Below the pieces are notes generated by a model, which saw only the letters and a program-made list of their open reading frames with translations, had not been told where the DNA came from and did not search any database. DNA of 64,000 nt from positions 1,860,001 to 1,924,000 of the forward strand of contig NZ_AP018823.1 of assembly GCF_002217795.2 (NCBI RefSeq). The letters run 5' to 3'. Shown here piece after piece: positions 1 to 64,000 of the stretch. Origin of the DNA: Aquitalea magnusonii. Its GTDB lineage: Bacteria > Pseudomonadota > Gammaproteobacteria > Burkholderiales > Chromobacteriaceae. Made by a program: the position numbers and the translations under genes. Within the stretch, counting starts at the first letter, position 1. Each line of letters starts with the position of its first letter.

Positions 1-738
1 CTGTGTCGCCGCAGCCAGGACAGCGACCGTTTTGCCCTGTTTCATGGCTCTTATCTTTCCGTTGCGCAAAACAGGGTAAGCCAGCAAGAAGGTGCCAATC
101 AGGGCAGGGTACTGGAAATCATGCGCCTGCTGCGTGCCAATGCAGCCACGGCAGAGATCGAGGCACAGTTCAAGCTGGACTCCTTGCTGCTGTTCAAATT
201 GCTGCGCTTCGTCAATTCACCCGTCAATGGGCTATCCCGCAAAATCCAGACCATCGAAGATGGCCTGATGCTGCTGGGTCGCAGCGCCTTGTTCAAATGG
301 CTGTCTCTCTTGCTGTTCACCTCGGAAAGCGAAAGCGGGGCCACGCTATCGCTGCTGGAAAAGTCGCTCATCCGTGCGCACTTCATGGAAGAGCTGGGCA
401 TCATTCGCGGGAACAAGCTGGAAGCAGAACACCTGTTTCTCACCGGCATGTTCTCCTTGCTGGGCGACTTGCTCAGCATGCCTCTGGCCACGGCGCTGGA
501 GCCGCTGGATCTGCCATTCATGATTTCCGACGCGCTTTTGCATCAGAAAGGCTTGTTTGCTGCGCCCTTGCAACTGGCGCAGGCCTGCGAACAGGACGAC
601 AACGATGCCATTACTCGCTTGTCCGAAGCGATGTCTGTGGATCTGGATCAGGTCAACAGCATCTATATGGAAGCCGTGGTGTGGGCGCAGGAAATTCTGA
701 GCGAGAGCGAAGTGCAGAGCAATGTGGAAAGCATCTGA
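1..738 (+). CDS. EAL/HDOD signalling protein, C-terminal part (5' end outside window)
   Basis: The reading frame is open from base 1, so the gene starts upstream of the window. The visible 245 residues resemble the HDOD half of EAL-HDOD (YuxH-type) proteins: a short linker, then EIEAQFKLDSLLLFKLLRFVNS, which matches the typical HDOD opening, then a helical all-alpha region ending in a Glu-rich tail. HDOD proteins act in cytoplasmic regulation, often tied to c-di-GMP; the EAL part is inferred and not visible. It is followed by the convergent recombinase gene. Family assignment is fairly sure, exact role unknown. Confidence 0.7.
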   Translation: MCRRSQDSDRFALFHGSYLSVAQNRVSQQEGANQGRVLEIMRLLRANAATAEIEAQFKLDSLLLFKLLRFVNSPVNGLSRKIQTIEDGLMLLGRSALFKWLSLLLFTSESESGATLSLLEKSLIRAHFMEELGIIRGNKLEAEHLFLTGMFSLLGDLLSMPLATALEPLDLPFMISDALLHQKGLFAAPLQLAQACEQDDNDAITRLSEAMSVDLDQVNSIYMEAVVWAQEILSESEVQSNVESI

Positions 739-801
739 GCCCGTCCGGCCATTGCACTGCAGCCAAGGCCCGTCAGGGCCTGTTCTTTTTCCGGCATATC
801 C

Positions 802-1995
802 TTACACAGAATCATCGCCGCGGGATGTCCGTGGAGCATGCCAGTTGACCGTTGCCTGATGGCGGTCATCATCCTCGGTGTGCAGATAGCGGCGCGTGGT
901 TTCAATCTGAGCATGCCGCAGGTTCTGGCTTACCGTCAGCAAGGGCAGGCCAGCCTCCAACTGGTGCGAGGCGGCGCTGTGGCGTAGCCAGTGGGTTGTG
1001 GCGTACTCCAGGTTGGCCGCCACTTGCGGGCGCATCGTTGCGCGTGCATCGTCCGCCGCCGCCTTCATGATGGCCTTGATGATTTTGTGCAGGGATGCCG
1101 CACTGATCGGGCTGAGTACACCATAAACACTGCACACCAACGGTGTGGTTTCGCCAGGCGAGGGCAGGGCAGTCAGCCCCAGAAAGCGGCGGTAGCGCTG
1201 CAATGCATCCAGCAAGGCTTGCGGCACCGGCACCAACCCTTCTTTCTCACCCTTGCCCATCACACGGAACCACCAGTTGCCCCTGATCAGCCGGATGTCC
1301 GCCATGCGTGCCGCAGGAATTTCCCGCAAGCGGGCGGCCGTATAGTAGTACAGCGAGATAATCCACAAGGCGCGTTCCGCATGCTGTTTTTCGCGCGCGG
1401 TCTCGGCAGGCAGGGACTCCAGCCATTGAAACAGGTAATCGATGGTTTCCTTTTCCAACAGCCGCTCATCATGAATGGAACGTGCCGTCACCGGGCGCCC
1501 ACGCTTTAGCGCAAAAGGATTGCGGCTCAGATAACCAGCCTCCACCAGATAATTGAACAGGTTGGATAAAATCACATGTGCCTGTGCGCAGGAAGACTCG
1601 GCAAGGCCATGTTTTCCGCCAGACCAACTGGCAAATGGCTTCCATTCCGGGTGCTGGCGTGGCCGGGTTGGCCCGCACCAGCTATGATCCGGATTTCGCA
1701 GAAACTGGCCATATTCCAGCACATCATCGCGATTGATGTCGGACAAATTCTTGCCGCGCTTCATGGCAGACCACAACAGGAAGCGTTCGGCCTCCTTGCG
1801 ATATGAGTCCAAGGTACGTGGCCGGTCACGATATTCTTTAAGCCAGGTTTGTACCGCCTCGACATCGGAACTTGCATCAATCAGGCATTGGCCTTGCTGC
1901 CGGTTCCAGCCGCCAGTAGCAGATTGCCACTGGACGATGGTCGTATCTTCATCACCGGGCGACGACGGAAAGCCAATCAGTACAGGAAATGACAT
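802..1995 (-). CDS. Phage-type tyrosine recombinase/integrase
   Basis: A 397-residue protein with a SAM-like core-binding domain (about residues 45-165) and a full catalytic domain. The catalytic set is visible: Arg in TAARLREI (about 220), Lys in GKGEKEG (about 247), HWLRH (about 337) and the Tyr nucleophile in RRYLH (about 369). It should cut and rejoin DNA. GGAG lies 11 bases before the chosen ATG. It lies outside the dif-flanked prophage, about 0.7 kb from the left dif site and pointing away. It is too long and divergent to be XerC or XerD (about 300 residues). It may be a remnant of another integrative element at this locus or an independent recombinase. Confidence 0.85.
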   Translation of the reverse strand: MSFPVLIGFPSSPGDEDTTIVQWQSATGGWNRQQGQCLIDASSDVEAVQTWLKEYRDRPRTLDSYRKEAERFLLWSAMKRGKNLSDINRDDVLEYGQFLRNPDHSWCGPTRPRQHPEWKPFASWSGGKHGLAESSCAQAHVILSNLFNYLVEAGYLSRNPFALKRGRPVTARSIHDERLLEKETIDYLFQWLESLPAETAREKQHAERALWIISLYYYTAARLREIPAARMADIRLIRGNWWFRVMGKGEKEGLVPVPQALLDALQRYRRFLGLTALPSPGETTPLVCSVYGVLSPISAASLHKIIKAIMKAAADDARATMRPQVAANLEYATTHWLRHSAASHQLEAGLPLLTVSQNLRHAQIETTRRYLHTEDDDRHQATVNWHAPRTSRGDDSV

Positions 1996-2231
1996 GCAAA
2001 GGCTCCATGAATGTTTCCGGCCGCGGTAAAGAAATCTGCAAATTTATCAATATTCATTGAAATAAATATCAACATTATGTGGATAATGGTGAATTATACC
2101 GCTAAATGCATCGTCTGACGCCCTGCATCCGGAACCTTATCCAGGCAGCATGATCTTTCATTGTGACCCCTCACTTGCAATCAAAAGGGCAGCAGTCGGC
2201 CCTTGCAAACCATGAAAGATACGATCTGCGC

Positions 2232-2534
2232 ATGAAAGCAGTCTGGCTTGTTGTCCTCCTCGTCGCCATCTGGCTTTTGTTGTACCGCATTGCCAAGCGG
2301 CGCAGAGCACGTCAACTCCGTGCCACGCTCCGCAGCAAGGGCTTCATCGTGGCAACACCATCCAGCCAAGGCCAAGGTGGCGCAGGCTTCAGCAAACTGG
2401 TATCCGCTTGCATGGGCGACTCAGCTCGGGCAACACGGCTGGTACAGGAAGCGCAGCGTAACAATCCATCACTGTCATACCGCCAGGCCGTCATGGCGGC
2501 CATGGATCATCTGTCCTCACAGCGCTCTGACTAA
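2232..2534 (+). CDS. Small single-span membrane protein, unknown
   Basis: Predicted 100 residues: one N-terminal membrane span (MKAVWLVVLLVAIWLLLYRI), then a strongly basic stop-transfer segment KRRRARQ and a soluble tail ending AAMDHLSSQ. The positive-inside rule puts the tail in the cytoplasm. I prefer the ATG before the hydrophobic stretch; an upstream ATG at 2163 in the same frame would add 23 polar residues. Family not recognised. It lies between the recombinase gene and the repeat/dif region, on the chromosomal side of the prophage. Confidence 0.5.
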   Translation: MKAVWLVVLLVAIWLLLYRIAKRRRARQLRATLRSKGFIVATPSSQGQGGAGFSKLVSACMGDSARATRLVQEAQRNNPSLSYRQAVMAAMDHLSSQRSD

Positions 2535-2601
2535 CATCCCGCATTTCCCGTGCAGGCGGATGCTTGTGGCCAACAGACAATCGCCTGCAGCAAAATGACC
2601 C

Positions 2602-2700
2602 GGTGTGGTTGGTGTGGTTGGTGTGGTTGGTGTGGTTGGTGTGGTTGGTGTGGTTGGTGTGGTTGGTGTGGTTGGTGTGGTTGGTGTGGTTGGTGTGGTT
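2602..2700 (+). repeat. 11 tandem copies of GGTGTGGTT (9 bp), G-quadruplex-prone
   Basis: Eleven perfect head-to-tail copies of GGTGTGGTT fill 99 bases, followed by a partial GGT. GG pairs are separated alternately by TGT and TT. Every run of two copies therefore contains GGTTGGTGTGGTTGG, the core of the classical thrombin-binding aptamer, which folds as a two-tier antiparallel quadruplex. The repeat is noncoding as far as I can tell (its frames give only periodic peptides). It ends 15 bases before the dif XerD arm and about 160 bases before the prophage regulator start. Confidence 0.97.
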
Positions 2701-2715
2701 GGTATCAAATTGTTT

Positions 2716-2743
2716 ATTTGACATAATATATATTATGCGAACT
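2716..2743 (-). other. dif: Left dif site / attL (XerD arm, centre, XerC arm)
   Basis: By eye this 28-bp block differs from the reverse complement of E. coli dif at four positions, and it is closer still to Neisseria-type dif. Read on the plus strand: XerD arm ATTTGACATAA (2716-2726), 6-bp centre TATATA (2727-2732), XerC arm TTATGCGAACT (2733-2743). The XerD arm should be the original chromosomal one and the XerC arm the element's, because an almost identical half lies at the right end of the prophage. A dif site marks the chromosome terminus region, where FtsK and XerCD resolve dimers. Confidence 0.88.
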
Positions 2744-2860
2744 AGCCGACGTACCCAGACGGGCTTGCAAAATGAATTACGAAAACACCCTCACATTTAA
2801 AATTATCCCCGCCGCCACCATAGGCTGTGCATATAACCATAACGAATGTGAAACACCGTA

Positions 2861-3397
2861 ATGAACACAAAACAATCTAAAGACGGCGCAAAACCGCCCA
2901 AAACCACCAAGAAAACCGTTGCATCCAAGCAACGCGAAGCCGACAAACTGCGCCGCCGTGCCGCTGTTTACTTGTCAGAATGGCAAATCGTGACCTGGGG
3001 AATGTCCGATGAAGTCATTGCGCACACACTGCGCGTCGCGCCGTCCACCGTCAGCCGCTGGCGACGTGGCACTGCGCCAATCCCATGGATGGCCATGGAA
3101 ATCATGCGCCAACAACGCGGCATGTCATTGCCTGGGGCTTTTGAGGAATTCGCGGATTTCACTGTGATGCGTGGCCACTACGGAGCCGTGTTGGTTCCAC
3201 CTGGCGCACACTGGAAAGACGGCATTTCTGCCCGAGAAGTAAGAAACTGGTGGCTGCTCAGACAGATTATTACCCGGTCACTGCATCGTAAAATGCCCCG
3301 TGCCGCGCTTCCTGCTGTCCCTGCCCACCATTTACTGCAACCTGCAGCCAACGAATCGACTAAGCCGATTGCTGACGTGATACCGCTACCTATCTAG
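2861..3397 (+). CDS. HTH DNA-binding protein, probable prophage regulator
   Basis: 178 residues: a Lys-rich N terminus (1-35), then a helix-turn-helix around MSDEVIAHTLRVAPSTVSRWRRG (about 48-70), then a region with WKDGISAREVRNWWLLRQ that resembles small phage DUF3653-type proteins. It is the first gene inside the left attachment site and is transcribed against the structural operon; its stop overlaps the last late gene by 4 bases. Likely repressor or activator of the element. The G-rich repeat and dif lie in its upstream region, so its expression might be sensitive to them. Confidence 0.7.
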   Translation: MNTKQSKDGAKPPKTTKKTVASKQREADKLRRRAAVYLSEWQIVTWGMSDEVIAHTLRVAPSTVSRWRRGTAPIPWMAMEIMRQQRGMSLPGAFEEFADFTVMRGHYGAVLVPPGAHWKDGISAREVRNWWLLRQIITRSLHRKMPRAALPAVPAHHLLQPAANESTKPIADVIPLPI

Positions 3398-3534
3398 TGC
3401 AGCATGTGCGGCAGTACCTGTATTGCCGCTTTGACCACTTGAGCAATGCACAACGCCACAACGGAAAACTTCGCACCACGAACGACACAATCCACCACGA
3501 ATGGCGTGTTGCTCTTATCCATATTTGCTTCCAT
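3394..3534 (-). CDS. Tiny membrane protein, last gene of late operon
   Basis: 46 residues with one hydrophobic segment (GAKFSVVALCIAQVVKAAIQV). AGGGG sits 6 bases before the chosen ATG; an upstream in-frame ATG at 3609 would give 71 residues but lacks a good ribosome-binding site. Family unknown. Its place at the operon end with other one-span proteins suggests a virion membrane or lysis protein. The stop overlaps the convergent regulator. Confidence 0.5.
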   Translation of the reverse strand: MEANMDKSNTPFVVDCVVRGAKFSVVALCIAQVVKAAIQVLPHMLH

Positions 3535-3667
3535 TTTCAACCCCTTGTATTGACACGACAGGTAATCTACCGCATAGTGCCGATCATTAGTTGGATTCAT
3601 ATTTTTCATCTTTTCTATGAGTTTGATTAATACCCGGCTCGCGCTCCCACGCGGGCCATTTTCATTT

Positions 3668-3778
3668 CTACAGTCCGTATTTGTCCCACTTGGACGGCGG
3701 TTGCAGCCGCTGCAAGATCAATCCCCCGACGACAGTGGCCACCACGGCAAGCAGGACGGTCTTCACCGCGCCTTTCAT
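3668..3778 (-). CDS. 36-residue membrane peptide
   Basis: Starts MKGAVKTVLLAVVATVVGG: a two-lysine N terminus followed by one membrane span, then a short basic tail ending in Leu. Its ATG overlaps the TGA of the upstream gene (ATGA), so it should be translationally coupled. Unknown family. A holin, a spanin-like protein or a minor virion membrane protein are all possible. Confidence 0.6.
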   Translation of the reverse strand: MKGAVKTVLLAVVATVVGGLILQRLQPPSKWDKYGL

Positions 3779-3942
3779 GCCACCACCCCTTGCAGACGAT
3801 CAATCCTTCTGTGCGCTCTGTCTGCATCTTTCTGCGCCCGGTTGGTGTCCTGGCGAATCCAACGCAGTTCCACACGCACACCACCCCACGCCACCAGCCC
3901 GGAAACCACGCCAGTCAGCAGAACGGGCAGTAGTTCAGCCAT
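3775..3942 (-). CDS. 55-residue holin-like membrane protein
   Basis: N-terminal hydrophobic span (LLPVLLTGVVSGLVAWGGV), then a highly charged helix (RQDTNRAQKDADRAHRRIDR). One span plus a charged coiled tail is common among small holin or lysis accessory proteins, but no family is recognised. It overlaps its upstream neighbour by 8 bases and its downstream neighbour by 4 bases, so it belongs to the late operon. Confidence 0.6.
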   Translation of the reverse strand: MAELLPVLLTGVVSGLVAWGGVRVELRWIRQDTNRAQKDADRAHRRIDRLQGVVA

Positions 3943-4099
3943 TTGCACGTTCCGGCATGAGAACTGCGAACAGACCCGCCAGAATGGCCGGGACGGCTAC
4001 GGAAGCCGGTTGGCCAGCGGCAAGACCCGCCGCATTGCTGATCACTGCTGCCAGACCTGCCGCGCTAGACGGCTCTTTCAGTCGATTCAGAAAACCCAT
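3935..4099 (-). CDS. 54-residue membrane protein
   Basis: Predicted sequence MGFLNRLKEPSSAAGLAAVI followed by an Ala/Gly-rich hydrophobic stretch (AVAVPAILAGLFAVLMPE-like). One or two weak membrane segments. It begins 8 bases after the preceding gene stop and overlaps the next gene by 8 bases. Family unknown; candidate virion membrane protein. Confidence 0.55.
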   Translation of the reverse strand: MGFLNRLKEPSSAAGLAAVISNAAGLAAGQPASVAVPAILAGLFAVLMPERANG

Positions 4100-4107
4100 G
4101 ATTACCC

Positions 4108-4308
4108 CTACAGTTTGAAGTTGATATTTTGCCAGCCGGCAAGCGCCGGCCCACTTGCAGCGGGTTGCCCCGCACTACTGGAAGCAATGCCCCCAGCACT
4201 ACCACCCTGCCCGGCCGCTGGCGCTGCCGCCGCTGCCTGCTGCTGAGTGCCAAACTTCCACCACACAAACGCCATCGCTGCCACCAGCAGCCATTGCTCG
4301 TTGCTCAC
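4108..4308 (-). CDS. 66-residue membrane protein with Ala/Gly/Ser-rich tail
   Basis: Short N-terminal span (WLLVAAMAFVWWKFG), then a low-complexity tail rich in Ala, Gly, Ser and Gln, ending NINFKL. The ATG overlaps the preceding stop by 4 bases. The same plan (short span, flexible soluble tail) recurs in neighbouring genes and fits proteins anchored in an internal virion membrane. No family recognised. Confidence 0.6.
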   Translation of the reverse strand: MSNEQWLLVAAMAFVWWKFGTQQQAAAAAPAAGQGGSAGGIASSSAGQPAASGPALAGWQNINFKL

Positions 4309-4724
4309 CAGCTACCCCCCGCGCCGCCGTACAGCGCTTTTGTTTTGTTGACCTGGGCATTAGCCGTCTTTGCCGCATCCGCCTTGCTTGGCTTCACATT
4401 GCCGAACGTCGAGTTTTTACCGGCCAGCCAATCGGCGATGGCCTGATCTTCGCTCGGGTGCATCCACTTGTAGATCTGCGTCCCAACAGTCTCGCCCTTG
4501 TCCTGGATGCCGAACCACTTGTCTACACGGTTGGCAATGCCATAGGCGACATTGTTCGAGCTGGTCGGGTTGACGGCCCCGTTGTCCAGTGCCTGACTCA
4601 CGGCATCAATGACGACCGGCACGGTTTCAGCGGTCTTTTTGAGGACGTAGACGGCGACAATGCCACCGGCCAGCGCCAGCCAGCCAATCGGCGGGATGGC
4701 TTTCATGATGTTGTCAGCGGCCAT
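4305..4724 (-). CDS. 139-residue single-span protein, prophage late operon
   Basis: N-terminal span PIGWLALAGGIVAVYVLKK (about 12-30), then a soluble domain with VDKWFGIQDKGETVGTQIYKW and a Lys/Ala-rich C terminus. Overlaps the upstream gene by 11 bases and the downstream one by 4. Unknown family; probably a virion membrane-associated protein. Confidence 0.6.
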   Translation of the reverse strand: MAADNIMKAIPPIGWLALAGGIVAVYVLKKTAETVPVVIDAVSQALDNGAVNPTSSNNVAYGIANRVDKWFGIQDKGETVGTQIYKWMHPSEDQAIADWLAGKNSTFGNVKPSKADAAKTANAQVNKTKALYGGAGGSW

Positions 4725-5115
4725 TGCCTACGTTCCAGTACGGTTCATCATTGATCACTGTATATGCCGGCCCGCTTGGCCCCCCTGCATTGGCAAATAC
4801 GCCGGCTGCACCCGTGTTATCCGAGTTCGCGTAGTCATGCAAAACGCCATCATCGCCAATGTCATCGGCAAACATGTTTTGAATCTGATCCCACGTAGCC
4901 CCCGCTTGAATTGCGAACCGCTTTTTAGCAGTATCAATGCGGTCAGAGTCCTTGGCGTCTCCGCTCTGCAAAATGCCATGCAGCGGCGCAGACAGCCCGT
5001 CCAACAGATCGTTGACCGGCCCGCCATCCTGTTGCAGTCGCTTGGCCACCATAAAGCCTACGAACGCCAGTCCAGCGACCACCAGCAGGGTTTCCATCTG
5101 TTTGCTATTTGCCAT
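4714..5115 (-). CDS. 133-residue single-span protein, prophage late operon
   Basis: N-terminal span ETLLVVAGLAFVGFMVAKR (about 8-26), then a soluble part rich in Asp and Gly. It follows the transglycosylase by 34 bases. Another member of the one-span set; no family recognised. It could be a virion membrane protein or an entry-associated factor. Confidence 0.6.
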   Translation of the reverse strand: MANSKQMETLLVVAGLAFVGFMVAKRLQQDGGPVNDLLDGLSAPLHGILQSGDAKDSDRIDTAKKRFAIQAGATWDQIQNMFADDIGDDGVLHDYANSDNTGAAGVFANAGGPSGPAYTVINDEPYWNVGNGR

Positions 5116-5149
5116 TTTTATCAGCCATCAATTACGCAAAACGCGTAGC

Positions 5150-5674
5150 TTACAGCACGTCAGCGCCGGTTTGGCTGGCTTCTTCATTTGTGTAGCCGTC
5201 CACCACAATCAAGCCGTACTTGCGGGTTTCACCGGGCAGCGCCTTCTTCTGGCCAGCCAGATATTTTGCTACGTTGCCCTCGCCCCAGTTGTAAGCCCAG
5301 ACGGCTTTCTTCCAGTCGCCGAATTTCTTGAACAACTGCGCCAGATAGCCCATGGCCTTGTCGGCCGACTGGGTCGGGTTGGTCGGGTCAACGCCCAACG
5401 CCTTGGCCGTCAGCGGCATGAACTGGAACAGGCCTACTGCACCCGCACCGGACTTTTTCTTGCCGCTGATTACATTGGGGTCAAAGTTGCCGGATTCCTG
5501 CTGTGCCTGGCGCAACGCCAGATCTACCGGAACGCCCCATTTTTGTGCCGCCTTGGCAATCATGGCGTTATAGCCCTTGTCGGTCGGCACGCGACCGCCA
5601 CCGCCAATGATTGGCAAGCCTGCGCCTACGCCGTCCGATGCTGCTTTTTTCACGTCTACGAATTTACCGCTCAT
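5150..5674 (-). CDS. Lytic transglycosylase (SLT-like), virion entry or lysis enzyme
   Basis: 174 residues with an SLT/goose-lysozyme-like fold signature: catalytic Glu60 in QAQQESGNFDP, then GLFQFMPLTAKALGV and WAYNWGEGN. It should cleave the MurNAc-GlcNAc bond of peptidoglycan. No classical signal peptide is visible, so delivery with the virion or via a holin is likely. Membrane-containing tailless phages carry comparable virion-bound muralytic enzymes (for example PRD1 P7). Its start overlaps the stop of the upstream Tfa-like gene (ATGA). Confidence 0.88.
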   Translation of the reverse strand: MSGKFVDVKKAASDGVGAGLPIIGGGGRVPTDKGYNAMIAKAAQKWGVPVDLALRQAQQESGNFDPNVISGKKKSGAGAVGLFQFMPLTAKALGVDPTNPTQSADKAMGYLAQLFKKFGDWKKAVWAYNWGEGNVAKYLAGQKKALPGETRKYGLIVVDGYTNEEASQTGADVL

Positions 5675-5904
5675 TGCTGTTGATCCTGTTCAATACGCCA
5701 CTGGCCGCCCTGCTCTTTTGCAATGCCGGTTTCCCAGTAGTCGGGTTGATAAATTGCGACCTGGCCAGCCTCGACGGCGGGCGGTTGGTCGAAGGTACTG
5801 TCAGCCGGCACGATGAAAGTGCCGGGCTCAAGCGCACATTCGTCAGCAGTGCCGGTGCACAGATAGCGGCCGGTCACCGGGTCATAGTGATAGATGGTTT
5901 TCAT
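5671..5904 (-). CDS. Tail-fibre-assembly-like (Tfa N-terminal type) small protein
   Basis: 77 residues beginning MKTIYHYDPVTGRYLCTG and containing LEPGTFIVPADSTFDQPP, QVAIYQPDYWE and a C-terminal QGGQWRI. This is the pattern of the N-terminal part of phage tail-fibre assembly proteins, which normally sit directly after a fibre gene. Here it directly follows the collar-domain gene. The ATG at 5904 is preferred over a TTG one codon earlier. Role inferred: folding helper or component of the receptor-binding spike. Confidence 0.65.
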   Translation of the reverse strand: MKTIYHYDPVTGRYLCTGTADECALEPGTFIVPADSTFDQPPAVEAGQVAIYQPDYWETGIAKEQGGQWRIEQDQQQ

Positions 5905-5915
5905 CAACGGCCCCT

Positions 5916-6443
5916 TTAGTATTTGATGAGCACTAGCGCCGCGACGTTGCGCGGGCGTGTCTCTGCCGCCGTCCTGGCCACTCGTGACGCATCAATACCC
6001 ACGCTTACTGAGTAGACAGACGCGCCCCCCGATAGCGCAGTTGAAGACATAGAACCACTAAATGCCCCGGTGGCCCCTGCATTCGACGTACTGGAATAGA
6101 CCCCAAAATTGCCAGTGATATTTTGCAATGCGTCAGTCTGTGCAGTACCTAGTGCTCTCCCCGCGTCAACCCCCCTGCCATCATCCAGCCCCCTCAGGAA
6201 CTCTCCGCGATAGTCCGGCAGGTTGAATGTCGTTGTGCCATCGCCTGCGCCGTACTGCGTCCCCAGTGCCGCAAACAGCACGGCATATGTTGAACGGCTC
6301 ACCGCCGCCCCATTACATTTCAGCCAGCCCACCGGGGCCGATGCCCCGGCAAAGTGGACAATTTCACCTGCCATGAAAATCGTTCCCTCCACGTTGACAA
6401 GACCAGCCGTGCCAGTCTTGCGCTTTATTCTTGCCGACCGCAT
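5916..6443 (-). CDS. Phage tail-collar-domain protein, candidate receptor-binding spike
   Basis: 175 residues. The central stretch has GEIVHFAGASAPVGWLKCNG, then TYAVLFAALGTQYGAGDG and FNLPDYRGEFLRG, the hallmark of the phage tail collar domain (Pfam PF07484) in tail fibres. The C-terminal 70 residues are Ser/Thr/Gly-rich and end in VAALVLIKY, typical of fibre tips. The ATG overlaps the upstream stop as TGATG; translation from Met25 (MAGEIVHF) is possible. In this tailless element it probably forms a vertex spike. Confidence 0.85.
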   Translation of the reverse strand: MRSARIKRKTGTAGLVNVEGTIFMAGEIVHFAGASAPVGWLKCNGAAVSRSTYAVLFAALGTQYGAGDGTTTFNLPDYRGEFLRGLDDGRGVDAGRALGTAQTDALQNITGNFGVYSSTSNAGATGAFSGSMSSTALSGGASVYSVSVGIDASRVARTAAETRPRNVAALVLIKY

Positions 6444-7006
6444 CACGCAATCAGTTCCATGGCTTTCAGCACGCCGCCGGCCGCATCGCTAATGGCCACC
6501 CATGCCGCCCCCGGTGCAGTCTCTTCATTCCACACTTCACCAGCGGCAAGCACGATGACCGCTGTGGCATATGTCACACCCGGCCCGCCAATGGCGATGT
6601 TGGTTGCCCCGCTATTCAGTACGCGGAAGCCGTAGCGGTCAGAGCGCTGTGCCATCAGCGGTGTTTCCACCGTCCCGACGTTCACAATGGCGCGATTCAG
6701 CACGCTGGATGCTGTTTGGATGGTGGCATTGACATTGCCGGTCATGCGATTCGTGCCGCCGCTGCCGTCGGAAATGCCGATCTTGACCTTTTGCTGCGTC
6801 GCGCTTGTCAGTTCGACACGATCAAAGCCATCACCTGGCGACGCATAGAATCCGGCTTCCATGTCTTCGGCAGTCATCAGTACCTTGCCGTTGATCATGA
6901 AACGCACCGTTACCGGCGCGTAGCTTTCGAATATCTGGAAGTACGCGCCCACTTCGGCAATGGCCAGCGTCTGGCCAGCGTTGAGAATTTGGCTTGTCGT
7001 CTGCAT
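6443..7006 (-). CDS. Beta-rich structural protein, possibly spike base or penton
   Basis: 187 residues, no membrane span, many short beta-like stretches (YAPVTVRFMINGKVLMTAED, RYGFRVLNSGATNIAIGG, AAGEVWNEETAPGAAWVAIS). Located directly upstream of the collar-domain gene and coupled to it (TGATG), so a vertex or spike-base role is reasonable. No family recognised. This is inference from position and composition only. Confidence 0.6.
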   Translation of the reverse strand: MQTTSQILNAGQTLAIAEVGAYFQIFESYAPVTVRFMINGKVLMTAEDMEAGFYASPGDGFDRVELTSATQQKVKIGISDGSGGTNRMTGNVNATIQTASSVLNRAIVNVGTVETPLMAQRSDRYGFRVLNSGATNIAIGGPGVTYATAVIVLAAGEVWNEETAPGAAWVAISDAAGGVLKAMELIA

Positions 7007-7007
7007 G

Positions 7008-7448
7008 TCAGCCCTTTTTCATTGCTGCCAGAGCAGCCAGCCCCACCACGGTAAAACCGGCGACGGCCAAAATTTGCTTAGTCGGTTGCGCATCTTTCGA
7101 TAACTCCGTTTCTCGCGCCGTCTGGTACATCTGGCCCACGCTGGACAGCGTTTCCTTGACTGCACCACGACCGGCATCCACTTCGGCATAAGCCTTGTCC
7201 AGCAGGTATTTCCCGGCATTCACGACCTCGGAAAAATCCTTGCTGGCCAAGTCCCGGCCACTCTTGGCCAGATCAATGGCCCCGGCTACTGCGCCGCCAT
7301 CCAGTACGTTGATAGTGTTTCCGCTGGAATCCGTGACGCCGACACCGTTTTGCATCGACAAGCGATTGTCTTTGCTGGTACTGGTGTAACTGTTGTTCGT
7401 CGTGTTCTGCGTGCTGCTGGAACTACTGGACGAGCTTTTACCGCCCAT
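7008..7448 (-). CDS. 146-residue protein: Ser/Thr-rich N terminus, C-terminal membrane span
   Basis: The N terminus (2-35) is dominated by Ser, Thr and Asn, the middle is helical (ALDLAKSGRDLASKDFSEVV-like), and the C terminus is one span ending in lysines (ILAVAGFTVVGLAALAAMKKG). The chosen ATG overlaps the upstream gene end by 11 bases. The tail-anchored plan suits a protein linking an internal membrane to the capsid. Family unknown. Confidence 0.6.
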   Translation of the reverse strand: MGGKSSSSSSSSTQNTTNNSYTSTSKDNRLSMQNGVGVTDSSGNTINVLDGGAVAGAIDLAKSGRDLASKDFSEVVNAGKYLLDKAYAEVDAGRGAVKETLSSVGQMYQTARETELSKDAQPTKQILAVAGFTVVGLAALAAMKKG

Positions 7449-7818
7449 GCCACACCTCTTTTCTGTAAACCACTTCGGCCACCCCGTAACCATGCCGCGC
7501 CAACTTGCGGGCAATGCCTGGGCGGGCCGAGTGAATGCGTACGAAATCAGCCCGGCAATTGCGCTCAATGTGCGGCACGATCACATCCAGCAGGCTGACG
7601 CCCGGCAAACTGCCGCCCGCCGCCACAATGACGCATTCGCTGGACTCCCACCGCAGCAGGAAGGCCGCAACGTCTGCGCCATCGTGTTCGACGGCAAACA
7701 GCTTGCAGCCCGGCAGCAGCTGCCGGACATCATCAACAGTCGGGTCATGCCGCACTGCCTTTTCCAGCATGGGTAGCAAGTGCGGGGATTCATCCCCGTT
7801 AGTCAGCCTGATGATCAT
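7438..7818 (-). CDS. GNAT-like small protein, late operon
   Basis: 126 residues. The layout (GCKLFAVEHDGADVAAFLLR, ECVIVAAGGSLPG, then RPGIARKLARHGYGVAEVVYRKEV) resembles small GNAT acetyltransferase-like proteins of phages, with a beta-strand core and a C-terminal 'GY..AEVVYRK' strand. A canonical acetyl-CoA-binding Q/RxxGxG/A motif is not clear. It overlaps the upstream stop by 4 bases. Possible acetylation or minor structural role; uncertain. Confidence 0.5.
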   Translation of the reverse strand: MIIRLTNGDESPHLLPMLEKAVRHDPTVDDVRQLLPGCKLFAVEHDGADVAAFLLRWESSECVIVAAGGSLPGVSLLDVIVPHIERNCRADFVRIHSARPGIARKLARHGYGVAEVVYRKEVWHGR

Positions 7819-8063
7819 TTTGCAAACTTCTTCCAGATCAACAGTCCGACAAAGGCCACGCCGGCATAAATCAGCAGATTGGCCGGGCTGGACTGCGCCA
7901 TGTTTCCGTAGTTGACCGTCCAGTTGCTGCCATCCATGACGCCTTTTTGGGCGCTACTGTTGTCGCTGCTGGATTTGTTGGAGGCCGACGACGGGCCGGC
8001 CCCTGGTGCCTGCATGGCCTTGCCGGCTGCGCCAATTGCCTGCCCTGCTACCATTCCCCACAT
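7815..8063 (-). CDS. 82-residue tail-anchored membrane protein
   Basis: An Ala/Gly/Ser-rich N-terminal half, a SSNKSSSDNSS-like linker, and one C-terminal span (ANLLIYAGVAFVGLLIWKKFAK) with a basic end. It begins 3 bases after the preceding gene stop. It resembles the two neighbours of the same plan; probable virion membrane protein near the capsid gene. Confidence 0.6.
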   Translation of the reverse strand: MWGMVAGQAIGAAGKAMQAPGAGPSSASNKSSSDNSSAQKGVMDGSNWTVNYGNMAQSSPANLLIYAGVAFVGLLIWKKFAK

Positions 8064-8065
8064 AA

Positions 8066-8374
8066 TCAGTCTTTCAGCAGGTAAACGAGCAGGACAGCAC
8101 CGCCAGCCATCAGCAGCAGCGGCATCATCTTGGCCAGACCGCCCGGTTTCGTGACATCGCCCGCCGTGTAGGTTTCGCCGTCCTGGCCTTGCAGCGCGAG
8201 TTGTCGCTGTGCGATTTCATGCGGGTAGTTGTATTCAGCATCAATTGCAGACTTCGCGGCATAGCCGACCGTCTGTTTGAGAACATCACCCCAGCCATCC
8301 CACATGGAGCCGCCGCTATCACCGCTACCGCCCATCAAGCCGTCAGTCACGCCCATGAAGCTATCCGTATCCAT
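8066..8374 (-). CDS. 102-residue tail-anchored membrane protein next to capsid gene
   Basis: Acidic Gly/Ser-rich N terminus (MDTDSFMGVTDGLMGGSGDS), a helical centre (AKSAIDAEYNYPHEIAQRQ), and one C-terminal span (MMPLLLMAGGAVLLVYLLKD). It follows the capsid gene by 9 bases. In PM2 the major capsid protein is likewise encoded beside small membrane proteins. Role inferred, family unknown. Confidence 0.6.
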   Translation of the reverse strand: MDTDSFMGVTDGLMGGSGDSGGSMWDGWGDVLKQTVGYAAKSAIDAEYNYPHEIAQRQLALQGQDGETYTAGDVTKPGGLAKMMPLLLMAGGAVLLVYLLKD

Positions 8375-8383
8375 TTGGCCCCC

Positions 8384-9214
8384 TTACAGGTTGCCGATGG
8401 CGTCAATGGCTTCTACATAGACGTACATCTGGCCAGCGGCAGACAGGTTCAGCAGCAATTGCAGGTTGCGCACGCTGTTGCCGCGAGTGTCCAGCATGTT
8501 GGACTGATTGCCGTCCAGCACCCAATCAATGGTGTGCATGGCAGCTTGCGGCACACGACGGTATTCCTGCTGGCGGAAGCGGTTGAGCTTGTCGCTGGTT
8601 TCATGAATGACAAGGCCATTCATTTTCACGGTGGAATCCGTGACGATGTTCGCGCCACCCTGGCCGATGATGTGGATACGCTTGAACAGCGTACCGGTGT
8701 CACCCTTCGGCAGGCTGTCGATATTGAACAGGCCGGAAGTGGCTGCGGAAACCGGATACTGCAGCAGCTTGTGAACGATGAATTCAACGCCACGGTCAGC
8801 GCTGCCGGCTTGCGGGTCATCCAGTTCCGCCCAGGCATCCAGCGTCGGGGCAGTTGCACCGGCAATCTTGATTTCCAGCGTGAAGGAACTGATACGGCTG
8901 GTATCCAGCGCACCCAGCATTTCACCGTTGATGGTGCGCGCCCGGATCTCGGAAAAGTCGATTGTCAGGAAACCCGGATCATCGAAAATGCCCTTGAACT
9001 TGTTGATGGTGTCCAAGTCCGAGCCGGAAGCTTGGATGATGGTTTTGCCCTGGATTTTTACCTTGATATCCACGATGTTGGATTTCAGGAAAGTAGTGCC
9101 ACCCAGCGCCATGATGATGCGCTTGTAAGTCGGCCCGGTTTGCAGGCTGACAGTGGCCACGCCGTTAGCGGTCACATTGCTGAACGGGTTGCACTTCTGA
9201 ACGTATTTGGTCAT
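8384..9214 (-). CDS. Major capsid protein, PM2 P2-like (double jelly roll)
   Basis: 276 residues, close to PM2 P2 (269). Matching layout: N-terminal NPFSNVTANGVATVSLQTGP then YKRIIMALGG and IVDIKVKIQGKTI, and a C-terminal half with GLVIHET, HTIDWVLDGNQSNMLDTRG and QMYVYVEAI. From memory this aligns with the corresponding PM2 P2 segments (SIPNVAAGNS..., TIDFMLEGDVYQSVLLD..., IIVEYMGVW). It should form pseudo-hexameric trimers over an inner membrane. AAGGGG precedes the ATG by 6 bases. Homology is by eye; fold prediction would settle it. Confidence 0.82.
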   Translation of the reverse strand: MTKYVQKCNPFSNVTANGVATVSLQTGPTYKRIIMALGGTTFLKSNIVDIKVKIQGKTIIQASGSDLDTINKFKGIFDDPGFLTIDFSEIRARTINGEMLGALDTSRISSFTLEIKIAGATAPTLDAWAELDDPQAGSADRGVEFIVHKLLQYPVSAATSGLFNIDSLPKGDTGTLFKRIHIIGQGGANIVTDSTVKMNGLVIHETSDKLNRFRQQEYRRVPQAAMHTIDWVLDGNQSNMLDTRGNSVRNLQLLLNLSAAGQMYVYVEAIDAIGNL

Positions 9215-9229
9215 GCCAGCCCCTTACCG

Positions 9230-9334
9230 TTACTGGCCAATGACGATTTTGCGGACGGGCTGAACGCGCCAAACCAGCGCCATAATCAGCGCGACCGGAA
9301 CGGCCATGGCGGTAATCTGTTTCACACTCGGCAT
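9230..9334 (-). CDS. 34-residue membrane peptide, first gene of late operon
   Basis: MPSVKQITAMAVPVALIMAL followed by VWRVQPVRKIVIGQ: one membrane span with a basic tail. AGGGG lies 8 bases before the ATG. It sits between the late-operon control region and the capsid gene, 15 bases upstream of the latter. Very small integral proteins are a feature of PM2- and PRD1-type virions. Confidence 0.6.
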   Translation of the reverse strand: MPSVKQITAMAVPVALIMALVWRVQPVRKIVIGQ

Positions 9335-9417
9335 ACTCTTTTCCCCTATGGGTGGTTGAACAATCAAATTGAGCGCCCAGCGTATCCAGCCCCCGTAACG
9401 GCCTCAATCCCCCCATT

Positions 9418-9434
9418 CCCGTAACGGTTACGGG
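9418..9434. promoter_or_regulatory. 17-bp palindrome CCCGTAACGGTTACGGG, candidate operator
   Basis: Perfect palindrome around a central G, lying between the early-operon terminator and the first late gene (84 bases before its ATG). A half site (CCCCGTAACGG) lies just beside it at about 9391-9401. The identical palindrome recurs at 11664-11680, and a variant lies at 13838-13853. The position suggests an operator for late transcription. Confidence 0.65.
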
Positions 9435-9444
9435 AAATAGGTCG

Positions 9445-9470
9445 AAAAAAAACCGGCGCGAGGCCGGTTT
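9445..9470 (-). terminator. Rho-independent terminator after the early operon
   Basis: On the minus strand an 8-bp stem AAACCGGC/GCCGGTTT with a 5-base loop is followed by eight T residues. It lies 62 bases beyond the ATPase stop, so it separates the replication/packaging operon from the late structural operon. Confidence 0.85.
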
Positions 9471-9505
9471 CTGTTGCGGTTATGACACGTATTTCCTGAA
9501 TTTTT

Positions 9506-9525
9506 CCGATTAGCGTACTTATCGG
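9506..9525. repeat. Interrupted inverted repeat CCGAT-N10-ATCGG
   Basis: CCGATTAGCGTACTTATCGG, continuing CAATG, just downstream of the ATPase stop. A related block (CCGATAAGCGTC...ATCGGCAAC on the minus strand) lies at 13982-14003 before the right-end regulator. It could be a regulatory or replication site. Confidence 0.5.
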
Positions 9526-9531
9526 CAATGC

Positions 9532-10137
9532 CTAGCCGGTCGAAATTTCACCTTTTCCCATGTCCCGCATGATCCAACCGTACTCACGCAAGGCCACTAC
9601 CTTTTCCAGCGGGATGTCCAAAAACTGTGCCAATACCTGGCGGTCAGTCTGATAGTTAAGTCGGTGTGTTCTAACATGCGTGGCATTGCCCAGAAAATGC
9701 TTGTCGATGCTGGCCGGGCGCTGGCTGGTGCCGTACACGGTAAGGCCACGGTGCCGGCCCTGTGTACTGATCTGCCGCCACGGCCCCGGAGCCCATGAAG
9801 CGGAAGTCACGTCAGACAGTTCCTCTGCAATGAAGGTCAGATTGCCAGCAGCAAAAACCAGCTTGCATACCGCCTCAAACTTGGATTTCAGCAGCTTTTC
9901 ATCCATGGTCTTTGGACGGTATGCCAGGCGCAGCCGCTTGCCGGAACGCAGTCCCTTGAGTAGATCATTCAGGCTGGCCGTGGGCGTGGCAAAGTCGCCG
10001 TACTCTTCGCGGGCATCCCAGATAATCAGCCGGTGCGGCTTGGCTTTTTTAATGCAGCCCTTGATGTAATGGCTTTTGCCGCAGCCGGATGCACCCATGA
10101 CGGCCTCAATGTGTGCCTTGTTGTCACTGCCGGCCAT
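9532..10137 (-). CDS. Genome-packaging ATPase (PM2 P9 / PRD1 P9 / A32-like)
   Basis: 201 residues. Walker A GASGCGKS at 15-22, Walker B NLTFIAEE at 99-106, then the lineage-typical GRHRGLTVYGTSQRP (about 126-141) with a sensor-like Gln/Arg. Size and motif order fit the FtsK/HerA-related packaging NTPases of membrane-containing, double-jelly-roll viruses, which push dsDNA into preformed capsids. ATG overlaps the preceding stop (TGATG). It is the last gene of the early operon. Its pairing with a P2-like capsid gene is the strongest hallmark of the element. Confidence 0.88.
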   Translation of the reverse strand: MAGSDNKAHIEAVMGASGCGKSHYIKGCIKKAKPHRLIIWDAREEYGDFATPTASLNDLLKGLRSGKRLRLAYRPKTMDEKLLKSKFEAVCKLVFAAGNLTFIAEELSDVTSASWAPGPWRQISTQGRHRGLTVYGTSQRPASIDKHFLGNATHVRTHRLNYQTDRQVLAQFLDIPLEKVVALREYGWIMRDMGKGEISTG

Positions 10138-10643
10138 CAGGGCAGGTCTTTCCAGCCCGGCAGGTTGGCGGCATCGTCAGCGGGCTTTGCCGGTGCCATT
10201 TCTGGCACATTCGCCGGAGGCGGTGCCGGGCGCTGGCTGGCTTCGGCCTCGCGGGCCGCAATGTCGGCCTTGATGCCGGCATAGACGCCGAAACCGAATG
10301 TGGAGCAAGTCACCAACGCCCCCAGCTCTGCAGCGTACTGCGTCATCCAGCCGCCAGCGGCTACGCCGTACTTGTCCAGCACCGCGCCGACGCTGGCCGC
10401 CACTTCCTGGCATTTCTCAGGCGGAGCGGTACGCTCCAACGACGGGAAATAAGCCTTTCCCATGGCCACAGCCATTTCCAGACCCATGGCCACGCACTTG
10501 GCATTTCCCATTTCAGCCGGCTCCGGCTGGCCCGGAATGAATTCCGCACCAGCGGCGGGCTCATGCGCCGCCACGATGGCATCCAGTTCCGGGCTGGCCA
10601 GTTCTTCGGATACGTTCGCTGCCTGTTCGTCTTTTCCTGCCAT
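10137..10643 (-). CDS. 168-residue putative membrane protein, early operon
   Basis: Acidic Ala/Glu/Pro-rich N terminus, a central region with one hydrophobic helix (ELGALVTCSTFGFGVYAGI), and a Pro/Ala-rich C terminus ending GWKDLP. ATG at 10643 overlaps the upstream TGA; AAGGGGAA precedes it. It neighbours the packaging ATPase, so it may be a membrane docking part for packaging. Family unknown. Confidence 0.55.
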   Translation of the reverse strand: MAGKDEQAANVSEELASPELDAIVAAHEPAAGAEFIPGQPEPAEMGNAKCVAMGLEMAVAMGKAYFPSLERTAPPEKCQEVAASVGAVLDKYGVAAGGWMTQYAAELGALVTCSTFGFGVYAGIKADIAAREAEASQRPAPPPANVPEMAPAKPADDAANLPGWKDLP

Positions 10644-10816
10644 CACTTCTTCCCCTTATGCTTTGCACGGCGGGCCGCAGCCACACCACTACGGCGACCC
10701 GGCGCAGGCCGGGAGTTAACCGGCTGGATACCAGCCAAATCCCAAGCCGGCGACACTACGCCGGCACTAGACATCAGATGCCACATGTTGACTTTGCTCA
10801 GATCGCGCAGCTTCAT
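10643..10816 (-). CDS. 57-residue basic protein
   Basis: Starts MKLRDLSKVNMWHLMSSAGV; the C-terminal 20 residues are very basic (RRSGVAAARRAKHKGKK), suggesting nucleic-acid binding. It overlaps the zinc-ribbon gene by 4 bases and the next gene by one base. Unknown family; possible DNA-condensing or Rep accessory protein. Confidence 0.5.
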   Translation of the reverse strand: MKLRDLSKVNMWHLMSSAGVVSPAWDLAGIQPVNSRPAPGRRSGVAAARRAKHKGKK

Positions 10817-11076
10817 GCCACCCCCGTCAGGTTTTCCCAGAAGCCGGACTTGGCCGGTTCCGGCTTCTGTTCGTCGGCCTTCGGTACGGCTTGCACCATG
10901 GCGCGACGAATCCGGGCCAGCAGCCCGTCTACCTGTTCCGGCTTGCGGGTGAACATCTGCGCCTTGCAGCCCTTGCGGCAAAACATCAGCGGTTTTCCGT
11001 TCTTGTCTTCATTGACTTCGGCTTCCATGCCGCAGCACGGACAATCCATGTGACCGATCAAATCGCCTTTAGCCAT
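10813..11076 (-). CDS. Small zinc-ribbon protein
   Basis: 87 residues with CPCCG (about 12-16) and FCRKGC (about 32-37), forming a probable four-Cys zinc site in the first half, and a Lys/Glu-rich tail containing GFWENLTGVA. Sits directly after the small coiled protein, overlapping it by 8 bases, in the Rep operon. Likely DNA-binding accessory factor; function unknown. Confidence 0.6.
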   Translation of the reverse strand: MAKGDLIGHMDCPCCGMEAEVNEDKNGKPLMFCRKGCKAQMFTRKPEQVDGLLARIRRAMVQAVPKADEQKPEPAKSGFWENLTGVA

Positions 11077-13181
11077 GACTGCGCCCTTGCGATGCTGTTT
11101 TCAAGCCCTGCAGTTCCGCGCGCAGCTGGTGAATTTCCTCCCGCAAGGCGGTTACTGCCTGCATCGTGGCTGCGGCAAATGCCCCGGCCCGCTGCTGCGC
11201 GTTCATCATGTTGGCGGTGGCCAGTGCCTGGGCTGCTTGCTGCAGCTGTTTCAATTTTTCGTCCATCACGGTTTCCTAACCCGGCAATGCCGGCAAAGCG
11301 CCAGCCGCGCAGTGTCTCGCGGCTTCGATATAGCCCCCAGCTAATCCCCTTTTGCTGGCGGGCTTCCTCCTCAGCAACACGGATGGCTTCGGCTTCATCA
11401 GGCCGAAGCGCACGCGGCTGCATTTGTTCGTATTCGTCCAGCGGCAGCATGGGCGTGCCGCTGTTCAGTGTTCTTTCCAGCCATTCGGCAGGAATTTCCG
11501 CTTGGTAAAGTCGGCGGTTTTCCGTATCCGTACAGTTATTGACAGTGCTCCAAGGCTGCGCGGCTTCGCCGCTACGCTGCAAAACCCACTGATGCACACG
11601 GCTGGTTACCATCTGGCCGGTGGAAAATTCGACAACGCCAAGAACACGACCCGGCATGATTTCCCCGTAACGGTTACGGGCATCCTCGTCCACGTCGGCA
11701 CGATGAACAGACAGCGGCAATTCCTGGCGAGGAACGAATGGGCCACCCAGCAGGCGGACAAAGGTATTCCAGTGGCCACCGTCAGCAGCTTCCACCGCTT
11801 CATCCAGCAACGACTGCGGCCCAGCCGGCAGGCCACGCACCTCGCGCCACAGCACGTAGGCAAGTTGCTCTTGTTTGGCGTCGTCACCGGTCAGCTGCGC
11901 CCGGCGCAGTTCACGCCAGATGGTTACCGGTGGCCCGCCGATCTGCTGGAACTGACGAATGCCCCAAGTCGATGCCCAGGCATCCACACGGGCAGCGCCT
12001 TCCTGTCCAGACATCGGCCCTTCGGCCTCTAGGTCGTCGCCAGAATCAACGCCATCAGCGCGCAGACCGTCGATATTCTTGGAAATGTATTTGGCGATGT
12101 AGCCAACAGCAGAGCCTTGGCTCCAGTCGATGGCCTTTGCCTCAAAGCGGTTTTCTTGCGCGCCTTTTTCGTGGCCATCCTCAGCCAGCGCGTACTTGCG
12201 CATGATCTCGCGCACCTTATCGACAGCGCCCGGCTCCATGAAAAACAGCATGTGCCAGTGAACGGTGCCATCGTGGTGCGGCTCCGCAACGCGGAAACCA
12301 TAGATTTTCAGACCATTGCGGGACAGTGCCGAACGAATACGCGCCCAGACTTTGCACAGGTACTGCTGCGCGTCCCTCGCGTATTTGCGCGCCCACTTTT
12401 CATTTTCGTGACCGGTTTGCCCATGGCGGGCATGGAATTTTGACGGAGTGGTCAGCGTGTAGAACTCGCCGGCATGACCCATGCCAATGGCGATCAATTC
12501 AAAGCCTGCAATGCGGGTCATCAGTTCTGCACGACGGATTGCAGGATTGCTGTTTGAAACCGCTGCCAACTCTTCCAGCGTGTATACCTGGCCCATCTCG
12601 TTGACGGCCTGCATGGAAGCCAGCAGATTGCGGTTTCGTTCTTTCTGGCGCTTGCGGGCCGCCATCGTGTCAGCCGAGCAATACAACCCGGCATAACGAT
12701 GCACCCGGCCCAGATCGACATTGATCTGCTCGACGGCCCGCCGCTGACGCTGGCGAAGGCGACGACGCCACCACCGTGGGTCACATGCACGCGCCCAGAT
12801 GCCAGCAGCCTGCTGCGCATCCGGTGCGTCAAATCCCTTTTCTTGGCAGTAGTCCAGCAGTGGCAGCAGGTGGAAAACATCGGAATCGACGTTTTCCATA
12901 ATCTGGCGGAGCGCCCAGCACTCAGAGGCGAACGATTCCGCATCACGGCACAGGGTTTCATCATCTGCCCGCAGATCAACCCCGGTCGGGATTGATTCAA
13001 GCGTCCGGGTAACCCACAGGTCAGCATCCTGCACGGTTCCCTTGTCGGCCCGCTTGCGATATTCGCGTGCGATGGCCTTTTCTGTCAGCGCCGGCAATTC
13101 AGCACGATGCAGGTAATCCCGCACCCAGCTGGCCACCGGTAGCACATCAGAGCGCTTGGCAAATGACTGCACAGCCATCAT
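11058..13181 (-). CDS. Rolling-circle replication initiator, GPA superfamily (PM2 P12-like)
   Basis: 707 residues. HUH metal-binding motif in VHWHMLFF (about 307-314) and the paired-Tyr motif YIAKYISKN (about 362-370), as in phiX174 gpA and P2 A. It nicks one strand at the origin and covalently holds the 5' end through Tyr. PM2 P12 belongs to the same superfamily. The last about 70 residues overlap a 65-residue gene in another frame and look low-complexity, so the conserved protein may end near residue 640. Starts ATGATG overlapping the upstream stop. Confidence 0.88.
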   Translation of the reverse strand: MMAVQSFAKRSDVLPVASWVRDYLHRAELPALTEKAIAREYRKRADKGTVQDADLWVTRTLESIPTGVDLRADDETLCRDAESFASECWALRQIMENVDSDVFHLLPLLDYCQEKGFDAPDAQQAAGIWARACDPRWWRRRLRQRQRRAVEQINVDLGRVHRYAGLYCSADTMAARKRQKERNRNLLASMQAVNEMGQVYTLEELAAVSNSNPAIRRAELMTRIAGFELIAIGMGHAGEFYTLTTPSKFHARHGQTGHENEKWARKYARDAQQYLCKVWARIRSALSRNGLKIYGFRVAEPHHDGTVHWHMLFFMEPGAVDKVREIMRKYALAEDGHEKGAQENRFEAKAIDWSQGSAVGYIAKYISKNIDGLRADGVDSGDDLEAEGPMSGQEGAARVDAWASTWGIRQFQQIGGPPVTIWRELRRAQLTGDDAKQEQLAYVLWREVRGLPAGPQSLLDEAVEAADGGHWNTFVRLLGGPFVPRQELPLSVHRADVDEDARNRYGEIMPGRVLGVVEFSTGQMVTSRVHQWVLQRSGEAAQPWSTVNNCTDTENRRLYQAEIPAEWLERTLNSGTPMLPLDEYEQMQPRALRPDEAEAIRVAEEEARQQKGISWGLYRSRETLRGWRFAGIAGLGNRDGRKIETAAASSPGTGHRQHDERAAAGRGICRSHDAGSNRLAGGNSPAARGTAGLENSIARAQSWLKAI
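11069..11266 (-). CDS. 65-residue coiled-coil protein overlapping the rep 3' end
   Basis: Helical, heptad-like sequence (MDEKLKQLQQAAQALATANM ... REEIHQLRAELQGLK). ATG at 11266 has AGGAA 8 bases upstream. It lies entirely within the 3' end of the rep reading frame but in another frame. The coding signal looks better in this frame than in the rep tail, so I believe it is real. Confidence 0.55.
   Translation of the reverse strand: MDEKLKQLQQAAQALATANMMNAQQRAGAFAAATMQAVTALREEIHQLRAELQGLKTASQGRSHG
11664..11680. promoter_or_regulatory. Second perfect copy of the 17-bp palindrome, inside rep
   Basis: CCCGTAACGGTTACGGG, identical to the copy at 9418-9434, here within coding sequence of the initiator gene. 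GPA-type initiators often nick inside their own gene, so a role in the replication origin is as plausible as an operator role. Confidence 0.6.
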
Positions 13182-13549
13182 GCAGCTTTCGCGGCCTTCT
13201 GTTTTGCCACCACTGCCGCCCCATTGCGCAGCTTGGCGGAGGCAATGTTATGTCCAAAGAGCAAGCCCTCGAACTGGTGCCACAGATCGCCGCAGGCATA
13301 GATTTTCAGCGGTTCCACCTGCAGGCGCTCTGCCGCCATGGTCAGGTTGATCTGCTGTTCAATTTCCATGATGGTGCGCAGCCCGTCCTGAATCCGCGCT
13401 ATCGCATCCAGCTGCCCAGGGGTCAGCGTGCGGGCTTGCACCTGCTCGACAGGCTGCAAGTAGTCGCGGCTTGCCGCTTGCGGTGTGCCGGCTGGCGGCA
13501 GGGCTTTGGCAAGAATTTGGCTGATAGCCGACATTGCTGGATGGTTCAT
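13178..13549 (-). CDS. 123-residue protein upstream of rep
   Basis: Helical, Ala/Gln-rich, with a run LTPGQLDAIARIQDGLRTIM and a basic C terminus (KLRNGAAVVAKQKAAKAA). No membrane span. ATG overlaps the upstream stop by 4 bases and its stop overlaps the rep start, so it is coupled to Rep. Unknown family; possible replication accessory or coiled-coil DNA-binding protein. Confidence 0.6.
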   Translation of the reverse strand: MNHPAMSAISQILAKALPPAGTPQAASRDYLQPVEQVQARTLTPGQLDAIARIQDGLRTIMEIEQQINLTMAAERLQVEPLKIYACGDLWHQFEGLLFGHNIASAKLRNGAAVVAKQKAAKAA

Positions 13550-13827
13550 TTAATCCATCCAGCAATTACATTTTTACGCATAGCGAATTTATATCCGCGC
13601 TCCATATCAGTCCAAACGTACTTACCGTCAGATACTTTTGCGTCTGACCATTTCCGCACATTGCTGGCAATGTCCCACCCAAACATTTCACCGGCCATTC
13701 CAAAAGCCAACCAGTAATGTTTGTTTTCACTGAAATCTTTGTAATCTTTGTTAATACTTTTGAAGGCTGCTTTTAGAGCTTTCAAATTATGATGTTTGGA
13801 TAAATCTTGTGATTTATTGCGGCACAT
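13546..13827 (-). CDS. First early gene, 93-residue unknown protein
   Basis: Aromatic and Lys-rich (MCRNKSQDLSKHHNLKALKA ... WDIASNVRKWSDAKV ... WTDMERGYKFAMRKN), markedly more AT-rich than its neighbours. GGGGGAA precedes the ATG and is part of the palindrome-like block at 13838-13853, so binding there could block translation or transcription. No family recognised. Confidence 0.6.
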   Translation of the reverse strand: MCRNKSQDLSKHHNLKALKAAFKSINKDYKDFSENKHYWLAFGMAGEMFGWDIASNVRKWSDAKVSDGKYVWTDMERGYKFAMRKNVIAGWIK

Positions 13828-13837
13828 GACGCATTCC

Positions 13838-13853
13838 CCCGTAACGGTAACGG
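13838..13853. promoter_or_regulatory. Variant of the 17-bp motif over the first early ribosome-binding site
   Basis: CCCGTAACGGTAACGG: the left half matches the palindromes at 9418 and 11664; the right half is a direct instead of inverted TAACGG. It begins 11 bases before the early ATG, a classic place for a repressor site. Confidence 0.5.
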
Positions 13854-13985
13854 ATTAGAAATTTAGGGAACGCGGCCCACTTCATGCTGTCGGAATTTTT
13901 ATGGTGAATTCGTAGGGTGAAGCAGTGCCGCTGGGGCCAATGATATCTAATGCTCCCCTAGTGTTTCTGCTGCGTCTGACCGTTG

Positions 13986-14003
13986 CCGATCGACGCTTAT
14001 CGG
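13986..14003. repeat. Interrupted inverted repeat CCGAT-N8-ATCGG
   Basis: Between the early operon and the divergent right-end regulator. Read on the minus strand it starts CCGATAAGCGTC and continues ATCGGCAAC, similar to the block at 9506-9525. Candidate regulator-binding site for the divergent promoters. Confidence 0.5.
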
Positions 14004-14027
14004 CCTATATATGTAGGAGGGAAACTT

Positions 14028-14396
14028 GTGGGAAATTTTAAAATGATTACATCTATCGAATGGATTTCCGTACTGAAATCAAAGGTTTCCGTTCAGTCTG
14101 ATTACGCAATTGCCAAATTATTGGGCGTTTCCTCCGCAACTTTATCCAGCTACAGAACGCGGAAAACATTTCTTGACAAAATAGTGTGTAATCGCATCGC
14201 TTTTTTGATTGAAATTGACCCGAAATACCTTTACGTCTCGACCCATTACGAACGGGCACAAAGCCCCGAAGAAATGCAGGTGTGGATGTCGCTTTGGGAG
14301 GCCATCGAAGGCCCGCAACTTGAGGAAAACATTAGGGAAAATCTTGATTCGAAATGGCTGATGCCAGCAGTTCGGATGATGCGGTGCATGGCATAA
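14028..14396 (+). CDS. Small HTH regulator (DUF3693-like), GTG start
   Basis: 122 residues. HTH in DYAIAKLLGVSSATLSSYRT (about 22-42), then a helical domain with YVSTHYERAQSPEE and WMSLWEAIEG, reminiscent of DUF3693 proteins in Vibrio phages. A perfect AGGAGG lies 7 bases before the GTG at 14028, a much better signal than at the first ATG (14043). It is the rightmost gene of the prophage, divergent from the early operon, and is likely a lysogeny switch protein. Confidence 0.7.
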   Translation: MGNFKMITSIEWISVLKSKVSVQSDYAIAKLLGVSSATLSSYRTRKTFLDKIVCNRIAFLIEIDPKYLYVSTHYERAQSPEEMQVWMSLWEAIEGPQLEENIRENLDSKWLMPAVRMMRCMA

Positions 14397-14411
14397 AAAG
14401 CGTGGTTTTTA

Positions 14412-14439
14412 TGCCGTTAAAATATATATTATGCGAACT
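14412..14439 (-). other. Right dif half-site / attR with degenerate XerD arm
   Basis: Shares the centre and XerC arm of the left site without mismatch (20-bp direct repeat 14421-14440), but the XerD side is TGCCGTTAAAA, poorly matching the consensus ATTTAACATAA. This is expected if the element supplied a non-canonical XerD arm, as CTX-type Xer-dependent phages do, and the chromosome supplied the XerC arm on this side. Confidence 0.82.
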
Positions 14440-14546
14440 ATAGGAAATGCCCAGAATGCTTTGTATATAACGATATGTGGCTTCTCAGTTATCGTTCGCA
14501 TCAGTACTATGTACTACCCCATCCACCGCATTGAAAGACAAGAATC

Positions 14547-15599
14547 ATGCAATATCGCAAGCTGGGCGACACTGATGTGTCGGTGAGCGTGATTGCCCTG
14601 GGAACCATGACCTGGGGGGAACAGAATACCGAGGCTGAGGCGCATAGCCAGATTGACCTGGCACTTGAGCATGGCGTCAACTTTCTGGACGCTGCTGAAA
14701 TGTACCCGGTGCCACCGCGGCCTGAGACGCAGGGCTTGACGGAGTCCTATATTGGTAGCTGGCTGAAGAAAACCGGACAGCGTGACCGCATCGTACTGGC
14801 CAGCAAGGCTGTCGGTCCGGCAACTGATCCGAAGCGACCTAGCCATTTCCGTGATGGCAAACCGCATTTTGATCGCAAGAATCTCACCCAGGCACTGGAC
14901 GACAGCCTGCGCCGCTTGCAAACCGACTATCTCGATCTCTATCAGCTCCACTGGCCGGATCGTACTGCTAATACCTTTGGCACACTTGGTTTTCCCTGGC
15001 AGGATGATCCCGAAGGTAGCACGCCGATAGAAGAAACGCTGTCCATTCTCAAGGAGTTCATCGACGCCGGGAAAATCCGCGCCATCGGCTTGTCCAACGA
15101 AACCCCGTGGGGTGTGGCACAGTTTCTGAAGGCTGCCGAAAATCTGGGCCTTCCACGCGTAGTCAGTATCCAGAATCCATACAGCCTGCTCAATCGGCTG
15201 TTTGAAATCGGCTTGTCCGAATTCAGTCGGCGTGAAAATGTGGGGCTGCTGGCTTATTCGCCATTGGCTTTCGGTGTCTTGAGTGGCAAATATCTGGATG
15301 GGCAGCGCCCTGCCGCTGCCCGCCTGACCCTGTTTGAACGTTTCAGCCGATACAGCAGCGCATCTGCAGAAGCAGCAACCCGTGCCTACGTGGATCTGGC
15401 GCAGCGCCATGGTTTGCGTCCCGCGCAGTTGGCTCTGGCGTTTGTCAACACGCGCCCTTTCGTGACCAGCAATATTATCGGTGCCACTACCCTCGCCCAG
15501 TTGCAGGAAAATCTGGACAGCATCCACATCCAGCTTGATGAAGCCATCCTGCAGGAGTTGGAAGCCATTCATCTGCGCATTCCCAACCCCTGCCCTTGA
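14547..15599 (+). CDS. tas: NADP(H)-dependent aldo-keto reductase, Tas-like
   Basis: 350 residues, the size of E. coli Tas (346). AKR hallmarks: GTMTWGEQNTEAEAHSQID, catalytic Asp/Tyr/Lys set in FLDAAEMYP and LASKAVGP, His in LYQLHWPD and the C-terminal NIIGATTLAQLQENL cofactor loop. Cytoplasmic reductase of unknown physiological substrate; E. coli tas complements tyrosine auxotrophy under some conditions. First gene to the right of the prophage. Confidence 0.9.
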   Translation: MQYRKLGDTDVSVSVIALGTMTWGEQNTEAEAHSQIDLALEHGVNFLDAAEMYPVPPRPETQGLTESYIGSWLKKTGQRDRIVLASKAVGPATDPKRPSHFRDGKPHFDRKNLTQALDDSLRRLQTDYLDLYQLHWPDRTANTFGTLGFPWQDDPEGSTPIEETLSILKEFIDAGKIRAIGLSNETPWGVAQFLKAAENLGLPRVVSIQNPYSLLNRLFEIGLSEFSRRENVGLLAYSPLAFGVLSGKYLDGQRPAAARLTLFERFSRYSSASAEAATRAYVDLAQRHGLRPAQLALAFVNTRPFVTSNIIGATTLAQLQENLDSIHIQLDEAILQELEAIHLRIPNPCP

Positions 15600-15614
15600 T
15601 CGGTTGCCGCCAAT

Positions 15615-15646
15615 AAAAAAAGCCCTGACACATCAGGGCTTTTTTT
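15615..15646. terminator. Bidirectional rho-independent terminator
   Basis: Stem AGCCCTGA/TCAGGGCT with a 4-base loop, flanked by A and T runs on both sides. It serves tas on the plus strand and the small gene 15660-15914 on the minus strand. Confidence 0.9.
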
Positions 15647-15659
15647 GATTTGACACCGA

Positions 15660-15914
15660 TCAGGCGATGTCTTTTTCACGCTGGTACATGGCATAGCTGA
15701 AGATGGGCCAGCCGGATGCCAGCGCTTGCTCCAGTGTCAACTGCTGCGGTTGCCAGTTTTCCGGCTGCTCGTCATCGAACTCGCCAAATACGTCATACAG
15801 CGTGGCAGACAGCACATCATCCAGCTCGTCGGCAGACTTCATTTCCACAATGATGAAGTCGTACATTTTTTCCCATTCGCTGGAATTGCGCATCGGAACC
15901 TTGAAGAACACCAT
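15660..15914 (-). CDS. 84-residue acidic protein, unknown
   Basis: Starts MVFFKVPMRNSSEWEKMYDF with AGGAG at good distance before the ATG. Acidic and aromatic, with YDVFGEFDDEQPENW and a C terminus GWPIFSYAMYQREKD. Soluble, no signal peptide. Family not recognised. Confidence 0.65.
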   Translation of the reverse strand: MVFFKVPMRNSSEWEKMYDFIIVEMKSADELDDVLSATLYDVFGEFDDEQPENWQPQQLTLEQALASGWPIFSYAMYQREKDIA

Positions 15915-16020
15915 ACTGATACTCCTGTTTGTTATGCAGGCCGCAAGGCTGCGACCATGCTTCATCTTTTACCGGCGCTATCTTAACCATTTGGCAGAAA
16001 TTCTTCACCCCTGCCGTGGC

Positions 16021-17517
16021 TCAACGCTCAGCGCCCTCTTCTGCTTCGTCGGTCAGCAAGTGGGCTGGCAGTTGTTTGCCATGTTTGATGCCCATCTTGC
16101 GCAAGCGTTCGGCGCTGGACAACAAATTGCCACGGCCAGTGGAGAGTTGACGCATGGCATCGCCGAAGACATCGCGCGCACCGTCCAGCTGTTTACCCAG
16201 CTTTTCCATATTGCCAACGAAACCTGCCAGCTTGTCATACATGGCCCCACTCTGGCGCGCGATTTCCTGTGCGTTTTGATTTTGGTACTCATAGCGCCAA
16301 ATGCTGGCGACTGTGCGCAGCGTGGCCAGTAAGGTGGATGGGCCGACAATCATGATGCGGCGTTCGAATGCCTCATTGAACAGGCTCATATCATGCTGTA
16401 CCGCCAGCAGGTACGCAGGTTCAACCGGAATGAACATGAACACGAAGTCCACAGTATTAAGGCTGTACAGATCCTGGTAGCGTTTTTCCGACAGGCTGCG
16501 GATATGCTGGCGAATGGCTGCCACATGTGCTTTCAGCGCCTGCTCACGGCTTGCATCATCGCTTGCGCCGACATGACGCACATAGGCATTCAGACTGACT
16601 TTTGAATCCACAACCAGTTGCTTGCCTTCCGGCAGGTAGATCACCACGTCTGGCTGGTAGCGCTTGAGCCCGTCTTCGGTTTCCAGCACATCCGATACCT
16701 GTACACGGTACTCGCGGTCCCGGCTGAGGCCGGATGTTTCCAGCACTTTCTCCAGCACCATTTCTCCCCAGCCGCCCTGGGTTTTATTGCTGGCACCGGT
16801 CAGCGCCTGGGTCAGCGCGATGGCATCCTGATTCAGCCGGGTATTCATCTCTTGCAGCCGGCGCAATTCCTGTTCCAGAGTCAGGCGTTCTTTTGAGTCT
16901 TTGTCGTAGGTGTCCTGCACCAGCTTGCCAAAACCCTGAATGCGCTCATGTAATGGACCGAGCATCGCACCGATATTTTGCTGATTCTGCTCGGTGAAGC
17001 GTCTGGACTTTTCTTCCAGGATGTCACTGGCCAGCGCCTTGAACTGATTGCCCAGCGCTTCGCGTGCTTCGCTCAGCAGCGCCAGTTTCTCTGCCGATTG
17101 CTGCCGTTCCATCTGAAGTTGGGTTTGCAATTCCTGTTCACGGCCACTCAGGCGAATCAGTTCGCCAGCCTGTTGCTGTAGATGCCGGGCTTGCAATTGG
17201 GCATCGGCCCGTAGCTGCTCTAACTGGCGCGATTGTTCCTGGCGGCTGGCCCAGTGTGCCGCGGTCTGCTGCTGGGCTTCGGAAAGTTGCTGGCGCAGGC
17301 TGAGATTGTCTTGCTGCAGTTCGTTTTCCCGTTGCCGGGTTGATTGCAGATTTTCCTGTAGCGCATCCAGCCGCGCCTGCAGGCTGGCTTCCTGTTGCAA
17401 CCACTGCTGCGTCTGGATGGCGTGCATGCGTTGCGCACGGTAATGGGCGAGCAAATAGCAGGCGCCGCCGCTGAGCAGTATGGCCAATGCCAGTTCAATC
17501 ATGCTTGTCTGCACCAT
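16021..17517 (-). CDS. rmuC: DNA recombination protein RmuC
   Basis: About 498 residues. N-terminal membrane span (MIELALAILLSGGACYLLA), a long coiled coil rich in Gln/Glu/Arg (about 30-200), then the RmuC nuclease-like core with KTQGGWGEMVLEKVLE, DVVIYLPEGKQLVVDSKVSL, VDFVFMFIPVEPAYL and IMIVGPSTLLATLRTV. RmuC limits recombination at inverted repeats. Start could also be the ATG at 17502. Confidence 0.93.
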   Translation of the reverse strand: MVQTSMIELALAILLSGGACYLLAHYRAQRMHAIQTQQWLQQEASLQARLDALQENLQSTRQRENELQQDNLSLRQQLSEAQQQTAAHWASRQEQSRQLEQLRADAQLQARHLQQQAGELIRLSGREQELQTQLQMERQQSAEKLALLSEAREALGNQFKALASDILEEKSRRFTEQNQQNIGAMLGPLHERIQGFGKLVQDTYDKDSKERLTLEQELRRLQEMNTRLNQDAIALTQALTGASNKTQGGWGEMVLEKVLETSGLSRDREYRVQVSDVLETEDGLKRYQPDVVIYLPEGKQLVVDSKVSLNAYVRHVGASDDASREQALKAHVAAIRQHIRSLSEKRYQDLYSLNTVDFVFMFIPVEPAYLLAVQHDMSLFNEAFERRIMIVGPSTLLATLRTVASIWRYEYQNQNAQEIARQSGAMYDKLAGFVGNMEKLGKQLDGARDVFGDAMRQLSTGRGNLLSSAERLRKMGIKHGKQLPAHLLTDEAEEGAER

Positions 17518-17739
17518 CGCGAAGTTGTTGGCGGAGCATAGCGGAGATGTTTGAATATGTACATATTCATCTGATGGTCTGCTCCTTCCCTTGTGCATCG
17601 TCAGTAAGACCGCTGTCGAATTTTCGTTGCTGCAGCAGGCAAATTCCGATTTTCTTGCCATGGACCGTAGCGGCTGCTGCAGTCGCGTGCGAGCTGGCTA
17701 CACTCATGCCTTCATCGACCAACGCAAGAAGATATCGCC

Positions 17740-19077
17740 ATGTTCGACATGTCACGCCTGCTTGATCAACTTCAGCAACGCAACCCCGGACAACCGGAAT
17801 ACATTCAGGCTGTCACCGAGGTATACGACAGCCTGACACCTTTCCTGCACCAGCACAGCCACTATACCGCGCAAGCCCTGTTGGAGCGCATGGCTGAGCC
17901 GGAGCGCATTGTCATGTTTCGAGTCTGCTGGACCGATGACCATGGCCGCGTACAGCTCAATCGTGGCTACCGGGTGCAACACAGCATGGCGATCGGCCCC
18001 TACAAGGGGGGTATTCGTTTTCACCCCTCGGTCAATCTGTCGGTACTCAAGTTCCTTGCCTTTGAACAGACTCTGAAAAACGCACTCACCACACTGCCGA
18101 TGGGCGGTGCCAAGGGGGGTGCCGACTTTGATCCCAAAGGCAAGAGTCCGGGTGAAGTGATGCGCTTTTGCCAGGCTTTTGCCAGTGAGTTGCAGCGACA
18201 CATTGGTGCCGATACCGACGTACCCGCCGGTGATATCGGCGTCGGCGGTCGCGAAGTGGCTTACATGGCGGGCATGGTCAAAAAACTGAGCAATCGGGCG
18301 GATTGTGTCTTCACCGGCAAGGGGCTGAGCTTTGGTGGTTCGCTGATGCGGCCAGAGGCTACCGGTTACGGGACGGTGTATTTTGCCCAGGAAATGCTGA
18401 AAACCCGAGGCCTGTCGATGGAGGGAATGCGGGTGAGCGTATCCGGCTCGGGCAATGTGGCGCAGTACGCCATTGCCAAGGCGATGGAGCTGGGGGCCAA
18501 GGTGCTGACCGCTTCAGACTCCAGCGGGACGGTGCTGGATGAACAGGGCTTCACCCCTGCCAAGCTGGCGGAATTGATGGAGGTGAAAAACCACCATTAC
18601 GGTCGTATCAGCGACTACGCGGCCCGGCTTGGCCTGCCCTTCCTTCCCGGCGTGCGGCCTTGGCATGTGCCGGTGGATGTCGCCCTGCCCTGCGCCACGC
18701 AGAATGAGCTGGACGAGGCGGATGCACGCAGCCTGATTGCAAACGGCGTGTGCTGCGTTGCCGAAGGTGCCAATATGCCATCCACTTGGCAAGCCGTGCA
18801 GTGCTTCGAGCAGGCCGACATTCTGTACGCGCCGGGCAAGGCCAGCAACGCTGGTGGCGTGGCAACCTCCGGGCTGGAAATGAGCCAGAATGCGGCGCGC
18901 ATGAACTGGACGCACGGGGAAGTGGATGCGCGCCTGCATGCCATCATGCAAGGTATTCACCAGGCTTGTGTCAACCACGGGCGCGGGGCGGATGGCCGGG
19001 TCAGCTATGTGCGCGGGGCCAATATTGCCGGCTTCGTCAAAGTGGCGGATGCCATGCTGGCCCAAGGCGTGCTGTAG
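17740..19077 (+). CDS. gdhA: NADP-specific glutamate dehydrogenase
   Basis: 445 residues. Signature around the catalytic Lys: PMGGAKGGADFDPKGKS; substrate region GPYKGGIRFHPSVNLSVLKF; Rossmann motif VSGSGNVAQYAI. Makes glutamate from 2-oxoglutarate and ammonia as a hexamer in the cytoplasm. It is divergent from rmuC with 222 bases between them. Confidence 0.97.
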   Translation: MFDMSRLLDQLQQRNPGQPEYIQAVTEVYDSLTPFLHQHSHYTAQALLERMAEPERIVMFRVCWTDDHGRVQLNRGYRVQHSMAIGPYKGGIRFHPSVNLSVLKFLAFEQTLKNALTTLPMGGAKGGADFDPKGKSPGEVMRFCQAFASELQRHIGADTDVPAGDIGVGGREVAYMAGMVKKLSNRADCVFTGKGLSFGGSLMRPEATGYGTVYFAQEMLKTRGLSMEGMRVSVSGSGNVAQYAIAKAMELGAKVLTASDSSGTVLDEQGFTPAKLAELMEVKNHHYGRISDYAARLGLPFLPGVRPWHVPVDVALPCATQNELDEADARSLIANGVCCVAEGANMPSTWQAVQCFEQADILYAPGKASNAGGVATSGLEMSQNAARMNWTHGEVDARLHAIMQGIHQACVNHGRGADGRVSYVRGANIAGFVKVADAMLAQGVL

Positions 19078-19342
19078 CGCTGTGTGAGGTGGCGGGTTGG
19101 GCTGGGCAATATTGTGCGTGGCCTGGCAGCTACTGCTGACTGGATAGCCGGTGCAGTTTGGCCACCACGCTTATTACTGCGGCAGGGCGTGGATCATGCA
19201 TGCCCATCCCCTCACGCTCAGTCGCCAGTTTTCAGCGGGGTGGGCGGACAGCTCGTTTACCTGCTTACGCACGGCCTGAGCGGTATCCAGTGCGTTGGCA
19301 CCGCCGGGCCGTTTGCTCCACTCATCATTCGCGATACCGCGG
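19078..19342. other. Intergenic region between convergent gdhA and recJ
   Basis: About 265 bases. No clear terminator. A frame open on the minus strand encodes a plausible-looking stretch (ANALDTAQAVRKQVNELSAH) but has no start outside recJ, so it may be a remnant of a small gene or a chance frame. Confidence 0.4.
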
Positions 19343-21034
19343 CTACTCAGCCGCCGCCCAATGCTGCAGGTAGATCTGCAGCTCCTTGCGCCCCTGCCAT
19401 TCATTGGCCACCAACTGGTAGACGGCGCTGATGTTATCGGGCAGCCAGTCCACCTGATTAAACAACATGGCGTCGAACTCCTGCCCCTGTTTGGCAATGC
19501 GCAGCTTCAGATGCTTGTCACCCACCACGCGCTGGCTCATGACCGCAAACCGATCATGAAAATACGGCACGGGGAAGCCCTGCCCCCACACCTCGGCAGC
19601 CAGTTGTTCGGCCAAGGGCAGATGCAGATCGCCTACATCCAGTCCGCCATCAGTCTCGATGGTACGGGTTAGCTGGTTTTCATCCAGTAATTCCCGCCCT
19701 ACTTGTTCAAAGGCGTGCAGGAACTCAGCAAAGCGTGCGGCGGCCAGGGTAAGCCCGGCCGCCATGGCGTGGCCGCCAAATTTCAGGATTAACCCCGGAT
19801 TGCGCTTGTACACCAGATCCAGCGCATCCCGCAGGTGAAAACCGGGGATGGAACGCCCTGAGCCCTTGATTTCGCCCTCGTCACCCGGCGCAAACACGAT
19901 GGAGGGGCGGTGAAAACGTTCTTTCAGTCGCGATGCCACAATGCCTACCACGCCCTGGTGCCAGTCTTCCCGGTACAGTGCCAGGGTGTAGCGGTCGGCC
20001 GGGTCGATGCTGGCCAGCACGGCCAGTGCTTCATCCTGCATGCCATGCTCGATGACGCGCCGTTCGCGGTTCAGCCGGTCAAGCTCCTGCGCCAGGGTCA
20101 TGGCCTGTGTTTCACTGTTGGCCAGCAGGCAGGCGATGCCCAGGCTCATGTCATCCAGTCGTCCGGCAGCATTCAGACGCGGACCTAAGGTGAATCCCAG
20201 ATCAAATGCATTGGCCTTGTAATGCGCACGTCCCGCAATACGGAACAAGGCGGCAATGCCCGGTGCCATGCGCCCCGCCCGCATGCGACGCAGGCCGTTT
20301 TCCACCAGGATGCGGTTGTTCTGGTCCAGCCGTACCACGTCGGCCACCGTACCCAGTGCCACATAGTCCAGCAACTCGCCAAGATTGGGCTCGGTTTTTC
20401 CGGCATAAATACCGCGCTGGCGCTGTTCTGCGCGCAAGGCCATCAGCACGTAGAACATCACGCCGACACCGGCCAGGTTCTTGGAGGGAAAGCCACAGCC
20501 GGGTTGGTTCGGGTTGACGATCAGCGCGTCAGGCAGCTCGTCTCCTGGCAGGTGGTGATCGGTAATCAGCACCTCGATGCCCAATGCGCGGGCACGCTCT
20601 ACGCCAGCCACACTGGCAATGCCGTTGTCCACGGTGACGATGATGTCGGGTCGGCTCTGCGCGGCCAGGTCAACAATCTCGGGGGTCAGGCCATAACCGT
20701 ATTCAAAACGGTTGGGGACGATGAAATCGACTTTGCCACCCAGCATGGACAGGCCCTTGACCGCTACCGTGCAGGCCGTGGCCCCATCGGCATCGTAATC
20801 AGCCACCACCAGCATGCGCGCTCCGCCAGCAATTGCATCTGCCAGGCGGCGGGCCATTGCCTGGATGTTTTTCATGTCATGGTATGGCAGCAGGGCCTTC
20901 AGGCCGTAATCCAGCTCATCACTGCCGGCAATGCCACGGGCAGCGTACAGGCGGGCCATCAGCGGGCTCAAGCCTTGCGCCAGCAATGTGGAGTGGCAAT
21001 CGGCAGGAACACTGCGGGTAACAATGCGCGACAT
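19343..21034 (-). CDS. recJ: Single-strand-specific 5'-3' exonuclease RecJ
   Basis: 563 residues. DHH-family motifs: VADYDADGATA, VTVDNGIAS, LITDHHLPGD, and DHHA1 motif GGHAMAAGLTLA. Mg/Mn-dependent ssDNA exonuclease in recombination and repair. The in-frame extension upstream lies in the next gene; I chose the ATG at 21034, 8 bases after the upstream stop. Confidence 0.95.
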   Translation of the reverse strand: MSRIVTRSVPADCHSTLLAQGLSPLMARLYAARGIAGSDELDYGLKALLPYHDMKNIQAMARRLADAIAGGARMLVVADYDADGATACTVAVKGLSMLGGKVDFIVPNRFEYGYGLTPEIVDLAAQSRPDIIVTVDNGIASVAGVERARALGIEVLITDHHLPGDELPDALIVNPNQPGCGFPSKNLAGVGVMFYVLMALRAEQRQRGIYAGKTEPNLGELLDYVALGTVADVVRLDQNNRILVENGLRRMRAGRMAPGIAALFRIAGRAHYKANAFDLGFTLGPRLNAAGRLDDMSLGIACLLANSETQAMTLAQELDRLNRERRVIEHGMQDEALAVLASIDPADRYTLALYREDWHQGVVGIVASRLKERFHRPSIVFAPGDEGEIKGSGRSIPGFHLRDALDLVYKRNPGLILKFGGHAMAAGLTLAAARFAEFLHAFEQVGRELLDENQLTRTIETDGGLDVGDLHLPLAEQLAAEVWGQGFPVPYFHDRFAVMSQRVVGDKHLKLRIAKQGQEFDAMLFNQVDWLPDNISAVYQLVANEWQGRKELQIYLQHWAAAE

Positions 21035-21042
21035 ATTCACTT

Positions 21043-22065
21043 TCAGTACAGGGCAGCCAGCGACTGCGGCCGCTGCCAGAATTTCCACAAATCTTGCCGG
21101 CCAATGCGGACATCCACCCCGGCCGGGCCATGGCTCAGTATGTGCAATTGGCGCAACCGTCCCTGCTTGAGGGCCTGCAACAAGGGCTGGAACCAGTCTG
21201 ACTCCATGCGCTGCAATTGTTCGCGCCACCCCCAGGCATCACGATACTGTGCGGCAGCCAGCAGGCGATCCTGCAACAACAGGACGTGTCCGCTGCCGGC
21301 AAGACTGGCAGTCTGCTCCAGCAGGCCGGCAAAGTCATACGGAGCAGACTCTGTCGCCACTCCCACCGCCATGGCCTGCAACTGGAGCAAGGCATCATCA
21401 GTCAGCAGCAAGTCCACACGCGGCACGGCGGCCTCCTCAGCATTCGCCTTGCCCTCCCCCCACAGCCAGACACTGTTGACCGGCAATTCGCCACCTAACT
21501 CGCGGGCATCATTGACCGGGTGGGTATAAAGCAGCATCTGCATTTCATTGAGCAAACGGCTCCAATGCAGGCCGCGCGGACCAACAGGCAGGTGCGCGTT
21601 GACATTTTCCCCCACCGCATCGGCCAGAGGCGTAAAGACGGCATCGGCCGCCGCCGACAGTTGCAATAGCCAACGGCCTGGCTCTACCGGATAAAACCGC
21701 AGGCCGTCTTCGGCAAAATGCTGATTGAGGCTGGCAGTCAGGGCTGCCGCTTCGTCCTGCGCCACCCGCATGACCCCCACGTCCGCCAGCAAGGCGCGGT
21801 CACGGTCGATGCGGACATGCACCGGATCTGCCATCAGCCAGTGTCCTGCTGGCAGAGCGGCGGTGGCGGCATAACGGGCAGCCATGCCCTTGCCATCCAC
21901 CCCAAGGCCGTGCTGGTACAGCGTGGTGAGTGTCGGGGCATGGCGTAGCAGTCGGCCACGTCCCAGCAATGTCGACAGCGCAGGCAAGGTCAGGCCACGG
22001 CAAACTTCGGCCCCGTCATGGGCGTCCAGCCAATTAAGGCCAGGCAACAGCAATGTCAGCTTCAT
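21043..22065 (-). CDS. Phosphoglycerate-mutase-like / RpfE-type protein
   Basis: 340 residues starting MKLTLLLPGLNWLDAHDGAE. The mid-part (HWLMADPVHVRIDRDRALLAD) and the C-terminal PYDFAGLLEQTASL ... WGWREQLQRMESDW match the proteins annotated as cofactor-independent phosphoglycerate mutase-like or 'regulatory protein RpfE' in beta- and gammaproteobacteria. Classical iPGM metal motifs are not evident, so enzymatic activity is doubtful. Probably cotranscribed with recJ. Confidence 0.65.
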   Translation of the reverse strand: MKLTLLLPGLNWLDAHDGAEVCRGLTLPALSTLLGRGRLLRHAPTLTTLYQHGLGVDGKGMAARYAATAALPAGHWLMADPVHVRIDRDRALLADVGVMRVAQDEAAALTASLNQHFAEDGLRFYPVEPGRWLLQLSAAADAVFTPLADAVGENVNAHLPVGPRGLHWSRLLNEMQMLLYTHPVNDARELGGELPVNSVWLWGEGKANAEEAAVPRVDLLLTDDALLQLQAMAVGVATESAPYDFAGLLEQTASLAGSGHVLLLQDRLLAAAQYRDAWGWREQLQRMESDWFQPLLQALKQGRLRQLHILSHGPAGVDVRIGRQDLWKFWQRPQSLAALY

Positions 22066-22231
22066 TGAATGAGTGTCATGCAGACAGGGGCCTGGCGGCA
22101 TGGCCGGGACCCTGATTGAAAAGAATGGCGGCGGAACTTATGACAATGCCTCTCGCCCAAGCTGGCCGGGCAATTGCCGATTTCCACCCACCCTGTTTCT
22201 TCCGATGCCACCTGTTGGCATGCATCGAGTC

Positions 22232-23563
22232 ATGAATTATCGCAAACTGCTGCAGTTACCGCAAAACTGTGCGCGCCATCTGTTCAATCATCAGCTTAGC
22301 TGGCTTGGGCTGGCTGCCAGCCTGCCCTTGTTCGGCATGGTCACTGCCTTTGCCGTGGCACCAGGCACGGCAACACCACCCGCCGTCTCACAGCCGCTGA
22401 TCACGCAGCAGTTGGCGCTGCCCACCTTCAACTTTAGCCAGAGCGACACCCGCTACTGGCGTCACGAAACCGTCAGGCGCGGCGACAGCATTGCCAGGGT
22501 ATTGAATCGGCTGGGCATCAGCGATACCGATGCGCGGCATTTTCAGGCCAATAGTACCTTGTCACGCGAGCTGCTGCGCCTGCAGCCCGGTGCCACCCTT
22601 GCCGTAGAGACCAATGACGCCGGTGCATTATTCAGCCTGCAGTTTCTGCATGATGATGAGAATGGCGAAAAAATACTGGTTCTGGCCCGTCAGCGTGATG
22701 GTCGCTGGCAAGCCAGTGCCGATCCTGCTGCGACCGAAACCATGGACAGTCTGCATGCATTGACCATCCGCCATGATGCCCTTGCCGAACTGAAGGCCGC
22801 CGGCCTGGGGCCGGACATCATCGCCCAGTTGGCGGATATTTTTGCCGATCGCGTCAATCTCGCCGAGCTGCAGGCTGGCGACAGCATTGCACTGGTGCAT
22901 GAGAGCCTGCTGCATGCCGGCAGCCCGATTGCCAATGGCAATATCATGGCAGCCCACATCCGGCAGCGCGGCAAGATCCACCAAGCCTTCCGCTTTGCGC
23001 ACGACAGCGAAAGCGGCAGCTATTACGACGCCAACGGCATGGCATTGAAGCAGGGTTTGGCCATGGCACCACTAAGCAATCCACGCATCAGCTCCGGCTT
23101 CGGAACCCGCTACCATCCATTGCTGCACAGCATCCGCCAGCATCAAGGCATCGATTACGCCGCGGCATCCGGCACCCCGGTGCGGGCGCCAGCAGTGGGC
23201 ACCATCGTCAGCATCGACACGCAGAATGGCTATGGCAAGGTCCTCACCCTGCGCCATAATGCCAAGCTGACCACGCTTTATGCACATCTGCAGCGCTTTG
23301 CACCCGGCATCAGGGCTGGGCAGCAGGTACAGGCCGGCCAGTTGCTGGCCTATGTCGGCAACACCGGGCGCAGCACGGGGCCGCATCTGCATTTTGAAAC
23401 CCGCCTGAATGGCTTGGCGGTAGATCCGGCCACTGCGATTTTGCCGGCACCGGCGCTGGCTGGCCGACAAAAGGCGGATTTCATCGCCAGCAGCAGGCAG
23501 TGGCAGGCCAAGCTGGCGCTGTTGCAAGCAACGCCGGCCAATATTGCGCAATTGGATTCTTGA
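22232..23563 (+). CDS. M23-family murein endopeptidase (MepM/NMB0315-like)
   Basis: 443 residues. One N-terminal span (WLGLAASLPLFGMVTAFAVA), an OapA/LysM-like domain (HETVRRGDSIARVLNRLGIS), then a LytM zinc peptidase: GFGTRYHPLLHSIRQHQGID with the metal-binding His/Asp and GPHLHFE. Cuts peptidoglycan cross-links in the periplasm for cell growth. Start chosen at MNYRKLLQL. Followed 14 bases later by anmK, as in related genomes. Confidence 0.9.
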   Translation: MNYRKLLQLPQNCARHLFNHQLSWLGLAASLPLFGMVTAFAVAPGTATPPAVSQPLITQQLALPTFNFSQSDTRYWRHETVRRGDSIARVLNRLGISDTDARHFQANSTLSRELLRLQPGATLAVETNDAGALFSLQFLHDDENGEKILVLARQRDGRWQASADPAATETMDSLHALTIRHDALAELKAAGLGPDIIAQLADIFADRVNLAELQAGDSIALVHESLLHAGSPIANGNIMAAHIRQRGKIHQAFRFAHDSESGSYYDANGMALKQGLAMAPLSNPRISSGFGTRYHPLLHSIRQHQGIDYAAASGTPVRAPAVGTIVSIDTQNGYGKVLTLRHNAKLTTLYAHLQRFAPGIRAGQQVQAGQLLAYVGNTGRSTGPHLHFETRLNGLAVDPATAILPAPALAGRQKADFIASSRQWQAKLALLQATPANIAQLDS

Positions 23564-23577
23564 GAAGACCTACTGAA

Positions 23578-24678
23578 ATGACGGAACGCTATATAGGATT
23601 GATGTCGGGAACCAGCCTGGATGGCGTGGATGCCGTTTTGCTGTGCATGGATGAACACGGACGCCCCCATGTGGAAGCGGACAGCTTCCTGCCCTTCCCC
23701 GACTCGATCAAGCAGCAGGTACTGGCGTTGCAGGCAGTGGGCAATAACGAACTGGACCGCGCCGCCCAACTGGGCAATGCGCTGGCCCGACTGTATGCCG
23801 AAGTGGTGGCCCGTCTGCTGGCTGCTTGTGCGCTACCTGCTGCCGCCATCCGTGCCATCGGCTGCCATGGCCAGACCATTCGCCACGCCCCGCACGAGGG
23901 CTACACCTTGCAGATCGGCAACGCCGCACTGCTCGCCGAACTGAGCGGCATTGATGTGATTGCTGATTTCCGCAGCCGCGATGTGGCTGCCGGCGGACAT
24001 GGCGCACCACTGGTGCCGGCATTTCATCAGGACATCTTTGCCAGTGATGCTGAAAACCGGGTCATCCTGAACATTGGCGGCATCAGCAACCTGACCCGCC
24101 TGGCCAAGAACTTGCCGACATGCGGCTTTGATTGCGGTCCGGGCAATATGCTGCTGGATGCCTGGTGCCAGCTACATACTGGCGCGGCATATGATGCCGA
24201 TGGCAATTGGGCTGCCAGCGGCCAGTTGCATCCAGCCTTGCTGCAACAGATGTTGGCCGATGCCTACTTCCGGCAGCAGCCCCCCAAGAGCACGGGCAGG
24301 GATCTGTTCAGCCTAGAATGGCTGCAGCAGCAACTGGCAACACAGCCGCCCATTGCGCCGCAGGATGTCCAACACAGCTTGCTGCAGCTCACCGCCATCA
24401 GCATTGCGCATGACATCCATCGTTACTGCCCGGATACCGCCAGTATTTATGTGTGCGGTGGCGGCGCACTGAACCGGGCCTTGATGCAGGCACTGCAACA
24501 GCAACTGCCGGCCATCGCCATTCACAGCACGGCAGAAATCGGCCTGCCGGCCAATCAGGTGGAAGCCGCCGCCTTCGCCTGGCTGGCATGGCGCTTCTGT
24601 CATCGCTTGCCGGCCAACCTGCCGGAAGTCACGGGTGCCGCCGGATTGCGGGTGCTGGGCGCACTCTACCCGGCGTAA
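23578..24678 (+). CDS. anmK: Anhydro-N-acetylmuramic acid kinase
   Basis: 366 residues starting MTERYIGLMSGTSLDGVDAV, the family hallmark. Also GCHGQTIRHAP, RSRDVAAGGHGAPLVPAFH, NIGGISNLT and FDCGPGNMLLDAW. Phosphorylates and opens anhydroMurNAc during murein recycling. Operon with the M23 peptidase makes functional sense (wall turnover). Confidence 0.97.
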   Translation: MTERYIGLMSGTSLDGVDAVLLCMDEHGRPHVEADSFLPFPDSIKQQVLALQAVGNNELDRAAQLGNALARLYAEVVARLLAACALPAAAIRAIGCHGQTIRHAPHEGYTLQIGNAALLAELSGIDVIADFRSRDVAAGGHGAPLVPAFHQDIFASDAENRVILNIGGISNLTRLAKNLPTCGFDCGPGNMLLDAWCQLHTGAAYDADGNWAASGQLHPALLQQMLADAYFRQQPPKSTGRDLFSLEWLQQQLATQPPIAPQDVQHSLLQLTAISIAHDIHRYCPDTASIYVCGGGALNRALMQALQQQLPAIAIHSTAEIGLPANQVEAAAFAWLAWRFCHRLPANLPEVTGAAGLRVLGALYPA

Positions 24679-24772
24679 ACATGCAAATGCAGCATGCCGC
24701 TGACAACTGCCGACACGCCAGACAGGCTTGTCAGGCTATAATCACCCACTGTCATAGCCCATAACGAGAAAA

Positions 24773-27073
24773 ATGCGACTTTTCAAAAGAAAGGCCGTCG
24801 TCAAGAACAGCCAGACGCCATTGCCGCCCAAACTAGCCAGTCTGCTGCGTGAAGCCTGGTGGCTGCTGATGGCAGTGGCTGCGGTCTACCTGGTGCTAGT
24901 ACTGGCCAGCTATTCGGCACAAGACCCTTCCTGGTCCCACAGCTCCTCCGACCCTACCGTGCGCAACTACGGCGGGGCCTTTGGTGCCTGGCTGTCAGAC
25001 ATGCTGCTGTATATTTTTGGCCTGTCCGCCTGGTGGCTGGTGGTGTTTTGCCTGGTTGCCATTGCCTGGGGCTATCGCCGCATGGAAACACTGGGCTTCC
25101 GCCTGAATCCGATGACGCTGGCCGCCATGGGAGGCTTTTTTTTGCTGCTGCTTTCCAGCTCCAGCGTGGAAGGCATCGTTCTGTCAGGCAAACAGCTAAA
25201 CCTGCCGCTGGCACCTGGCGGCATGCTGGGCCACTGGCTGGGTAAGGCGCTGAGTCACGGGCTGGGCCAGTCCGGGGCCTACCTGCTGCTGTCAGTGACT
25301 GGAGCAATCGGTTTTTCATTGTTTACCGGCCTGTCCTGGCTGGACATCATGGAAAAGATCGGTGGCACGCTGGAGGATGCCGTACTCAAGTTGTGGCATG
25401 GCTGGCAGGCGCGCAAGGACCGGGAAATCGGCCGGGAAACCGCCCAGCAGCGTGAGGCCAAGGTCAGCACGGAAAAGAAAAAGCAGGAAGACAAGACCCC
25501 GGTACGCATCGAGGCCACGCTCAGTGAAGTCCCGCTCTCGCCCAAGGCGCAAAAGCCGGTGCAGCAATCGCTGTTTGCAGATCCAGCCAGTGGCGAGCTG
25601 CCGGGACTGAGCTTGCTGGAGGCACCCAAGGATCAGCACGAACCGGTTTCTGCTGAAACCGTGGAGTACACCTCGCGCCTGATTGAGCGCAAGCTGGCGG
25701 ACTTTGGTGTGGATGTAAAAGTGATTGCCGCCTACCCGGGGCCGGTGATTACCCGCTATGAAATCGAACCGGCCGTCGGTGTCAAAGGTGCGCAAATCGT
25801 CAATCTGATGAAAGACCTGGCACGCGCACTGTCACTGGTGTCGGTACGGGTGGTGGAAACCATACCGGGCAAGACCTATATGGGCTTGGAGCTGCCCAAC
25901 CCCAAACGCCAGATTGTGCGGCTGTCGGAAATCATCGGCTCGGATGGCTACCAGAACATGACTTCCCGCCTGGCCATTGCCGTGGGCAAGGACATTGCCG
26001 GCCAACCGGTCACCGTTGATCTGGCCAAGATGCCGCATGTGCTGGTAGCGGGCACGACTGGCTCTGGCAAATCGGTAGCCATCAATGCCATGATTCTGTC
26101 CTTGCTGTACAAATCCACCGCGCGCGAAGTCCGGCTGATCATGGTGGACCCCAAGATGCTGGAACTGTCGGTGTATGAAGGCATTCCGCACCTGCTGGCC
26201 CCGGTAGTCACCGATATGAAACAGGCCGCCAACGCGCTTAACTGGTGCGTGGGCGAGATGGAACGGCGCTACCGCCTGATGTCCAAACTGGGCGTGCGTA
26301 ATCTGGCGGGCTACAACCAGAAGATCAAGGACGCGGAAAAGACCGGCGAGAAAATCCCCAACCCCTTCAGCCTGACGCCGGAAACCCCGGAGCCACTGGA
26401 CACCCTGCCACTGATCGTGGTGGTTATCGACGAGCTGGCCGACCTGATGATGGTGGCCGGCAAGAAAATTGAAGAGCTGATCGCCCGTCTGGCACAGAAG
26501 GCCCGCGCCGCCGGCATTCATTTGATTCTGGCCACCCAGCGCCCGTCGGTGGATGTGATTACCGGCCTGATCAAGGCCAACATCCCCACCCGCATTGCCT
26601 TCCAGGTATCCAGCAAGATCGACAGCCGCACCATTCTGGACCAAATGGGGGCCGAAGCCCTGCTGGGACAAGGTGACATGCTTTACCTGCCACCAGGTTC
26701 CGGCTACCCCAATCGCGTGCATGGGGCCTTTGTGGCTGACGATGAAGTGCATCACGTGGTGGAATTCCTGAAAACCACCGGCGAGCCGGATTATATCGAC
26801 GGCATACTTAGCGGCCAGGCCGAAGCCGATGAAGCCGGCACGCCCGCTGGCGGCGATGTCGATGGCAGCGGTGAAGCCGACCCGCTATATGACGAAGCCG
26901 TGGCCATTGTGGTGAAAACCCGCAAAGCCTCGATTTCCTCGGTACAGCGTCACCTGCGCATCGGCTACAACCGTGCCGCGCGCTTGATAGAACAGATGGA
27001 AAGCGCCGGATTGGTTTCCGCCATGGAAACCAATGGCAACCGGACCGTGCTGGCCCCCGCCAGGGATGACTGA
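24773..27073 (+). CDS. ftsK: DNA translocase FtsK
   Basis: 766 residues. Four membrane spans in the first about 190 residues, a short charged linker, the motor with Walker [13 protein letters not shown] and Walker [17 protein letters not shown], and the C-terminal gamma winged helix ([22 protein letters not shown]) that reads orienting sequences and activates XerD. The linker is short like SpoIIIE, unlike the very long E. coli one. Relevant here because FtsK-XerCD acts at dif, the prophage integration site about 22 kb away. Confidence 0.96.
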
Positions 27074-27161
27074 CACGGCCCGCCCGGCAAATCACTCAAC
27101 GACACCATGACTGCCGGCCACTGTGCCGGCAGCTTTCACCTGAACAGGTAGCGAGAACCCC

Positions 27162-28250
27162 ATGTCCGGATACCTTCCAGAACCACCTTTCTCTCATGAC
27201 AGCCAAGCCAGCACCGGCATCCTGCTGATCAATCTGGGTACGCCCGAAGCCCCCACCGGCAAGGCACTGCGCCCGTATCTCAAGCAGTTCCTGTCCGATA
27301 CCCGCGTCATTGAAATCCCCAAAGCCATCTGGTGGCTGATTCTCAATGGCATCATCCTCAATACCCGGCCCAAACAGTCGGCAGAAAAATACGCCAGCAT
27401 CTGGACCAAGGACGGCTCACCGCTGCTGGTAAATACCCGCAAGCAGACCGCCCTGCTCAAGGGCCTGCTGGGTGAGCGCGGACTGCGGAATGTGGTGGTG
27501 GACTACGCCATGCGCTATGGCAACCCTTCCGTGGAGTCGGTCATCACGCAGATGCGTGCCAAGGGCGTGGACAAACTGCTGGTGCTGCCCTTGTATCCAC
27601 AATATGCCGGCTCATCCAGCGCCACAGCGCTGGATGAAGTGTTCCGGGTGCTGATGAAGTTGCGCAACATGCCCACGCTGCGCACGGTGCGTCACTTCCA
27701 CGACGATCCGGGCTACATCGACGCCCTCGCCCAGCAAGTGCAAGCACATTGGCAGCAAAATGGCCGTGCGCAAAAGTTGCTGATGAGCTTTCATGGCGTG
27801 CCACGCTTTACCCTGGACAAAGGGGACCCTTATCACTGCGAATGCCTGAAGACCGGTCGCCTGCTGGCAGAACGTCTGGGACTGACCAAGGAGCAATACG
27901 TCATCAGCTTTCAAAGCCGCTTTGGTCGTGCGGAATGGCTGCAACCCTATACCAGCGCCACATTCGAGCAACTGGGCAAGCAAGGCTGCCAATCGCTGGA
28001 CGTGATATGCCCGGGCTTTGTCGGGGACTGCCTGGAAACACTGGAAGAAATTGCCATGGAGGGAAAACACACCTTCCAGCATGCCGGCGGTGGTGAATTC
28101 CGATACATCCCCTGCCTGAATGACAGCCCGCACTGGATTGCCGCACTGGCCGACCTGGTGGAGAAAAATCTTCAAGGCTGGCAGGAAGTTATAGAACAAG
28201 ATGCCACACTCCGCCAGCAGCGCGCACAAGCCCTTGGAGCCTCTTGTTAA
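27162..28250 (+). CDS. hemH: Ferrochelatase
   Basis: 362 residues. [22 protein letters not shown] at the N terminus, catalytic His in [20 protein letters not shown], and [17 protein letters not shown]. Inserts Fe2+ into protoporphyrin IX, the last step of haem synthesis. Confidence 0.96.
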
Positions 28251-28443
28251 GGGCGATAAAAATAAATTGCGGGGCAACGAATAAACCCCGTTGACACCCG
28301 CGCAAACTGCTCCCCATAATCAGCGCAACTGATGGCCATTCCAAAAGAATGGACTGAATCAGTAATGGGTAAAGTCTGAATTTTAATCGGACTACTCGCA
28401 GAGATCGCCAAGTCTACATAGATAAGATCAGGGGAAATAAAAT

Positions 28444-29658
28444 ATGAATAAGTATGCTCGTCTGAGCCTCATCGCTGCTGCTGCCATGACCCTGGCCGCC
28501 TGCGGCAAACAAGAGCAACCGGCTGCCGGTGCCGCCTCCGCTCCTGCAGCCGCTGCTGCCGGTGGTGACGTAACCGTGAAGATCGGTCAGGTATCCCCGA
28601 TGTCTGGCCCGATCTCGCATCTGGGCAAGGATAATGAATTTGGTGCCAAGCTGGCCATTGAAGACCTGAACGCCGAAGGCGTTGAGATCGGTGGCAAGAA
28701 AGTCAAATTCGAACTGGTTTCCGAAGATGACCAGGGTGATCCGAAAATCGGCACCCAGGTTGCACAACGCCTGGTTGACGCCGGTGTTGTCGGTGTAGTG
28801 GGTCACTTGAACTCCGGCACCACCATCCCGGCCTCCAAGATTTACTCCGACGCCGGCCTGCCGCAAATCTCCCCGTCCGCCACCAACCCGGACTACACCA
28901 AGCAAGGCTTCAAAACCACCTTCCGCGTAATTGCCAACGACGTACAACAAGGTACTGCGCTGGGTCAATTTGCTGCTGACGGCCTGAAAGCCAAGAAGGT
29001 TGCCATTATTGACGACCGTACCGCCTACGGTCAGGGCTTGGCTGACGAGTTCGAAAAAGCCGTCAAGGCCAAGGGTCTGGAAGTGGTGAAGCGTGAATTT
29101 ACCACCAACACCGCTACCGACTTCAACGCCATTCTGACTTCCATCAAGGCCACCAAGCCGGACGTCATCTTCTACGGCGGCATGGACGCACAAGCCGGCC
29201 CGCTGGCCAAGCAAATGTCCCGCCTGGGCATCAAGGCCAAACTGATGGGTGGCGATGGCTGGCAGACTCCGGAATTCATCAAGCTGGCTGGCGAAGCCGC
29301 TGAAGGTCAACTGTCCTCCAGTTGCGGCGTACCGCGTGACAAGATGCCGGGTTTTGCTGCCTTCAACGACAAGTTCAAGGCCAAGTTCAACACCGAAGTA
29401 CAGATCTACGCTCCGTATGAGTACGATGCCGTACGTGTACTGGTTGATGCCATGAAGCGCGCCAAGTCCACCGATCCCAAGGTATACCTGCCGGAAGTTG
29501 GCAAGACCGACTACACCGGCGTTACCGGCAAGATCTCCTTTGACGACAAGGGCGACATCAAGAACGGTGCCGTTACCGTTTACCAAGTCAAGAACGGCAA
29601 GTGGGAAGTGGTCTCCACCGTTGGCGGCGCACCGGCAGCAGCCAGCGCAGCGCAGTAA
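28444..29658 (+). CDS. Branched-chain amino-acid-type ABC binding lipoprotein 1 (LivK-like)
   Basis: 404 residues. Lipobox LAAC after a lysine-starting signal (MNKYARLSLIAAAAMTLAAC), an Ala/Pro linker, then a type-I periplasmic binding fold: VKIGQVSPMSGPISHLGKDN, KIYSDAGLPQISPSATNP, AIIDDRTAYGQGLADEFEK. AGGGG precedes the ATG. No permease or ATPase gene is nearby. A close paralog follows. Confidence 0.9.
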   Translation: MNKYARLSLIAAAAMTLAACGKQEQPAAGAASAPAAAAAGGDVTVKIGQVSPMSGPISHLGKDNEFGAKLAIEDLNAEGVEIGGKKVKFELVSEDDQGDPKIGTQVAQRLVDAGVVGVVGHLNSGTTIPASKIYSDAGLPQISPSATNPDYTKQGFKTTFRVIANDVQQGTALGQFAADGLKAKKVAIIDDRTAYGQGLADEFEKAVKAKGLEVVKREFTTNTATDFNAILTSIKATKPDVIFYGGMDAQAGPLAKQMSRLGIKAKLMGGDGWQTPEFIKLAGEAAEGQLSSSCGVPRDKMPGFAAFNDKFKAKFNTEVQIYAPYEYDAVRVLVDAMKRAKSTDPKVYLPEVGKTDYTGVTGKISFDDKGDIKNGAVTVYQVKNGKWEVVSTVGGAPAAASAAQ

Positions 29659-29675
29659 GTTCTGCTCCACCTCTG

Positions 29676-29705
29676 AAAAAGCGCAGCCTAGGCTGCGCTT
29701 TTTTT
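29676..29705 (+). terminator. Rho-independent terminator
   Basis: GCGCAGCC/GGCTGCGC stem with a 2-base loop (TA) between an A run and a long T run, 18 bases after the first LivK-like gene. Confidence 0.9.
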
Positions 29706-29937
29706 CATTTCCGACATGACAATGACTCGGCCGTATTGACTGCGATCTGATCTGGATCAGCCACAAAGGTTGACGAAATGCGGCAGAACAACAAAAATGT
29801 GCAAGTCAGTGGCGTCGATTGTATCCATTCGGTGCCATCAACAGACCCCACCACCCCCGGGGTGTGCTGACATGAAATGCCAAAAGCTTTCGTGGCGAAT
29901 GACCCTCATCAAATTCTAATTAGACCAGGGCATTTCC

Positions 29938-31134
29938 ATGTATCTCCCACGTATTACCCTTATCACTGCCGCCGTGCTGGCACTGACCGCCTGCGGCAAG
30001 CAGGACGCTGCCACTTCGCAACAAAACGCCTCTGCCGCCGCAGCCAGCACCGATGCCGTGGTCGTGAAGATCGGCTCTGCCAATCCGCTGACCGGCCCGT
30101 TTGCGCACTGGGGCCGCGATGCCGACAATGGCGTCAAGCTGGCTGCCGAAGAAGCCACCGCTGAAAACCTGAAACTGGACGGCAAGCCGGTCAAGTTCGA
30201 AGTGGTTTCGGAAGATGACCAGGCCGACCCGAAAACCGCCACCCAGGTGGCACAACGCTTTGTGGACAACAAGGTTGCCGGCGTAATCGGCCACCTGACC
30301 TCAGGCGCAGCCATTCCGGCATCCAAAATCTATTCGGACGCAGGCATTCCGATGATTGCCGGTTCGGTTACCAGCCCCAAGTTCACTGAGCAAGGCTTCA
30401 AGAACACCTTCCGCATCATTGCCAACGACCAGCAGCAGGGACAGGCGCTGGCCAAGTTTGCCGTGGGCGATCTGAAGCGTAGCCGCATTGCCATCATTGA
30501 CGATCGCACCACCTATGGTCAGGGCCTGGCGGATGACTTTGCCAAATCGGTAGAAGCTGCCGGCGGCAAGGTAATCAAGCGCGAATTCACCACCAACAGC
30601 GCCACCGACTTCATGGCCATTCTCACCTCCATCAAGGGTGAGAAGCCTGATTTGGTATTCTACGGCGGCATGGACGCACAAGCCGGCCCGATGGTCAAAC
30701 AGATGCGCAAACTGGGCATCACCGCCGACTACATGGGTGCTGACGGTGTGAATACCGCCGAATTCGCCAAACTGGGTGGCAAGGATGCCGAAGGCAGCTA
30801 TGCCTCCAGCGCCGGCGCACCCAAGGAAAGCATGCCCGGCTTTGCAGCATTCAACGACAAGTTCAAGAAGCGCTTCAATGCCGACATCCAGGCCTATGCG
30901 CCTTACACCTATGACGCCACCCGCGTGCTGATTGAAGCCATGAAGCGTGCCGGCTCTGCCGATCCGGCCAAGTACCTGCCGGAAATCGCCAAGACCAAGC
31001 TGCAAGGCGTGACCGGCGACATCGCCTTCGACCCGAAAGGCAATATTGTCAACGGTACCGTTTCGCTGTATCAGCTGAAGAACGGCAAGTGGGAATCGGT
31101 AGCCAAGCCGGCTGCCGCAAGCGCAGCACAATAG
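29938..31134 (+). CDS. Branched-chain amino-acid-type ABC binding lipoprotein 2 (LivK-like)
   Basis: 398 residues, paralog of the preceding gene through most of its length (shared FRIIANDQQQGQALAKF-type, DDRTTYGQGLADDF and FYGGMDAQAGPMVKQM segments). Lipobox LTAC. Likely arose by tandem duplication; both have their own upstream region and terminator, allowing separate expression. Confidence 0.9.
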   Translation: MYLPRITLITAAVLALTACGKQDAATSQQNASAAAASTDAVVVKIGSANPLTGPFAHWGRDADNGVKLAAEEATAENLKLDGKPVKFEVVSEDDQADPKTATQVAQRFVDNKVAGVIGHLTSGAAIPASKIYSDAGIPMIAGSVTSPKFTEQGFKNTFRIIANDQQQGQALAKFAVGDLKRSRIAIIDDRTTYGQGLADDFAKSVEAAGGKVIKREFTTNSATDFMAILTSIKGEKPDLVFYGGMDAQAGPMVKQMRKLGITADYMGADGVNTAEFAKLGGKDAEGSYASSAGAPKESMPGFAAFNDKFKKRFNADIQAYAPYTYDATRVLIEAMKRAGSADPAKYLPEIAKTKLQGVTGDIAFDPKGNIVNGTVSLYQLKNGKWESVAKPAAASAAQ

Positions 31135-31163
31135 CATAGGGGCATCCGCCCTGAGTGAGTGAA

Positions 31164-31196
31164 ACAAACGCCACGTGTCACCCGCGTGGCGTTTGT
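31164..31196 (+). terminator. Hairpin after second LivK-like gene
   Basis: 12-bp perfect stem ACAAACGCCACG/CGTGGCGTTTGT with a 9-base loop, about 30 bases after the stop. The T tail is weak, so termination is probable but not certain. Confidence 0.7.
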
Positions 31197-31264
31197 TCGT
31201 ATGGCGGACAAGTCAACCTAATACCCTGGCCAAATACGCCTTGCACTCTGCCGCTGACAGGGTG

Positions 31265-32332
31265 TCAATCAAGGCCTTGCTGCATTAATGCCCGCATATA
31301 CCCCATGGCAAACGCCATTCCTGCATGCCACGGAGCAGCGCAACTCATTTGCGGCGAATGATCGGGAATGAGAACACCATCAAACTGGTATTTCTGCAAA
31401 ATACGCAGCACACGTGCCATATCAATATCACCTTCATCAATAAAGGTTTCATGGTAATGCGGCACCCGCCCATGCACATTGCGAAAATGGATATAGCATA
31501 TGGCACCCTGGCTGACATACTGCTCTACCGCGCGATAAATATCGCCTTCCGACATTTCTGCTACCGTTCCTAGACAAAATTCCAAGGCATTCGCTTTGCT
31601 TGGATAAATATCCAGCAATTTCTGATAAAGATATGGTTGATAAACCAGACGCGGCTGACCACGCACCTCCTCTAGTGGAGGGTCGTCCGGATGAGCAGCC
31701 AGTCGAACGCCCGCCTGCTCGGCAACAGGTATAATTTCCCTCAAGAAGTACTCCAGCCTTTGCCATAGCTGTTCCTGGCTGGTTGCAGGCCAGAAGCCTT
31801 GCGCCTCCGGGTCAACCAGCATATTCCATGCCATGCTGCGCGGCAGAAGGCTATCTGTTTGTTTACTGCGCCCCTCCAAACCCACCGTTTGCGCTCCCCC
31901 GCGAGCCTTGTTACCAATAACCCGCCCAGCGACACCAGAAAGACTAAAGTTGTAACCGAATACCGGAATGCCTGCCTCTCCAACGTTACGAATAATCTGT
32001 TTGACTACTTCCATCTGCTCCAGCTTGCGCGGCCCATCGAATAAAATATGATGCCAATGTGCCGGCTCAAAATTTTCAATTGCATAAAATACCAGGCCAT
32101 GGCTTTCAATTTGCTGCCGAATCGCCAGCAACTCATCCACAGTCCAGATAACAGGCTCGGACACCCCCCAGCCCTGCTGGTCACCTATTGGCTGATCAGT
32201 TTTTGAAAAAGTTTGACTGCCGCGAAAATAATCCGCCATATGCACAACAATATGGGTAGCGCCACATTGCCGCGCAAAATCGAAATGTTTTTCATCCAGC
32301 ATATGCCGATATAGTCCAAAACCCAGTTTCAT
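31265..32332 (-). CDS. uxuA: D-mannonate dehydratase
   Basis: 355 residues, shorter than E. coli UxuA (394) but the size of many bacterial homologs. Hallmarks: VFGYNFSLSGVAGR, RLAAHPDDPP with the metal-binding His, CLGTVAEM, YIHFRNVHG and IPDHSPQM. Converts D-mannonate to 2-keto-3-deoxygluconate. First in a leftward cluster with a hexuronate-type transporter and an RraA-like gene. Confidence 0.92.
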   Translation of the reverse strand: MKLGFGLYRHMLDEKHFDFARQCGATHIVVHMADYFRGSQTFSKTDQPIGDQQGWGVSEPVIWTVDELLAIRQQIESHGLVFYAIENFEPAHWHHILFDGPRKLEQMEVVKQIIRNVGEAGIPVFGYNFSLSGVAGRVIGNKARGGAQTVGLEGRSKQTDSLLPRSMAWNMLVDPEAQGFWPATSQEQLWQRLEYFLREIIPVAEQAGVRLAAHPDDPPLEEVRGQPRLVYQPYLYQKLLDIYPSKANALEFCLGTVAEMSEGDIYRAVEQYVSQGAICYIHFRNVHGRVPHYHETFIDEGDIDMARVLRILQKYQFDGVLIPDHSPQMSCAAPWHAGMAFAMGYMRALMQQGLD

Positions 32333-32344
32333 CGTTAATCTCCT

Positions 32345-33604
32345 CTACTCCTGCGTCGTAAACTCAAGCGGCTTGACAAAAAAGGCAACACTCAGTGCGC
32401 CGCCGATGGCAATGCCAGCTGCCAAGAAAAAAGCACTATGATAAGAGCCCGTCCACTCAATCAAATAGCCAGTAATGGCAGGTCCCAAAATGCCAGCAAT
32501 ATTGGCAAGGGCATGCACAAGACCACCTACCATCCCTATATTCCCCTGTGCAACCGTATCTTGCAAAATAGCCCAATAGGTAGTGGCGGATAAATACATA
32601 AAGAATAGACCGCACGCCATCATAACAACTGCCTGCGCTGCGCTTTGCGCACTACCAGATAGTGCGACAAAAACAGCAGCACTCCCCAAACAACTGACTA
32701 ATACAATTTTGCGTGACAATAATGGCTTCCCTGTTTTTCGCATGATATGGTCGCAAAGAAACCCACCCAGCCCCATGCCCAGACAACCGAGCAGCCACGG
32801 AATGGTGCTGACAATACTCATTTCCTTTAGATCAAGATGTTGTGTTGACGACAGAAAACTGGGAAACCAGGACATAAAAAAGAAAAGAATATAATTCAAT
32901 CCAAAAAATGCAAATGCCGTAGCAAGGATGGTTGGCTGCTTAAGATAAAAAGACAATGGCAGTGAAGCACCGGCGAATACCTGATCCTGTGATTGATATT
33001 TTCGAATATAGTCAAGCTCATCAGCATCGATCATGGGATGTTCTTGTGGTTTATCAGTAGCAATGCCTCGCCACCCAAGTAGCCATACAAATCCGAGTAG
33101 TGCAATAATAAAAAACGATACTCTCCAGCCAAATGTAATTGCCAGCATACCTACCGCCGGGCCGGCAATTGCCCCACCCAATGGATTGCCCACGGTAGCC
33201 ATCCCAATGGCGCTGGCCACTTCACGTTTGGGAAACCAATTATTGATCATTTTATTGACCGTTGTGGAAAATGGACCTTCACCCGCACCGAATAAAATAC
33301 GAATCACCACCATGGAAATAAAACCGGTGGCCACGCCAATCAATGCACAAAATGTTGACCAGCATGCCATGCTCACGCTCAGAACCAATTTCGGTCCCCA
33401 GCGATCTGCTGCATAACCACCCGCAAGATTAAACACGGCGTAGCCAATTGAGAAACTACTAAACACCAGACCAAGCTGGCTGGGTGTTAATGCCAACTCC
33501 TTGGCAAACATCGGGGCTGCAATTGCAAATGCAGATCGATCAAGATAATTGATTGCCCCGCCCAAGGATAAGAAAAAAACAATGTACCAGCGTACTTTTG
33601 TCAT
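32345..33604 (-). CDS. MFS sugar-acid transporter (ExuT/GudP-like)
   Basis: 419 residues with about 12 spans. N-terminal YIVFFLSLGGAINYLDRSAF and DRWGPKLVLS match the anion:cation symporter family that takes up hexuronates, glucarate or similar acids. 12 bases from uxuA, so likely cotranscribed. Substrate inferred from context. Confidence 0.85.
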   Translation of the reverse strand: MTKVRWYIVFFLSLGGAINYLDRSAFAIAAPMFAKELALTPSQLGLVFSSFSIGYAVFNLAGGYAADRWGPKLVLSVSMACWSTFCALIGVATGFISMVVIRILFGAGEGPFSTTVNKMINNWFPKREVASAIGMATVGNPLGGAIAGPAVGMLAITFGWRVSFFIIALLGFVWLLGWRGIATDKPQEHPMIDADELDYIRKYQSQDQVFAGASLPLSFYLKQPTILATAFAFFGLNYILFFFMSWFPSFLSSTQHLDLKEMSIVSTIPWLLGCLGMGLGGFLCDHIMRKTGKPLLSRKIVLVSCLGSAAVFVALSGSAQSAAQAVVMMACGLFFMYLSATTYWAILQDTVAQGNIGMVGGLVHALANIAGILGPAITGYLIEWTGSYHSAFFLAAGIAIGGALSVAFFVKPLEFTTQE

Positions 33605-33636
33605 GACTGCTCCATTGACGTTCTTGCTACACAGTT

Positions 33637-34326
33637 CTACATCACCCCAAAGCGATGGTATGCTTCAACGGTAGCCATGCCTTGATCAATTGCATTGCGA
33701 ACATGATTTTCAGCACGAACCTTTTCCAGAGCCAAATGAATGACTTCGCGTTCGATGGTCTGCGGTATAAGTAATACACCATCACGATCTGAAAACACCA
33801 AATCTCCTGGATGAATGACAATATGATCAACTTCAATTGACACACGATAATCCAGTACCTTTCCCCGTACTTTTTGATCTTGCGCATAAGAACCATAAGA
33901 AAAAACAGGGAAATTCATGGATAATATTTCTTGCGTATCACGGGAGTAACCATTCAGAATGGCACCGGCAGCCTTTAAGTACTTTGCACGGGCCGTCATC
34001 AAACCACCCCATAAGGCATACTTGGGCGAAGCGCCGGCAGCGATATATACCTCTCCGGCTTTAAGACTATCCAATGCCTCAAACATCAGGCCGAAGTCCT
34101 TGCCAGCAAGCGGGCCAGGTGAATCAGCCATCATGGCAGCCGGATAATCTGCCTCCAGCACTGGCATCGCACGCCCAGCAATAACCATATCCGGATGCAG
34201 TGGCCGGAGTGTCTGACTCAGAAATTGATGTCGATAGCCCATTTCATCCAGAATATCCCCAGCAACGGCAGGGAATAATTCTTGTTTCATCAGGGAAAAT
34301 AATTCCATATCAGTAGACCAAGGCAT
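33637..34326 (-). CDS. RraA-family protein (aldolase/decarboxylase-like)
   Basis: 229 residues. GAILNGYSRDTQEIL and VIHPGDLVFSDRDGVLLIP are the RraA/HMG-aldolase-like signatures. Start at 34326 chosen because AGAGAGG lies at proper spacing; the ATG 6 bases earlier is too close. In sugar-acid clusters such proteins are probable keto-acid aldolases or decarboxylases rather than RNase E regulators. Confidence 0.8.
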   Translation of the reverse strand: MPWSTDMELFSLMKQELFPAVAGDILDEMGYRHQFLSQTLRPLHPDMVIAGRAMPVLEADYPAAMMADSPGPLAGKDFGLMFEALDSLKAGEVYIAAGASPKYALWGGLMTARAKYLKAAGAILNGYSRDTQEILSMNFPVFSYGSYAQDQKVRGKVLDYRVSIEVDHIVIHPGDLVFSDRDGVLLIPQTIEREVIHLALEKVRAENHVRNAIDQGMATVEAYHRFGVM

Positions 34327-34351
34327 CAGCATCCTCTCTTTAACATGTCCG

Positions 34352-34364
34352 CCTGTAAGACAGG
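34352..34364. promoter_or_regulatory. Palindrome CCTGT-AAG-ACAGG, candidate GntR operator
   Basis: 13-bp inverted repeat 26 bases before the rraA-like start, in the divergent region shared with the GntR gene. Size and place suit a FadR-type operator; not identical to the known UxuR site. Confidence 0.45.
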
Positions 34365-34533
34365 TTATGGTCATGAAAAATAAGGTGCAATTGGCTAATG
34401 GGACAGATAAACAATCAAGGAGAGACTGCGCGGAGCTGAATATTTTGCCAGTTGCTAAAACAAGTAAAATATAAGCAACATAAAAGGTTACTCATATTTA
34501 TATGGCAAAACGTTCTCAACCCGCTTCTGAAAA

Positions 34534-35241
34534 ATGGAAAAGACAACATTATCAGCACAGGTTAGCAATTATTTGCTCAACCTCATTGACAAGCGCCAGC
34601 TTATTCCAGGAATGGAAGTACCCAGCGAAATGCAGTTGATTGATACCTTGGGCGTCAGTCGTGGCGTGATTCGCGAAGCATTTTGCTCGCTTTCCACTCT
34701 TGGGATTCTGGAGATCAGCAGCGGAAAGCGCCCACGAGTCGATAGATGCAAACCGACGGCCATGGAAACGATTTTCCGTAATGCGATGGCAACACAGCAG
34801 ATATCGGCACAACAAATTCTTGATGTTCGTTGTGCATTGGAGATGGGATGTGCCGAACAGGCGGCGCAGTGCGGTTCAGCAGAGGATTTCTTCACCTTGC
34901 AACAGCAGATGAAAATGCTGCGCCATACGCTTGGTGATCATGAACAATTCATTCTGCAGGACAGTTTGTTTCACTTGCAAATTGCCAAAGCATCCGGCAA
35001 TCCGCTCTATTCATTGATGATTGAAGCATTGCGCACGCCGCTGGCCAGCTCCATTTCTGCTGGATTGGATGCGCGCGATGTCAGTCCTGACTGGGAGTCA
35101 ATCATTCAATTGCATCAATATATTGTCGATGCGATATGCGACCGCGACCCCGCAGCGGCCAAGCTGGCAGTCGCCCGTCATTTTGCATCAGCGACGCAAG
35201 CCTTGCGGGATGCAGCATGCCGCAGCGACACTGCGCCGTAG
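34534..35241 (+). CDS. GntR/FadR-family regulator (UxuR-like)
   Basis: 235 residues. Winged helix in the N terminus (LIPGMEVPSEMQLIDTLGVS then RGVIREAFCSLSTLGILEI) and an FCD all-helical ligand domain with metal-binding residues (DVRCALEMGC, DSLFHLQIAKASGNP, HQYIVDAI). Divergent from the uxuA cluster, so likely its sugar-acid-responsive repressor. Confidence 0.88.
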   Translation: MEKTTLSAQVSNYLLNLIDKRQLIPGMEVPSEMQLIDTLGVSRGVIREAFCSLSTLGILEISSGKRPRVDRCKPTAMETIFRNAMATQQISAQQILDVRCALEMGCAEQAAQCGSAEDFFTLQQQMKMLRHTLGDHEQFILQDSLFHLQIAKASGNPLYSLMIEALRTPLASSISAGLDARDVSPDWESIIQLHQYIVDAICDRDPAAAKLAVARHFASATQALRDAACRSDTAP

Positions 35242-35305
35242 TATTAATATATGCAGGAGAGCCACCTGCAGCAGTTTGCAGGCGGCTTGATCAAAGACGG
35301 GCTGC

Positions 35306-36118
35306 TCAGTCGCGAAAAACCACCGTCTGCCGCGTCATGGATGCCATGGCCGCTTTCTGGATGTCTTCTGACAACAGCATGGCCGCATTCCAGGTGGCGA
35401 CATGATTCAGGCTGTCTGCCACGCTGTGATCGCGGGCGTAATTCAGCATTTCCTTGCTGCCCCGTACGGCCAGCGGCGACTTGCTGGCGATTAACGCCGC
35501 CGACGCCATGGCCGCGGCCAGCACCCCGTCAGCATCAGGCAGCAGGCGGTTAACCAGACCAATGCGCAGCGCCTCCTCTGCCGCCACATCTCGCCCGGTG
35601 AGGGCCATCTCCCTTGCCACGCCCTGCCCGACCACGCCTGGCAAACGCTGCAGCGTCCCGACGTCTGCCACCATGCCGATATCCACTTCGCGCACGCCAA
35701 ATACCGCATCTGCAGCCGCAAAGCGGAAGTCCGCCGCCAGCGCAATATCCAGCCCGCCGCCAAGGCAGGCACCATGTATGGCCGCCACCACCGGCTTGCG
35801 ACAGCGCTCCAGGCTGGACACATTGTCCTGCAGTTGCAGAATCAGCCGACGCAGTTTTTCACGCTGCCGACCTTCGCATTCATTAGCAATCGCGCCCTGA
35901 ATACCCATCAGCATGGATAGATCAATGCCGGAACAAAAATGCTTGCCATGACCAGCCAGCACCACCGCACGCACCGCAGGCTCGGCATCCGCCCACTCCA
36001 TCACCGATTGCAGCTCCTGCCACATGGTCTGGTTCAATGCATTGGCCTTGTCGGCGCGATTGAAGCGCACCAGTGCCACCTTATCCTCTACGCCAACATC
36101 AAATGTCTGCCATTGCAT
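35306..36118 (-). CDS. Enoyl-CoA hydratase/isomerase, dienoyl-CoA isomerase-like
   Basis: 270 residues of the crotonase fold: oxyanion-hole segments HFCSGIDLSML and HGACLGGGLDIALAADFR. REVDIGMVADVGTLQRLPG carries the acidic residues typical of delta3,5-delta2,4-dienoyl-CoA isomerases, rather than the usual hydratase pattern. Handles unsaturated fatty-acid intermediates in beta-oxidation. Operon with a thioesterase-like protein and a TetR regulator. Confidence 0.87.
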   Translation of the reverse strand: MQWQTFDVGVEDKVALVRFNRADKANALNQTMWQELQSVMEWADAEPAVRAVVLAGHGKHFCSGIDLSMLMGIQGAIANECEGRQREKLRRLILQLQDNVSSLERCRKPVVAAIHGACLGGGLDIALAADFRFAAADAVFGVREVDIGMVADVGTLQRLPGVVGQGVAREMALTGRDVAAEEALRIGLVNRLLPDADGVLAAAMASAALIASKSPLAVRGSKEMLNYARDHSVADSLNHVATWNAAMLLSEDIQKAAMASMTRQTVVFRD

Positions 36119-36130
36119 GTTTGGGCTCCT

Positions 36131-36631
36131 TTATTGAGGGCGCTTCTTGGGCACCCATGCCCACACCATTTCGCAGATAACCGGTGACTCCCCCGATTCG
36201 TCTGTTACGCTGACATCAACCAGCACATCACCCTTGTCGGTGTCGTACATGGCGTGAATCTGCGCGTCGCTCAGTGTGGCCACAGCGCGCATATTGCCCT
36301 GCGCGCGCTTGATGTAATTCACCTTCATCGACTTGAGCAGCATCAGCTTGTCATCCGGCACGTTCATGCCCACGACAAAGCCACTGGCGGTCTCGGCCAG
36401 CAGTGCCATGGCCGCGGCATGTACGCCCTTGATATGGTTTTGCACCTTGCGCTGGTTGCGAATGGAAACAGTCAGGCTGCTATGCCCCACCTGCTCAAAG
36501 CGAATGCCGGATGTGGACAGAAAAGGAACCAGCCGCCCAAACAGCAGGGACAAGACCCTGCTGCGCATACCGACCGGCAACTTGCCTACCTTGTCGGCAA
36601 TGCGACTCATGCTGTTTTTTTGATAATCCAT
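36131..36631 (-). CDS. DUF4442/hot-dog thioesterase-like protein
   Basis: 166 residues. SIRNQRKVQNHIKGVHAAAM followed by ALLAETASGFVVGMNVPD fits the DUF4442 hot-dog fold, related to acyl-CoA thioesterases. 12 bases before the dienoyl-CoA isomerase gene, so acyl-CoA metabolism is probable. Confidence 0.8.
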   Translation of the reverse strand: MDYQKNSMSRIADKVGKLPVGMRSRVLSLLFGRLVPFLSTSGIRFEQVGHSSLTVSIRNQRKVQNHIKGVHAAAMALLAETASGFVVGMNVPDDKLMLLKSMKVNYIKRAQGNMRAVATLSDAQIHAMYDTDKGDVLVDVSVTDESGESPVICEMVWAWVPKKRPQ

Positions 36632-36654
36632 GCGTGTTAGCCCTCTGTTTTATG

Positions 36655-37245
36655 TCATGGAAGTGAAGCATCCAGGCCCAGCAAGGCCCGGATCTGGATT
36701 TTCAGCGCGTCGATCACTGCCTGGTCGGTACGCGCCAGTTGCAAGCCGCCCTGCAGGGCGGCCAGCATCAACAGGCCCATGGCTTCCGGCGTGCCGGCAT
36801 AGCGCATGCTGCCATCAGCCCGCCCGCGCGCAGCAATGCTGACCGCCCAGTCACGCATTTCATCGACAAAGGCATTGGCTTCCTGCTGCATTTCCTGTGG
36901 CAGGGTCTGGTATTCGGTCGTCAGGATGCCGCTGGGACAAATTTGCTGGTCACGCTCGAAATAGGCATCGGTCAGCGTGTAATAGCGCTCCAGTTGCTCG
37001 GCAGGTGTCAAGGCCAGCTGCGCTTCGATAAAGCGCTGGAAGCGACGGCGGTAACGCTGGATCAGCGCCACGCCAAGGTCGGTTTTCTTGGGGTAATGGT
37101 AGTGAATGGCAGCATTACGCACGCCCAGTACCGAACTGATGTGCTGATAGCTGAAAGCATTGTAGCCACGCGTCAGCAGCAGCTCCTCGGCAATGTCGAG
37201 AATGCGCTTGCGGGTATCGCTTTTGGTATCGGTGGCAGGTTTCAT
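36655..37245 (-). CDS. TetR-family repressor
   Basis: 196 residues. HTH in the N terminus: [20 protein letters not shown] then [20 protein letters not shown] and PKKTDLG; the rest is a helical ligand domain. Cotranscribed with the thioesterase and isomerase genes, suggesting it senses an acyl-CoA. The ATG at 37245 is preferred over a TTG two codons earlier. Confidence 0.92.
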
Positions 37246-37257
37246 CAGCAAACTTTA

Positions 37258-37273
37258 CTTACTGGTTAGTAAG
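37258..37273. promoter_or_regulatory. TetR operator CTTACT-N4-AGTAAG
   Basis: 16-bp inverted repeat CTTACTGGTTAGTAAG, 12 bases upstream of the TetR gene. The TTACT/AGTAA arms are typical for autoregulated TetR regulators of fatty-acid genes. Confidence 0.75.
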
Positions 37274-37364
37274 GTGTCAATCGAATGGCTCCAAAGCTGG
37301 ACAGGCATGGCATATCGGTTATGATGGAAGGCATTTGGCCAACCCTGAGACCGGACCTTTTCCG

Positions 37365-38195
37365 ATGCGACTCAAATTCAGCAAGATGCATGGCCTGGGC
37401 AATGACTTCATGGTAATTGACGGTGTCAGACAAACCGTCTCCCTCGATACCGACAGAATTCGCCAACTTGGCAACCGCCACTTCGGCATCGGCTTTGATC
37501 AGCTGCTGCTGGTGGAATCCCCCCAGGAAGAAAACAACGATTTTCGCTACCGCATTTTCAATAATGACGGCAGTGAAGTGGAGCAATGCGGCAACGGCGC
37601 ACGCTGTTTTGCCAAGTTTGTCTGCGACCAGAAACTGACCAACAAGAAGGCCATCCGGGTGGAAACCGCCAAAGGCGTGATCGTTCCGGAATACCTGGGC
37701 CAGAACCAGGCGATTGTCGACATGGGCGTGCCACGCTTCCGGCCCGTGGACATCCCCTTTGTTGCCGAAGGCGACGCCATCACCTACCCGCTGGATACCG
37801 GCGGCTACAGTTGCGACATCAGCGTGGTATCAATGGGGAACCCGCACGCCGTGCAGGTGGTCGATAATGTCGACACCGCGCCGGTCAAGGAACTGGGTGC
37901 CCTGATTGAAATTCATCATCGCTTTCCGGAGAAGGTCAACGCCGGCTTCATGCAGATTGTTTCGCGGCAGGAAATCCGCCTGCGCGTCTTTGAGCGCGGT
38001 GCCGGCGAAACCCTGGCCTGCGGCACCGGGGCCTGCGCTGCGGTTGTGGCTGGCATCCGCCGCGGCCTGCTGGACAGCAAGGTGCTGGTGCATACCCGCG
38101 GTGGCGACCTGCAAATCGAATGGCATGGCGATGGTCAGCCCGTACGCATGACTGGTCCGGCCATGACGGTATTCCAAGGCGAAATCGAAGTCTGA
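37365..38195 (+). CDS. dapF: Diaminopimelate epimerase
   Basis: 276 residues. [17 protein letters not shown] and the two catalytic Cys motifs [15 protein letters not shown] and [15 protein letters not shown]. Makes meso-DAP for lysine and peptidoglycan. Confidence 0.97.
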
Positions 38196-38234
38196 ACTGC
38201 CAAGGCGCGCATGCGCCGCACAAGGAGAATGTTG

Positions 38235-38882
38235 ATGCAAAGCGAAGAGGTTCTGGCCTTTCTGGATAGCCATCCGGATTTCCTGCAGCACCATGCCGAG
38301 CGCTTTGGTCTGCGCGGCCAGATGGCGCAGGACCGGGTGGTGGTTTCACTGGCAGACCGCCAGATGCTGGAACTGAAAGACCGCAACCGCCAGTTGGAAG
38401 CCCGCCTGCATCAACTCATCCGCCACGGCGAAGCCAATGACCAGATCATCCATAGTGCGCACCGGCTGTCGCTGATGCTGCAGCGCTGCCTGAACCTGCA
38501 GCAGATTGCGGATGGTCTGGCCAGTTGCTTCCATCAGGATTTTGCACTGGATCGCATGGCACTGCGCCTGTGGCACCCGGCAGCCGAATCCTCACCCTTG
38601 TACAATGCGCGCCATGAAGTCCAGGCATTGGCGCGCAATCTGTCCGCCCCCTACTGCGGCCCTTATGTCAATGATGAAGTGCTGGGCTGGTTCCCGGCCA
38701 CGCCGGTACTGCAATCATTCAGCCAGATACCGCTGACCGATGCCAGCGGCAGCGCATTCGGCTTGCTGGTACTTGCCAGCGATGACGCTCAACGCTTCAC
38801 CTTCGACATGCATACACACTACCTGGCCCAAATGGGTGAAATCATTTCCGCAGCGCTGCTGCGCGTGCTGGGACAGGCATGA
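38235..38882 (+). CDS. DUF484 (GAF-like) protein
   Basis: 215 residues. LAFLDSHPDFLQHHAERFGL is the DUF484 opening; a coiled region and a GAF-like domain follow (LLVLASDDAQRFTFDMHTHY). AGGAG lies 7 bases before the chosen ATG. In E. coli the counterpart lies between dapF and xerC. Confidence 0.88.
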   Translation: MQSEEVLAFLDSHPDFLQHHAERFGLRGQMAQDRVVVSLADRQMLELKDRNRQLEARLHQLIRHGEANDQIIHSAHRLSLMLQRCLNLQQIADGLASCFHQDFALDRMALRLWHPAAESSPLYNARHEVQALARNLSAPYCGPYVNDEVLGWFPATPVLQSFSQIPLTDASGSAFGLLVLASDDAQRFTFDMHTHYLAQMGEIISAALLRVLGQA

Positions 38883-39448
38883 CCGCAACCATCGGGGGCT
38901 GGACCATCATTCTGCTGCTGGCCGCATATTTGCTGCACATCCTGTGGCGACAGATCGCTGCACGCAGCCCGGTTGCCATTGCAGCTTTTGTTGCAGGCTA
39001 TTTCCTGCTGGCTACGACCATCCGTCTGACCGAGCCCTATCACCTGCTGCGCCCCATCTGGCTACCCTTCGTTTACAGCTACATCTGGCTGGCAATCTCG
39101 GCGGCCATCTGGTTGCCCGCCGCCGTCAGTGCCGGCAGGCGAGGCCTGAGCTTTCCGGCCGAATCTCCGCGCATCACCGCCCTGCTGATCTCCCAGCTTA
39201 CATTGGGCCTGGGCTGCCTGCTGACTTCTCCATTCCTGCAATGGCGTCCGATGGCAGCCTACATCATGATGCCGCCGATGATTGTGATCATCAGCTATCT
39301 GCTGTACCGCCTGTTCCTGCTGGCCCTGCTGCGCAGCAAATGGGCTGGCTTGTCATGGGGCATGCTGCTTTTGAGCACCTTGCTGTCGCCACTGGCATGC
39401 AGTGTGCTGGGCGGATGGCTGGCTCCTTATCTGCTTGGCTGGACCTAA
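38879..39448 (+). CDS. Integral membrane protein, unknown
   Basis: 189 residues, about five hydrophobic helices (GWTIILLLAAYLLHILW, AIAAFVAGYFLLATT, FVYSYIWLAISAAIWL, LLISQLTLGLGCLL, MIVIISYLLYRLFLLALL). Overlaps the DUF484 gene by 4 bases. It occupies the place where xerC sits in E. coli. Family not recognised. Confidence 0.75.
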   Translation: MTATIGGWTIILLLAAYLLHILWRQIAARSPVAIAAFVAGYFLLATTIRLTEPYHLLRPIWLPFVYSYIWLAISAAIWLPAAVSAGRRGLSFPAESPRITALLISQLTLGLGCLLTSPFLQWRPMAAYIMMPPMIVIISYLLYRLFLLALLRSKWAGLSWGMLLLSTLLSPLACSVLGGWLAPYLLGWT

Positions 39449-39462
39449 GCATTCCTGATATG

Positions 39463-39488
39463 AAAAAACCGGCAGATGCCGGTTTTTT
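39463..39488. terminator. Bidirectional rho-independent terminator
   Basis: AAAAAACCGGCA/TGCCGGTTTTTT-type stem with flanking A and T runs. Serves the dapF operon and the convergent DAHP synthase. Confidence 0.88.
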
Positions 39489-39543
39489 CATTTATCCCAA
39501 GACAAAACTATCTCAAGACAAAACGCATACCCGAAGACAAGAC

Positions 39544-40563
39544 TCAGGCCAGACTGCGCCCCAGCGTGGTGGCCAGCGCGGATAGCTGCTGCATCAGCAG
39601 GGCGAACTCGCCAGGATTAAGTGCTTGCTCGCCATCACACCAGGCATTGGCCGGGTCCGGGTGGATGTCCAGCATCAGGCCATCCGCCCCGGCCGCCAGC
39701 GCCGCTTTGGCCAGTGCGGGCACCATCCATGCTTTTCCTGCGGCATGACTGGGGTCGACAATCACCGGCAGATGGGTTTCCCGCTTCATCACGGCAATGG
39801 CTGAGAGGTCCAGCATGTTGCGATAAGACGTTTCGAAACTGCGTACGCCACGCTCACAGAAAATAATGTTGTGATTGCCACCGGCGGCAATGTACTCCGC
39901 GGCCATCAGCCACTCACTCAAGCTGGAAGACGGCCCGCGCTTCAGGATCACCGGCTTGTTGATGCGCCCAACTTCCTTGAGCAGGCCGACATTCTGCATA
40001 TTGCGTGCGCCAATTTCGATGACATCCACATCATATTCAAGGAAGGTATCCAGCAGGCGCACATCCAGTAATTCGCTGACCATGGGCAGGCCCTGGCGGC
40101 GCGCCTCCTGCTGCAGGATCTCCAGCCCCTCCACGCCAACGCCCTGGAAGGCATAGGGGCTGGTACGCGGCTTGAACGCACCGCCGCGCAGCAGTTTGCC
40201 GCCATGCTGACGCACCATCTGGGCCGACAGCGCCATCTGTTCCGGCGTTTCCACGGCAGCCGGGCCGGCAATCACATGAATGGCAGGACCGCCGATAGAA
40301 AGCCCACGAACCTGCACCACGCTGTCGGCCGGATGCACTTCACGCGACACAATGCGGTACTCCCTGACTACCCGCATCGCCCGCTCCACGCCCGGCAACA
40401 GGGCAAAGGCGTCCGGGCTGAATACCCGCTCATCCCCCACCGCGCCAATAATGGTGCGCTCGGTACCACGGGAGACATGCTCGCTCAGGCCCGCGGCACG
40501 AATCTTGTCGACTACGGCCTGAATCTGCTCATCCTGTGCGTAACGGGTCATCACGATAATCAT
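39544..40563 (-). CDS. aroF: 3-deoxy-7-phosphoheptulonate (DAHP) synthase, AroA-beta type
   Basis: 339 residues. N-terminal ferredoxin-like regulatory domain (MIIVMTRYAQDEQIQAVVDK), then the barrel with VIAGPAAVETPEQM, GAFKPRTSPYAFQG, VILKRGPSSSLSEWL, VIVDPSHAAGK and GLMLDIHPDP. First step of aromatic synthesis, thematically linked to pheA nearby. AGGAA precedes the ATG. Confidence 0.93.
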   Translation of the reverse strand: MIIVMTRYAQDEQIQAVVDKIRAAGLSEHVSRGTERTIIGAVGDERVFSPDAFALLPGVERAMRVVREYRIVSREVHPADSVVQVRGLSIGGPAIHVIAGPAAVETPEQMALSAQMVRQHGGKLLRGGAFKPRTSPYAFQGVGVEGLEILQQEARRQGLPMVSELLDVRLLDTFLEYDVDVIEIGARNMQNVGLLKEVGRINKPVILKRGPSSSLSEWLMAAEYIAAGGNHNIIFCERGVRSFETSYRNMLDLSAIAVMKRETHLPVIVDPSHAAGKAWMVPALAKAALAAGADGLMLDIHPDPANAWCDGEQALNPGEFALLMQQLSALATTLGRSLA

Positions 40564-40653
40564 GCTTTGTTCCTGCAAAAGGGATTGGGGCGCTCAGCTC
40601 CGCATCACGGCGGACATCAGATTTTAGCAGAAGCGGCAGCACGGCGATGTCCG

Positions 40654-41232
40654 CTATTTACGCAAATGCTGCCACTGCCGCGACAGGCGCCGCCCAAGGC
40701 GGGACCAGGCGGATGGGCGGCGCAGAGATGTTCGCAACACATTGAGCAGCCGATGAGCGGCCTGCCAGGCACGGGATGCGGCAAGCCTGCCATATACATA
40801 AGCCTTGAAACGCATGAAGAGCTGATAAGCGCGGGCAAACCAGCCCACGCTCATCAGTTGCTTGCGGGTCAGGCCAAATAACCGTGCCGCCACTGCGGTA
40901 CCCAGCAGCTTGGCCAGCAGAATGACCAACAGGCCGAGCACGGCATGGCCGCGGCTGATCAGCAGCACGGCGGCCAGCTTGACCGGCAACAGCCCCAGCA
41001 CCGGCAACAGAAACAGGCTAAGCGCCACCCCTGGCGATGCGCGCGCTATGGCCGACTCGATCTGGCGCAATACCGGCAACCGCCCTAGCCTGGCCAGCCA
41101 GGCTGACAGCTCGTCCCAGGCAAACTCTTCAAAAGCAAGCAGCAGCGCAGCCAGCAACACCAATGGTCCGGTCAGCAGTCGGCGCAAGCGCCAACGCCAA
41201 GTCTTGCTGTCAGCAACGTGCATCTCGTTCAT
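40654..41232 (-). CDS. Putative membrane protein
   Basis: 192 residues. N-terminal helix (LLTGPLVLLAALLLAFEEFAW), a helix pair in the middle (GVALSLFLLPVLGLLPVKLA, VLGLLVILLAKLLGTAVAARL) and a very basic C terminus. Inner-membrane location likely. No family recognised. Confidence 0.7.
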   Translation of the reverse strand: MNEMHVADSKTWRWRLRRLLTGPLVLLAALLLAFEEFAWDELSAWLARLGRLPVLRQIESAIARASPGVALSLFLLPVLGLLPVKLAAVLLISRGHAVLGLLVILLAKLLGTAVAARLFGLTRKQLMSVGWFARAYQLFMRFKAYVYGRLAASRAWQAAHRLLNVLRTSLRRPSAWSRLGRRLSRQWQHLRK

Positions 41233-41268
41233 GTCGAATTCCCTGGGACGGTCTATTCCCAGATGGGG

Positions 41269-41850
41269 TCAGGTCTTTTCCAGATCAAGCCACTTCACGG
41301 TCTGGCGCGGCTGATAGTTCCGCATGACATCCAGCAGCGTCACCACATCTGGCGCATGGGCAAACAATTCCATATTGCCTGCCGGCACAAAGCCTTCTGC
41401 CACAGCATGCTGCGCCAGCGTCAGCAGTGGTTGATAGAAGCCAGCCACATCCAGCAGGCCAACCGGCTTTTGGTGTACCGACAGTTGCGCCCAGGTAAGA
41501 ATCTCGAATAATTCGTCAAAAGTACCAAACCCACCCGGCAGCGCGATAAAACCGTCTGCCAGGCTGGCCATCATTGCCTTGCGCTGATGCATGGTTTCGG
41601 TGACATGCAGTTCGGTGAGACCCAGGTGGGCGACTTCCTTGGCCTTGAGAAATTCCGGAATCACGCCAATCACCTTGCCACCGGCGGCCAGCGCGGCATC
41701 GGCGGCCACTCCCATCAAACCCACCTTGCCGGCACCATACACCAGGGTGATGCCCTCTTCGGCCAGCGTGCGACCAAGATTCACGGCTGCAGCAACATAT
41801 TCTGGACGATTGCCTTTATTGGACCCACAAAACAGACACACTGCCTTCAT
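41269..41850 (-). CDS. LOG-family nucleotide 5'-monophosphate phosphoribohydrolase (TIGR00730)
   Basis: 193 residues starting MKAVCLFCGSNKGNRPEYV; LVYGAGKVGLMGVAADAAL and the catalytic PGGFGTFDELFE. Releases a base from a nucleoside monophosphate; cytokinin activation in plants, nucleotide salvage or housekeeping in bacteria. Confidence 0.93.
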   Translation of the reverse strand: MKAVCLFCGSNKGNRPEYVAAAVNLGRTLAEEGITLVYGAGKVGLMGVAADAALAAGGKVIGVIPEFLKAKEVAHLGLTELHVTETMHQRKAMMASLADGFIALPGGFGTFDELFEILTWAQLSVHQKPVGLLDVAGFYQPLLTLAQHAVAEGFVPAGNMELFAHAPDVVTLLDVMRNYQPRQTVKWLDLEKT

Positions 41851-41917
41851 TTGACTCTCCAAAAACGAATACAGCCGGGCGGAACATTCCGACCGGCTGT
41901 TGCATATCATTCACTCT

Positions 41918-42991
41918 TTACAATACGGCCTGCGGGTAGGAACCCAGCACTTTGACAAAGGACGTCCGCTCCGACAGGCCGGCCAGCGCCGTCGCGACAT
42001 TGGCATCGTCATGATGCCCTTCCATGTCGATGAAGAAAACGTAGTCCCACAAGCCGGCACGCGAAGGACGCGATTCGAACTTGGTCATCGAGACGCCGTT
42101 GTCGGCCACCGGTGCCAGCAACTGATGTACCGCGCCCGGTCGATTCGGCGCTGCCACCACGATGGAGGTCTTGTCCTGACCGCTTACGCCAACCTGCTGA
42201 TTGCCCAGCACCAGGAAGCGGGTGGTGTTGTTCGGTTCGTCTTCGATGTTTTCCGCCAGCTTGACCAGGCCATAGCGCTCGGCCGCGGCCTGGCCGGCAA
42301 TGGCTGCGGCGTTTACATCCTCGCCTGCCAGACGGGCCGCTTCGGCGTTGCTGGCCACCGATACCCGCTCGACATGTGCCGGCAGGTTCTTGTTCAGCCA
42401 TTCGTGACATTGCGCCAGCGCCTGGGCATGGGCATACACCCGAGTGATGCCGTTCATGCCTTCCTGCTTGCGCAGCAGGTGATGATGAATGCGCAGCACC
42501 ACCTCACCGCAAATGCGCAGCGGGCTGCTGACCATCAAGTCCAGCGTGCGGCCAACCGCACCTTCGGTGCTGTTTTCCACCGGAGCCACCACATAATCCA
42601 GCGCGCGGGATTCCACCAGGCGGAAAGCCTCATCCACCGAGGCGCAGGCTACCGTGCGTGCTGCATGACCAAAGTGCTTGATGGCAGCCAGTTGGGTGAA
42701 GGTGCCTTCCGGCCCCAGGTAGGCGATGGACAAGGGTTTTTCCAGCGCCAGGCATTCGGACATCACCTCGCGAAACAGCCGCGCCACGCTTTCATTCGGC
42801 AAGGGGCCCGGATTGAGCTGCTGGATGCGGCGCAGCACCTGCGCCTCACGCTCCGGGCGGTAAATGATGCCACCACCCTTGATTTCTCCGATCTCACGGG
42901 CATGACTGGCACGGCTGTTAAGCAGGTGGAGGATCTGGGCATCGATGGCGTCGATGGCATCGCGATGTTGCTTCAGCAGTTCTTCTGACAC
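41918..42991 (-). CDS. pheA: Bifunctional chorismate mutase/prephenate dehydratase
   Basis: 357 residues. AroQ chorismate mutase (about 5-90, RDAIDAIDAQILHLLNSRAS), prephenate dehydratase (IAYLGPEGTFTQLAA, VAPVENSTEGAVGRTLD, NNTTRFLVLG), and ACT domain with the Phe-binding ESRPSRAG. Phenylalanine pathway, feedback-controlled. Confidence 0.97.
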   Translation of the reverse strand: MSEELLKQHRDAIDAIDAQILHLLNSRASHAREIGEIKGGGIIYRPEREAQVLRRIQQLNPGPLPNESVARLFREVMSECLALEKPLSIAYLGPEGTFTQLAAIKHFGHAARTVACASVDEAFRLVESRALDYVVAPVENSTEGAVGRTLDLMVSSPLRICGEVVLRIHHHLLRKQEGMNGITRVYAHAQALAQCHEWLNKNLPAHVERVSVASNAEAARLAGEDVNAAAIAGQAAAERYGLVKLAENIEDEPNNTTRFLVLGNQQVGVSGQDKTSIVVAAPNRPGAVHQLLAPVADNGVSMTKFESRPSRAGLWDYVFFIDMEGHHDDANVATALAGLSERTSFVKVLGSYPQAVL

Positions 42992-42995
42992 GTAA

Positions 42996-43583
42996 TCAAT
43001 CTTTCACTATGACAAACTGGCCTTTTCCAATCTGGTAAGTTTCCGCGAGATAGCCTTCCGTCGCAAGCACCAGTCGAATGAAATCTGCACATTCAGCCGC
43101 ATGCGACAGAACATTATCCACCACGATCAGGCCGCCACGACGCAGAATCCTGCACAAATCAGGCCAATAATCCACATATCGGCTGCGATCTGCGTCCAGA
43201 AACACCACATCCACGCTGCCGTCGGCCGCTGCGCGCAAATGGGCGGCAGCGTCCTGGCAATGCAGTTCCACCTTGTGTTGCAAGGCAAAATCCTGCAAAT
43301 GTCGCGCTGCTTGCTGCTGTTTGGCCGGCAGAACGTCCAGACTGGTGATGCGACCGCTACGATCCCGCAGTGCCAGCGCCAGCCACAAGGTGGAATAACC
43401 GTTGGATGTACCGATCTCCAGCACATGCTGCGGATTGGCATGCCGCAATAGCTGGTAGAGAAAGCGCCCGGTATCCGGCGTGATGAACAGGTTTTTCAGT
43501 GCGCGTTCGGTGGTGACGGCATCGTGATGCTCGCCCTCTTCCCAGATGGCAGTCAAACGGGCAAACAGTTCGGTACTCAGCAT
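42996..43583 (-). CDS. SAM-dependent O-methyltransferase
   Basis: 195 residues. Class I methyltransferase: VLEIGTSNGYSTLWLALAL (motif I), ITSLDVLP, VDVVFLDADRSRYVDYW (metal-binding Asp), GGLIVVDNVL. Similar to catechol-O-methyltransferase-type enzymes. 4 bases upstream of pheA. Substrate unknown. Confidence 0.85.
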   Translation of the reverse strand: MLSTELFARLTAIWEEGEHHDAVTTERALKNLFITPDTGRFLYQLLRHANPQHVLEIGTSNGYSTLWLALALRDRSGRITSLDVLPAKQQQAARHLQDFALQHKVELHCQDAAAHLRAAADGSVDVVFLDADRSRYVDYWPDLCRILRRGGLIVVDNVLSHAAECADFIRLVLATEGYLAETYQIGKGQFVIVKD

Positions 43584-43599
43584 GCAAGCTCCTGACGCT

Positions 43600-43713
43600 T
43601 CAAAAACAGGCGGTTATCAAGTCGGAAAATGCCATGACAAAGCGCGGTTGCTGATACATCAACAGCAGTATCACCAGCAACAGGCCCAGCACGGCATACA
43701 AAGCGGTTTTCAT
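43600..43713 (-). CDS. 37-residue membrane peptide coupled to MFS gene
   Basis: MKTALYAVLGLLLVILLLMY followed by a short polar tail. The ATG overlaps the MFS gene stop by 4 bases. It might help the transporter or simply be a small inner-membrane protein. No known family. Confidence 0.55.
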   Translation of the reverse strand: MKTALYAVLGLLLVILLLMYQQPRFVMAFSDLITACF

Positions 43714-44933
43714 GCAGCGGCCTTGTCGGCAAAGGCGGCAGATGCCTGCTCGCGTATCGGCAGGTTGGCCAGCGCGGCCAGTACGCCCAGTGCGATGGCG
43801 ATGCCCCACACGATATTGTAATTGCCGTTCAGGTCGTACAGCTTGCCTCCCAGCCACACGCCCAGAAAGCTGCCCAACTGATGCGAGAAGAACACCGCCC
43901 CGGACAGCATGCCAAGGTGCTGTACGCCAAACTGGCTGGCAATCACGCCATTGGTCAGCGGTACGGTGGACAGCCACAGAAAGCCCATCACCGAGGCAAA
44001 TACCAGCACCGAGGGCACCGACAGCGGCAATAACAGAAACAGGCCGATGGCAATGCTGCGCGCCAGATAAATGCCGGCCAGCAAGGGCGGTTTGGCATAA
44101 CGGCTGCCGGCTTCGCCAAAGATAAAGGTACCGAAAATATTGAACAGACCGATCAGGGCCAGCGCCAGACTGGCGATATTGCCGCCCATGCCGTGATCAC
44201 GCAGATAGGCCGGCAGATGCACGCCAATGAATACCACCTGAAAACCGCAGACAAAATAGCCCGCCATCAGCAGGCGGAAGCCTTTTTCGGTCCAGGCGCG
44301 GGCAAAGGTATGCAGCATGCCTTGCAGCAGATGTGCATGCACCTGCGGTGCGCCGGTTTGCGGCATGGCATCTGCCTGCCGGGTAAGTGAGCGCCCCAGC
44401 GGCAACATCAGCAAGGCACAGCCGGCCAGTACCAGCAGGGAGGGCAGCCAGCCCATGCCGTCGATCAGCGAGCGCTCGATCGGCACCATGGCAAACTGAC
44501 CGAAGGAGCCGGCCGCTGCGGTCAGTCCCATGGCGCGCGAACGATAGGCAGCGGGCACGGTACGGCCCAGCACGCCAAAAATCACGCTATAGGTGGTGCC
44601 GGACAAGGCCAGCCCCAGCAAGACGCCGGCTGACAGCGAAAACAGCACCGGCGTGGCCGATACCGTCATCAGCAGCAGGCCCAAGGCATACAGCAGGCCC
44701 CCGCCCAGCAGCACCTTGCCCGGACCATGCCGGTCGGCCAGGGCTCCGGCAAAGGGCTGCGCCAGGCCCCAGATCAGGTTCTGCATGCCCAGCGCAAAGG
44801 CGAAGCTTTCGCGGGTCCAGCCAAAGGCGCTGGTCATGGGCGGCATGAAAAAGCCGAAGCCATGGCGAATGCCCATGGCCAGTGACACGATGAGGCCGCC
44901 CGCAAGCAGCAAGCGTTGAATGGAGCGGTCCAT
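43710..44933 (-). CDS. MFS transporter
   Basis: 407 residues with about 12 spans. MGIRHGFGFFMPPMTSAFGW and ADRHGPGKVLLGGGLLYALG fit the oxalate/monocarboxylate-like MFS branch. GGAAA precedes the chosen ATG; an upstream ATG at 44969 is possible. Substrate unknown. Confidence 0.82.
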   Translation of the reverse strand: MDRSIQRLLLAGGLIVSLAMGIRHGFGFFMPPMTSAFGWTRESFAFALGMQNLIWGLAQPFAGALADRHGPGKVLLGGGLLYALGLLLMTVSATPVLFSLSAGVLLGLALSGTTYSVIFGVLGRTVPAAYRSRAMGLTAAAGSFGQFAMVPIERSLIDGMGWLPSLLVLAGCALLMLPLGRSLTRQADAMPQTGAPQVHAHLLQGMLHTFARAWTEKGFRLLMAGYFVCGFQVVFIGVHLPAYLRDHGMGGNIASLALALIGLFNIFGTFIFGEAGSRYAKPPLLAGIYLARSIAIGLFLLLPLSVPSVLVFASVMGFLWLSTVPLTNGVIASQFGVQHLGMLSGAVFFSHQLGSFLGVWLGGKLYDLNGNYNIVWGIAIALGVLAALANLPIREQASAAFADKAAA

Positions 44934-44987
44934 GGCATGATTTCCGATATTGTTATGGTCATCCATCATAAAACCGCTGCGCACAAG

Positions 44988-45015
44988 AAAAAACCCGTGT
45001 TGGCCACGGGTTTTT
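44988..45015. terminator. Rho-independent terminator after serC
   Basis: AAAAACCCGTG/CACGGGTTTTT-type stem with flanking A and T runs, between serC and the MFS gene. Confidence 0.85.
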
Positions 45016-45062
45016 GCACACAGTGTCGTGTTGGCAGAACAATCTGCCTGCATTGCTCAGCC

Positions 45063-46148
45063 TCAGCCGTTCTGGCGGGCGAAGTCCTGCATGAAGCTGG
45101 CCAGTGCCTTCACCCCTTCAATCGGCATGGCGTTGTAAATGGAGGCACGCATGCCGCCAACCACGCGGTGACCCTTGAGCTGGATCAGCCCGTTCTTGCG
45201 TGCTTCCATCATGAAGCTCTCTTCCAGTGCCTCGTCCTTCAGGCGGAACACCACATTCATGCGCGAACGGAAGGGTTCATCGATATGGGTGGTGTAGAAG
45301 CCTTCGCTGGCCTGGATGGTGTGATACAGCAGACCGGCTTTTTCCGCATTGCGGCTTGCCATGCCCTTTACCCCGCCCTGCTGCTTCAGCCACTTGAACA
45401 CCAGGCCGGCGATATAGATGGGATAGGTGGCCGGGGTGTTGTACATGGAGTCGGCGTCGGCATGGACCTGATAGTTGAGCATGGTGGGCAGGTCGGCACG
45501 GGCGCGGCCCAGCAGGTCTTCACGCACCAGTAGCACTACCAGACCGGACGGGCCGATATTCTTTTGCGCGCCAGCATAGATCAGGCCGAACTTGCTGACA
45601 TCCACTTCGCGCGACAGGAAGTCGGAGGACATGTCACATACCAGCGGCACGCCCTGCTCGGACGGCACGAAGGGGAACTGCAAACCGCCGATGGTTTCGT
45701 TCGAGGTGTAGTGCAGATAGGCGGCGTTGGGGTCGCGCTGCCAGGTTTCCTCTGCCGGCACATAGGCAAAGTTGCGGTCTTCGCTACTGGCCACCACGTT
45801 GACATTGCAATAACGACGCGCTTCCTTGATGGCCAGCTTGGACCAGTGACCGGTATTGACGATATCGACCGACTGTTTGTCGCCCAGCAGATTCAGCGGC
45901 ACCATGGAAAACTGCATGGAGGCACCGCCTTGCAGGAACAGCACCTTGTAACCGGCCGGCACATGCATCAGCTCGCGCAGGTCCTGCTCGGCATCATGGA
46001 TGATTTCCATGAATTCCTTGCCGCGATGGCTCATTTCCATCACGCACATGCCGGAGCCGTGCCAGTCCAGCATTTCACTTTGGGCTTGTGCCAGAACGTC
46101 GTGGGGCAAAACTGCCGGTCCGGCGGAAAAGTTATACACCTTGGCCAT
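45063..46148 (-). CDS. serC: Phosphoserine aminotransferase
   Basis: 361 residues. MAKVYNFSAGPAVLPHDVLA; PLP lysine in LIYAGAQKNIGPSGLV; C-terminal MRASIYNAMPIEGV. Makes phosphoserine, also acts in pyridoxal synthesis. 60 bases after the thioesterase pair; same strand as gyrA. Confidence 0.97.
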   Translation of the reverse strand: MAKVYNFSAGPAVLPHDVLAQAQSEMLDWHGSGMCVMEMSHRGKEFMEIIHDAEQDLRELMHVPAGYKVLFLQGGASMQFSMVPLNLLGDKQSVDIVNTGHWSKLAIKEARRYCNVNVVASSEDRNFAYVPAEETWQRDPNAAYLHYTSNETIGGLQFPFVPSEQGVPLVCDMSSDFLSREVDVSKFGLIYAGAQKNIGPSGLVVLLVREDLLGRARADLPTMLNYQVHADADSMYNTPATYPIYIAGLVFKWLKQQGGVKGMASRNAEKAGLLYHTIQASEGFYTTHIDEPFRSRMNVVFRLKDEALEESFMMEARKNGLIQLKGHRVVGGMRASIYNAMPIEGVKALASFMQDFARQNG

Positions 46149-46208
46149 GTCTGTCCTCAGTCATTGCTTCAAACTTGCGGCATGACCAGATCAGGCCATG
46201 CCTGTGTG

Positions 46209-46649
46209 TCACTGCGTCAGCAGGAAATGGGCCCGTGCCACAGCCACCGGCTTGCGGCGGTCTTCTTGCCAGGCCTCTATCAATACATGTGCCACGCGCT
46301 TGCCCTGCTTGGTGATCTCGCAGCGGGCAAACAGGGTTTGCGGTCGACCTGAACGCAGGTAGTCCAGCGAAAAATCGACAATCTTGGGTGCTGCCAGCGA
46401 TTCGCGATGCCAGATCAGGTGCAGCAGCGCCGCATTTTCCAGAAACCCGCCAATCAGCCCGCCGTGCAGTGCCGGCAGAACGGTGTTGCCGACATTGCGC
46501 TCGACAAACGGTAGCTGGAACAGCAACTCGCCCGCTTCGTCTTCCCGCATTTCCACGCCCATCAGCCGGGCATAGGGAATGGCGTCGATCAGGGCGGTGA
46601 AGTCCTTGGCATCGCGCAGTGTGGCCAGTTTTTCCATGAAATCGCTCAT
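46209..46649 (-). CDS. PaaI-type hot-dog thioesterase 1
   Basis: 146 residues. VLPALHGGLIGGFLENAALL is the PaaI/YbaW-like HGG motif with catalytic acid, and PQTLFARCEITKQGKRVAHV. Acyl-CoA thioesterase activity likely. Overlaps the upstream paralog by 4 bases. Confidence 0.87.
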   Translation of the reverse strand: MSDFMEKLATLRDAKDFTALIDAIPYARLMGVEMREDEAGELLFQLPFVERNVGNTVLPALHGGLIGGFLENAALLHLIWHRESLAAPKIVDFSLDYLRSGRPQTLFARCEITKQGKRVAHVLIEAWQEDRRKPVAVARAHFLLTQ

Positions 46650-47109
46650 GGTTTTGGCTCCTGCAACATCGAGGCGCGACTGGATTCACGCATGAAAGTG
46701 GCTACACCATGGGCGATGGGATCGGCGGGGTCATCGTGATAGCACACGGCGCGGGTGAAGGCGATCTGGCTGGCCAGGCGGTAACACTCCGCACGGCAGT
46801 GAATGGCCTTGCCCGGTGTGGCTGCCGTCAGGTAGTCGATGCGCAGGTCCAGCGTGGCAATGGTTTCAAAATCCGGCAGGCAGGCGGTGACCGAAACGGC
46901 GCTGGTGGTATCCACCAGCGAGGTGATCACCCCGCCGTGAATGGTGCCGCTGGCGGGGTTGCCCACCAGGTCTTCCCGCCACTCCACCTTGAGCACCGGG
47001 CGGCGACCCTCGGTGCCCAGATACTGGAAACCAAGGGTGGCACAGTGCGGGAGGGAGACGAAGAGCTTGCTCATCGTCTCCAGCACCTGCGGATTGGCAG
47101 GGCTTGCCG

Positions 47110-47113
<4 letters not shown>
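46646..47113 (-). CDS. PaaI-type hot-dog thioesterase 2
   Basis: 155 residues. [20 protein letters not shown] and [20 protein letters not shown] give the PaaI pattern. ATG overlaps the gyrA stop by 4 bases. Tandem with the other paralog. Confidence 0.87.
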
Positions 47114-49809
<2,696 letters not shown>

Positions 49810-50313
49810 GGGTAAATGGCTATCTTTTCAGGAATCAAAAATAAGCTCCGATTCTACCACGTCCACCCCGTCAGCGCATGCCTAGTCGCGGCGTGGCCGT
49901 CATGCGCGGCACGCGCCCTGCCCATCCCGGCTGGCACTGCCTGCTGCGTCAGATACTTAGCACGCCTTGGCGCACCGCAAAGGCAGGCTTGACGCCGCTG
50001 CCAAACAGCCCGGCCACGCTGCTTGCTGTGCAGTTTTCATGCAAAACGGGTAGCCCGCTGGCGCAAGCAAGCCAGACGGCTGCGCACTGCCGCCTTACCA
50101 AGGCATAAGCACGGTGCAGCAAGCCCATGACTGTCCGGCCCGCCAAAGCGCAGCACCGGCTGTTATTTGGCACAAACCCGGCCTGGTCGGTGGCTAAAAC
50201 CGGCACCCGGCTATATTCCAGGGCAATATTTGCATGGCTGATCGCGGAAAAATGTTCTTTACTGGATTTAGGTGCAGTGGACAGACATAACAACTATCGG
50301 CGGAGCAGCAGCC
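49810..50313. other. Non-coding region between divergent gyrA and MCP gene
   Basis: About 500 bases holding the promoters of gyrA and the chemoreceptor gene. I see no convincing gene, RNA or strong palindrome in it. Confidence 0.5.
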
Positions 50314-51942
50314 ATGCAATTTCTTGACAACATCAGCCTGACTAAAAAATTTATCGTCAACTTCATGCTCAGCGGCGGCGTGCTGATTGCCGCCATCCTG
50401 TTCTGTATCTGGCAGATCAAGTCAGTTGGCGGTGAAACCCGCCAGATCGCTGAAGACTGGTTGCCATCAGTGCAATCGGTCGGCGAGATCAGCCAGTTGC
50501 GCTTGCGCTACCGGGTGCGCAGCCTGGAATACATGCTGCCCAACACCCCGGCCGAGCGCAGCAAGATGGAAAGCTCGATGGCGGACCTGGACAGTAAATT
50601 GCAAGACGCTTTCAAACGTTATGAATCCCAGATCAGCCTGGATGAGGAAAAAATCGCCTACCAGCAAGCACAGGTTGCCGCCGCCGCTTATCGTGACACC
50701 GTGAGCAAGGCAATTGCCTTGATCAAGGCTGGCAAGGAGGACGAGGCCCAGGCCTTGCGCAAGGGCGAATGGGTGAAAAAAGCCAATGCCCTGCGCGACC
50801 TGACCGATTCTCTGATCAAGCTGAATGCCGAGGGCGCGCGCAAGGCCGCCGAGCGTGCCGACCGCAGCGTGAAGGCTGGCGTGGCCGGTGGTACCGTGGC
50901 ACTGATTGCCGGGGTAATCCTGTCGCTGGCGGTATCGCTGATTGTGGCCCGGCGCATTGCTGGCCGGCTGGACAATACCGTGGACGCCGCGCGGCGTATT
51001 GCCAACGGTGACTTGCGCGGCACCCTGCCACCGGCAAGCCAGGATGAGGTGGGAAAGCTGATTATCGCCATGGGCCATATGCAGTCGGCACTGCGGGAAG
51101 CCATGCAGGACTCGCGCCGCAATGCCGAAGTCCTGCTGGAGTCATCCCGCCAGCTCAACCGCTCGGTACAGCAGATGGAGCAGTCAGCCAGCCTGCAAAG
51201 CCAGGCTGCCTCCGCCATTGCTGCCAATACCGAACAACTGACAGTGTCGATCAATCACGTGGCTGACGGCACCGCCGAGGCCGCCAGCCTGAGCGCATCG
51301 TCCGATCAGCAAGCTGCCAACGGCCTGGAGTCGCTGCGCTCACTGGTGGGTCAGATCAATGACATCTCGCTGGTGGTTGGCACTGCAGCCGAACGGATTG
51401 CCCGCCTGCAAACCGAATCAGCGCAGATTTCCTCCATCGTGGCGGTGATCAAGGACATTGCCGACCAGACCAATCTGCTGGCGCTCAATGCCGCCATCGA
51501 GGCGGCCCGCGCTGGTGAACAGGGTCGCGGCTTTGCCGTGGTGGCCGACGAGGTGCGCAAACTGTCGGAGCGCACCGCGCAGTCCACCAATGAAATCGTC
51601 AAGATGGTGGCCTCCATCCAGCAATCCACCGTGGATGTGGTCAACGGTGTCGATCAAGGGGTGGAACTGGTGGCAGCCAGTGTCAGCAATGCCAATGCAG
51701 CCGGCGATACCGTATCCACCCTGCGCGACAGCGCCAAACATGTCGCCGGGATTGTCGATCAACTGAATACCGCGCTGCGCGAGCAAGCCTCTGCGGCCAC
51801 CGAGGTGGCACAAAAAATCGAAACCATCGTGCAGCATGCCGAAGAAGCCAGCGCTACCGCCCACAATACCGCGCAGTCGGCGGATGCCGTTGAGCGCATT
51901 GCCGTGGACATGGAAAAACTGGTGTCGCGCTTCCAGGTATAA
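50314..51942 (+). CDS. Methyl-accepting chemotaxis protein
   Basis: 542 residues. First membrane span ([20 protein letters not shown]), a four-helix periplasmic sensor (about 35-190), second span ([20 protein letters not shown]), HAMP, and the signalling domain hairpin [21 protein letters not shown] and [24 protein letters not shown] precedes the ATG. Ligand unknown. Confidence 0.95.
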
Positions 51943-51951
51943 GCTGACGCA

Positions 51952-51980
51952 AACACGGCCACGCAATGCGTGGCCGTGTT
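51952..51980 (+). terminator. Hairpin after MCP gene
   Basis: 13-bp perfect stem AACACGGCCACGC/GCGTGGCCGTGTT with a 3-base loop, directly after the stop. Little T tail, still a likely terminator. Confidence 0.75.
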
Positions 51981-52007
51981 GCATGCCGGCGCGATGCGCC
52001 GGCTGTT

Positions 52008-53201
52008 TTACTGCTCCTTGAACATCTGCTTGATGCCACGCAGCGCCTGCCGGATGCGCGCTTCATTCTCGATCAGCGCAAAGCGTACGTATTCGTCACC
52101 CTGGTCACCAAAACCGATGCCGGGCGATACGCATACCTTGGCCTTTTCCAGCATCAGGCGGGCAAACTCCAGCGAACCCAGTTCGCGCCACTGTTCCGGA
52201 ATACGCGCCCAGATATACATGGAAGCCTTGGGGCATTCCACTTCCCAGCCAATCTCGTTCAATCCCTTTACCAGCACGTCGCGGCGCTGCTGGTATTTGG
52301 CGGCGATGTCACGCACGCATTGCTGATCGCCTTCCAGCGCGGCAATGGCGGCCACTTGCAGCGGGGTGAAGGTGCCGTAATCGTGATAGCTCTTCATCCG
52401 TGCCAGCGCAGCCACCAGGTCCGGGTTGCCCACCATGAAACCGATGCGCCAGCCCGCCATATTGTAGCTCTTGCTGAGGGTGAAGAACTCGACGGCGATA
52501 TCCTTGGCGCCCGGCACCTGCATGATGGACGGTGCTTTCCAGCCATCAAACACGATGTCGGCATAGGCCAGGTCATGCACCACGAAAATGTCGTGCTTCT
52601 TGGCCAGTGCAATCACTTTTTCGAAGAAATCCAGCTCCACGCACTGCGCAGTGGGATTCGACGGAAAGCCCAGCACCATCATCTTGGGCTTGGGATAGCT
52701 GCCACGGATGGCCTTTTCCAGCTCGGCAAAAAAGTCGATGCCGGGCACCAGCGGCACCGAACGGATCTGCGCCCCGGCAATCACCGCGCCGTAAATGTGG
52801 ATGGGATAACTGGGGTCCGGCACCAGCACAGTATCGCCGCCATCCAGCGTGGCCAGCATCAGGTGGGCCAGGCCCTCCTTGGAACCGATGGTGACAATCG
52901 CCTCGCTATTGGGGTCGATGTCCACCTCGTAGCGGTCCTTGTACCAGCGGGAAATGGCGCGACGCAGCCGCGGAATGCCCTTGGAGGCAGAGTAGCCGTG
53001 GGTATCCGGGCGTTGCGACACTTCATTGAGCTTGGCCACGATATGCGGCGGCGTGGCGCCATCGGGGTTGCCCATGCTCAGGTCGATGATGTCCTCGCCG
53101 CGCTGTCTGGCCGCCAGTTTCAGTTCGGCGGTGATATTGAATACGTAGGGGGGAAGACGATCGATGCGCGCAAAGCGGCGCTTGCCTGCAGAGGAAGCCA
53201 T
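52008..53201 (-). CDS. alaC: Alanine aminotransferase AlaC-type
   Basis: 397 residues. Fold-type I PLP enzyme: [31 protein letters not shown] lysine in [18 protein letters not shown]. Matches E. coli AlaC in length and pattern. Divergent from an Lrp-type regulator that may control it. Confidence 0.93.
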
Positions 53202-53386
53202 GTGAGCCTTTCACGTAAGCGCCCGGAACCGTCCGAGCGACGTTGCCCATGAGGGGCAGAGACGATCCTAGCCCCGCCTGCTGCAATGCACAAGGATTTT
53301 TTGCCGTCGTCATCATTGTTGACAAGCCCATGCCGGCAGCGCTGCAATGCGCACTTGTGTCACCGCCCCATGAAGCCTTGCTCCCC

Positions 53387-53857
53387 ATGACAGACAAAAC
53401 CGGCCTGGATCGTATTGATCTGCAAATTCTCGACATCCTGCAACGCGATGGCCGCCTGCCCTTCCAGCGCCTGTCCGAGCAGGTAAACCTGACGCCACGC
53501 CCTTGTCTGGAACGGGTGCGCCGTCTGGAGAAGGCCGGCATCATCAAGGGCTACAGCGCCATCGTCGACCTGCCGCGCAGCGCACCGCCACTGGTGATTC
53601 TGGCGCAGGTGACGCTGGCCGACCATCTGGTTTCCCAGCAAGCCTTCATTGCCGAAATCCAGCGCACCCCGCAAGTGCAGGATGGCTGGATGGTGAGCGG
53701 CACGGTGGATTTCCTGTTGCGCATTGCCTGCCAGCATATCGATGAATACCGCCAACTGGCCGACGCCTGGCTGGCCAGCACGGCGTTTCGCATCGAGAAA
53801 ATCCTCACCACCACCGAGCTGCAAACCATCAAGCGCGCTGGCCGCAGCCCAGGCTAG
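53387..53857 (+). CDS. Lrp/AsnC-family regulator
   Basis: 156 residues. HTH LDRIDLQILDILQRDGRLPF then QRLSEQVNLTPRPCLERVRR, and an RAM-type ligand domain (VQDGWMVSGTVDFLLRIACQ). Likely controls the divergent alaC and perhaps itself. Confidence 0.9.
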   Translation: MTDKTGLDRIDLQILDILQRDGRLPFQRLSEQVNLTPRPCLERVRRLEKAGIIKGYSAIVDLPRSAPPLVILAQVTLADHLVSQQAFIAEIQRTPQVQDGWMVSGTVDFLLRIACQHIDEYRQLADAWLASTAFRIEKILTTTELQTIKRAGRSPG

Positions 53858-53866
53858 GCTGCGCCA

Positions 53867-54628
53867 TCAGAAGCGCAAGGACAGGCAGGTGAGCCCGCCA
53901 TCCATCTTGCGGATTTCACTGGTATCGGTCTGGATGATGGGCAGTTCCAGTTGCTGCAACTGGCGCAAGGTATGCGGATAACCGCTGGGGGTGATCAGGC
54001 TGTCGTTGATCCACATGGTGTTGCCGGCGTACTCCTCGGCCGGGTCCAGCACGATGTGGCGAAAATCACGGAATGCCGGTTCATCAACCGCTGCCGCCGA
54101 CAGCAGCACGGTATTACGCCCGACATAATTCACCACCGATTTCAGATGCAGGCCGGAGGCCACCGGCACCGCCTGCACGCGATAGCCGAATTTTTCCACT
54201 TCGCGGGCAAAACGGCTGATGCCGGCTTCATTGGTGCGGCTGGACAGGCCAATGAAAAAACGCTTGTCCACCATCAGCACATCGCCGCCATCCATGTGTT
54301 CGCCCTCGCCCAGCCACACCGCATGGCGAAAACGCGATACCAGCGGGGCCATGCTGTGTACCTCACCACGGCGGGATGGTGCGCCCGGATGGGTGATGAT
54401 GGCCAGCTCCGGCATCATCACCGCCACGTCTTCCACGAAATGGGCATCGGGGAAATCCGGCAAGGCTGGCAGCGTGGTCACGGTCAGGCCCAGTTGCAGC
54501 AGAATGTCGATGTATTCACGAAACTGCTGGCGGGTGAGCGCGGCATCCGGCGCACCGAGGCTGGCGGTGGTCAGGCCGGCGGCAACGGTGTCGGCAGGCA
54601 GGCGGGTGATGGCATGGGTAAAGTACAT
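53867..54628 (-). CDS. Dimethylarginine dimethylaminohydrolase (DDAH)
   Basis: 253 residues. FPDAHFVEDVAVMMPELAII, GEHMDGGDVLMVDKRFFIGL, catalytic His in GLHLKSVVNYVG, and catalytic Cys near the end (MDGGLTCLSLRF). Hydrolyses methylated arginines to citrulline. Convergent with the Lrp-type gene. Confidence 0.9.
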   Translation of the reverse strand: MYFTHAITRLPADTVAAGLTTASLGAPDAALTRQQFREYIDILLQLGLTVTTLPALPDFPDAHFVEDVAVMMPELAIITHPGAPSRRGEVHSMAPLVSRFRHAVWLGEGEHMDGGDVLMVDKRFFIGLSSRTNEAGISRFAREVEKFGYRVQAVPVASGLHLKSVVNYVGRNTVLLSAAAVDEPAFRDFRHIVLDPAEEYAGNTMWINDSLITPSGYPHTLRQLQQLELPIIQTDTSEIRKMDGGLTCLSLRF

Positions 54629-54868
54629 GGCAGAGGCTCCGGCTATTAGCTGACATGACAGGCAAGACGCTGTCGTCCTGTGCCCATTCTAGGCAGATTG
54701 CCCGGCGTAATCGGTCGTGATGCACCCCTTGCACAGCCATGCCCCGCTGTTTTGGCGGCAGCGACAGCGTACTTCTTCCCGCAACTGCATGGCCAGGCAG
54801 GCAGCCGCGCTCTGGCGCGGCTAGCAATTTCAGCCTATGGGCTATTCCCCGGAAGGATTATTTCACAG

Positions 54869-54892
54869 CGTTATATATCCGGGTATATTACG
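54869..54892. promoter_or_regulatory. ModE operator upstream of modA
   Basis: CGTTATATA-N6-TATATTACG, nearly the ModE consensus (CGNTATATA-N6-TATATANCG), centred about 38 bases before the modA ATG. Represses the operon when molybdate is plentiful. Confidence 0.9.
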
Positions 54893-54918
54893 CCTTCACA
54901 CGCAAACCGGAGCCCGCA

Positions 54919-55668
54919 ATGAAAGCAAGGCTGATTGCCCTATCCCTGTGCAGCATGGTGCTGGCAGGCTACACCCAGGCTGGTGAAATCACAGTTTCCG
55001 CCGCCGCCAGCCTCACCAATGCCTTCAAGGATATTGCCCGTGGGTTTGAAGCACAGAACCCCGGCAGCAAGGTCAATTTCAACTTTGCCGCCTCCGGCGT
55101 GCTGCTGCAGCAAATGGCCAAGGGAGCACCGGTGGATGTATTTGCCTCCGCCGACCAGGAAACCATGGACAGCGCGGTGAAGCAAAAACTGGTCAACAGC
55201 GCCGAGCGCAAGGACTTTGCCCGCAATGCCCTGGTGCTGATTGTTCCGAGCGACAGCAAGCTTAAGCTGCAGCAGTTGTCCGATCTGCAACAGGCCGGCA
55301 TCCGCCATGTGGCGCTGGGCATCCCGGCCAGCGTGCCGGTGGGACGCTACGCCAAGCGCGCTCTGGAAAACGCCCGCCTGTGGCCGGCGGTGGAAGCCAA
55401 GGCCATCAACACCCAGAACGTGCGCCAGTCGCTGGACTACGTGGCGCGTGGCGAGGTGGAAGCCGGCTTTGTCTACCAGACTGACGCCGCCATCATGCCG
55501 GACAAGGTAAAAGTGGCGTTTACCGTGCCGCTGGATGAAACCATCAACTACCCGGTGGCCCGTACCGCCAGCGCGGCCAATGCCGCCGAGGCGCAGCGCT
55601 TTGTCAGCTACCTGCTGTCTCCCGCCGCCCAGTCCATCCTGAGCCGCTACGGCTTTCACAAGCCCTGA
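54919..55668 (+). CDS. modA: Molybdate-binding periplasmic protein
   Basis: 249 residues. Signal peptide MKARLIALSLCSMVLAGYTQ A-type, then ITVSAAASLTNAFKDIARGF, FNFAASGVLLQQMAKGAPVD and DVFASADQETMD. GGAG before the ATG. First gene of modABC-nifQ-like-modE. Confidence 0.96.
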   Translation: MKARLIALSLCSMVLAGYTQAGEITVSAAASLTNAFKDIARGFEAQNPGSKVNFNFAASGVLLQQMAKGAPVDVFASADQETMDSAVKQKLVNSAERKDFARNALVLIVPSDSKLKLQQLSDLQQAGIRHVALGIPASVPVGRYAKRALENARLWPAVEAKAINTQNVRQSLDYVARGEVEAGFVYQTDAAIMPDKVKVAFTVPLDETINYPVARTASAANAAEAQRFVSYLLSPAAQSILSRYGFHKP

Positions 55669-55670
55669 AC

Positions 55671-56357
55671 ATGCCTGACTGGATGAATGACCCGGCCTGG
55701 ACCGCGCTGGGCCTGTCGCTGCGGGTGGCAGGCTGCGCCACCCTGCTTAACCTGCTGCTGGGAGTTGGCGTGGGGCTGCTACTGGCCCGCGGGCGCTTTC
55801 CCGGCCGCAATCTGCTGGACACGGCACTGACCCTGCCGATGGTGATGCCACCCACGGTACTGGGCTACTACCTGCTCACCCTGCTGGGCCGGCGCGGCCC
55901 GCTGGGCGGCTGGTTGCAGCAGCAGTTTGGCATCAACCTGATCTTCACCTGGCAAGGTGCGGTGATTGCCGCCGCACTGGTGGCGTTTCCACTGGTTTAC
56001 AAACCGGCCCGCGCCGCATTCGAGGCGGTGGACGGCCAACTGGAACAGGCCGGCCGCGTGCTGGGCATTTCCGAGATCGGCATTTTCTTTCGCATCACCC
56101 TGCCGCTGGCCTGGCGCGGCATTCTGGCTGGCCTGCTGCTGGCCTTTGCCCGCGCGCTGGGCGAATTCGGTGCCACGCTGATGGTGGCTGGCAGCATTCC
56201 CGGCAAGACCCAGACCCTGTCGGTGGCCATCTACGAGGCAGTACAGGCCGGACAGGATGATAGTGCCAACCGGCTGGTGCTGGTCACTTCCGTGGTCTGC
56301 ATCCTGGTGCTGCTGCTGGCAGGCAAGCTGGCACCGGGCCGACTGGCGGAGCGCTGA
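55671..56357 (+). CDS. modB: Molybdate ABC transporter permease
   Basis: 228 residues, five or six spans, with the EAA-type loop GRALGEFGATLMVAGSIPG-like sequence. Two bases after modA stop. Confidence 0.96.
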   Translation: MPDWMNDPAWTALGLSLRVAGCATLLNLLLGVGVGLLLARGRFPGRNLLDTALTLPMVMPPTVLGYYLLTLLGRRGPLGGWLQQQFGINLIFTWQGAVIAAALVAFPLVYKPARAAFEAVDGQLEQAGRVLGISEIGIFFRITLPLAWRGILAGLLLAFARALGEFGATLMVAGSIPGKTQTLSVAIYEAVQAGQDDSANRLVLVTSVVCILVLLLAGKLAPGRLAER

Positions 56358-56358
56358 C

Positions 56359-57066
56359 ATGAACACACCGCGTTTTGATCTGGCCATTCGCCACACCCTG
56401 CACAGCGGCACGCGCAGCTTTGCACTGGATATCGCCCTGCAAAGCAACTGCCAGCAACTGGTGGTCTATGGCCCGTCCGGCGCAGGCAAAAGCATGCTGC
56501 TCAAGGCCATTGCCGGCCTGCATCATCCAGACCACGGCCATATCCGGCTGGATGGCCGCAGCCTGTTCGACAGCGCACAAGGCATTTGCCTGAGTCCGCA
56601 GCAAAGACAGCTAGGCTATCTGTTTCAAGACTACGCCCTGTTTCCCCACCTGAGCGTGCGCCAGAACATCGGCTTTGGCCTGCAGCGCGGCTGGCTCAAC
56701 CCCGGACGTCGCCGCCAGTTGGCTGCGGTGGACTACTGGCTGAATGCTTTTGGACTGGAAACCCTGGCCGAGCAATTGCCGGCCACGCTATCCGGTGGCC
56801 AACGCCAGCGTACCGCCCTGGCGCGTGCGCTGGTGGCCGCCCCCCGTGCGCTGCTGCTGGATGAGCCGTTTTCGGCACTGGACCCGGCCTTGCGCCAGCA
56901 GTTGCGCAGCGAACTGGCAGAGCTGCTGCAGCGCCTGTCCATTCCCATGCTGCTGATTACCCACGATGCCGAAGATGTCCGGGTGTTTGGCCAGCAAACC
57001 CTATACCTGCAGGATGGCCGGCTAAGCCAGCCGCCTGCCGGCCTGATGGAGACCATCCATGGCTGA
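56359..57066 (+). CDS. modC: Molybdate ABC transporter ATPase, short form
   Basis: 235 residues. Walker A GPSGAGKS, Q-loop YLFQDYALFPHLSVRQNIGF, signature LSGGQRQRTALARALV, Walker B ALLLDEPFSALD. It lacks the C-terminal MOP domain of E. coli ModC (352 residues), so ligand control must come from elsewhere. Confidence 0.93.
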   Translation: MNTPRFDLAIRHTLHSGTRSFALDIALQSNCQQLVVYGPSGAGKSMLLKAIAGLHHPDHGHIRLDGRSLFDSAQGICLSPQQRQLGYLFQDYALFPHLSVRQNIGFGLQRGWLNPGRRRQLAAVDYWLNAFGLETLAEQLPATLSGGQRQRTALARALVAAPRALLLDEPFSALDPALRQQLRSELAELLQRLSIPMLLITHDAEDVRVFGQQTLYLQDGRLSQPPAGLMETIHG

Positions 57067-57619
57067 TTTCCAGCGGCAGCAAGCCTTCCGCCTGCTTAGC
57101 CGCACCGTACTTGGCGTGCTACGCAATGCACAGGATGGCGAGCTGCCTCTCTATGCCTGGACGCTGGGCCTGCCGCAGCAGGAAATGCTGGAGATGCTGG
57201 CAGCCTGCGCACCGGAACTGGGCTATCTGGAGGCGCTGGCAGAAACCCAATACCAGCAGTTACAAGCCCAGCGGCCCGCTCTGGTGGCTGAGCTGGTGGC
57301 CATGCTGCTGGCCAATCGTTCTGCGGCGGAGAATCCACGGCATGGCCGTTGGCTGGCGCACGCCGTGGCGGTGGCCAGCCTGGGCAGCCGCCATCTGTGG
57401 CAGGACATGGGGCTGGCCAGCCGCCATGAGTTGAACCTGCTGCTGCAGCATTATCTCTACCCCTTGTATGCACGCAAGCAGCCCGATCTCAAATGGAAAC
57501 GCTTTCTCTACGCAGAACTGGGTGAGCAATTGGGCCGCCCCGGACTCAAACCGCCGGAGTGCGGGCGCTGCCACGCGCACACCACCTGCCTGCCAGCCCA
57601 GCCGGAGCGACAAACATGA
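57059..57619 (+). CDS. NifQ-like protein
   Basis: 186 residues. ELPLYAWTLGLPQQEMLEML, NRSAAENPRHGRWLAHAVAV and SLGSRHLWQDMGL fit NifQ, with a C-terminal Cys cluster CGRCHAHTTC. NifQ supplies Mo for the nitrogenase cofactor and normally has a four-Cys C-x4-C-x2-C-x5-C motif; here the first Cys is replaced by Leu. Overlaps modC by 8 bases and modE by 4. Probably a Mo-handling protein rather than nitrogenase-linked. Confidence 0.78.
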   Translation: MADFQRQQAFRLLSRTVLGVLRNAQDGELPLYAWTLGLPQQEMLEMLAACAPELGYLEALAETQYQQLQAQRPALVAELVAMLLANRSAAENPRHGRWLAHAVAVASLGSRHLWQDMGLASRHELNLLLQHYLYPLYARKQPDLKWKRFLYAELGEQLGRPGLKPPECGRCHAHTTCLPAQPERQT

Positions 57620-58437
57620 AACAGCAGGACATCACCTTGCAAGGTGCTTTATGGCTAAACCTGGCCGGAGAAAAGTTTGGCAGCCCGCAACATCTGGCCT
57701 TGCTGGCGCAAATCGATGTCTGCGGCTCCATCAGCCAGGCCGCGCGTGACATCAAGCTCAGTTACAAGGCTGCCTGGGATGCCATCGACCACATGAACAA
57801 TCTGGCGGGTGAGCCGCTGGTGGAGCGATTATCCGGTGGCAAAGGCGGCGGCGGCACCCGTCTGACCGTGCGTGGACGCCAATTGGTGGAGAACTATCAG
57901 ATCATCACGCGGGAACATCAGCAATTCCTGCGCAACCTGCAGCGTCAGGCCAGCGGCATGGCGGACGATCTGCTGCTTTTGGGAGGCATGAGCATGAAAA
58001 CCAGTGCGCGCAACCAGTTTCTGGGCAAGGTCGTCGCCATCAAGACCGGTGCAGTGAATGATGAAGTGGAGCTGGAAATTACCAACGGCCTGCGGCTGGT
58101 GGCCGTCGTGACCCGCGACAGTGTGCTCAGCCTGGGGCTGGAGCCGGGGGTGACGGCTTATGCGCTGATCAAGGCGTCATCGGTAATCGTCGGAACTGGG
58201 GATGATGGCACTGGGGATGACAACATCCGCCTGTCGGCACGCAACCAGTTGCGCGGCACGGTCAGCCGGCTGATTCCGGGCGCGGTAAACAGCGAAGTGG
58301 TGATTGAAGTGGCAGCCGGAGTCAGCATTGCCGCCATCATCACCAATGGCAGTGCCGAGGACATGGGCTTGCAGCCCGGCAGCCGTGCCACCGCCATCTT
58401 CAAGGCATCCAGTGTGATTCTGGGGGTGCCGGGCTAA
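57616..58437 (+). CDS. modE: Molybdate-responsive regulator ModE
   Basis: 273 residues. LysR-like winged helix with SISQAARDIKLSYKAAWDAI, then two MOP domains each with SARNQF/LRGTV- and ITNGLRLVAVVT-type motifs. Binds molybdate and represses the operon via the site at 54869-54892. Confidence 0.95.
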   Translation: MKQQDITLQGALWLNLAGEKFGSPQHLALLAQIDVCGSISQAARDIKLSYKAAWDAIDHMNNLAGEPLVERLSGGKGGGGTRLTVRGRQLVENYQIITREHQQFLRNLQRQASGMADDLLLLGGMSMKTSARNQFLGKVVAIKTGAVNDEVELEITNGLRLVAVVTRDSVLSLGLEPGVTAYALIKASSVIVGTGDDGTGDDNIRLSARNQLRGTVSRLIPGAVNSEVVIEVAAGVSIAAIITNGSAEDMGLQPGSRATAIFKASSVILGVPG

Positions 58438-58531
58438 ACGCCGCCAACCATAAAGCTGCTGCCGCCTTGCGCCTGCCTGCTGTAAGCCTGTACGGCCTGC
58501 GCCGGCAGGCCCTGCTGCAGCGATAAAACAC

Positions 58532-58562
58532 AAGGCCCATGCCATTACGGCATGGGCCTTTT
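58532..58562. terminator. Bidirectional rho-independent terminator
   Basis: AAGGCCCATGCC/GGCATGGGCCTT stem with a 5-base loop between modE and the convergent hflX. Confidence 0.88.
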
Positions 58563-58584
58563 GCCTGATCAGGCAGGTGCAGCG

Positions 58585-59967
58585 TCAGACTTCCCAGTAT
58601 TCCTTTTCCCGTCCGCCAGAACCGGGGTTCAGCTTCTCATGCAGGCGGCGCAACTGCTCCGGCTCGCCACGCACGCGGAACCAGCTACCGTCCTCATCCG
58701 CCCGCTCTTCCAGCACCTGGCAGTGACTGTAGATTTCACCGCGCAATTGCTGCGCCGACCACGGCAGCAGGATTTCATCCTCGGTCAGGTCTTGCTGGAA
58801 GAAAGCCACGATGCGCGCGCGCAGCGCAGACACATCATCCGGACGGCGCGCACTCATCACCACACAGCCGGGATAGCGCTGTTCCAGCTCGGCCCGCCAG
58901 GCGCTTTCATCTGCCACATGGTCAATCTTGTTGAACACGCGGATACGCGGTACTTCATCGGCACCGATTTCCTGCAGTACGGTGTCGGTCACTTCCAGTT
59001 GGCGTTCAAAGCCGGGGTCGCTGGCGTCGATCACATGCAGAAGCAGGCCGGCATCCAGCGCTTCTTCCAGCGTGGATTTGAACGAGGCCACCAGGCCGTG
59101 CGGCAAATTCTTGATAAAGCCCACGGTGTCGCTCACCAGTACGCGCGGCACGCTTTCCGGGTAGATGGCGCGCACCGTGGTGTCCAGCGTGGCAAACAGC
59201 TTGTTGGCCACCAGCACTTCGCTACCGGTGAGCGCCCGCATCAGGGTGGACTTGCCGGCATTGGTATAGCCCACCAGCGACACCCCGGCCAGGCCCTGAC
59301 CCTGCCGTTCCAGCCGGCGCGAACGCTGGGTCTTGCGCTCCAGCTCCATGGCCACGATTTCACGCTGCAGCTCGGCAATGCGGTCGCGCACCTTGCGGCG
59401 ATCCAGCTCGGTATGCGATTCACCCGAACCGCGGCCACCCATGCCGCTACGCTGACGGCCTTGCGGCCCGGCCAGCTTGGCCGCCTCGCGCAGGCGCGGT
59501 GCCATATAACCCAGGCGGGCGATTTCCACCTGCGCCTTGGCCGCGCGCGAACGGGCATTGCGGTGGAAGATTTCCAGAATCACCATGGTGCGGTCCATCA
59601 CCTCGCAACCGACGGCCAGCTCCAGATTACGCGCCTGGGACGGGGAAATTTCGTGATCCACCAGCAAGACGTCAATCTCAATGGCGGACGGGTCCAGCTG
59701 CGGCGGTGCATCGGCCAGCTCGTCAGCCCGCAGGCCGCGATTGACATACATGTGGATTTCTTCCAGCTTGCCCACGCCCAGATAGGCGGTACGGTCAAAA
59801 CCGTTGCGCTTCTGGACAAAGGTATGCACCACCTGAAAACCCAGGGTCTTGGCCAGCTCGCTCAATTCGGCCAGCGAGGAGGAAAATTCCACATCACTGA
59901 CTTCCGGTAGCTGAACCGACGCCACGATGGCGTATCTGGGTTTGTCTTTGACTTCTGTTTCATCCAT
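58585..59967 (-). CDS. hflX: GTPase HflX (ribosome rescue)
   Basis: 460 residues. N-terminal HflX domain (TAYLGVGKLEEIHMYV, VLLVDHEISPSQARNLE), GTPase P-loop SLVGYTNAGKSTLMRAL, switch/G3 SDTVGFIKNLPHGLVASFKS, G4 VFNKID. Dissociates stalled ribosomes. No hfq gene nearby in the window. Confidence 0.95.
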   Translation of the reverse strand: MDETEVKDKPRYAIVASVQLPEVSDVEFSSSLAELSELAKTLGFQVVHTFVQKRNGFDRTAYLGVGKLEEIHMYVNRGLRADELADAPPQLDPSAIEIDVLLVDHEISPSQARNLELAVGCEVMDRTMVILEIFHRNARSRAAKAQVEIARLGYMAPRLREAAKLAGPQGRQRSGMGGRGSGESHTELDRRKVRDRIAELQREIVAMELERKTQRSRRLERQGQGLAGVSLVGYTNAGKSTLMRALTGSEVLVANKLFATLDTTVRAIYPESVPRVLVSDTVGFIKNLPHGLVASFKSTLEEALDAGLLLHVIDASDPGFERQLEVTDTVLQEIGADEVPRIRVFNKIDHVADESAWRAELEQRYPGCVVMSARRPDDVSALRARIVAFFQQDLTEDEILLPWSAQQLRGEIYSHCQVLEERADEDGSWFRVRGEPEQLRRLHEKLNPGSGGREKEYWEV

Positions 59968-60119
59968 GAGCTGATTGCTTCACTTTACTTTGGCTGGCGA
60001 GCCCGGATTTTACTCTTAAACGTCCCCGCCTGCCGCCCAGATTGCAGCAAGCTTGACCCTGCAGGCTGACAGGCTGATACTGCGCGCCTCTGGCGGCTGT
60101 GCCGCTTCCACCCTCCTTC

Positions 60120-61376
60120 ATGTCTGCCCTGCTCATGCCATTCACCTCTCTGGGTCTGCAGCCCGCGCTGGCCGATGCCGCCGCCGCTCAAGGCTATGCC
60201 ACCCCCAGTGCCATCCAGCACGCTGCCATCCCGCTTATCCTGCACGGAAGCGATGTGCTGGCCACCGCCCAGACCGGCTCGGGCAAGACCGCCGCTTATT
60301 GCCTGCCGCTGTTGCAGCAATGGCTGAGCCAAGCCGCCAGCTCACGGCGGCAATTGGCAGGCCTGATTCTGCTGCCCACGCGGGAACTGGCGATGCAGGT
60401 GGGCACTACCCTGCGCGAACTGGGCGACAAGCTGCCACGTCGCCCCAAGGTGGTGGTGGCTTACGGCGGCGTTTCCATCAATCCGCAAATGATGGCCCTG
60501 CGCGGTGGTGCCGACATCGTGGTGGCCACGCCGGGCCGGCTGCTGGATTTGCTGCAGCACAATGCGCTGCGCCTGTCCACCGTCAGCACCCTGGTACTGG
60601 ACGAGGCCGACCGGCTGCTGGAGCTGGGGTTTGCCGATGAAATCGGCCAGTTGCTGGCGTTGCTGCCGCCCTATCGGCAAAACCTGCTGTTTTCCGCCAC
60701 TTTCCCGCCAGCCCTGCGCACACTGGCTACGCAATTGCTGCGACAGCCGCAAACCATCGACATCCCGGCTACACCGGACAATAGCCCGGCCATCCGCCAG
60801 CGGGCCATCGAAGTGGATGCAGCGCGCCGTACCATGCTGCTGCGCCATCTGCTGCAAACTGAAAACTGGGAACGCGTACTGGTATTCGTGGCCAGCCGCC
60901 ACAGCGCCGAGCGCGTCAGCGGCAAGCTGCAACAGGCAGGCATCCGCGCCGCCGCCCTGCATGGCGACTGCAGCCAGAGTCAGCGCGGCCAGGCCCTGGC
61001 CGACTTCAAGGCCGCACGACTGCAGGTGCTGGTAGCCACCGATGTGGCTGCCCGTGGCATCGATATTGCCGGTCTGCCGCTGGTGGTCAATTACGACCTG
61101 CCACGCGCCGCCGCCGACTATACCCACCGCATTGGCCGCACCGCGCGCGCCGGTGCCAGCGGCGTGGCCATCAGCTTTGTCTGCGCCGACAATGCCGCCC
61201 ACTTCCGCCTGATCGAAAAGCGCCAGCAACAGCCGGTTGCGCGTGAGCGTATTGTGGGTTTCGAACCACAGGATTTGCCGGCCAGCCCACCGCGCGGCGA
61301 CCTGAATGGCGGCATCAAGGGCAAGCGCATGAGCAAGAAAGACAAGCTGCGCGCCGCGCAAGCCGCCCAGTCCTGA
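60120..61376 (+). CDS. rhlE: DEAD-box RNA helicase, RhlE-like
   Basis: 418 residues. Motif I AQTGSGKTAAYC, PTRELAMQV, GGVSINPQMM, DEAD-box VLDEADRLLEL, SAT at FSATFPPA, and C-terminal ATDVAARGIDIAGLPLVVNY, HRIGRTARAG. A basic tail. The start could be the ATG at 60135. Confidence 0.93.
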   Translation: MSALLMPFTSLGLQPALADAAAAQGYATPSAIQHAAIPLILHGSDVLATAQTGSGKTAAYCLPLLQQWLSQAASSRRQLAGLILLPTRELAMQVGTTLRELGDKLPRRPKVVVAYGGVSINPQMMALRGGADIVVATPGRLLDLLQHNALRLSTVSTLVLDEADRLLELGFADEIGQLLALLPPYRQNLLFSATFPPALRTLATQLLRQPQTIDIPATPDNSPAIRQRAIEVDAARRTMLLRHLLQTENWERVLVFVASRHSAERVSGKLQQAGIRAAALHGDCSQSQRGQALADFKAARLQVLVATDVAARGIDIAGLPLVVNYDLPRAAADYTHRIGRTARAGASGVAISFVCADNAAHFRLIEKRQQQPVARERIVGFEPQDLPASPPRGDLNGGIKGKRMSKKDKLRAAQAAQS

Positions 61377-61556
61377 TCCTTGCCCGCAACGGGCGGGCAG
61401 GCAATCTGCAATGACAATTGAGTTTGCGTTTTCCGGCATGTTAGTATCATTTTGCCCAGCCTTTAGATCAGTAGCGCATCCCGCTGCTGATCGGGCCTGA
61501 GCGGCAAGCAAGCTTCCTCCCCACAGCAGCACAGTACGCCGGTATTGGAGCGCTGA

Positions 61557-64000
61557 TTGAAAAAGACTTTCGCCAGCAGCATGGTCCTGCGCATGTGCGG
61601 CCTCATCCTGCTGTCACTGACCGTGTTTGCCTTTGGCTGCTATCACCTGATTGTCCAGCGCACCGTAGACAGCCTGGCCCAGTCAGAGATGCAGGTTTCC
61701 GCCCAGCAACTGGAAGCCCGCACCCGGCATTTGCTGGGCAGTGTGGAAGACACCCTGCGCGCCAGTCAGGCCTGGGGCCGCAACAGCCACTGGACCGGCC
61801 ACACCGAGTGGCTGTCAGAACGACAGCAGCTACAGCGCTTCAACGAATTCTTTTTCCCCATCATCGAAAACCATGGCGAAATCGCCTCGGTCAACATGGC
61901 CCACGAATCAGGCCGCGAAATCCTGCTGCTGCATAATGCCGACGGTGGCTGGGTTAACCGCCTGAGCGACCCGGCCCGGCTGGGCCGCACCACATACTGG
62001 TTTTACTGGGACCGCCAGCGCCGGCTGATCCGCAGTGAAACCCGGCAGCAGGATTACGATGCCCGTCAGCGCCCCTGGTTTAAGGGGGCCATGGCGCTGG
62101 CCAATGACGGCAAGCTGTTCTGGACCGCACCGTATACCTTTTACACCACCCGTCAGATCGGCCTGACGGCAGTCAGTCGCTGGACCGCAGACGATGGCAG
62201 CCGCTTTGTCATTGGCCATGACGTAAATCTCAGCAGCCTGGCCAGCTATACCGGCAGCCTGCCGGCCGAGCAGCAGAAAACGCTGGCGTTGCTGGATGAC
62301 CAGGCCAGGCTGCTGGTACTGCCCTTGAGCGACCGGCAGCAACAGCAAGCACTGCAGATGCAGCCGCTGGCCACCATCAAGAATGGCCCGCTGGCGCATG
62401 GCTACCAGCACTGGCTGCGCCGCACACAACAACCTGGCCTGGTCAGCCGCCACAACGCGGCCGATCAGGACTGGTTCAGCCTGTTCCAACCCATGCACTT
62501 TGGCCAGCAGCTATTCTGGATTGCCGTCATTGCCCCACAGTCTGCCTTCCTGCCTGGCACTACCGGCGACCTGCTGGTGCTGGTGCTGATTACCGTGGCC
62601 GCACTGGTATGCGGCGGCGTGGTGGCCCTGCGCATGGCGCGGCGCTTTGCCCTGCCCTTGCAGCAACTGGCAGAAGAAAGTGCCCGCATCGGACGGCTGG
62701 AGCTGGCCTTGCCGGTCAGCCAGACTGCGCGGCAGGCACCGTGGCAGGAAATCAGCCAATTGGCCGCCGCCCAGGAACTGATGCGCCAACAACTGCTAAG
62801 CAGCACCAGCCAACTGCAATATGCCCGCACCCAACTGGAACAAAAGGTTTCCGAGCGCACCAGTGCGCTGCTGCATCAGGTGGCGCTGGTGGAGGCGCTG
62901 CTGGACATCATTCCCAATCCGATTTTCTACAAGGGCGCGGATAGCCGCTTCATCGGCTGCAATCAGGCTTATGAACAGGCATTCGGCATCAACCGGCGCG
63001 ACTTCATCGGCAAGCGCGTGCTGGACCTGGATTACCTGCCGCTGGCCGATCGCCAACACTACCAGCAGGAAGACGAAGCAGTCATCGCCCATTGCAGCCG
63101 GGTGGCGCGCGAGGAGCAGATGCAACTTGCCGACGGGCAGTTGCATCATGTGCTGTACTCGGTCACCGGCTTTCGCCATCAGGACAATACGCCTGGCGGG
63201 CTGATCGGCATGATCGTGGATGTGAGCGCGCTCAAGCTGGCAGAGCAGGATGCCCGCGCCGCGCGCCGCATTGCCGAGGCAGCCACCCGCGCCAAGGCGG
63301 ACTTCCTGGCCAATATGAGCCATGAAATCCGCACGCCGATGAATGCAATCATCGGCATGACCCAACTGGCCTTGCAAACCGGGCTCAATCCGCAGCAGCG
63401 CAATTATCTGGACAAGGTTCACATTGCCGCCAATGGCCTGCTGGGCCTGATCAACGACATCCTGGATTTTTCCAAGATCGAGGCGGGCAAGCTTAGCTGC
63501 GAACAGACCGACTTCATGCTGGAGGACGTCATCAGCCAGGTGGCCGACCTGGTGGCCCTGCGGGTGCGCGACAAGGGCCTGGAGCTGCTGTTCGACATCG
63601 CCACCGATGTGCCGCCGCGCCTGGTGGGCGACCCGCTGCGGCTGGGACAGGTGCTGAACAATCTGGTGGGCAATGCCGTCAAGTTTACCGACCAGGGCGA
63701 AATCACCCTGGCAGTGCGGCTGGAAGCCGAAGACCAGGACCAGGTGCTGCTGGGCATCGAAGTGCGCGATACCGGCATCGGCATGAGCCAGGCAGAACAG
63801 GACAACGTCTTCCACGCCTTTACCCAGGCCGACAGCTCCACCACGCGCCGCTATGGCGGTACTGGCCTGGGGCTGAGCATCTGCAAGCACATCGTGGAAC
63901 TGATGCATGGCGACATCAGTGTCAGCAGCACCCCCGGAGTTGGCAGCAGCTTCCGCTTCACCTGCCGGCTGGGCAAGGCCCAGCCGCAGCCGGAGCAAGC
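61557..64000 (+). CDS. Large membrane sensor histidine kinase, N-terminal part (3' end outside window)
   Basis: The TTG at 61557 gives MKKTFASSMVLRMCGLILLS; GGAG lies 7 bases upstream, better than at the internal ATG 61581. Plan: first span (GLILLSLTVFAFGCYHLI), a periplasmic CHASE4/Cache-like sensor, second span (LLVLVLITVAALVCGGVVAL), HAMP and coiled coil, PAS (VEALLDIIPNPIFYKGADSR), HisKA with the phospho-His in FLANMSHEIRTPMNAIIGM (about residue 588), then HATPase NNLVGNAVKFT, DTGIGMSQ and GTGLGLSICK. Frame stays open to the edge; receiver domains may follow (BarA/hybrid type). Confidence 0.9.
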   Translation, partial: MKKTFASSMVLRMCGLILLSLTVFAFGCYHLIVQRTVDSLAQSEMQVSAQQLEARTRHLLGSVEDTLRASQAWGRNSHWTGHTEWLSERQQLQRFNEFFFPIIENHGEIASVNMAHESGREILLLHNADGGWVNRLSDPARLGRTTYWFYWDRQRRLIRSETRQQDYDARQRPWFKGAMALANDGKLFWTAPYTFYTTRQIGLTAVSRWTADDGSRFVIGHDVNLSSLASYTGSLPAEQQKTLALLDDQARLLVLPLSDRQQQQALQMQPLATIKNGPLAHGYQHWLRRTQQPGLVSRHNAADQDWFSLFQPMHFGQQLFWIAVIAPQSAFLPGTTGDLLVLVLITVAALVCGGVVALRMARRFALPLQQLAEESARIGRLELALPVSQTARQAPWQEISQLAAAQELMRQQLLSSTSQLQYARTQLEQKVSERTSALLHQVALVEALLDIIPNPIFYKGADSRFIGCNQAYEQAFGINRRDFIGKRVLDLDYLPLADRQHYQQEDEAVIAHCSRVAREEQMQLADGQLHHVLYSVTGFRHQDNTPGGLIGMIVDVSALKLAEQDARAARRIAEAATRAKADFLANMSHEIRTPMNAIIGMTQLALQTGLNPQQRNYLDKVHIAANGLLGLINDILDFSKIEAGKLSCEQTDFMLEDVISQVADLVALRVRDKGLELLFDIATDVPPRLVGDPLRLGQVLNNLVGNAVKFTDQGEITLAVRLEAEDQDQVLLGIEVRDTGIGMSQAEQDNVFHAFTQADSSTTRRYGGTGLGLSICKHIVELMHGDISVSSTPGVGSSFRFTCRLGKAQPQPEQ

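What the first reader, a model, noticed from the sequence alone, without database searches (positions are those of the whole stretch)
2716..14440. Prophage flanked by dif sites: Xer-dependent integration of a membrane-phage relative
A canonical dif at 2716-2743 and a half-site at 14412-14439 share a perfect 20-bp direct repeat comprising the centre and XerC arm. Only the left copy has a good XerD arm; the element-derived right XerD arm is degenerate, exactly as for CTX-type integrative elements that exploit XerC. The element itself has no recombinase. Xer-hijacking is best known for filamentous phages; its use by a corticovirus-like element would be notable.
Basis: partly seen in the sequence, partly recalled or inferred. 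Interest (0 to 1): 0.9.

Follow-up and report, generated by a model that had tools for sequence, protein, structure and literature searches.

The report
Membrane-phage relative parked at dif
A small virus related to the membrane-containing phage PM2 has inserted itself at the bacterium's own chromosome-untangling site (dif), apparently using the cell's XerC/XerD enzymes, and it and most of its relatives there sit so that their genes read toward the restored site.

Summary
Confirmed: 2716-2743 is the chromosome's single full dif; 14412-14439 is a half-site sharing a 20-bp repeat (centre plus XerC arm) with a degenerate XerD arm. Between them lies an 11.7-kb PM2-like (Vinavirales) prophage (P2-type capsid, P9-type ATPase, P12-type Rep) with no recombinase found. 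Four congeners have an empty site. Host XerC and XerD are present; dif lies at the GC-skew switch. Xer integration is very likely. Two corrections: the site is TLCphi/GGI-like, not CTX-like; and Xer use by PM2-like phages was already proposed in print, so the element is a new member of a known kind. New here: many PM2-like phages carry a one-armed attP whose good arm is XerC-type in some and XerD-type in others (at least four switches forced on the capsid tree), yet always at the downstream end of the late operon (17 of 17 clear sites). The prophage so reads toward the restored dif, and FtsK-orienting motifs point the same way (34:5). Zot-bearing prophages near dif agree (11 of 11, then 14 of 15). 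Limits: three phages with two arms and a different or longer centre fall outside, and one of them reads away from dif. No experiment was done.

The parts
2716..2743 (+). Chromosomal dif restored by integration (attL): XerD arm 2716-2726, centre 2727-2732, XerC arm 2733-2743
   Evidence: only full copy in the genome; a 23-base core is present once in 8 of 9 congeners searched
14412..14439 (+). Half-site (attR): degenerate XerD arm 14412-14422, centre 14423-14428, intact XerC arm 14429-14439
2744..14411 (.). PM2-like prophage (about 11.7 kb with its sites)
2861..3397 (+). Weak helix-turn-helix protein, antisense to the late genes, at the position of PM2 gp a
   Evidence: PF13384 E 0.001, below cut-off
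5150..5674 (-). SLT-type lytic transglycosylase
   Evidence: PF01464 E 2e-22
5916..6446 (-). Protein with phage tail collar domain, possibly a spike/receptor-binding part
   Evidence: PF07484 E 4e-26; role inferred
8384..9214 (-). Major capsid protein, PM2 P2 type
   Evidence: P2_N E 5e-40, P2_C E 9e-37; profile of 13 relatives hits PM2 P2 (2vvf) and 9t9v
9532..10137 (-). Packaging ATPase, PM2 P9 type
   Evidence: 30% over 176 aligned positions, E 4e-17 to PM2 P9
11058..13181 (-). Rolling-circle replication initiator (Phage_GPA), PM2 P12 type
   Evidence: 38% to P12, E 1e-85
13983..14396 (+). Helix-turn-helix regulator, at the position of PM2 gp c, beside the degenerate arm
   Evidence: (phrog_4441 E 3e-16)
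4205..4212 (-). KOPS-type motif GGGNAGGG pointing to the restored dif
   Evidence: converted to window coordinates by hand
3319..3326 (-). KOPS-type motif GGGNAGGG pointing to the restored dif
   Evidence: converted to window coordinates by hand

Best explanation
The element is a temperate PM2-like phage that integrates into the host dif by means of host XerC and XerD. Its attP is a one-armed dif: centre and XerC arm intact, XerD arm degenerate. Recombination at the centre puts the host XerD arm next to the phage XerC arm, so an intact dif is restored at the left end and dimer resolution can go on. The crippled site left at the right end should resist FtsK-driven excision. Shown by sequence: the sites, the prophage, the empty sites in relatives, host XerC and XerD, the skew switch at dif. 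Inferred: the enzymes' roles; by analogy with TLCphi and the gonococcal island, XerD would make the first exchange and XerC the second, without FtsK. Wider reading: in PM2-like phages with a one-armed attP the good arm lies at the downstream end of the late operon, whether XerC- or XerD-type, so the prophage's transcription and FtsK-orienting motifs run toward the restored dif.
For: Single full dif and a half-site. Empty site in G001, G002, G003, G005. PM2-like elements at dif in other genomes. XerD (TIGR02225) and XerC (TIGR02224) over cut-off in this genome. GC skew of sampled stretches changes sign between 1.69 and 1.87 Mb, dif at 1.863 Mb. No recombinase found in the element. Integrase-bearing PM2-like loci G560 and G1003 (two) show no dif pair. 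Polarity: 12 of 12 prophages of the automatic pair scan, plus L050, PM2, Cr39582, GXT1010 and NO16; five weaker sites agree; KOPS 34:5; Zot prophages near dif 11 of 11, then 14 of 15, read toward dif.
Against: No experiment. The neighbouring tyrosine recombinase at 802-1995 could in principle act, though it lies outside and is present beside an empty site in relatives. Two-armed sites with a different or longer centre occur in G989, PG21 and PQ189321, and the G989 late operon reads away from its 6-nt-centre dif. G172-C14 has a PM2-like capsid gene with neither dif pair nor integrase match on its contig. One Zot prophage (G061) reads away. The side of the good arm may be inherited inertia. KOPS bias may partly be ribosome-binding sites (10 of 34 have an ATG within 18 nt) and is absent in G1077 and 3:3 in G861. 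In another phage, mutants lacking either arm did not integrate (PMC7062461).
Confidence: 0.9

Rival explanations
1. The tyrosine recombinase encoded beside dif (802-1995) or another site-specific recombinase inserted the element.
For: A PF00589 gene lies about 0.7 kb from the left site; tailless Vibrio prophages at dif regularly carry integrase genes (PMC11630473 passage).
Against: It is outside the element. Its region aligns in G001 and G002, which have the empty site, and nothing of it lies between left flank and dif in G003 and G005, whose sites are also intact. It is far below XerC/XerD cut-offs. The 13 dif-flanked elements gave no hit with a home-made recombinase profile from two proteins that recovered 3 of 4 controls.
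Confidence: 0.05
2. The element entered by homologous recombination or with transferred chromosomal DNA, and the half-site is coincidental or a decayed duplication.
For: The prophage has not been shown to be mobile here.
Against: An exact 20-bp repeat at both ends, one copy being the only full dif; thirteen PM2-like prophages with full plus half-site, one of them (G1077) less sure; circular phages carry a single one-armed site.
Confidence: 0.03
3. CTXphi-like integration: a folded single-stranded attP with XerC catalysis only.
For: A rolling-circle Rep implies a single-stranded intermediate (inference); the XerC arm and centre are the matching part.
Against: CTX attP is two inverted sites about 90 nt apart (passages); no second site near the half-site was listed by the scan, and the whole centre matches dif, as in TLCphi. 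The exchange order was not tested.
Confidence: 0.1
4. The constant side of the good arm is only inherited from one ancestral phage and has no functional meaning.
For: attP lies between the same two antisense regulator genes in PM2, NO16 and the window; a switch between arm types needs few substitutions (by eye, 3 between the window's two arms).
Against: Arm type changed 5 times on the tree of 17 clear rows (at least 4 forced) while the side stayed; Zot phages of another family show the same polarity; KOPS exceed a Markov expectation on that strand.
Confidence: 0.35

Closest known systems
PM2 and PM2-like prophages (Corticoviridae/Vinavirales; Krupovic and Bamford 2007, PMC1950889, passages)
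   Same: P2, P9 and P12 homologues, gene order, opened between the two antisense regulator genes
   Different: Betaproteobacterial host with its own dif; XerC-type arm where PM2 has a XerD-type arm
Vibrio phage NO16 (PMC9966536, passages) and Jorvik (PMC10589892, passages)
   Same: Temperate membrane phages proposed to integrate by host XerCD; NO16 has the same one-armed type (XerC arm good)
   Different: No empty-site series, arm-type comparison or polarity analysis in the passages read; Jorvik attP did not score as dif in my scan
PhiCjT23-like Flavobacterium prophages (PMC9719478, passages)
   Same: Small membrane phages flanked by dif-like sites, XerC/XerD integration inferred
   Different: Single-stranded DNA genome, Bacteroidetes host
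TLCphi and the gonococcal genomic island (dif-GGI), from reviews PMC4246890 and PMC5357621 (passages)
   Same: Degenerate XerD arm with intact XerC arm and centre
   Different: A filamentous satellite phage and a 57-kb island, not a membrane phage
Enterogokushovirus EC6098 (PMC7062461, passages)
   Same: Small icosahedral phage at dif; no lysogens in xerC or xerD knockouts; variable centre and XerD arm downstream
   Different: Microvirus, unrelated capsid; its mutants lacking one arm did not integrate

Membership tests
Vinavirales / PM2-like phages | PM2 P2-type double jelly-roll capsid protein | tested here: met
   (P2_N, P2_C far over cut-off)
Vinavirales / PM2-like phages | P9-type packaging ATPase | tested here: met
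Vinavirales / PM2-like phages | Membrane-containing tailless virion | not testable with these tools
   needs induction and microscopy
Corticoviridae sensu stricto | Close capsid relationship to PM2 | tested here: inconclusive
   21% capsid identity to PM2; groups with L050, L066, G009, G013 on a branch that is not starred (88/84)
IMEX (elements exploiting Xer) | dif-like attP, host dif as attB, no own recombinase | tested here: met
IMEX (elements exploiting Xer) | Dependence on xerC and xerD | not testable with these tools
   genes present, function untested
CTXphi class | Two inverted attP copies folding as single-stranded DNA | tested here: not met
   scan lists, besides the two sites, only one weak + strand match in the element (7801, 6 and 2 mismatches) and none inverted there; definition
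VGJphi class | Centre differs from dif on the XerD side | tested here: not met
   centre TATATA identical at both sites
TLCphi class | XerC arm and centre like dif, XerD arm degenerate | tested here: met
TLCphi class | XerD-first, FtsK-independent exchange | not testable with these tools
   inference by analogy only

The most novel reading that the evidence does not exclude
Xer-exploiting phages with a one-armed attP obey a polarity rule. The phage carries a single functional Xer arm, which may flip between XerC and XerD type by a few substitutions, but is kept at the downstream end of the late operon. The prophage therefore lands on either side of dif and always reads toward it, with its FtsK-orienting motifs polarised, keeping chromosome dimer resolution intact. 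A XerD-armed attP with degenerate XerC arm (as in PM2) would be a fourth attP class beside CTX, VGJ and TLC.
Probability: 0.6. Interest if true: 0.72.

Novelty: new member of a known kind. Interest (0 to 1): 0.52.

Why it matters
The element adds a clean betaproteobacterial case, with empty sites and no integrase found in the element, to a question that recent Vibrio work left open (whether dif-located tailless prophages use host or own recombinases; PMC11630473 passage). If the polarity rule holds, it explains how unrelated small phages can share a polarity-sensitive spot of the chromosome without disturbing its segregation, and it gives a testable code: arm type predicts the side of dif on which a phage lands.

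Tried and rejected
A terminator hairpin as the cause of the degenerate arm: clear by eye in L066 and L050, but over 16 sites folding energy was not consistently unusual against control stretches; rejected. Searching viral contigs with the ATPase and with the G755 capsid protein gave no relative. A second alignment search of the order added no genome: 9 of 399, 9 of 399. A generic dif pattern over 10 genomes was too loose for genome-wide use, though it pointed to some pairs. CTX-type filing was rejected on attP structure. Jorvik (fetched without its last 62 bases), D526 and PQ189348 showed no clear site by my scans. Literature searches for an orientation or arm-type rule showed none in the listings or the passages read; most subscription papers are not held.
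Full report
WHAT IS THERE. The left site 2716-2743 reads ATTTGACATAA-TATATA-TTATGCGAACT and the right site 14412-14439 reads TGCCGTTAAAA-TATATA-TTATGCGAACT. A 20-mer is shared exactly; about 0.0016 such repeats would be expected within 15 kb in this window. The full site occurs once in the 4.85-Mb chromosome at up to 3 mismatches. A 23-base core is found in 8 of 9 other genomes of the genus, once each; the ninth is 61% complete. GC skew of sampled stretches is positive up to 1.69 Mb and mostly negative beyond 1.86 Mb; dif is at 1.8627 Mb.

EMPTY SITE. In G001 the left flank, an intact dif and the right flank follow each other; G002, G003 and G005 also have both flanks around an intact dif with no element. 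In G003 and G005 the left flank ends about 130 bases before dif, without the segment that holds the recombinase gene 802-1995, so that gene is not needed for dif. G004, G006 and G007 carry Zot-bearing, filamentous-type prophages at dif, and G009 carries a PM2-like prophage whose main blastn segments are 69-74% identical. In G009 the right flank lies inverted and the left flank was not found.

THE ELEMENT. The capsid protein matches Pfam P2_N and P2_C (E 5e-40, 9e-37), and a profile of 13 relatives matches the solved PM2 P2 and one further double jelly-roll capsid chain. The ATPase is 30% identical to PM2 P9 (E 4e-17) and the Rep 38% to PM2 P12 (E 1e-85). Gene order follows PM2: regulator, attP, regulator, Rep, ATPase, capsid, late genes. 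Pfam scans of 19 different element proteins (10 and 10, one in both) and PF00589 over the genome show no recombinase inside. Host XerD and XerC are over the NCBIfam cut-offs, and the 802-1995 protein is far below them.

RELATIVES. Capsid searches covered 399 genomes of the order, 369 of the class and 398 of the phylum, draws that overlap in part, the species genome collection and viral contigs. They gave 27 loci including the window. Thirteen have a full dif plus a half-site flanking the capsid gene: 12 by the automatic pair scan, which tries both strands and does not use capsid direction, and G1077 by hand. Eight have a degenerate XerD arm (window, G009, G013, L066, G135, G861, G1077, L107) and five a degenerate XerC arm (G140, G172-C1, G210, G755, L105). 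The pair is not always exact in the shared part: up to 3 mismatches in G009, where the chosen half-site is the one at the end of the blastn match. G1077 is the least sure: its XerD arm differs at 3 of 11 bases and its XerC arm at 2. The other loci: one contig with a 127-bp terminal repeat, taken as circular, has a single one-armed site (L050). Three have one site only (G067 and G764 a half-site, L106 a full one). One is a capsid remnant beside dif (G325). G989 has two arms at both ends, with an 8-nt centre at one. Three have an integrase and no dif pair (G560, G1003 twice). G172-C14 has neither. Four stretches showed no pair (G884, G902, G798, L108), three of them contigs under 10 kb. A home-made recombinase profile from only two proteins found 3 of 4 controls and nothing in the 13 elements.

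PHAGE RECORDS. Searches listed 40 and 23 records with capsid matches; I fetched 13 of these and Jorvik, by choice, not all. PM2, Cr39582 and GXT1010, which are kin, have a XerD-armed site and NO16 a XerC-armed site. PQ189338 and PQ189336 have weaker XerC-armed sites. PG21 and PQ189321 have two arms around an 8- and a 7-nt centre. PQ189313, PQ189389 and PQ189369 carry an annotated integrase and no clear site. D526, Jorvik and PQ189348 showed none.

ONE ARM, ONE SIDE. In 17 of 17 clear one-armed sites (12 prophages, L050, PM2, Cr39582, GXT1010, NO16) the good arm lies at the downstream end of the late operon and the degenerate arm toward Rep. The weaker sites G1077, G067, G764, PQ189338 and PQ189336 agree. 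This does not depend on naming the arm, because reading the site on the other strand flips arm type and orientation together. Arm type itself is read from the arm's letters. On the capsid tree it needs 5 changes over the 17 clear rows, at least 4 forced by well-supported branches (7 changes with four weaker rows), not significantly fewer than shuffled labels (mean 5.9-6.0). L050 (XerD type) and L066 (XerC type) are sisters at 99/99. Some degenerate XerD arms (G861, G1077, NO16) keep much of their outer bases and differ mainly next to the centre.

CONSEQUENCE. The restored dif is downstream, so late genes read toward dif, in step with replication. GGGNAGGG (active or likely KOPS in E. coli and Vibrio, PMC2533119 passages; assumed to act in these hosts) occurs 34 times on the capsid-sense strand and 5 times on the other in the 13 prophages. 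Third-order Markov simulation gives 11.8 +/- 3.2 and 3.8 +/- 1.9, and none of 100 reached 34. It is the commonest of the seven G6A permutations. Ten of the 34 have an ATG within 18 nt and may be ribosome-binding sites; G861 is 3:3 and G1077 has none. PM2, Cr39582 and NO16 have none on either strand.

ZOT PROPHAGES. In 61 relatives, 15 genomes gave 18 Zot matches. Eleven lie within 7.3 kb of a dif that I had fetched, and 11 of 11 read toward it; G004 and G043 have one on each side. A matching half-site was clear for seven of them. Of the other seven matches, six went into the second set and one (G023 C17) is on a contig without the dif. Second set: 43 matches, 37 from 26 genomes new and 6; one G127 fragment of a counted frame was dropped. 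dif was found in 26 of 32 genomes; five further one-mismatch sites were left out. Fifteen matches lie within 12 kb of a dif, 28 do not; 14 of 15 read toward it (two-sided binomial p 0.001). G061 reads away. G179 (broken, 11.7 kb off) and G194 (short) are weak rows. G989 also breaks the rule among capsid loci: its late operon reads away from its 6-nt-centre dif.

MECHANISM. The window's attP is of the TLCphi/GGI type by its arms (passages). XerD-first, FtsK-independent exchange is inference. The mirror type, with a degenerate XerC arm, is not among the three classes described in those passages. A caution from experiment: enterogokushovirus mutants lacking either arm failed to integrate (PMC7062461), so a degenerate arm may still need to be occupied in the synapse.

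LITERATURE SEEN. Passages only: PMC9966536, PMC9719478, PMC11630473, PMC1950889, PMC10589892, PMC5357621, PMC4246890, PMC7062461, PMC3091885, PMC4076744, PMC2533119; PMC9765430 had no passage for my terms. The 2007 paper already noted that the elements open between genes XV and XVI and mentioned CTXphi's use of XerC/D as an example of phages without their own recombinase.

Noticed in passing
window 802-1995 (-): Tyrosine recombinase gene 0.7 kb from dif; at least part of its region aligns in the fetched dif stretches of G001, G002, G004, G006 and G007, but not in those of G003 and G005; far below XerC/XerD model cut-offs.
   Followed up: partly
window 2602-2703: Perfect tandem array of 11.3 copies of GGTGTGGTT ending 12 bases left of dif.
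   Followed up: no
window 10813-11076 (-): Small protein in the prophage with a weak match to the restriction alleviation protein Lar (E 2e-4, below cut-off).
   Followed up: no
window 5916-6446 (-): Tail collar domain protein in a phage type that has no tail.
   Followed up: no
L033 (G004), L045 (G043), G098 C21, G210 C1: Two small-phage prophages face each other across one dif; in G210 one is PM2-like and the other Zot-bearing.
   Followed up: partly
L094 (G989) 4868 and 14884; L130 (PG21) 9824; L136 (PQ189321) 12277: Two-armed att sites with 8- or 7-nt centres; the PG21 and G989 sites are identical. They resemble VGJ/CTX logic and fall outside the polarity rule.
   Followed up: partly
L037/L038 (G009): Right-flank genes lie inverted relative to dif, suggesting a terminus inversion with a breakpoint next to dif.
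   Followed up: no
L079 (G325) 9987-10223: Short broken capsid-gene fragment directly beside an intact dif: a decayed PM2-like remnant.
   Followed up: no
window 29170 and 30658: Exact direct repeat of over 30 bases, 1.5 kb apart, outside the finding.
   Followed up: no
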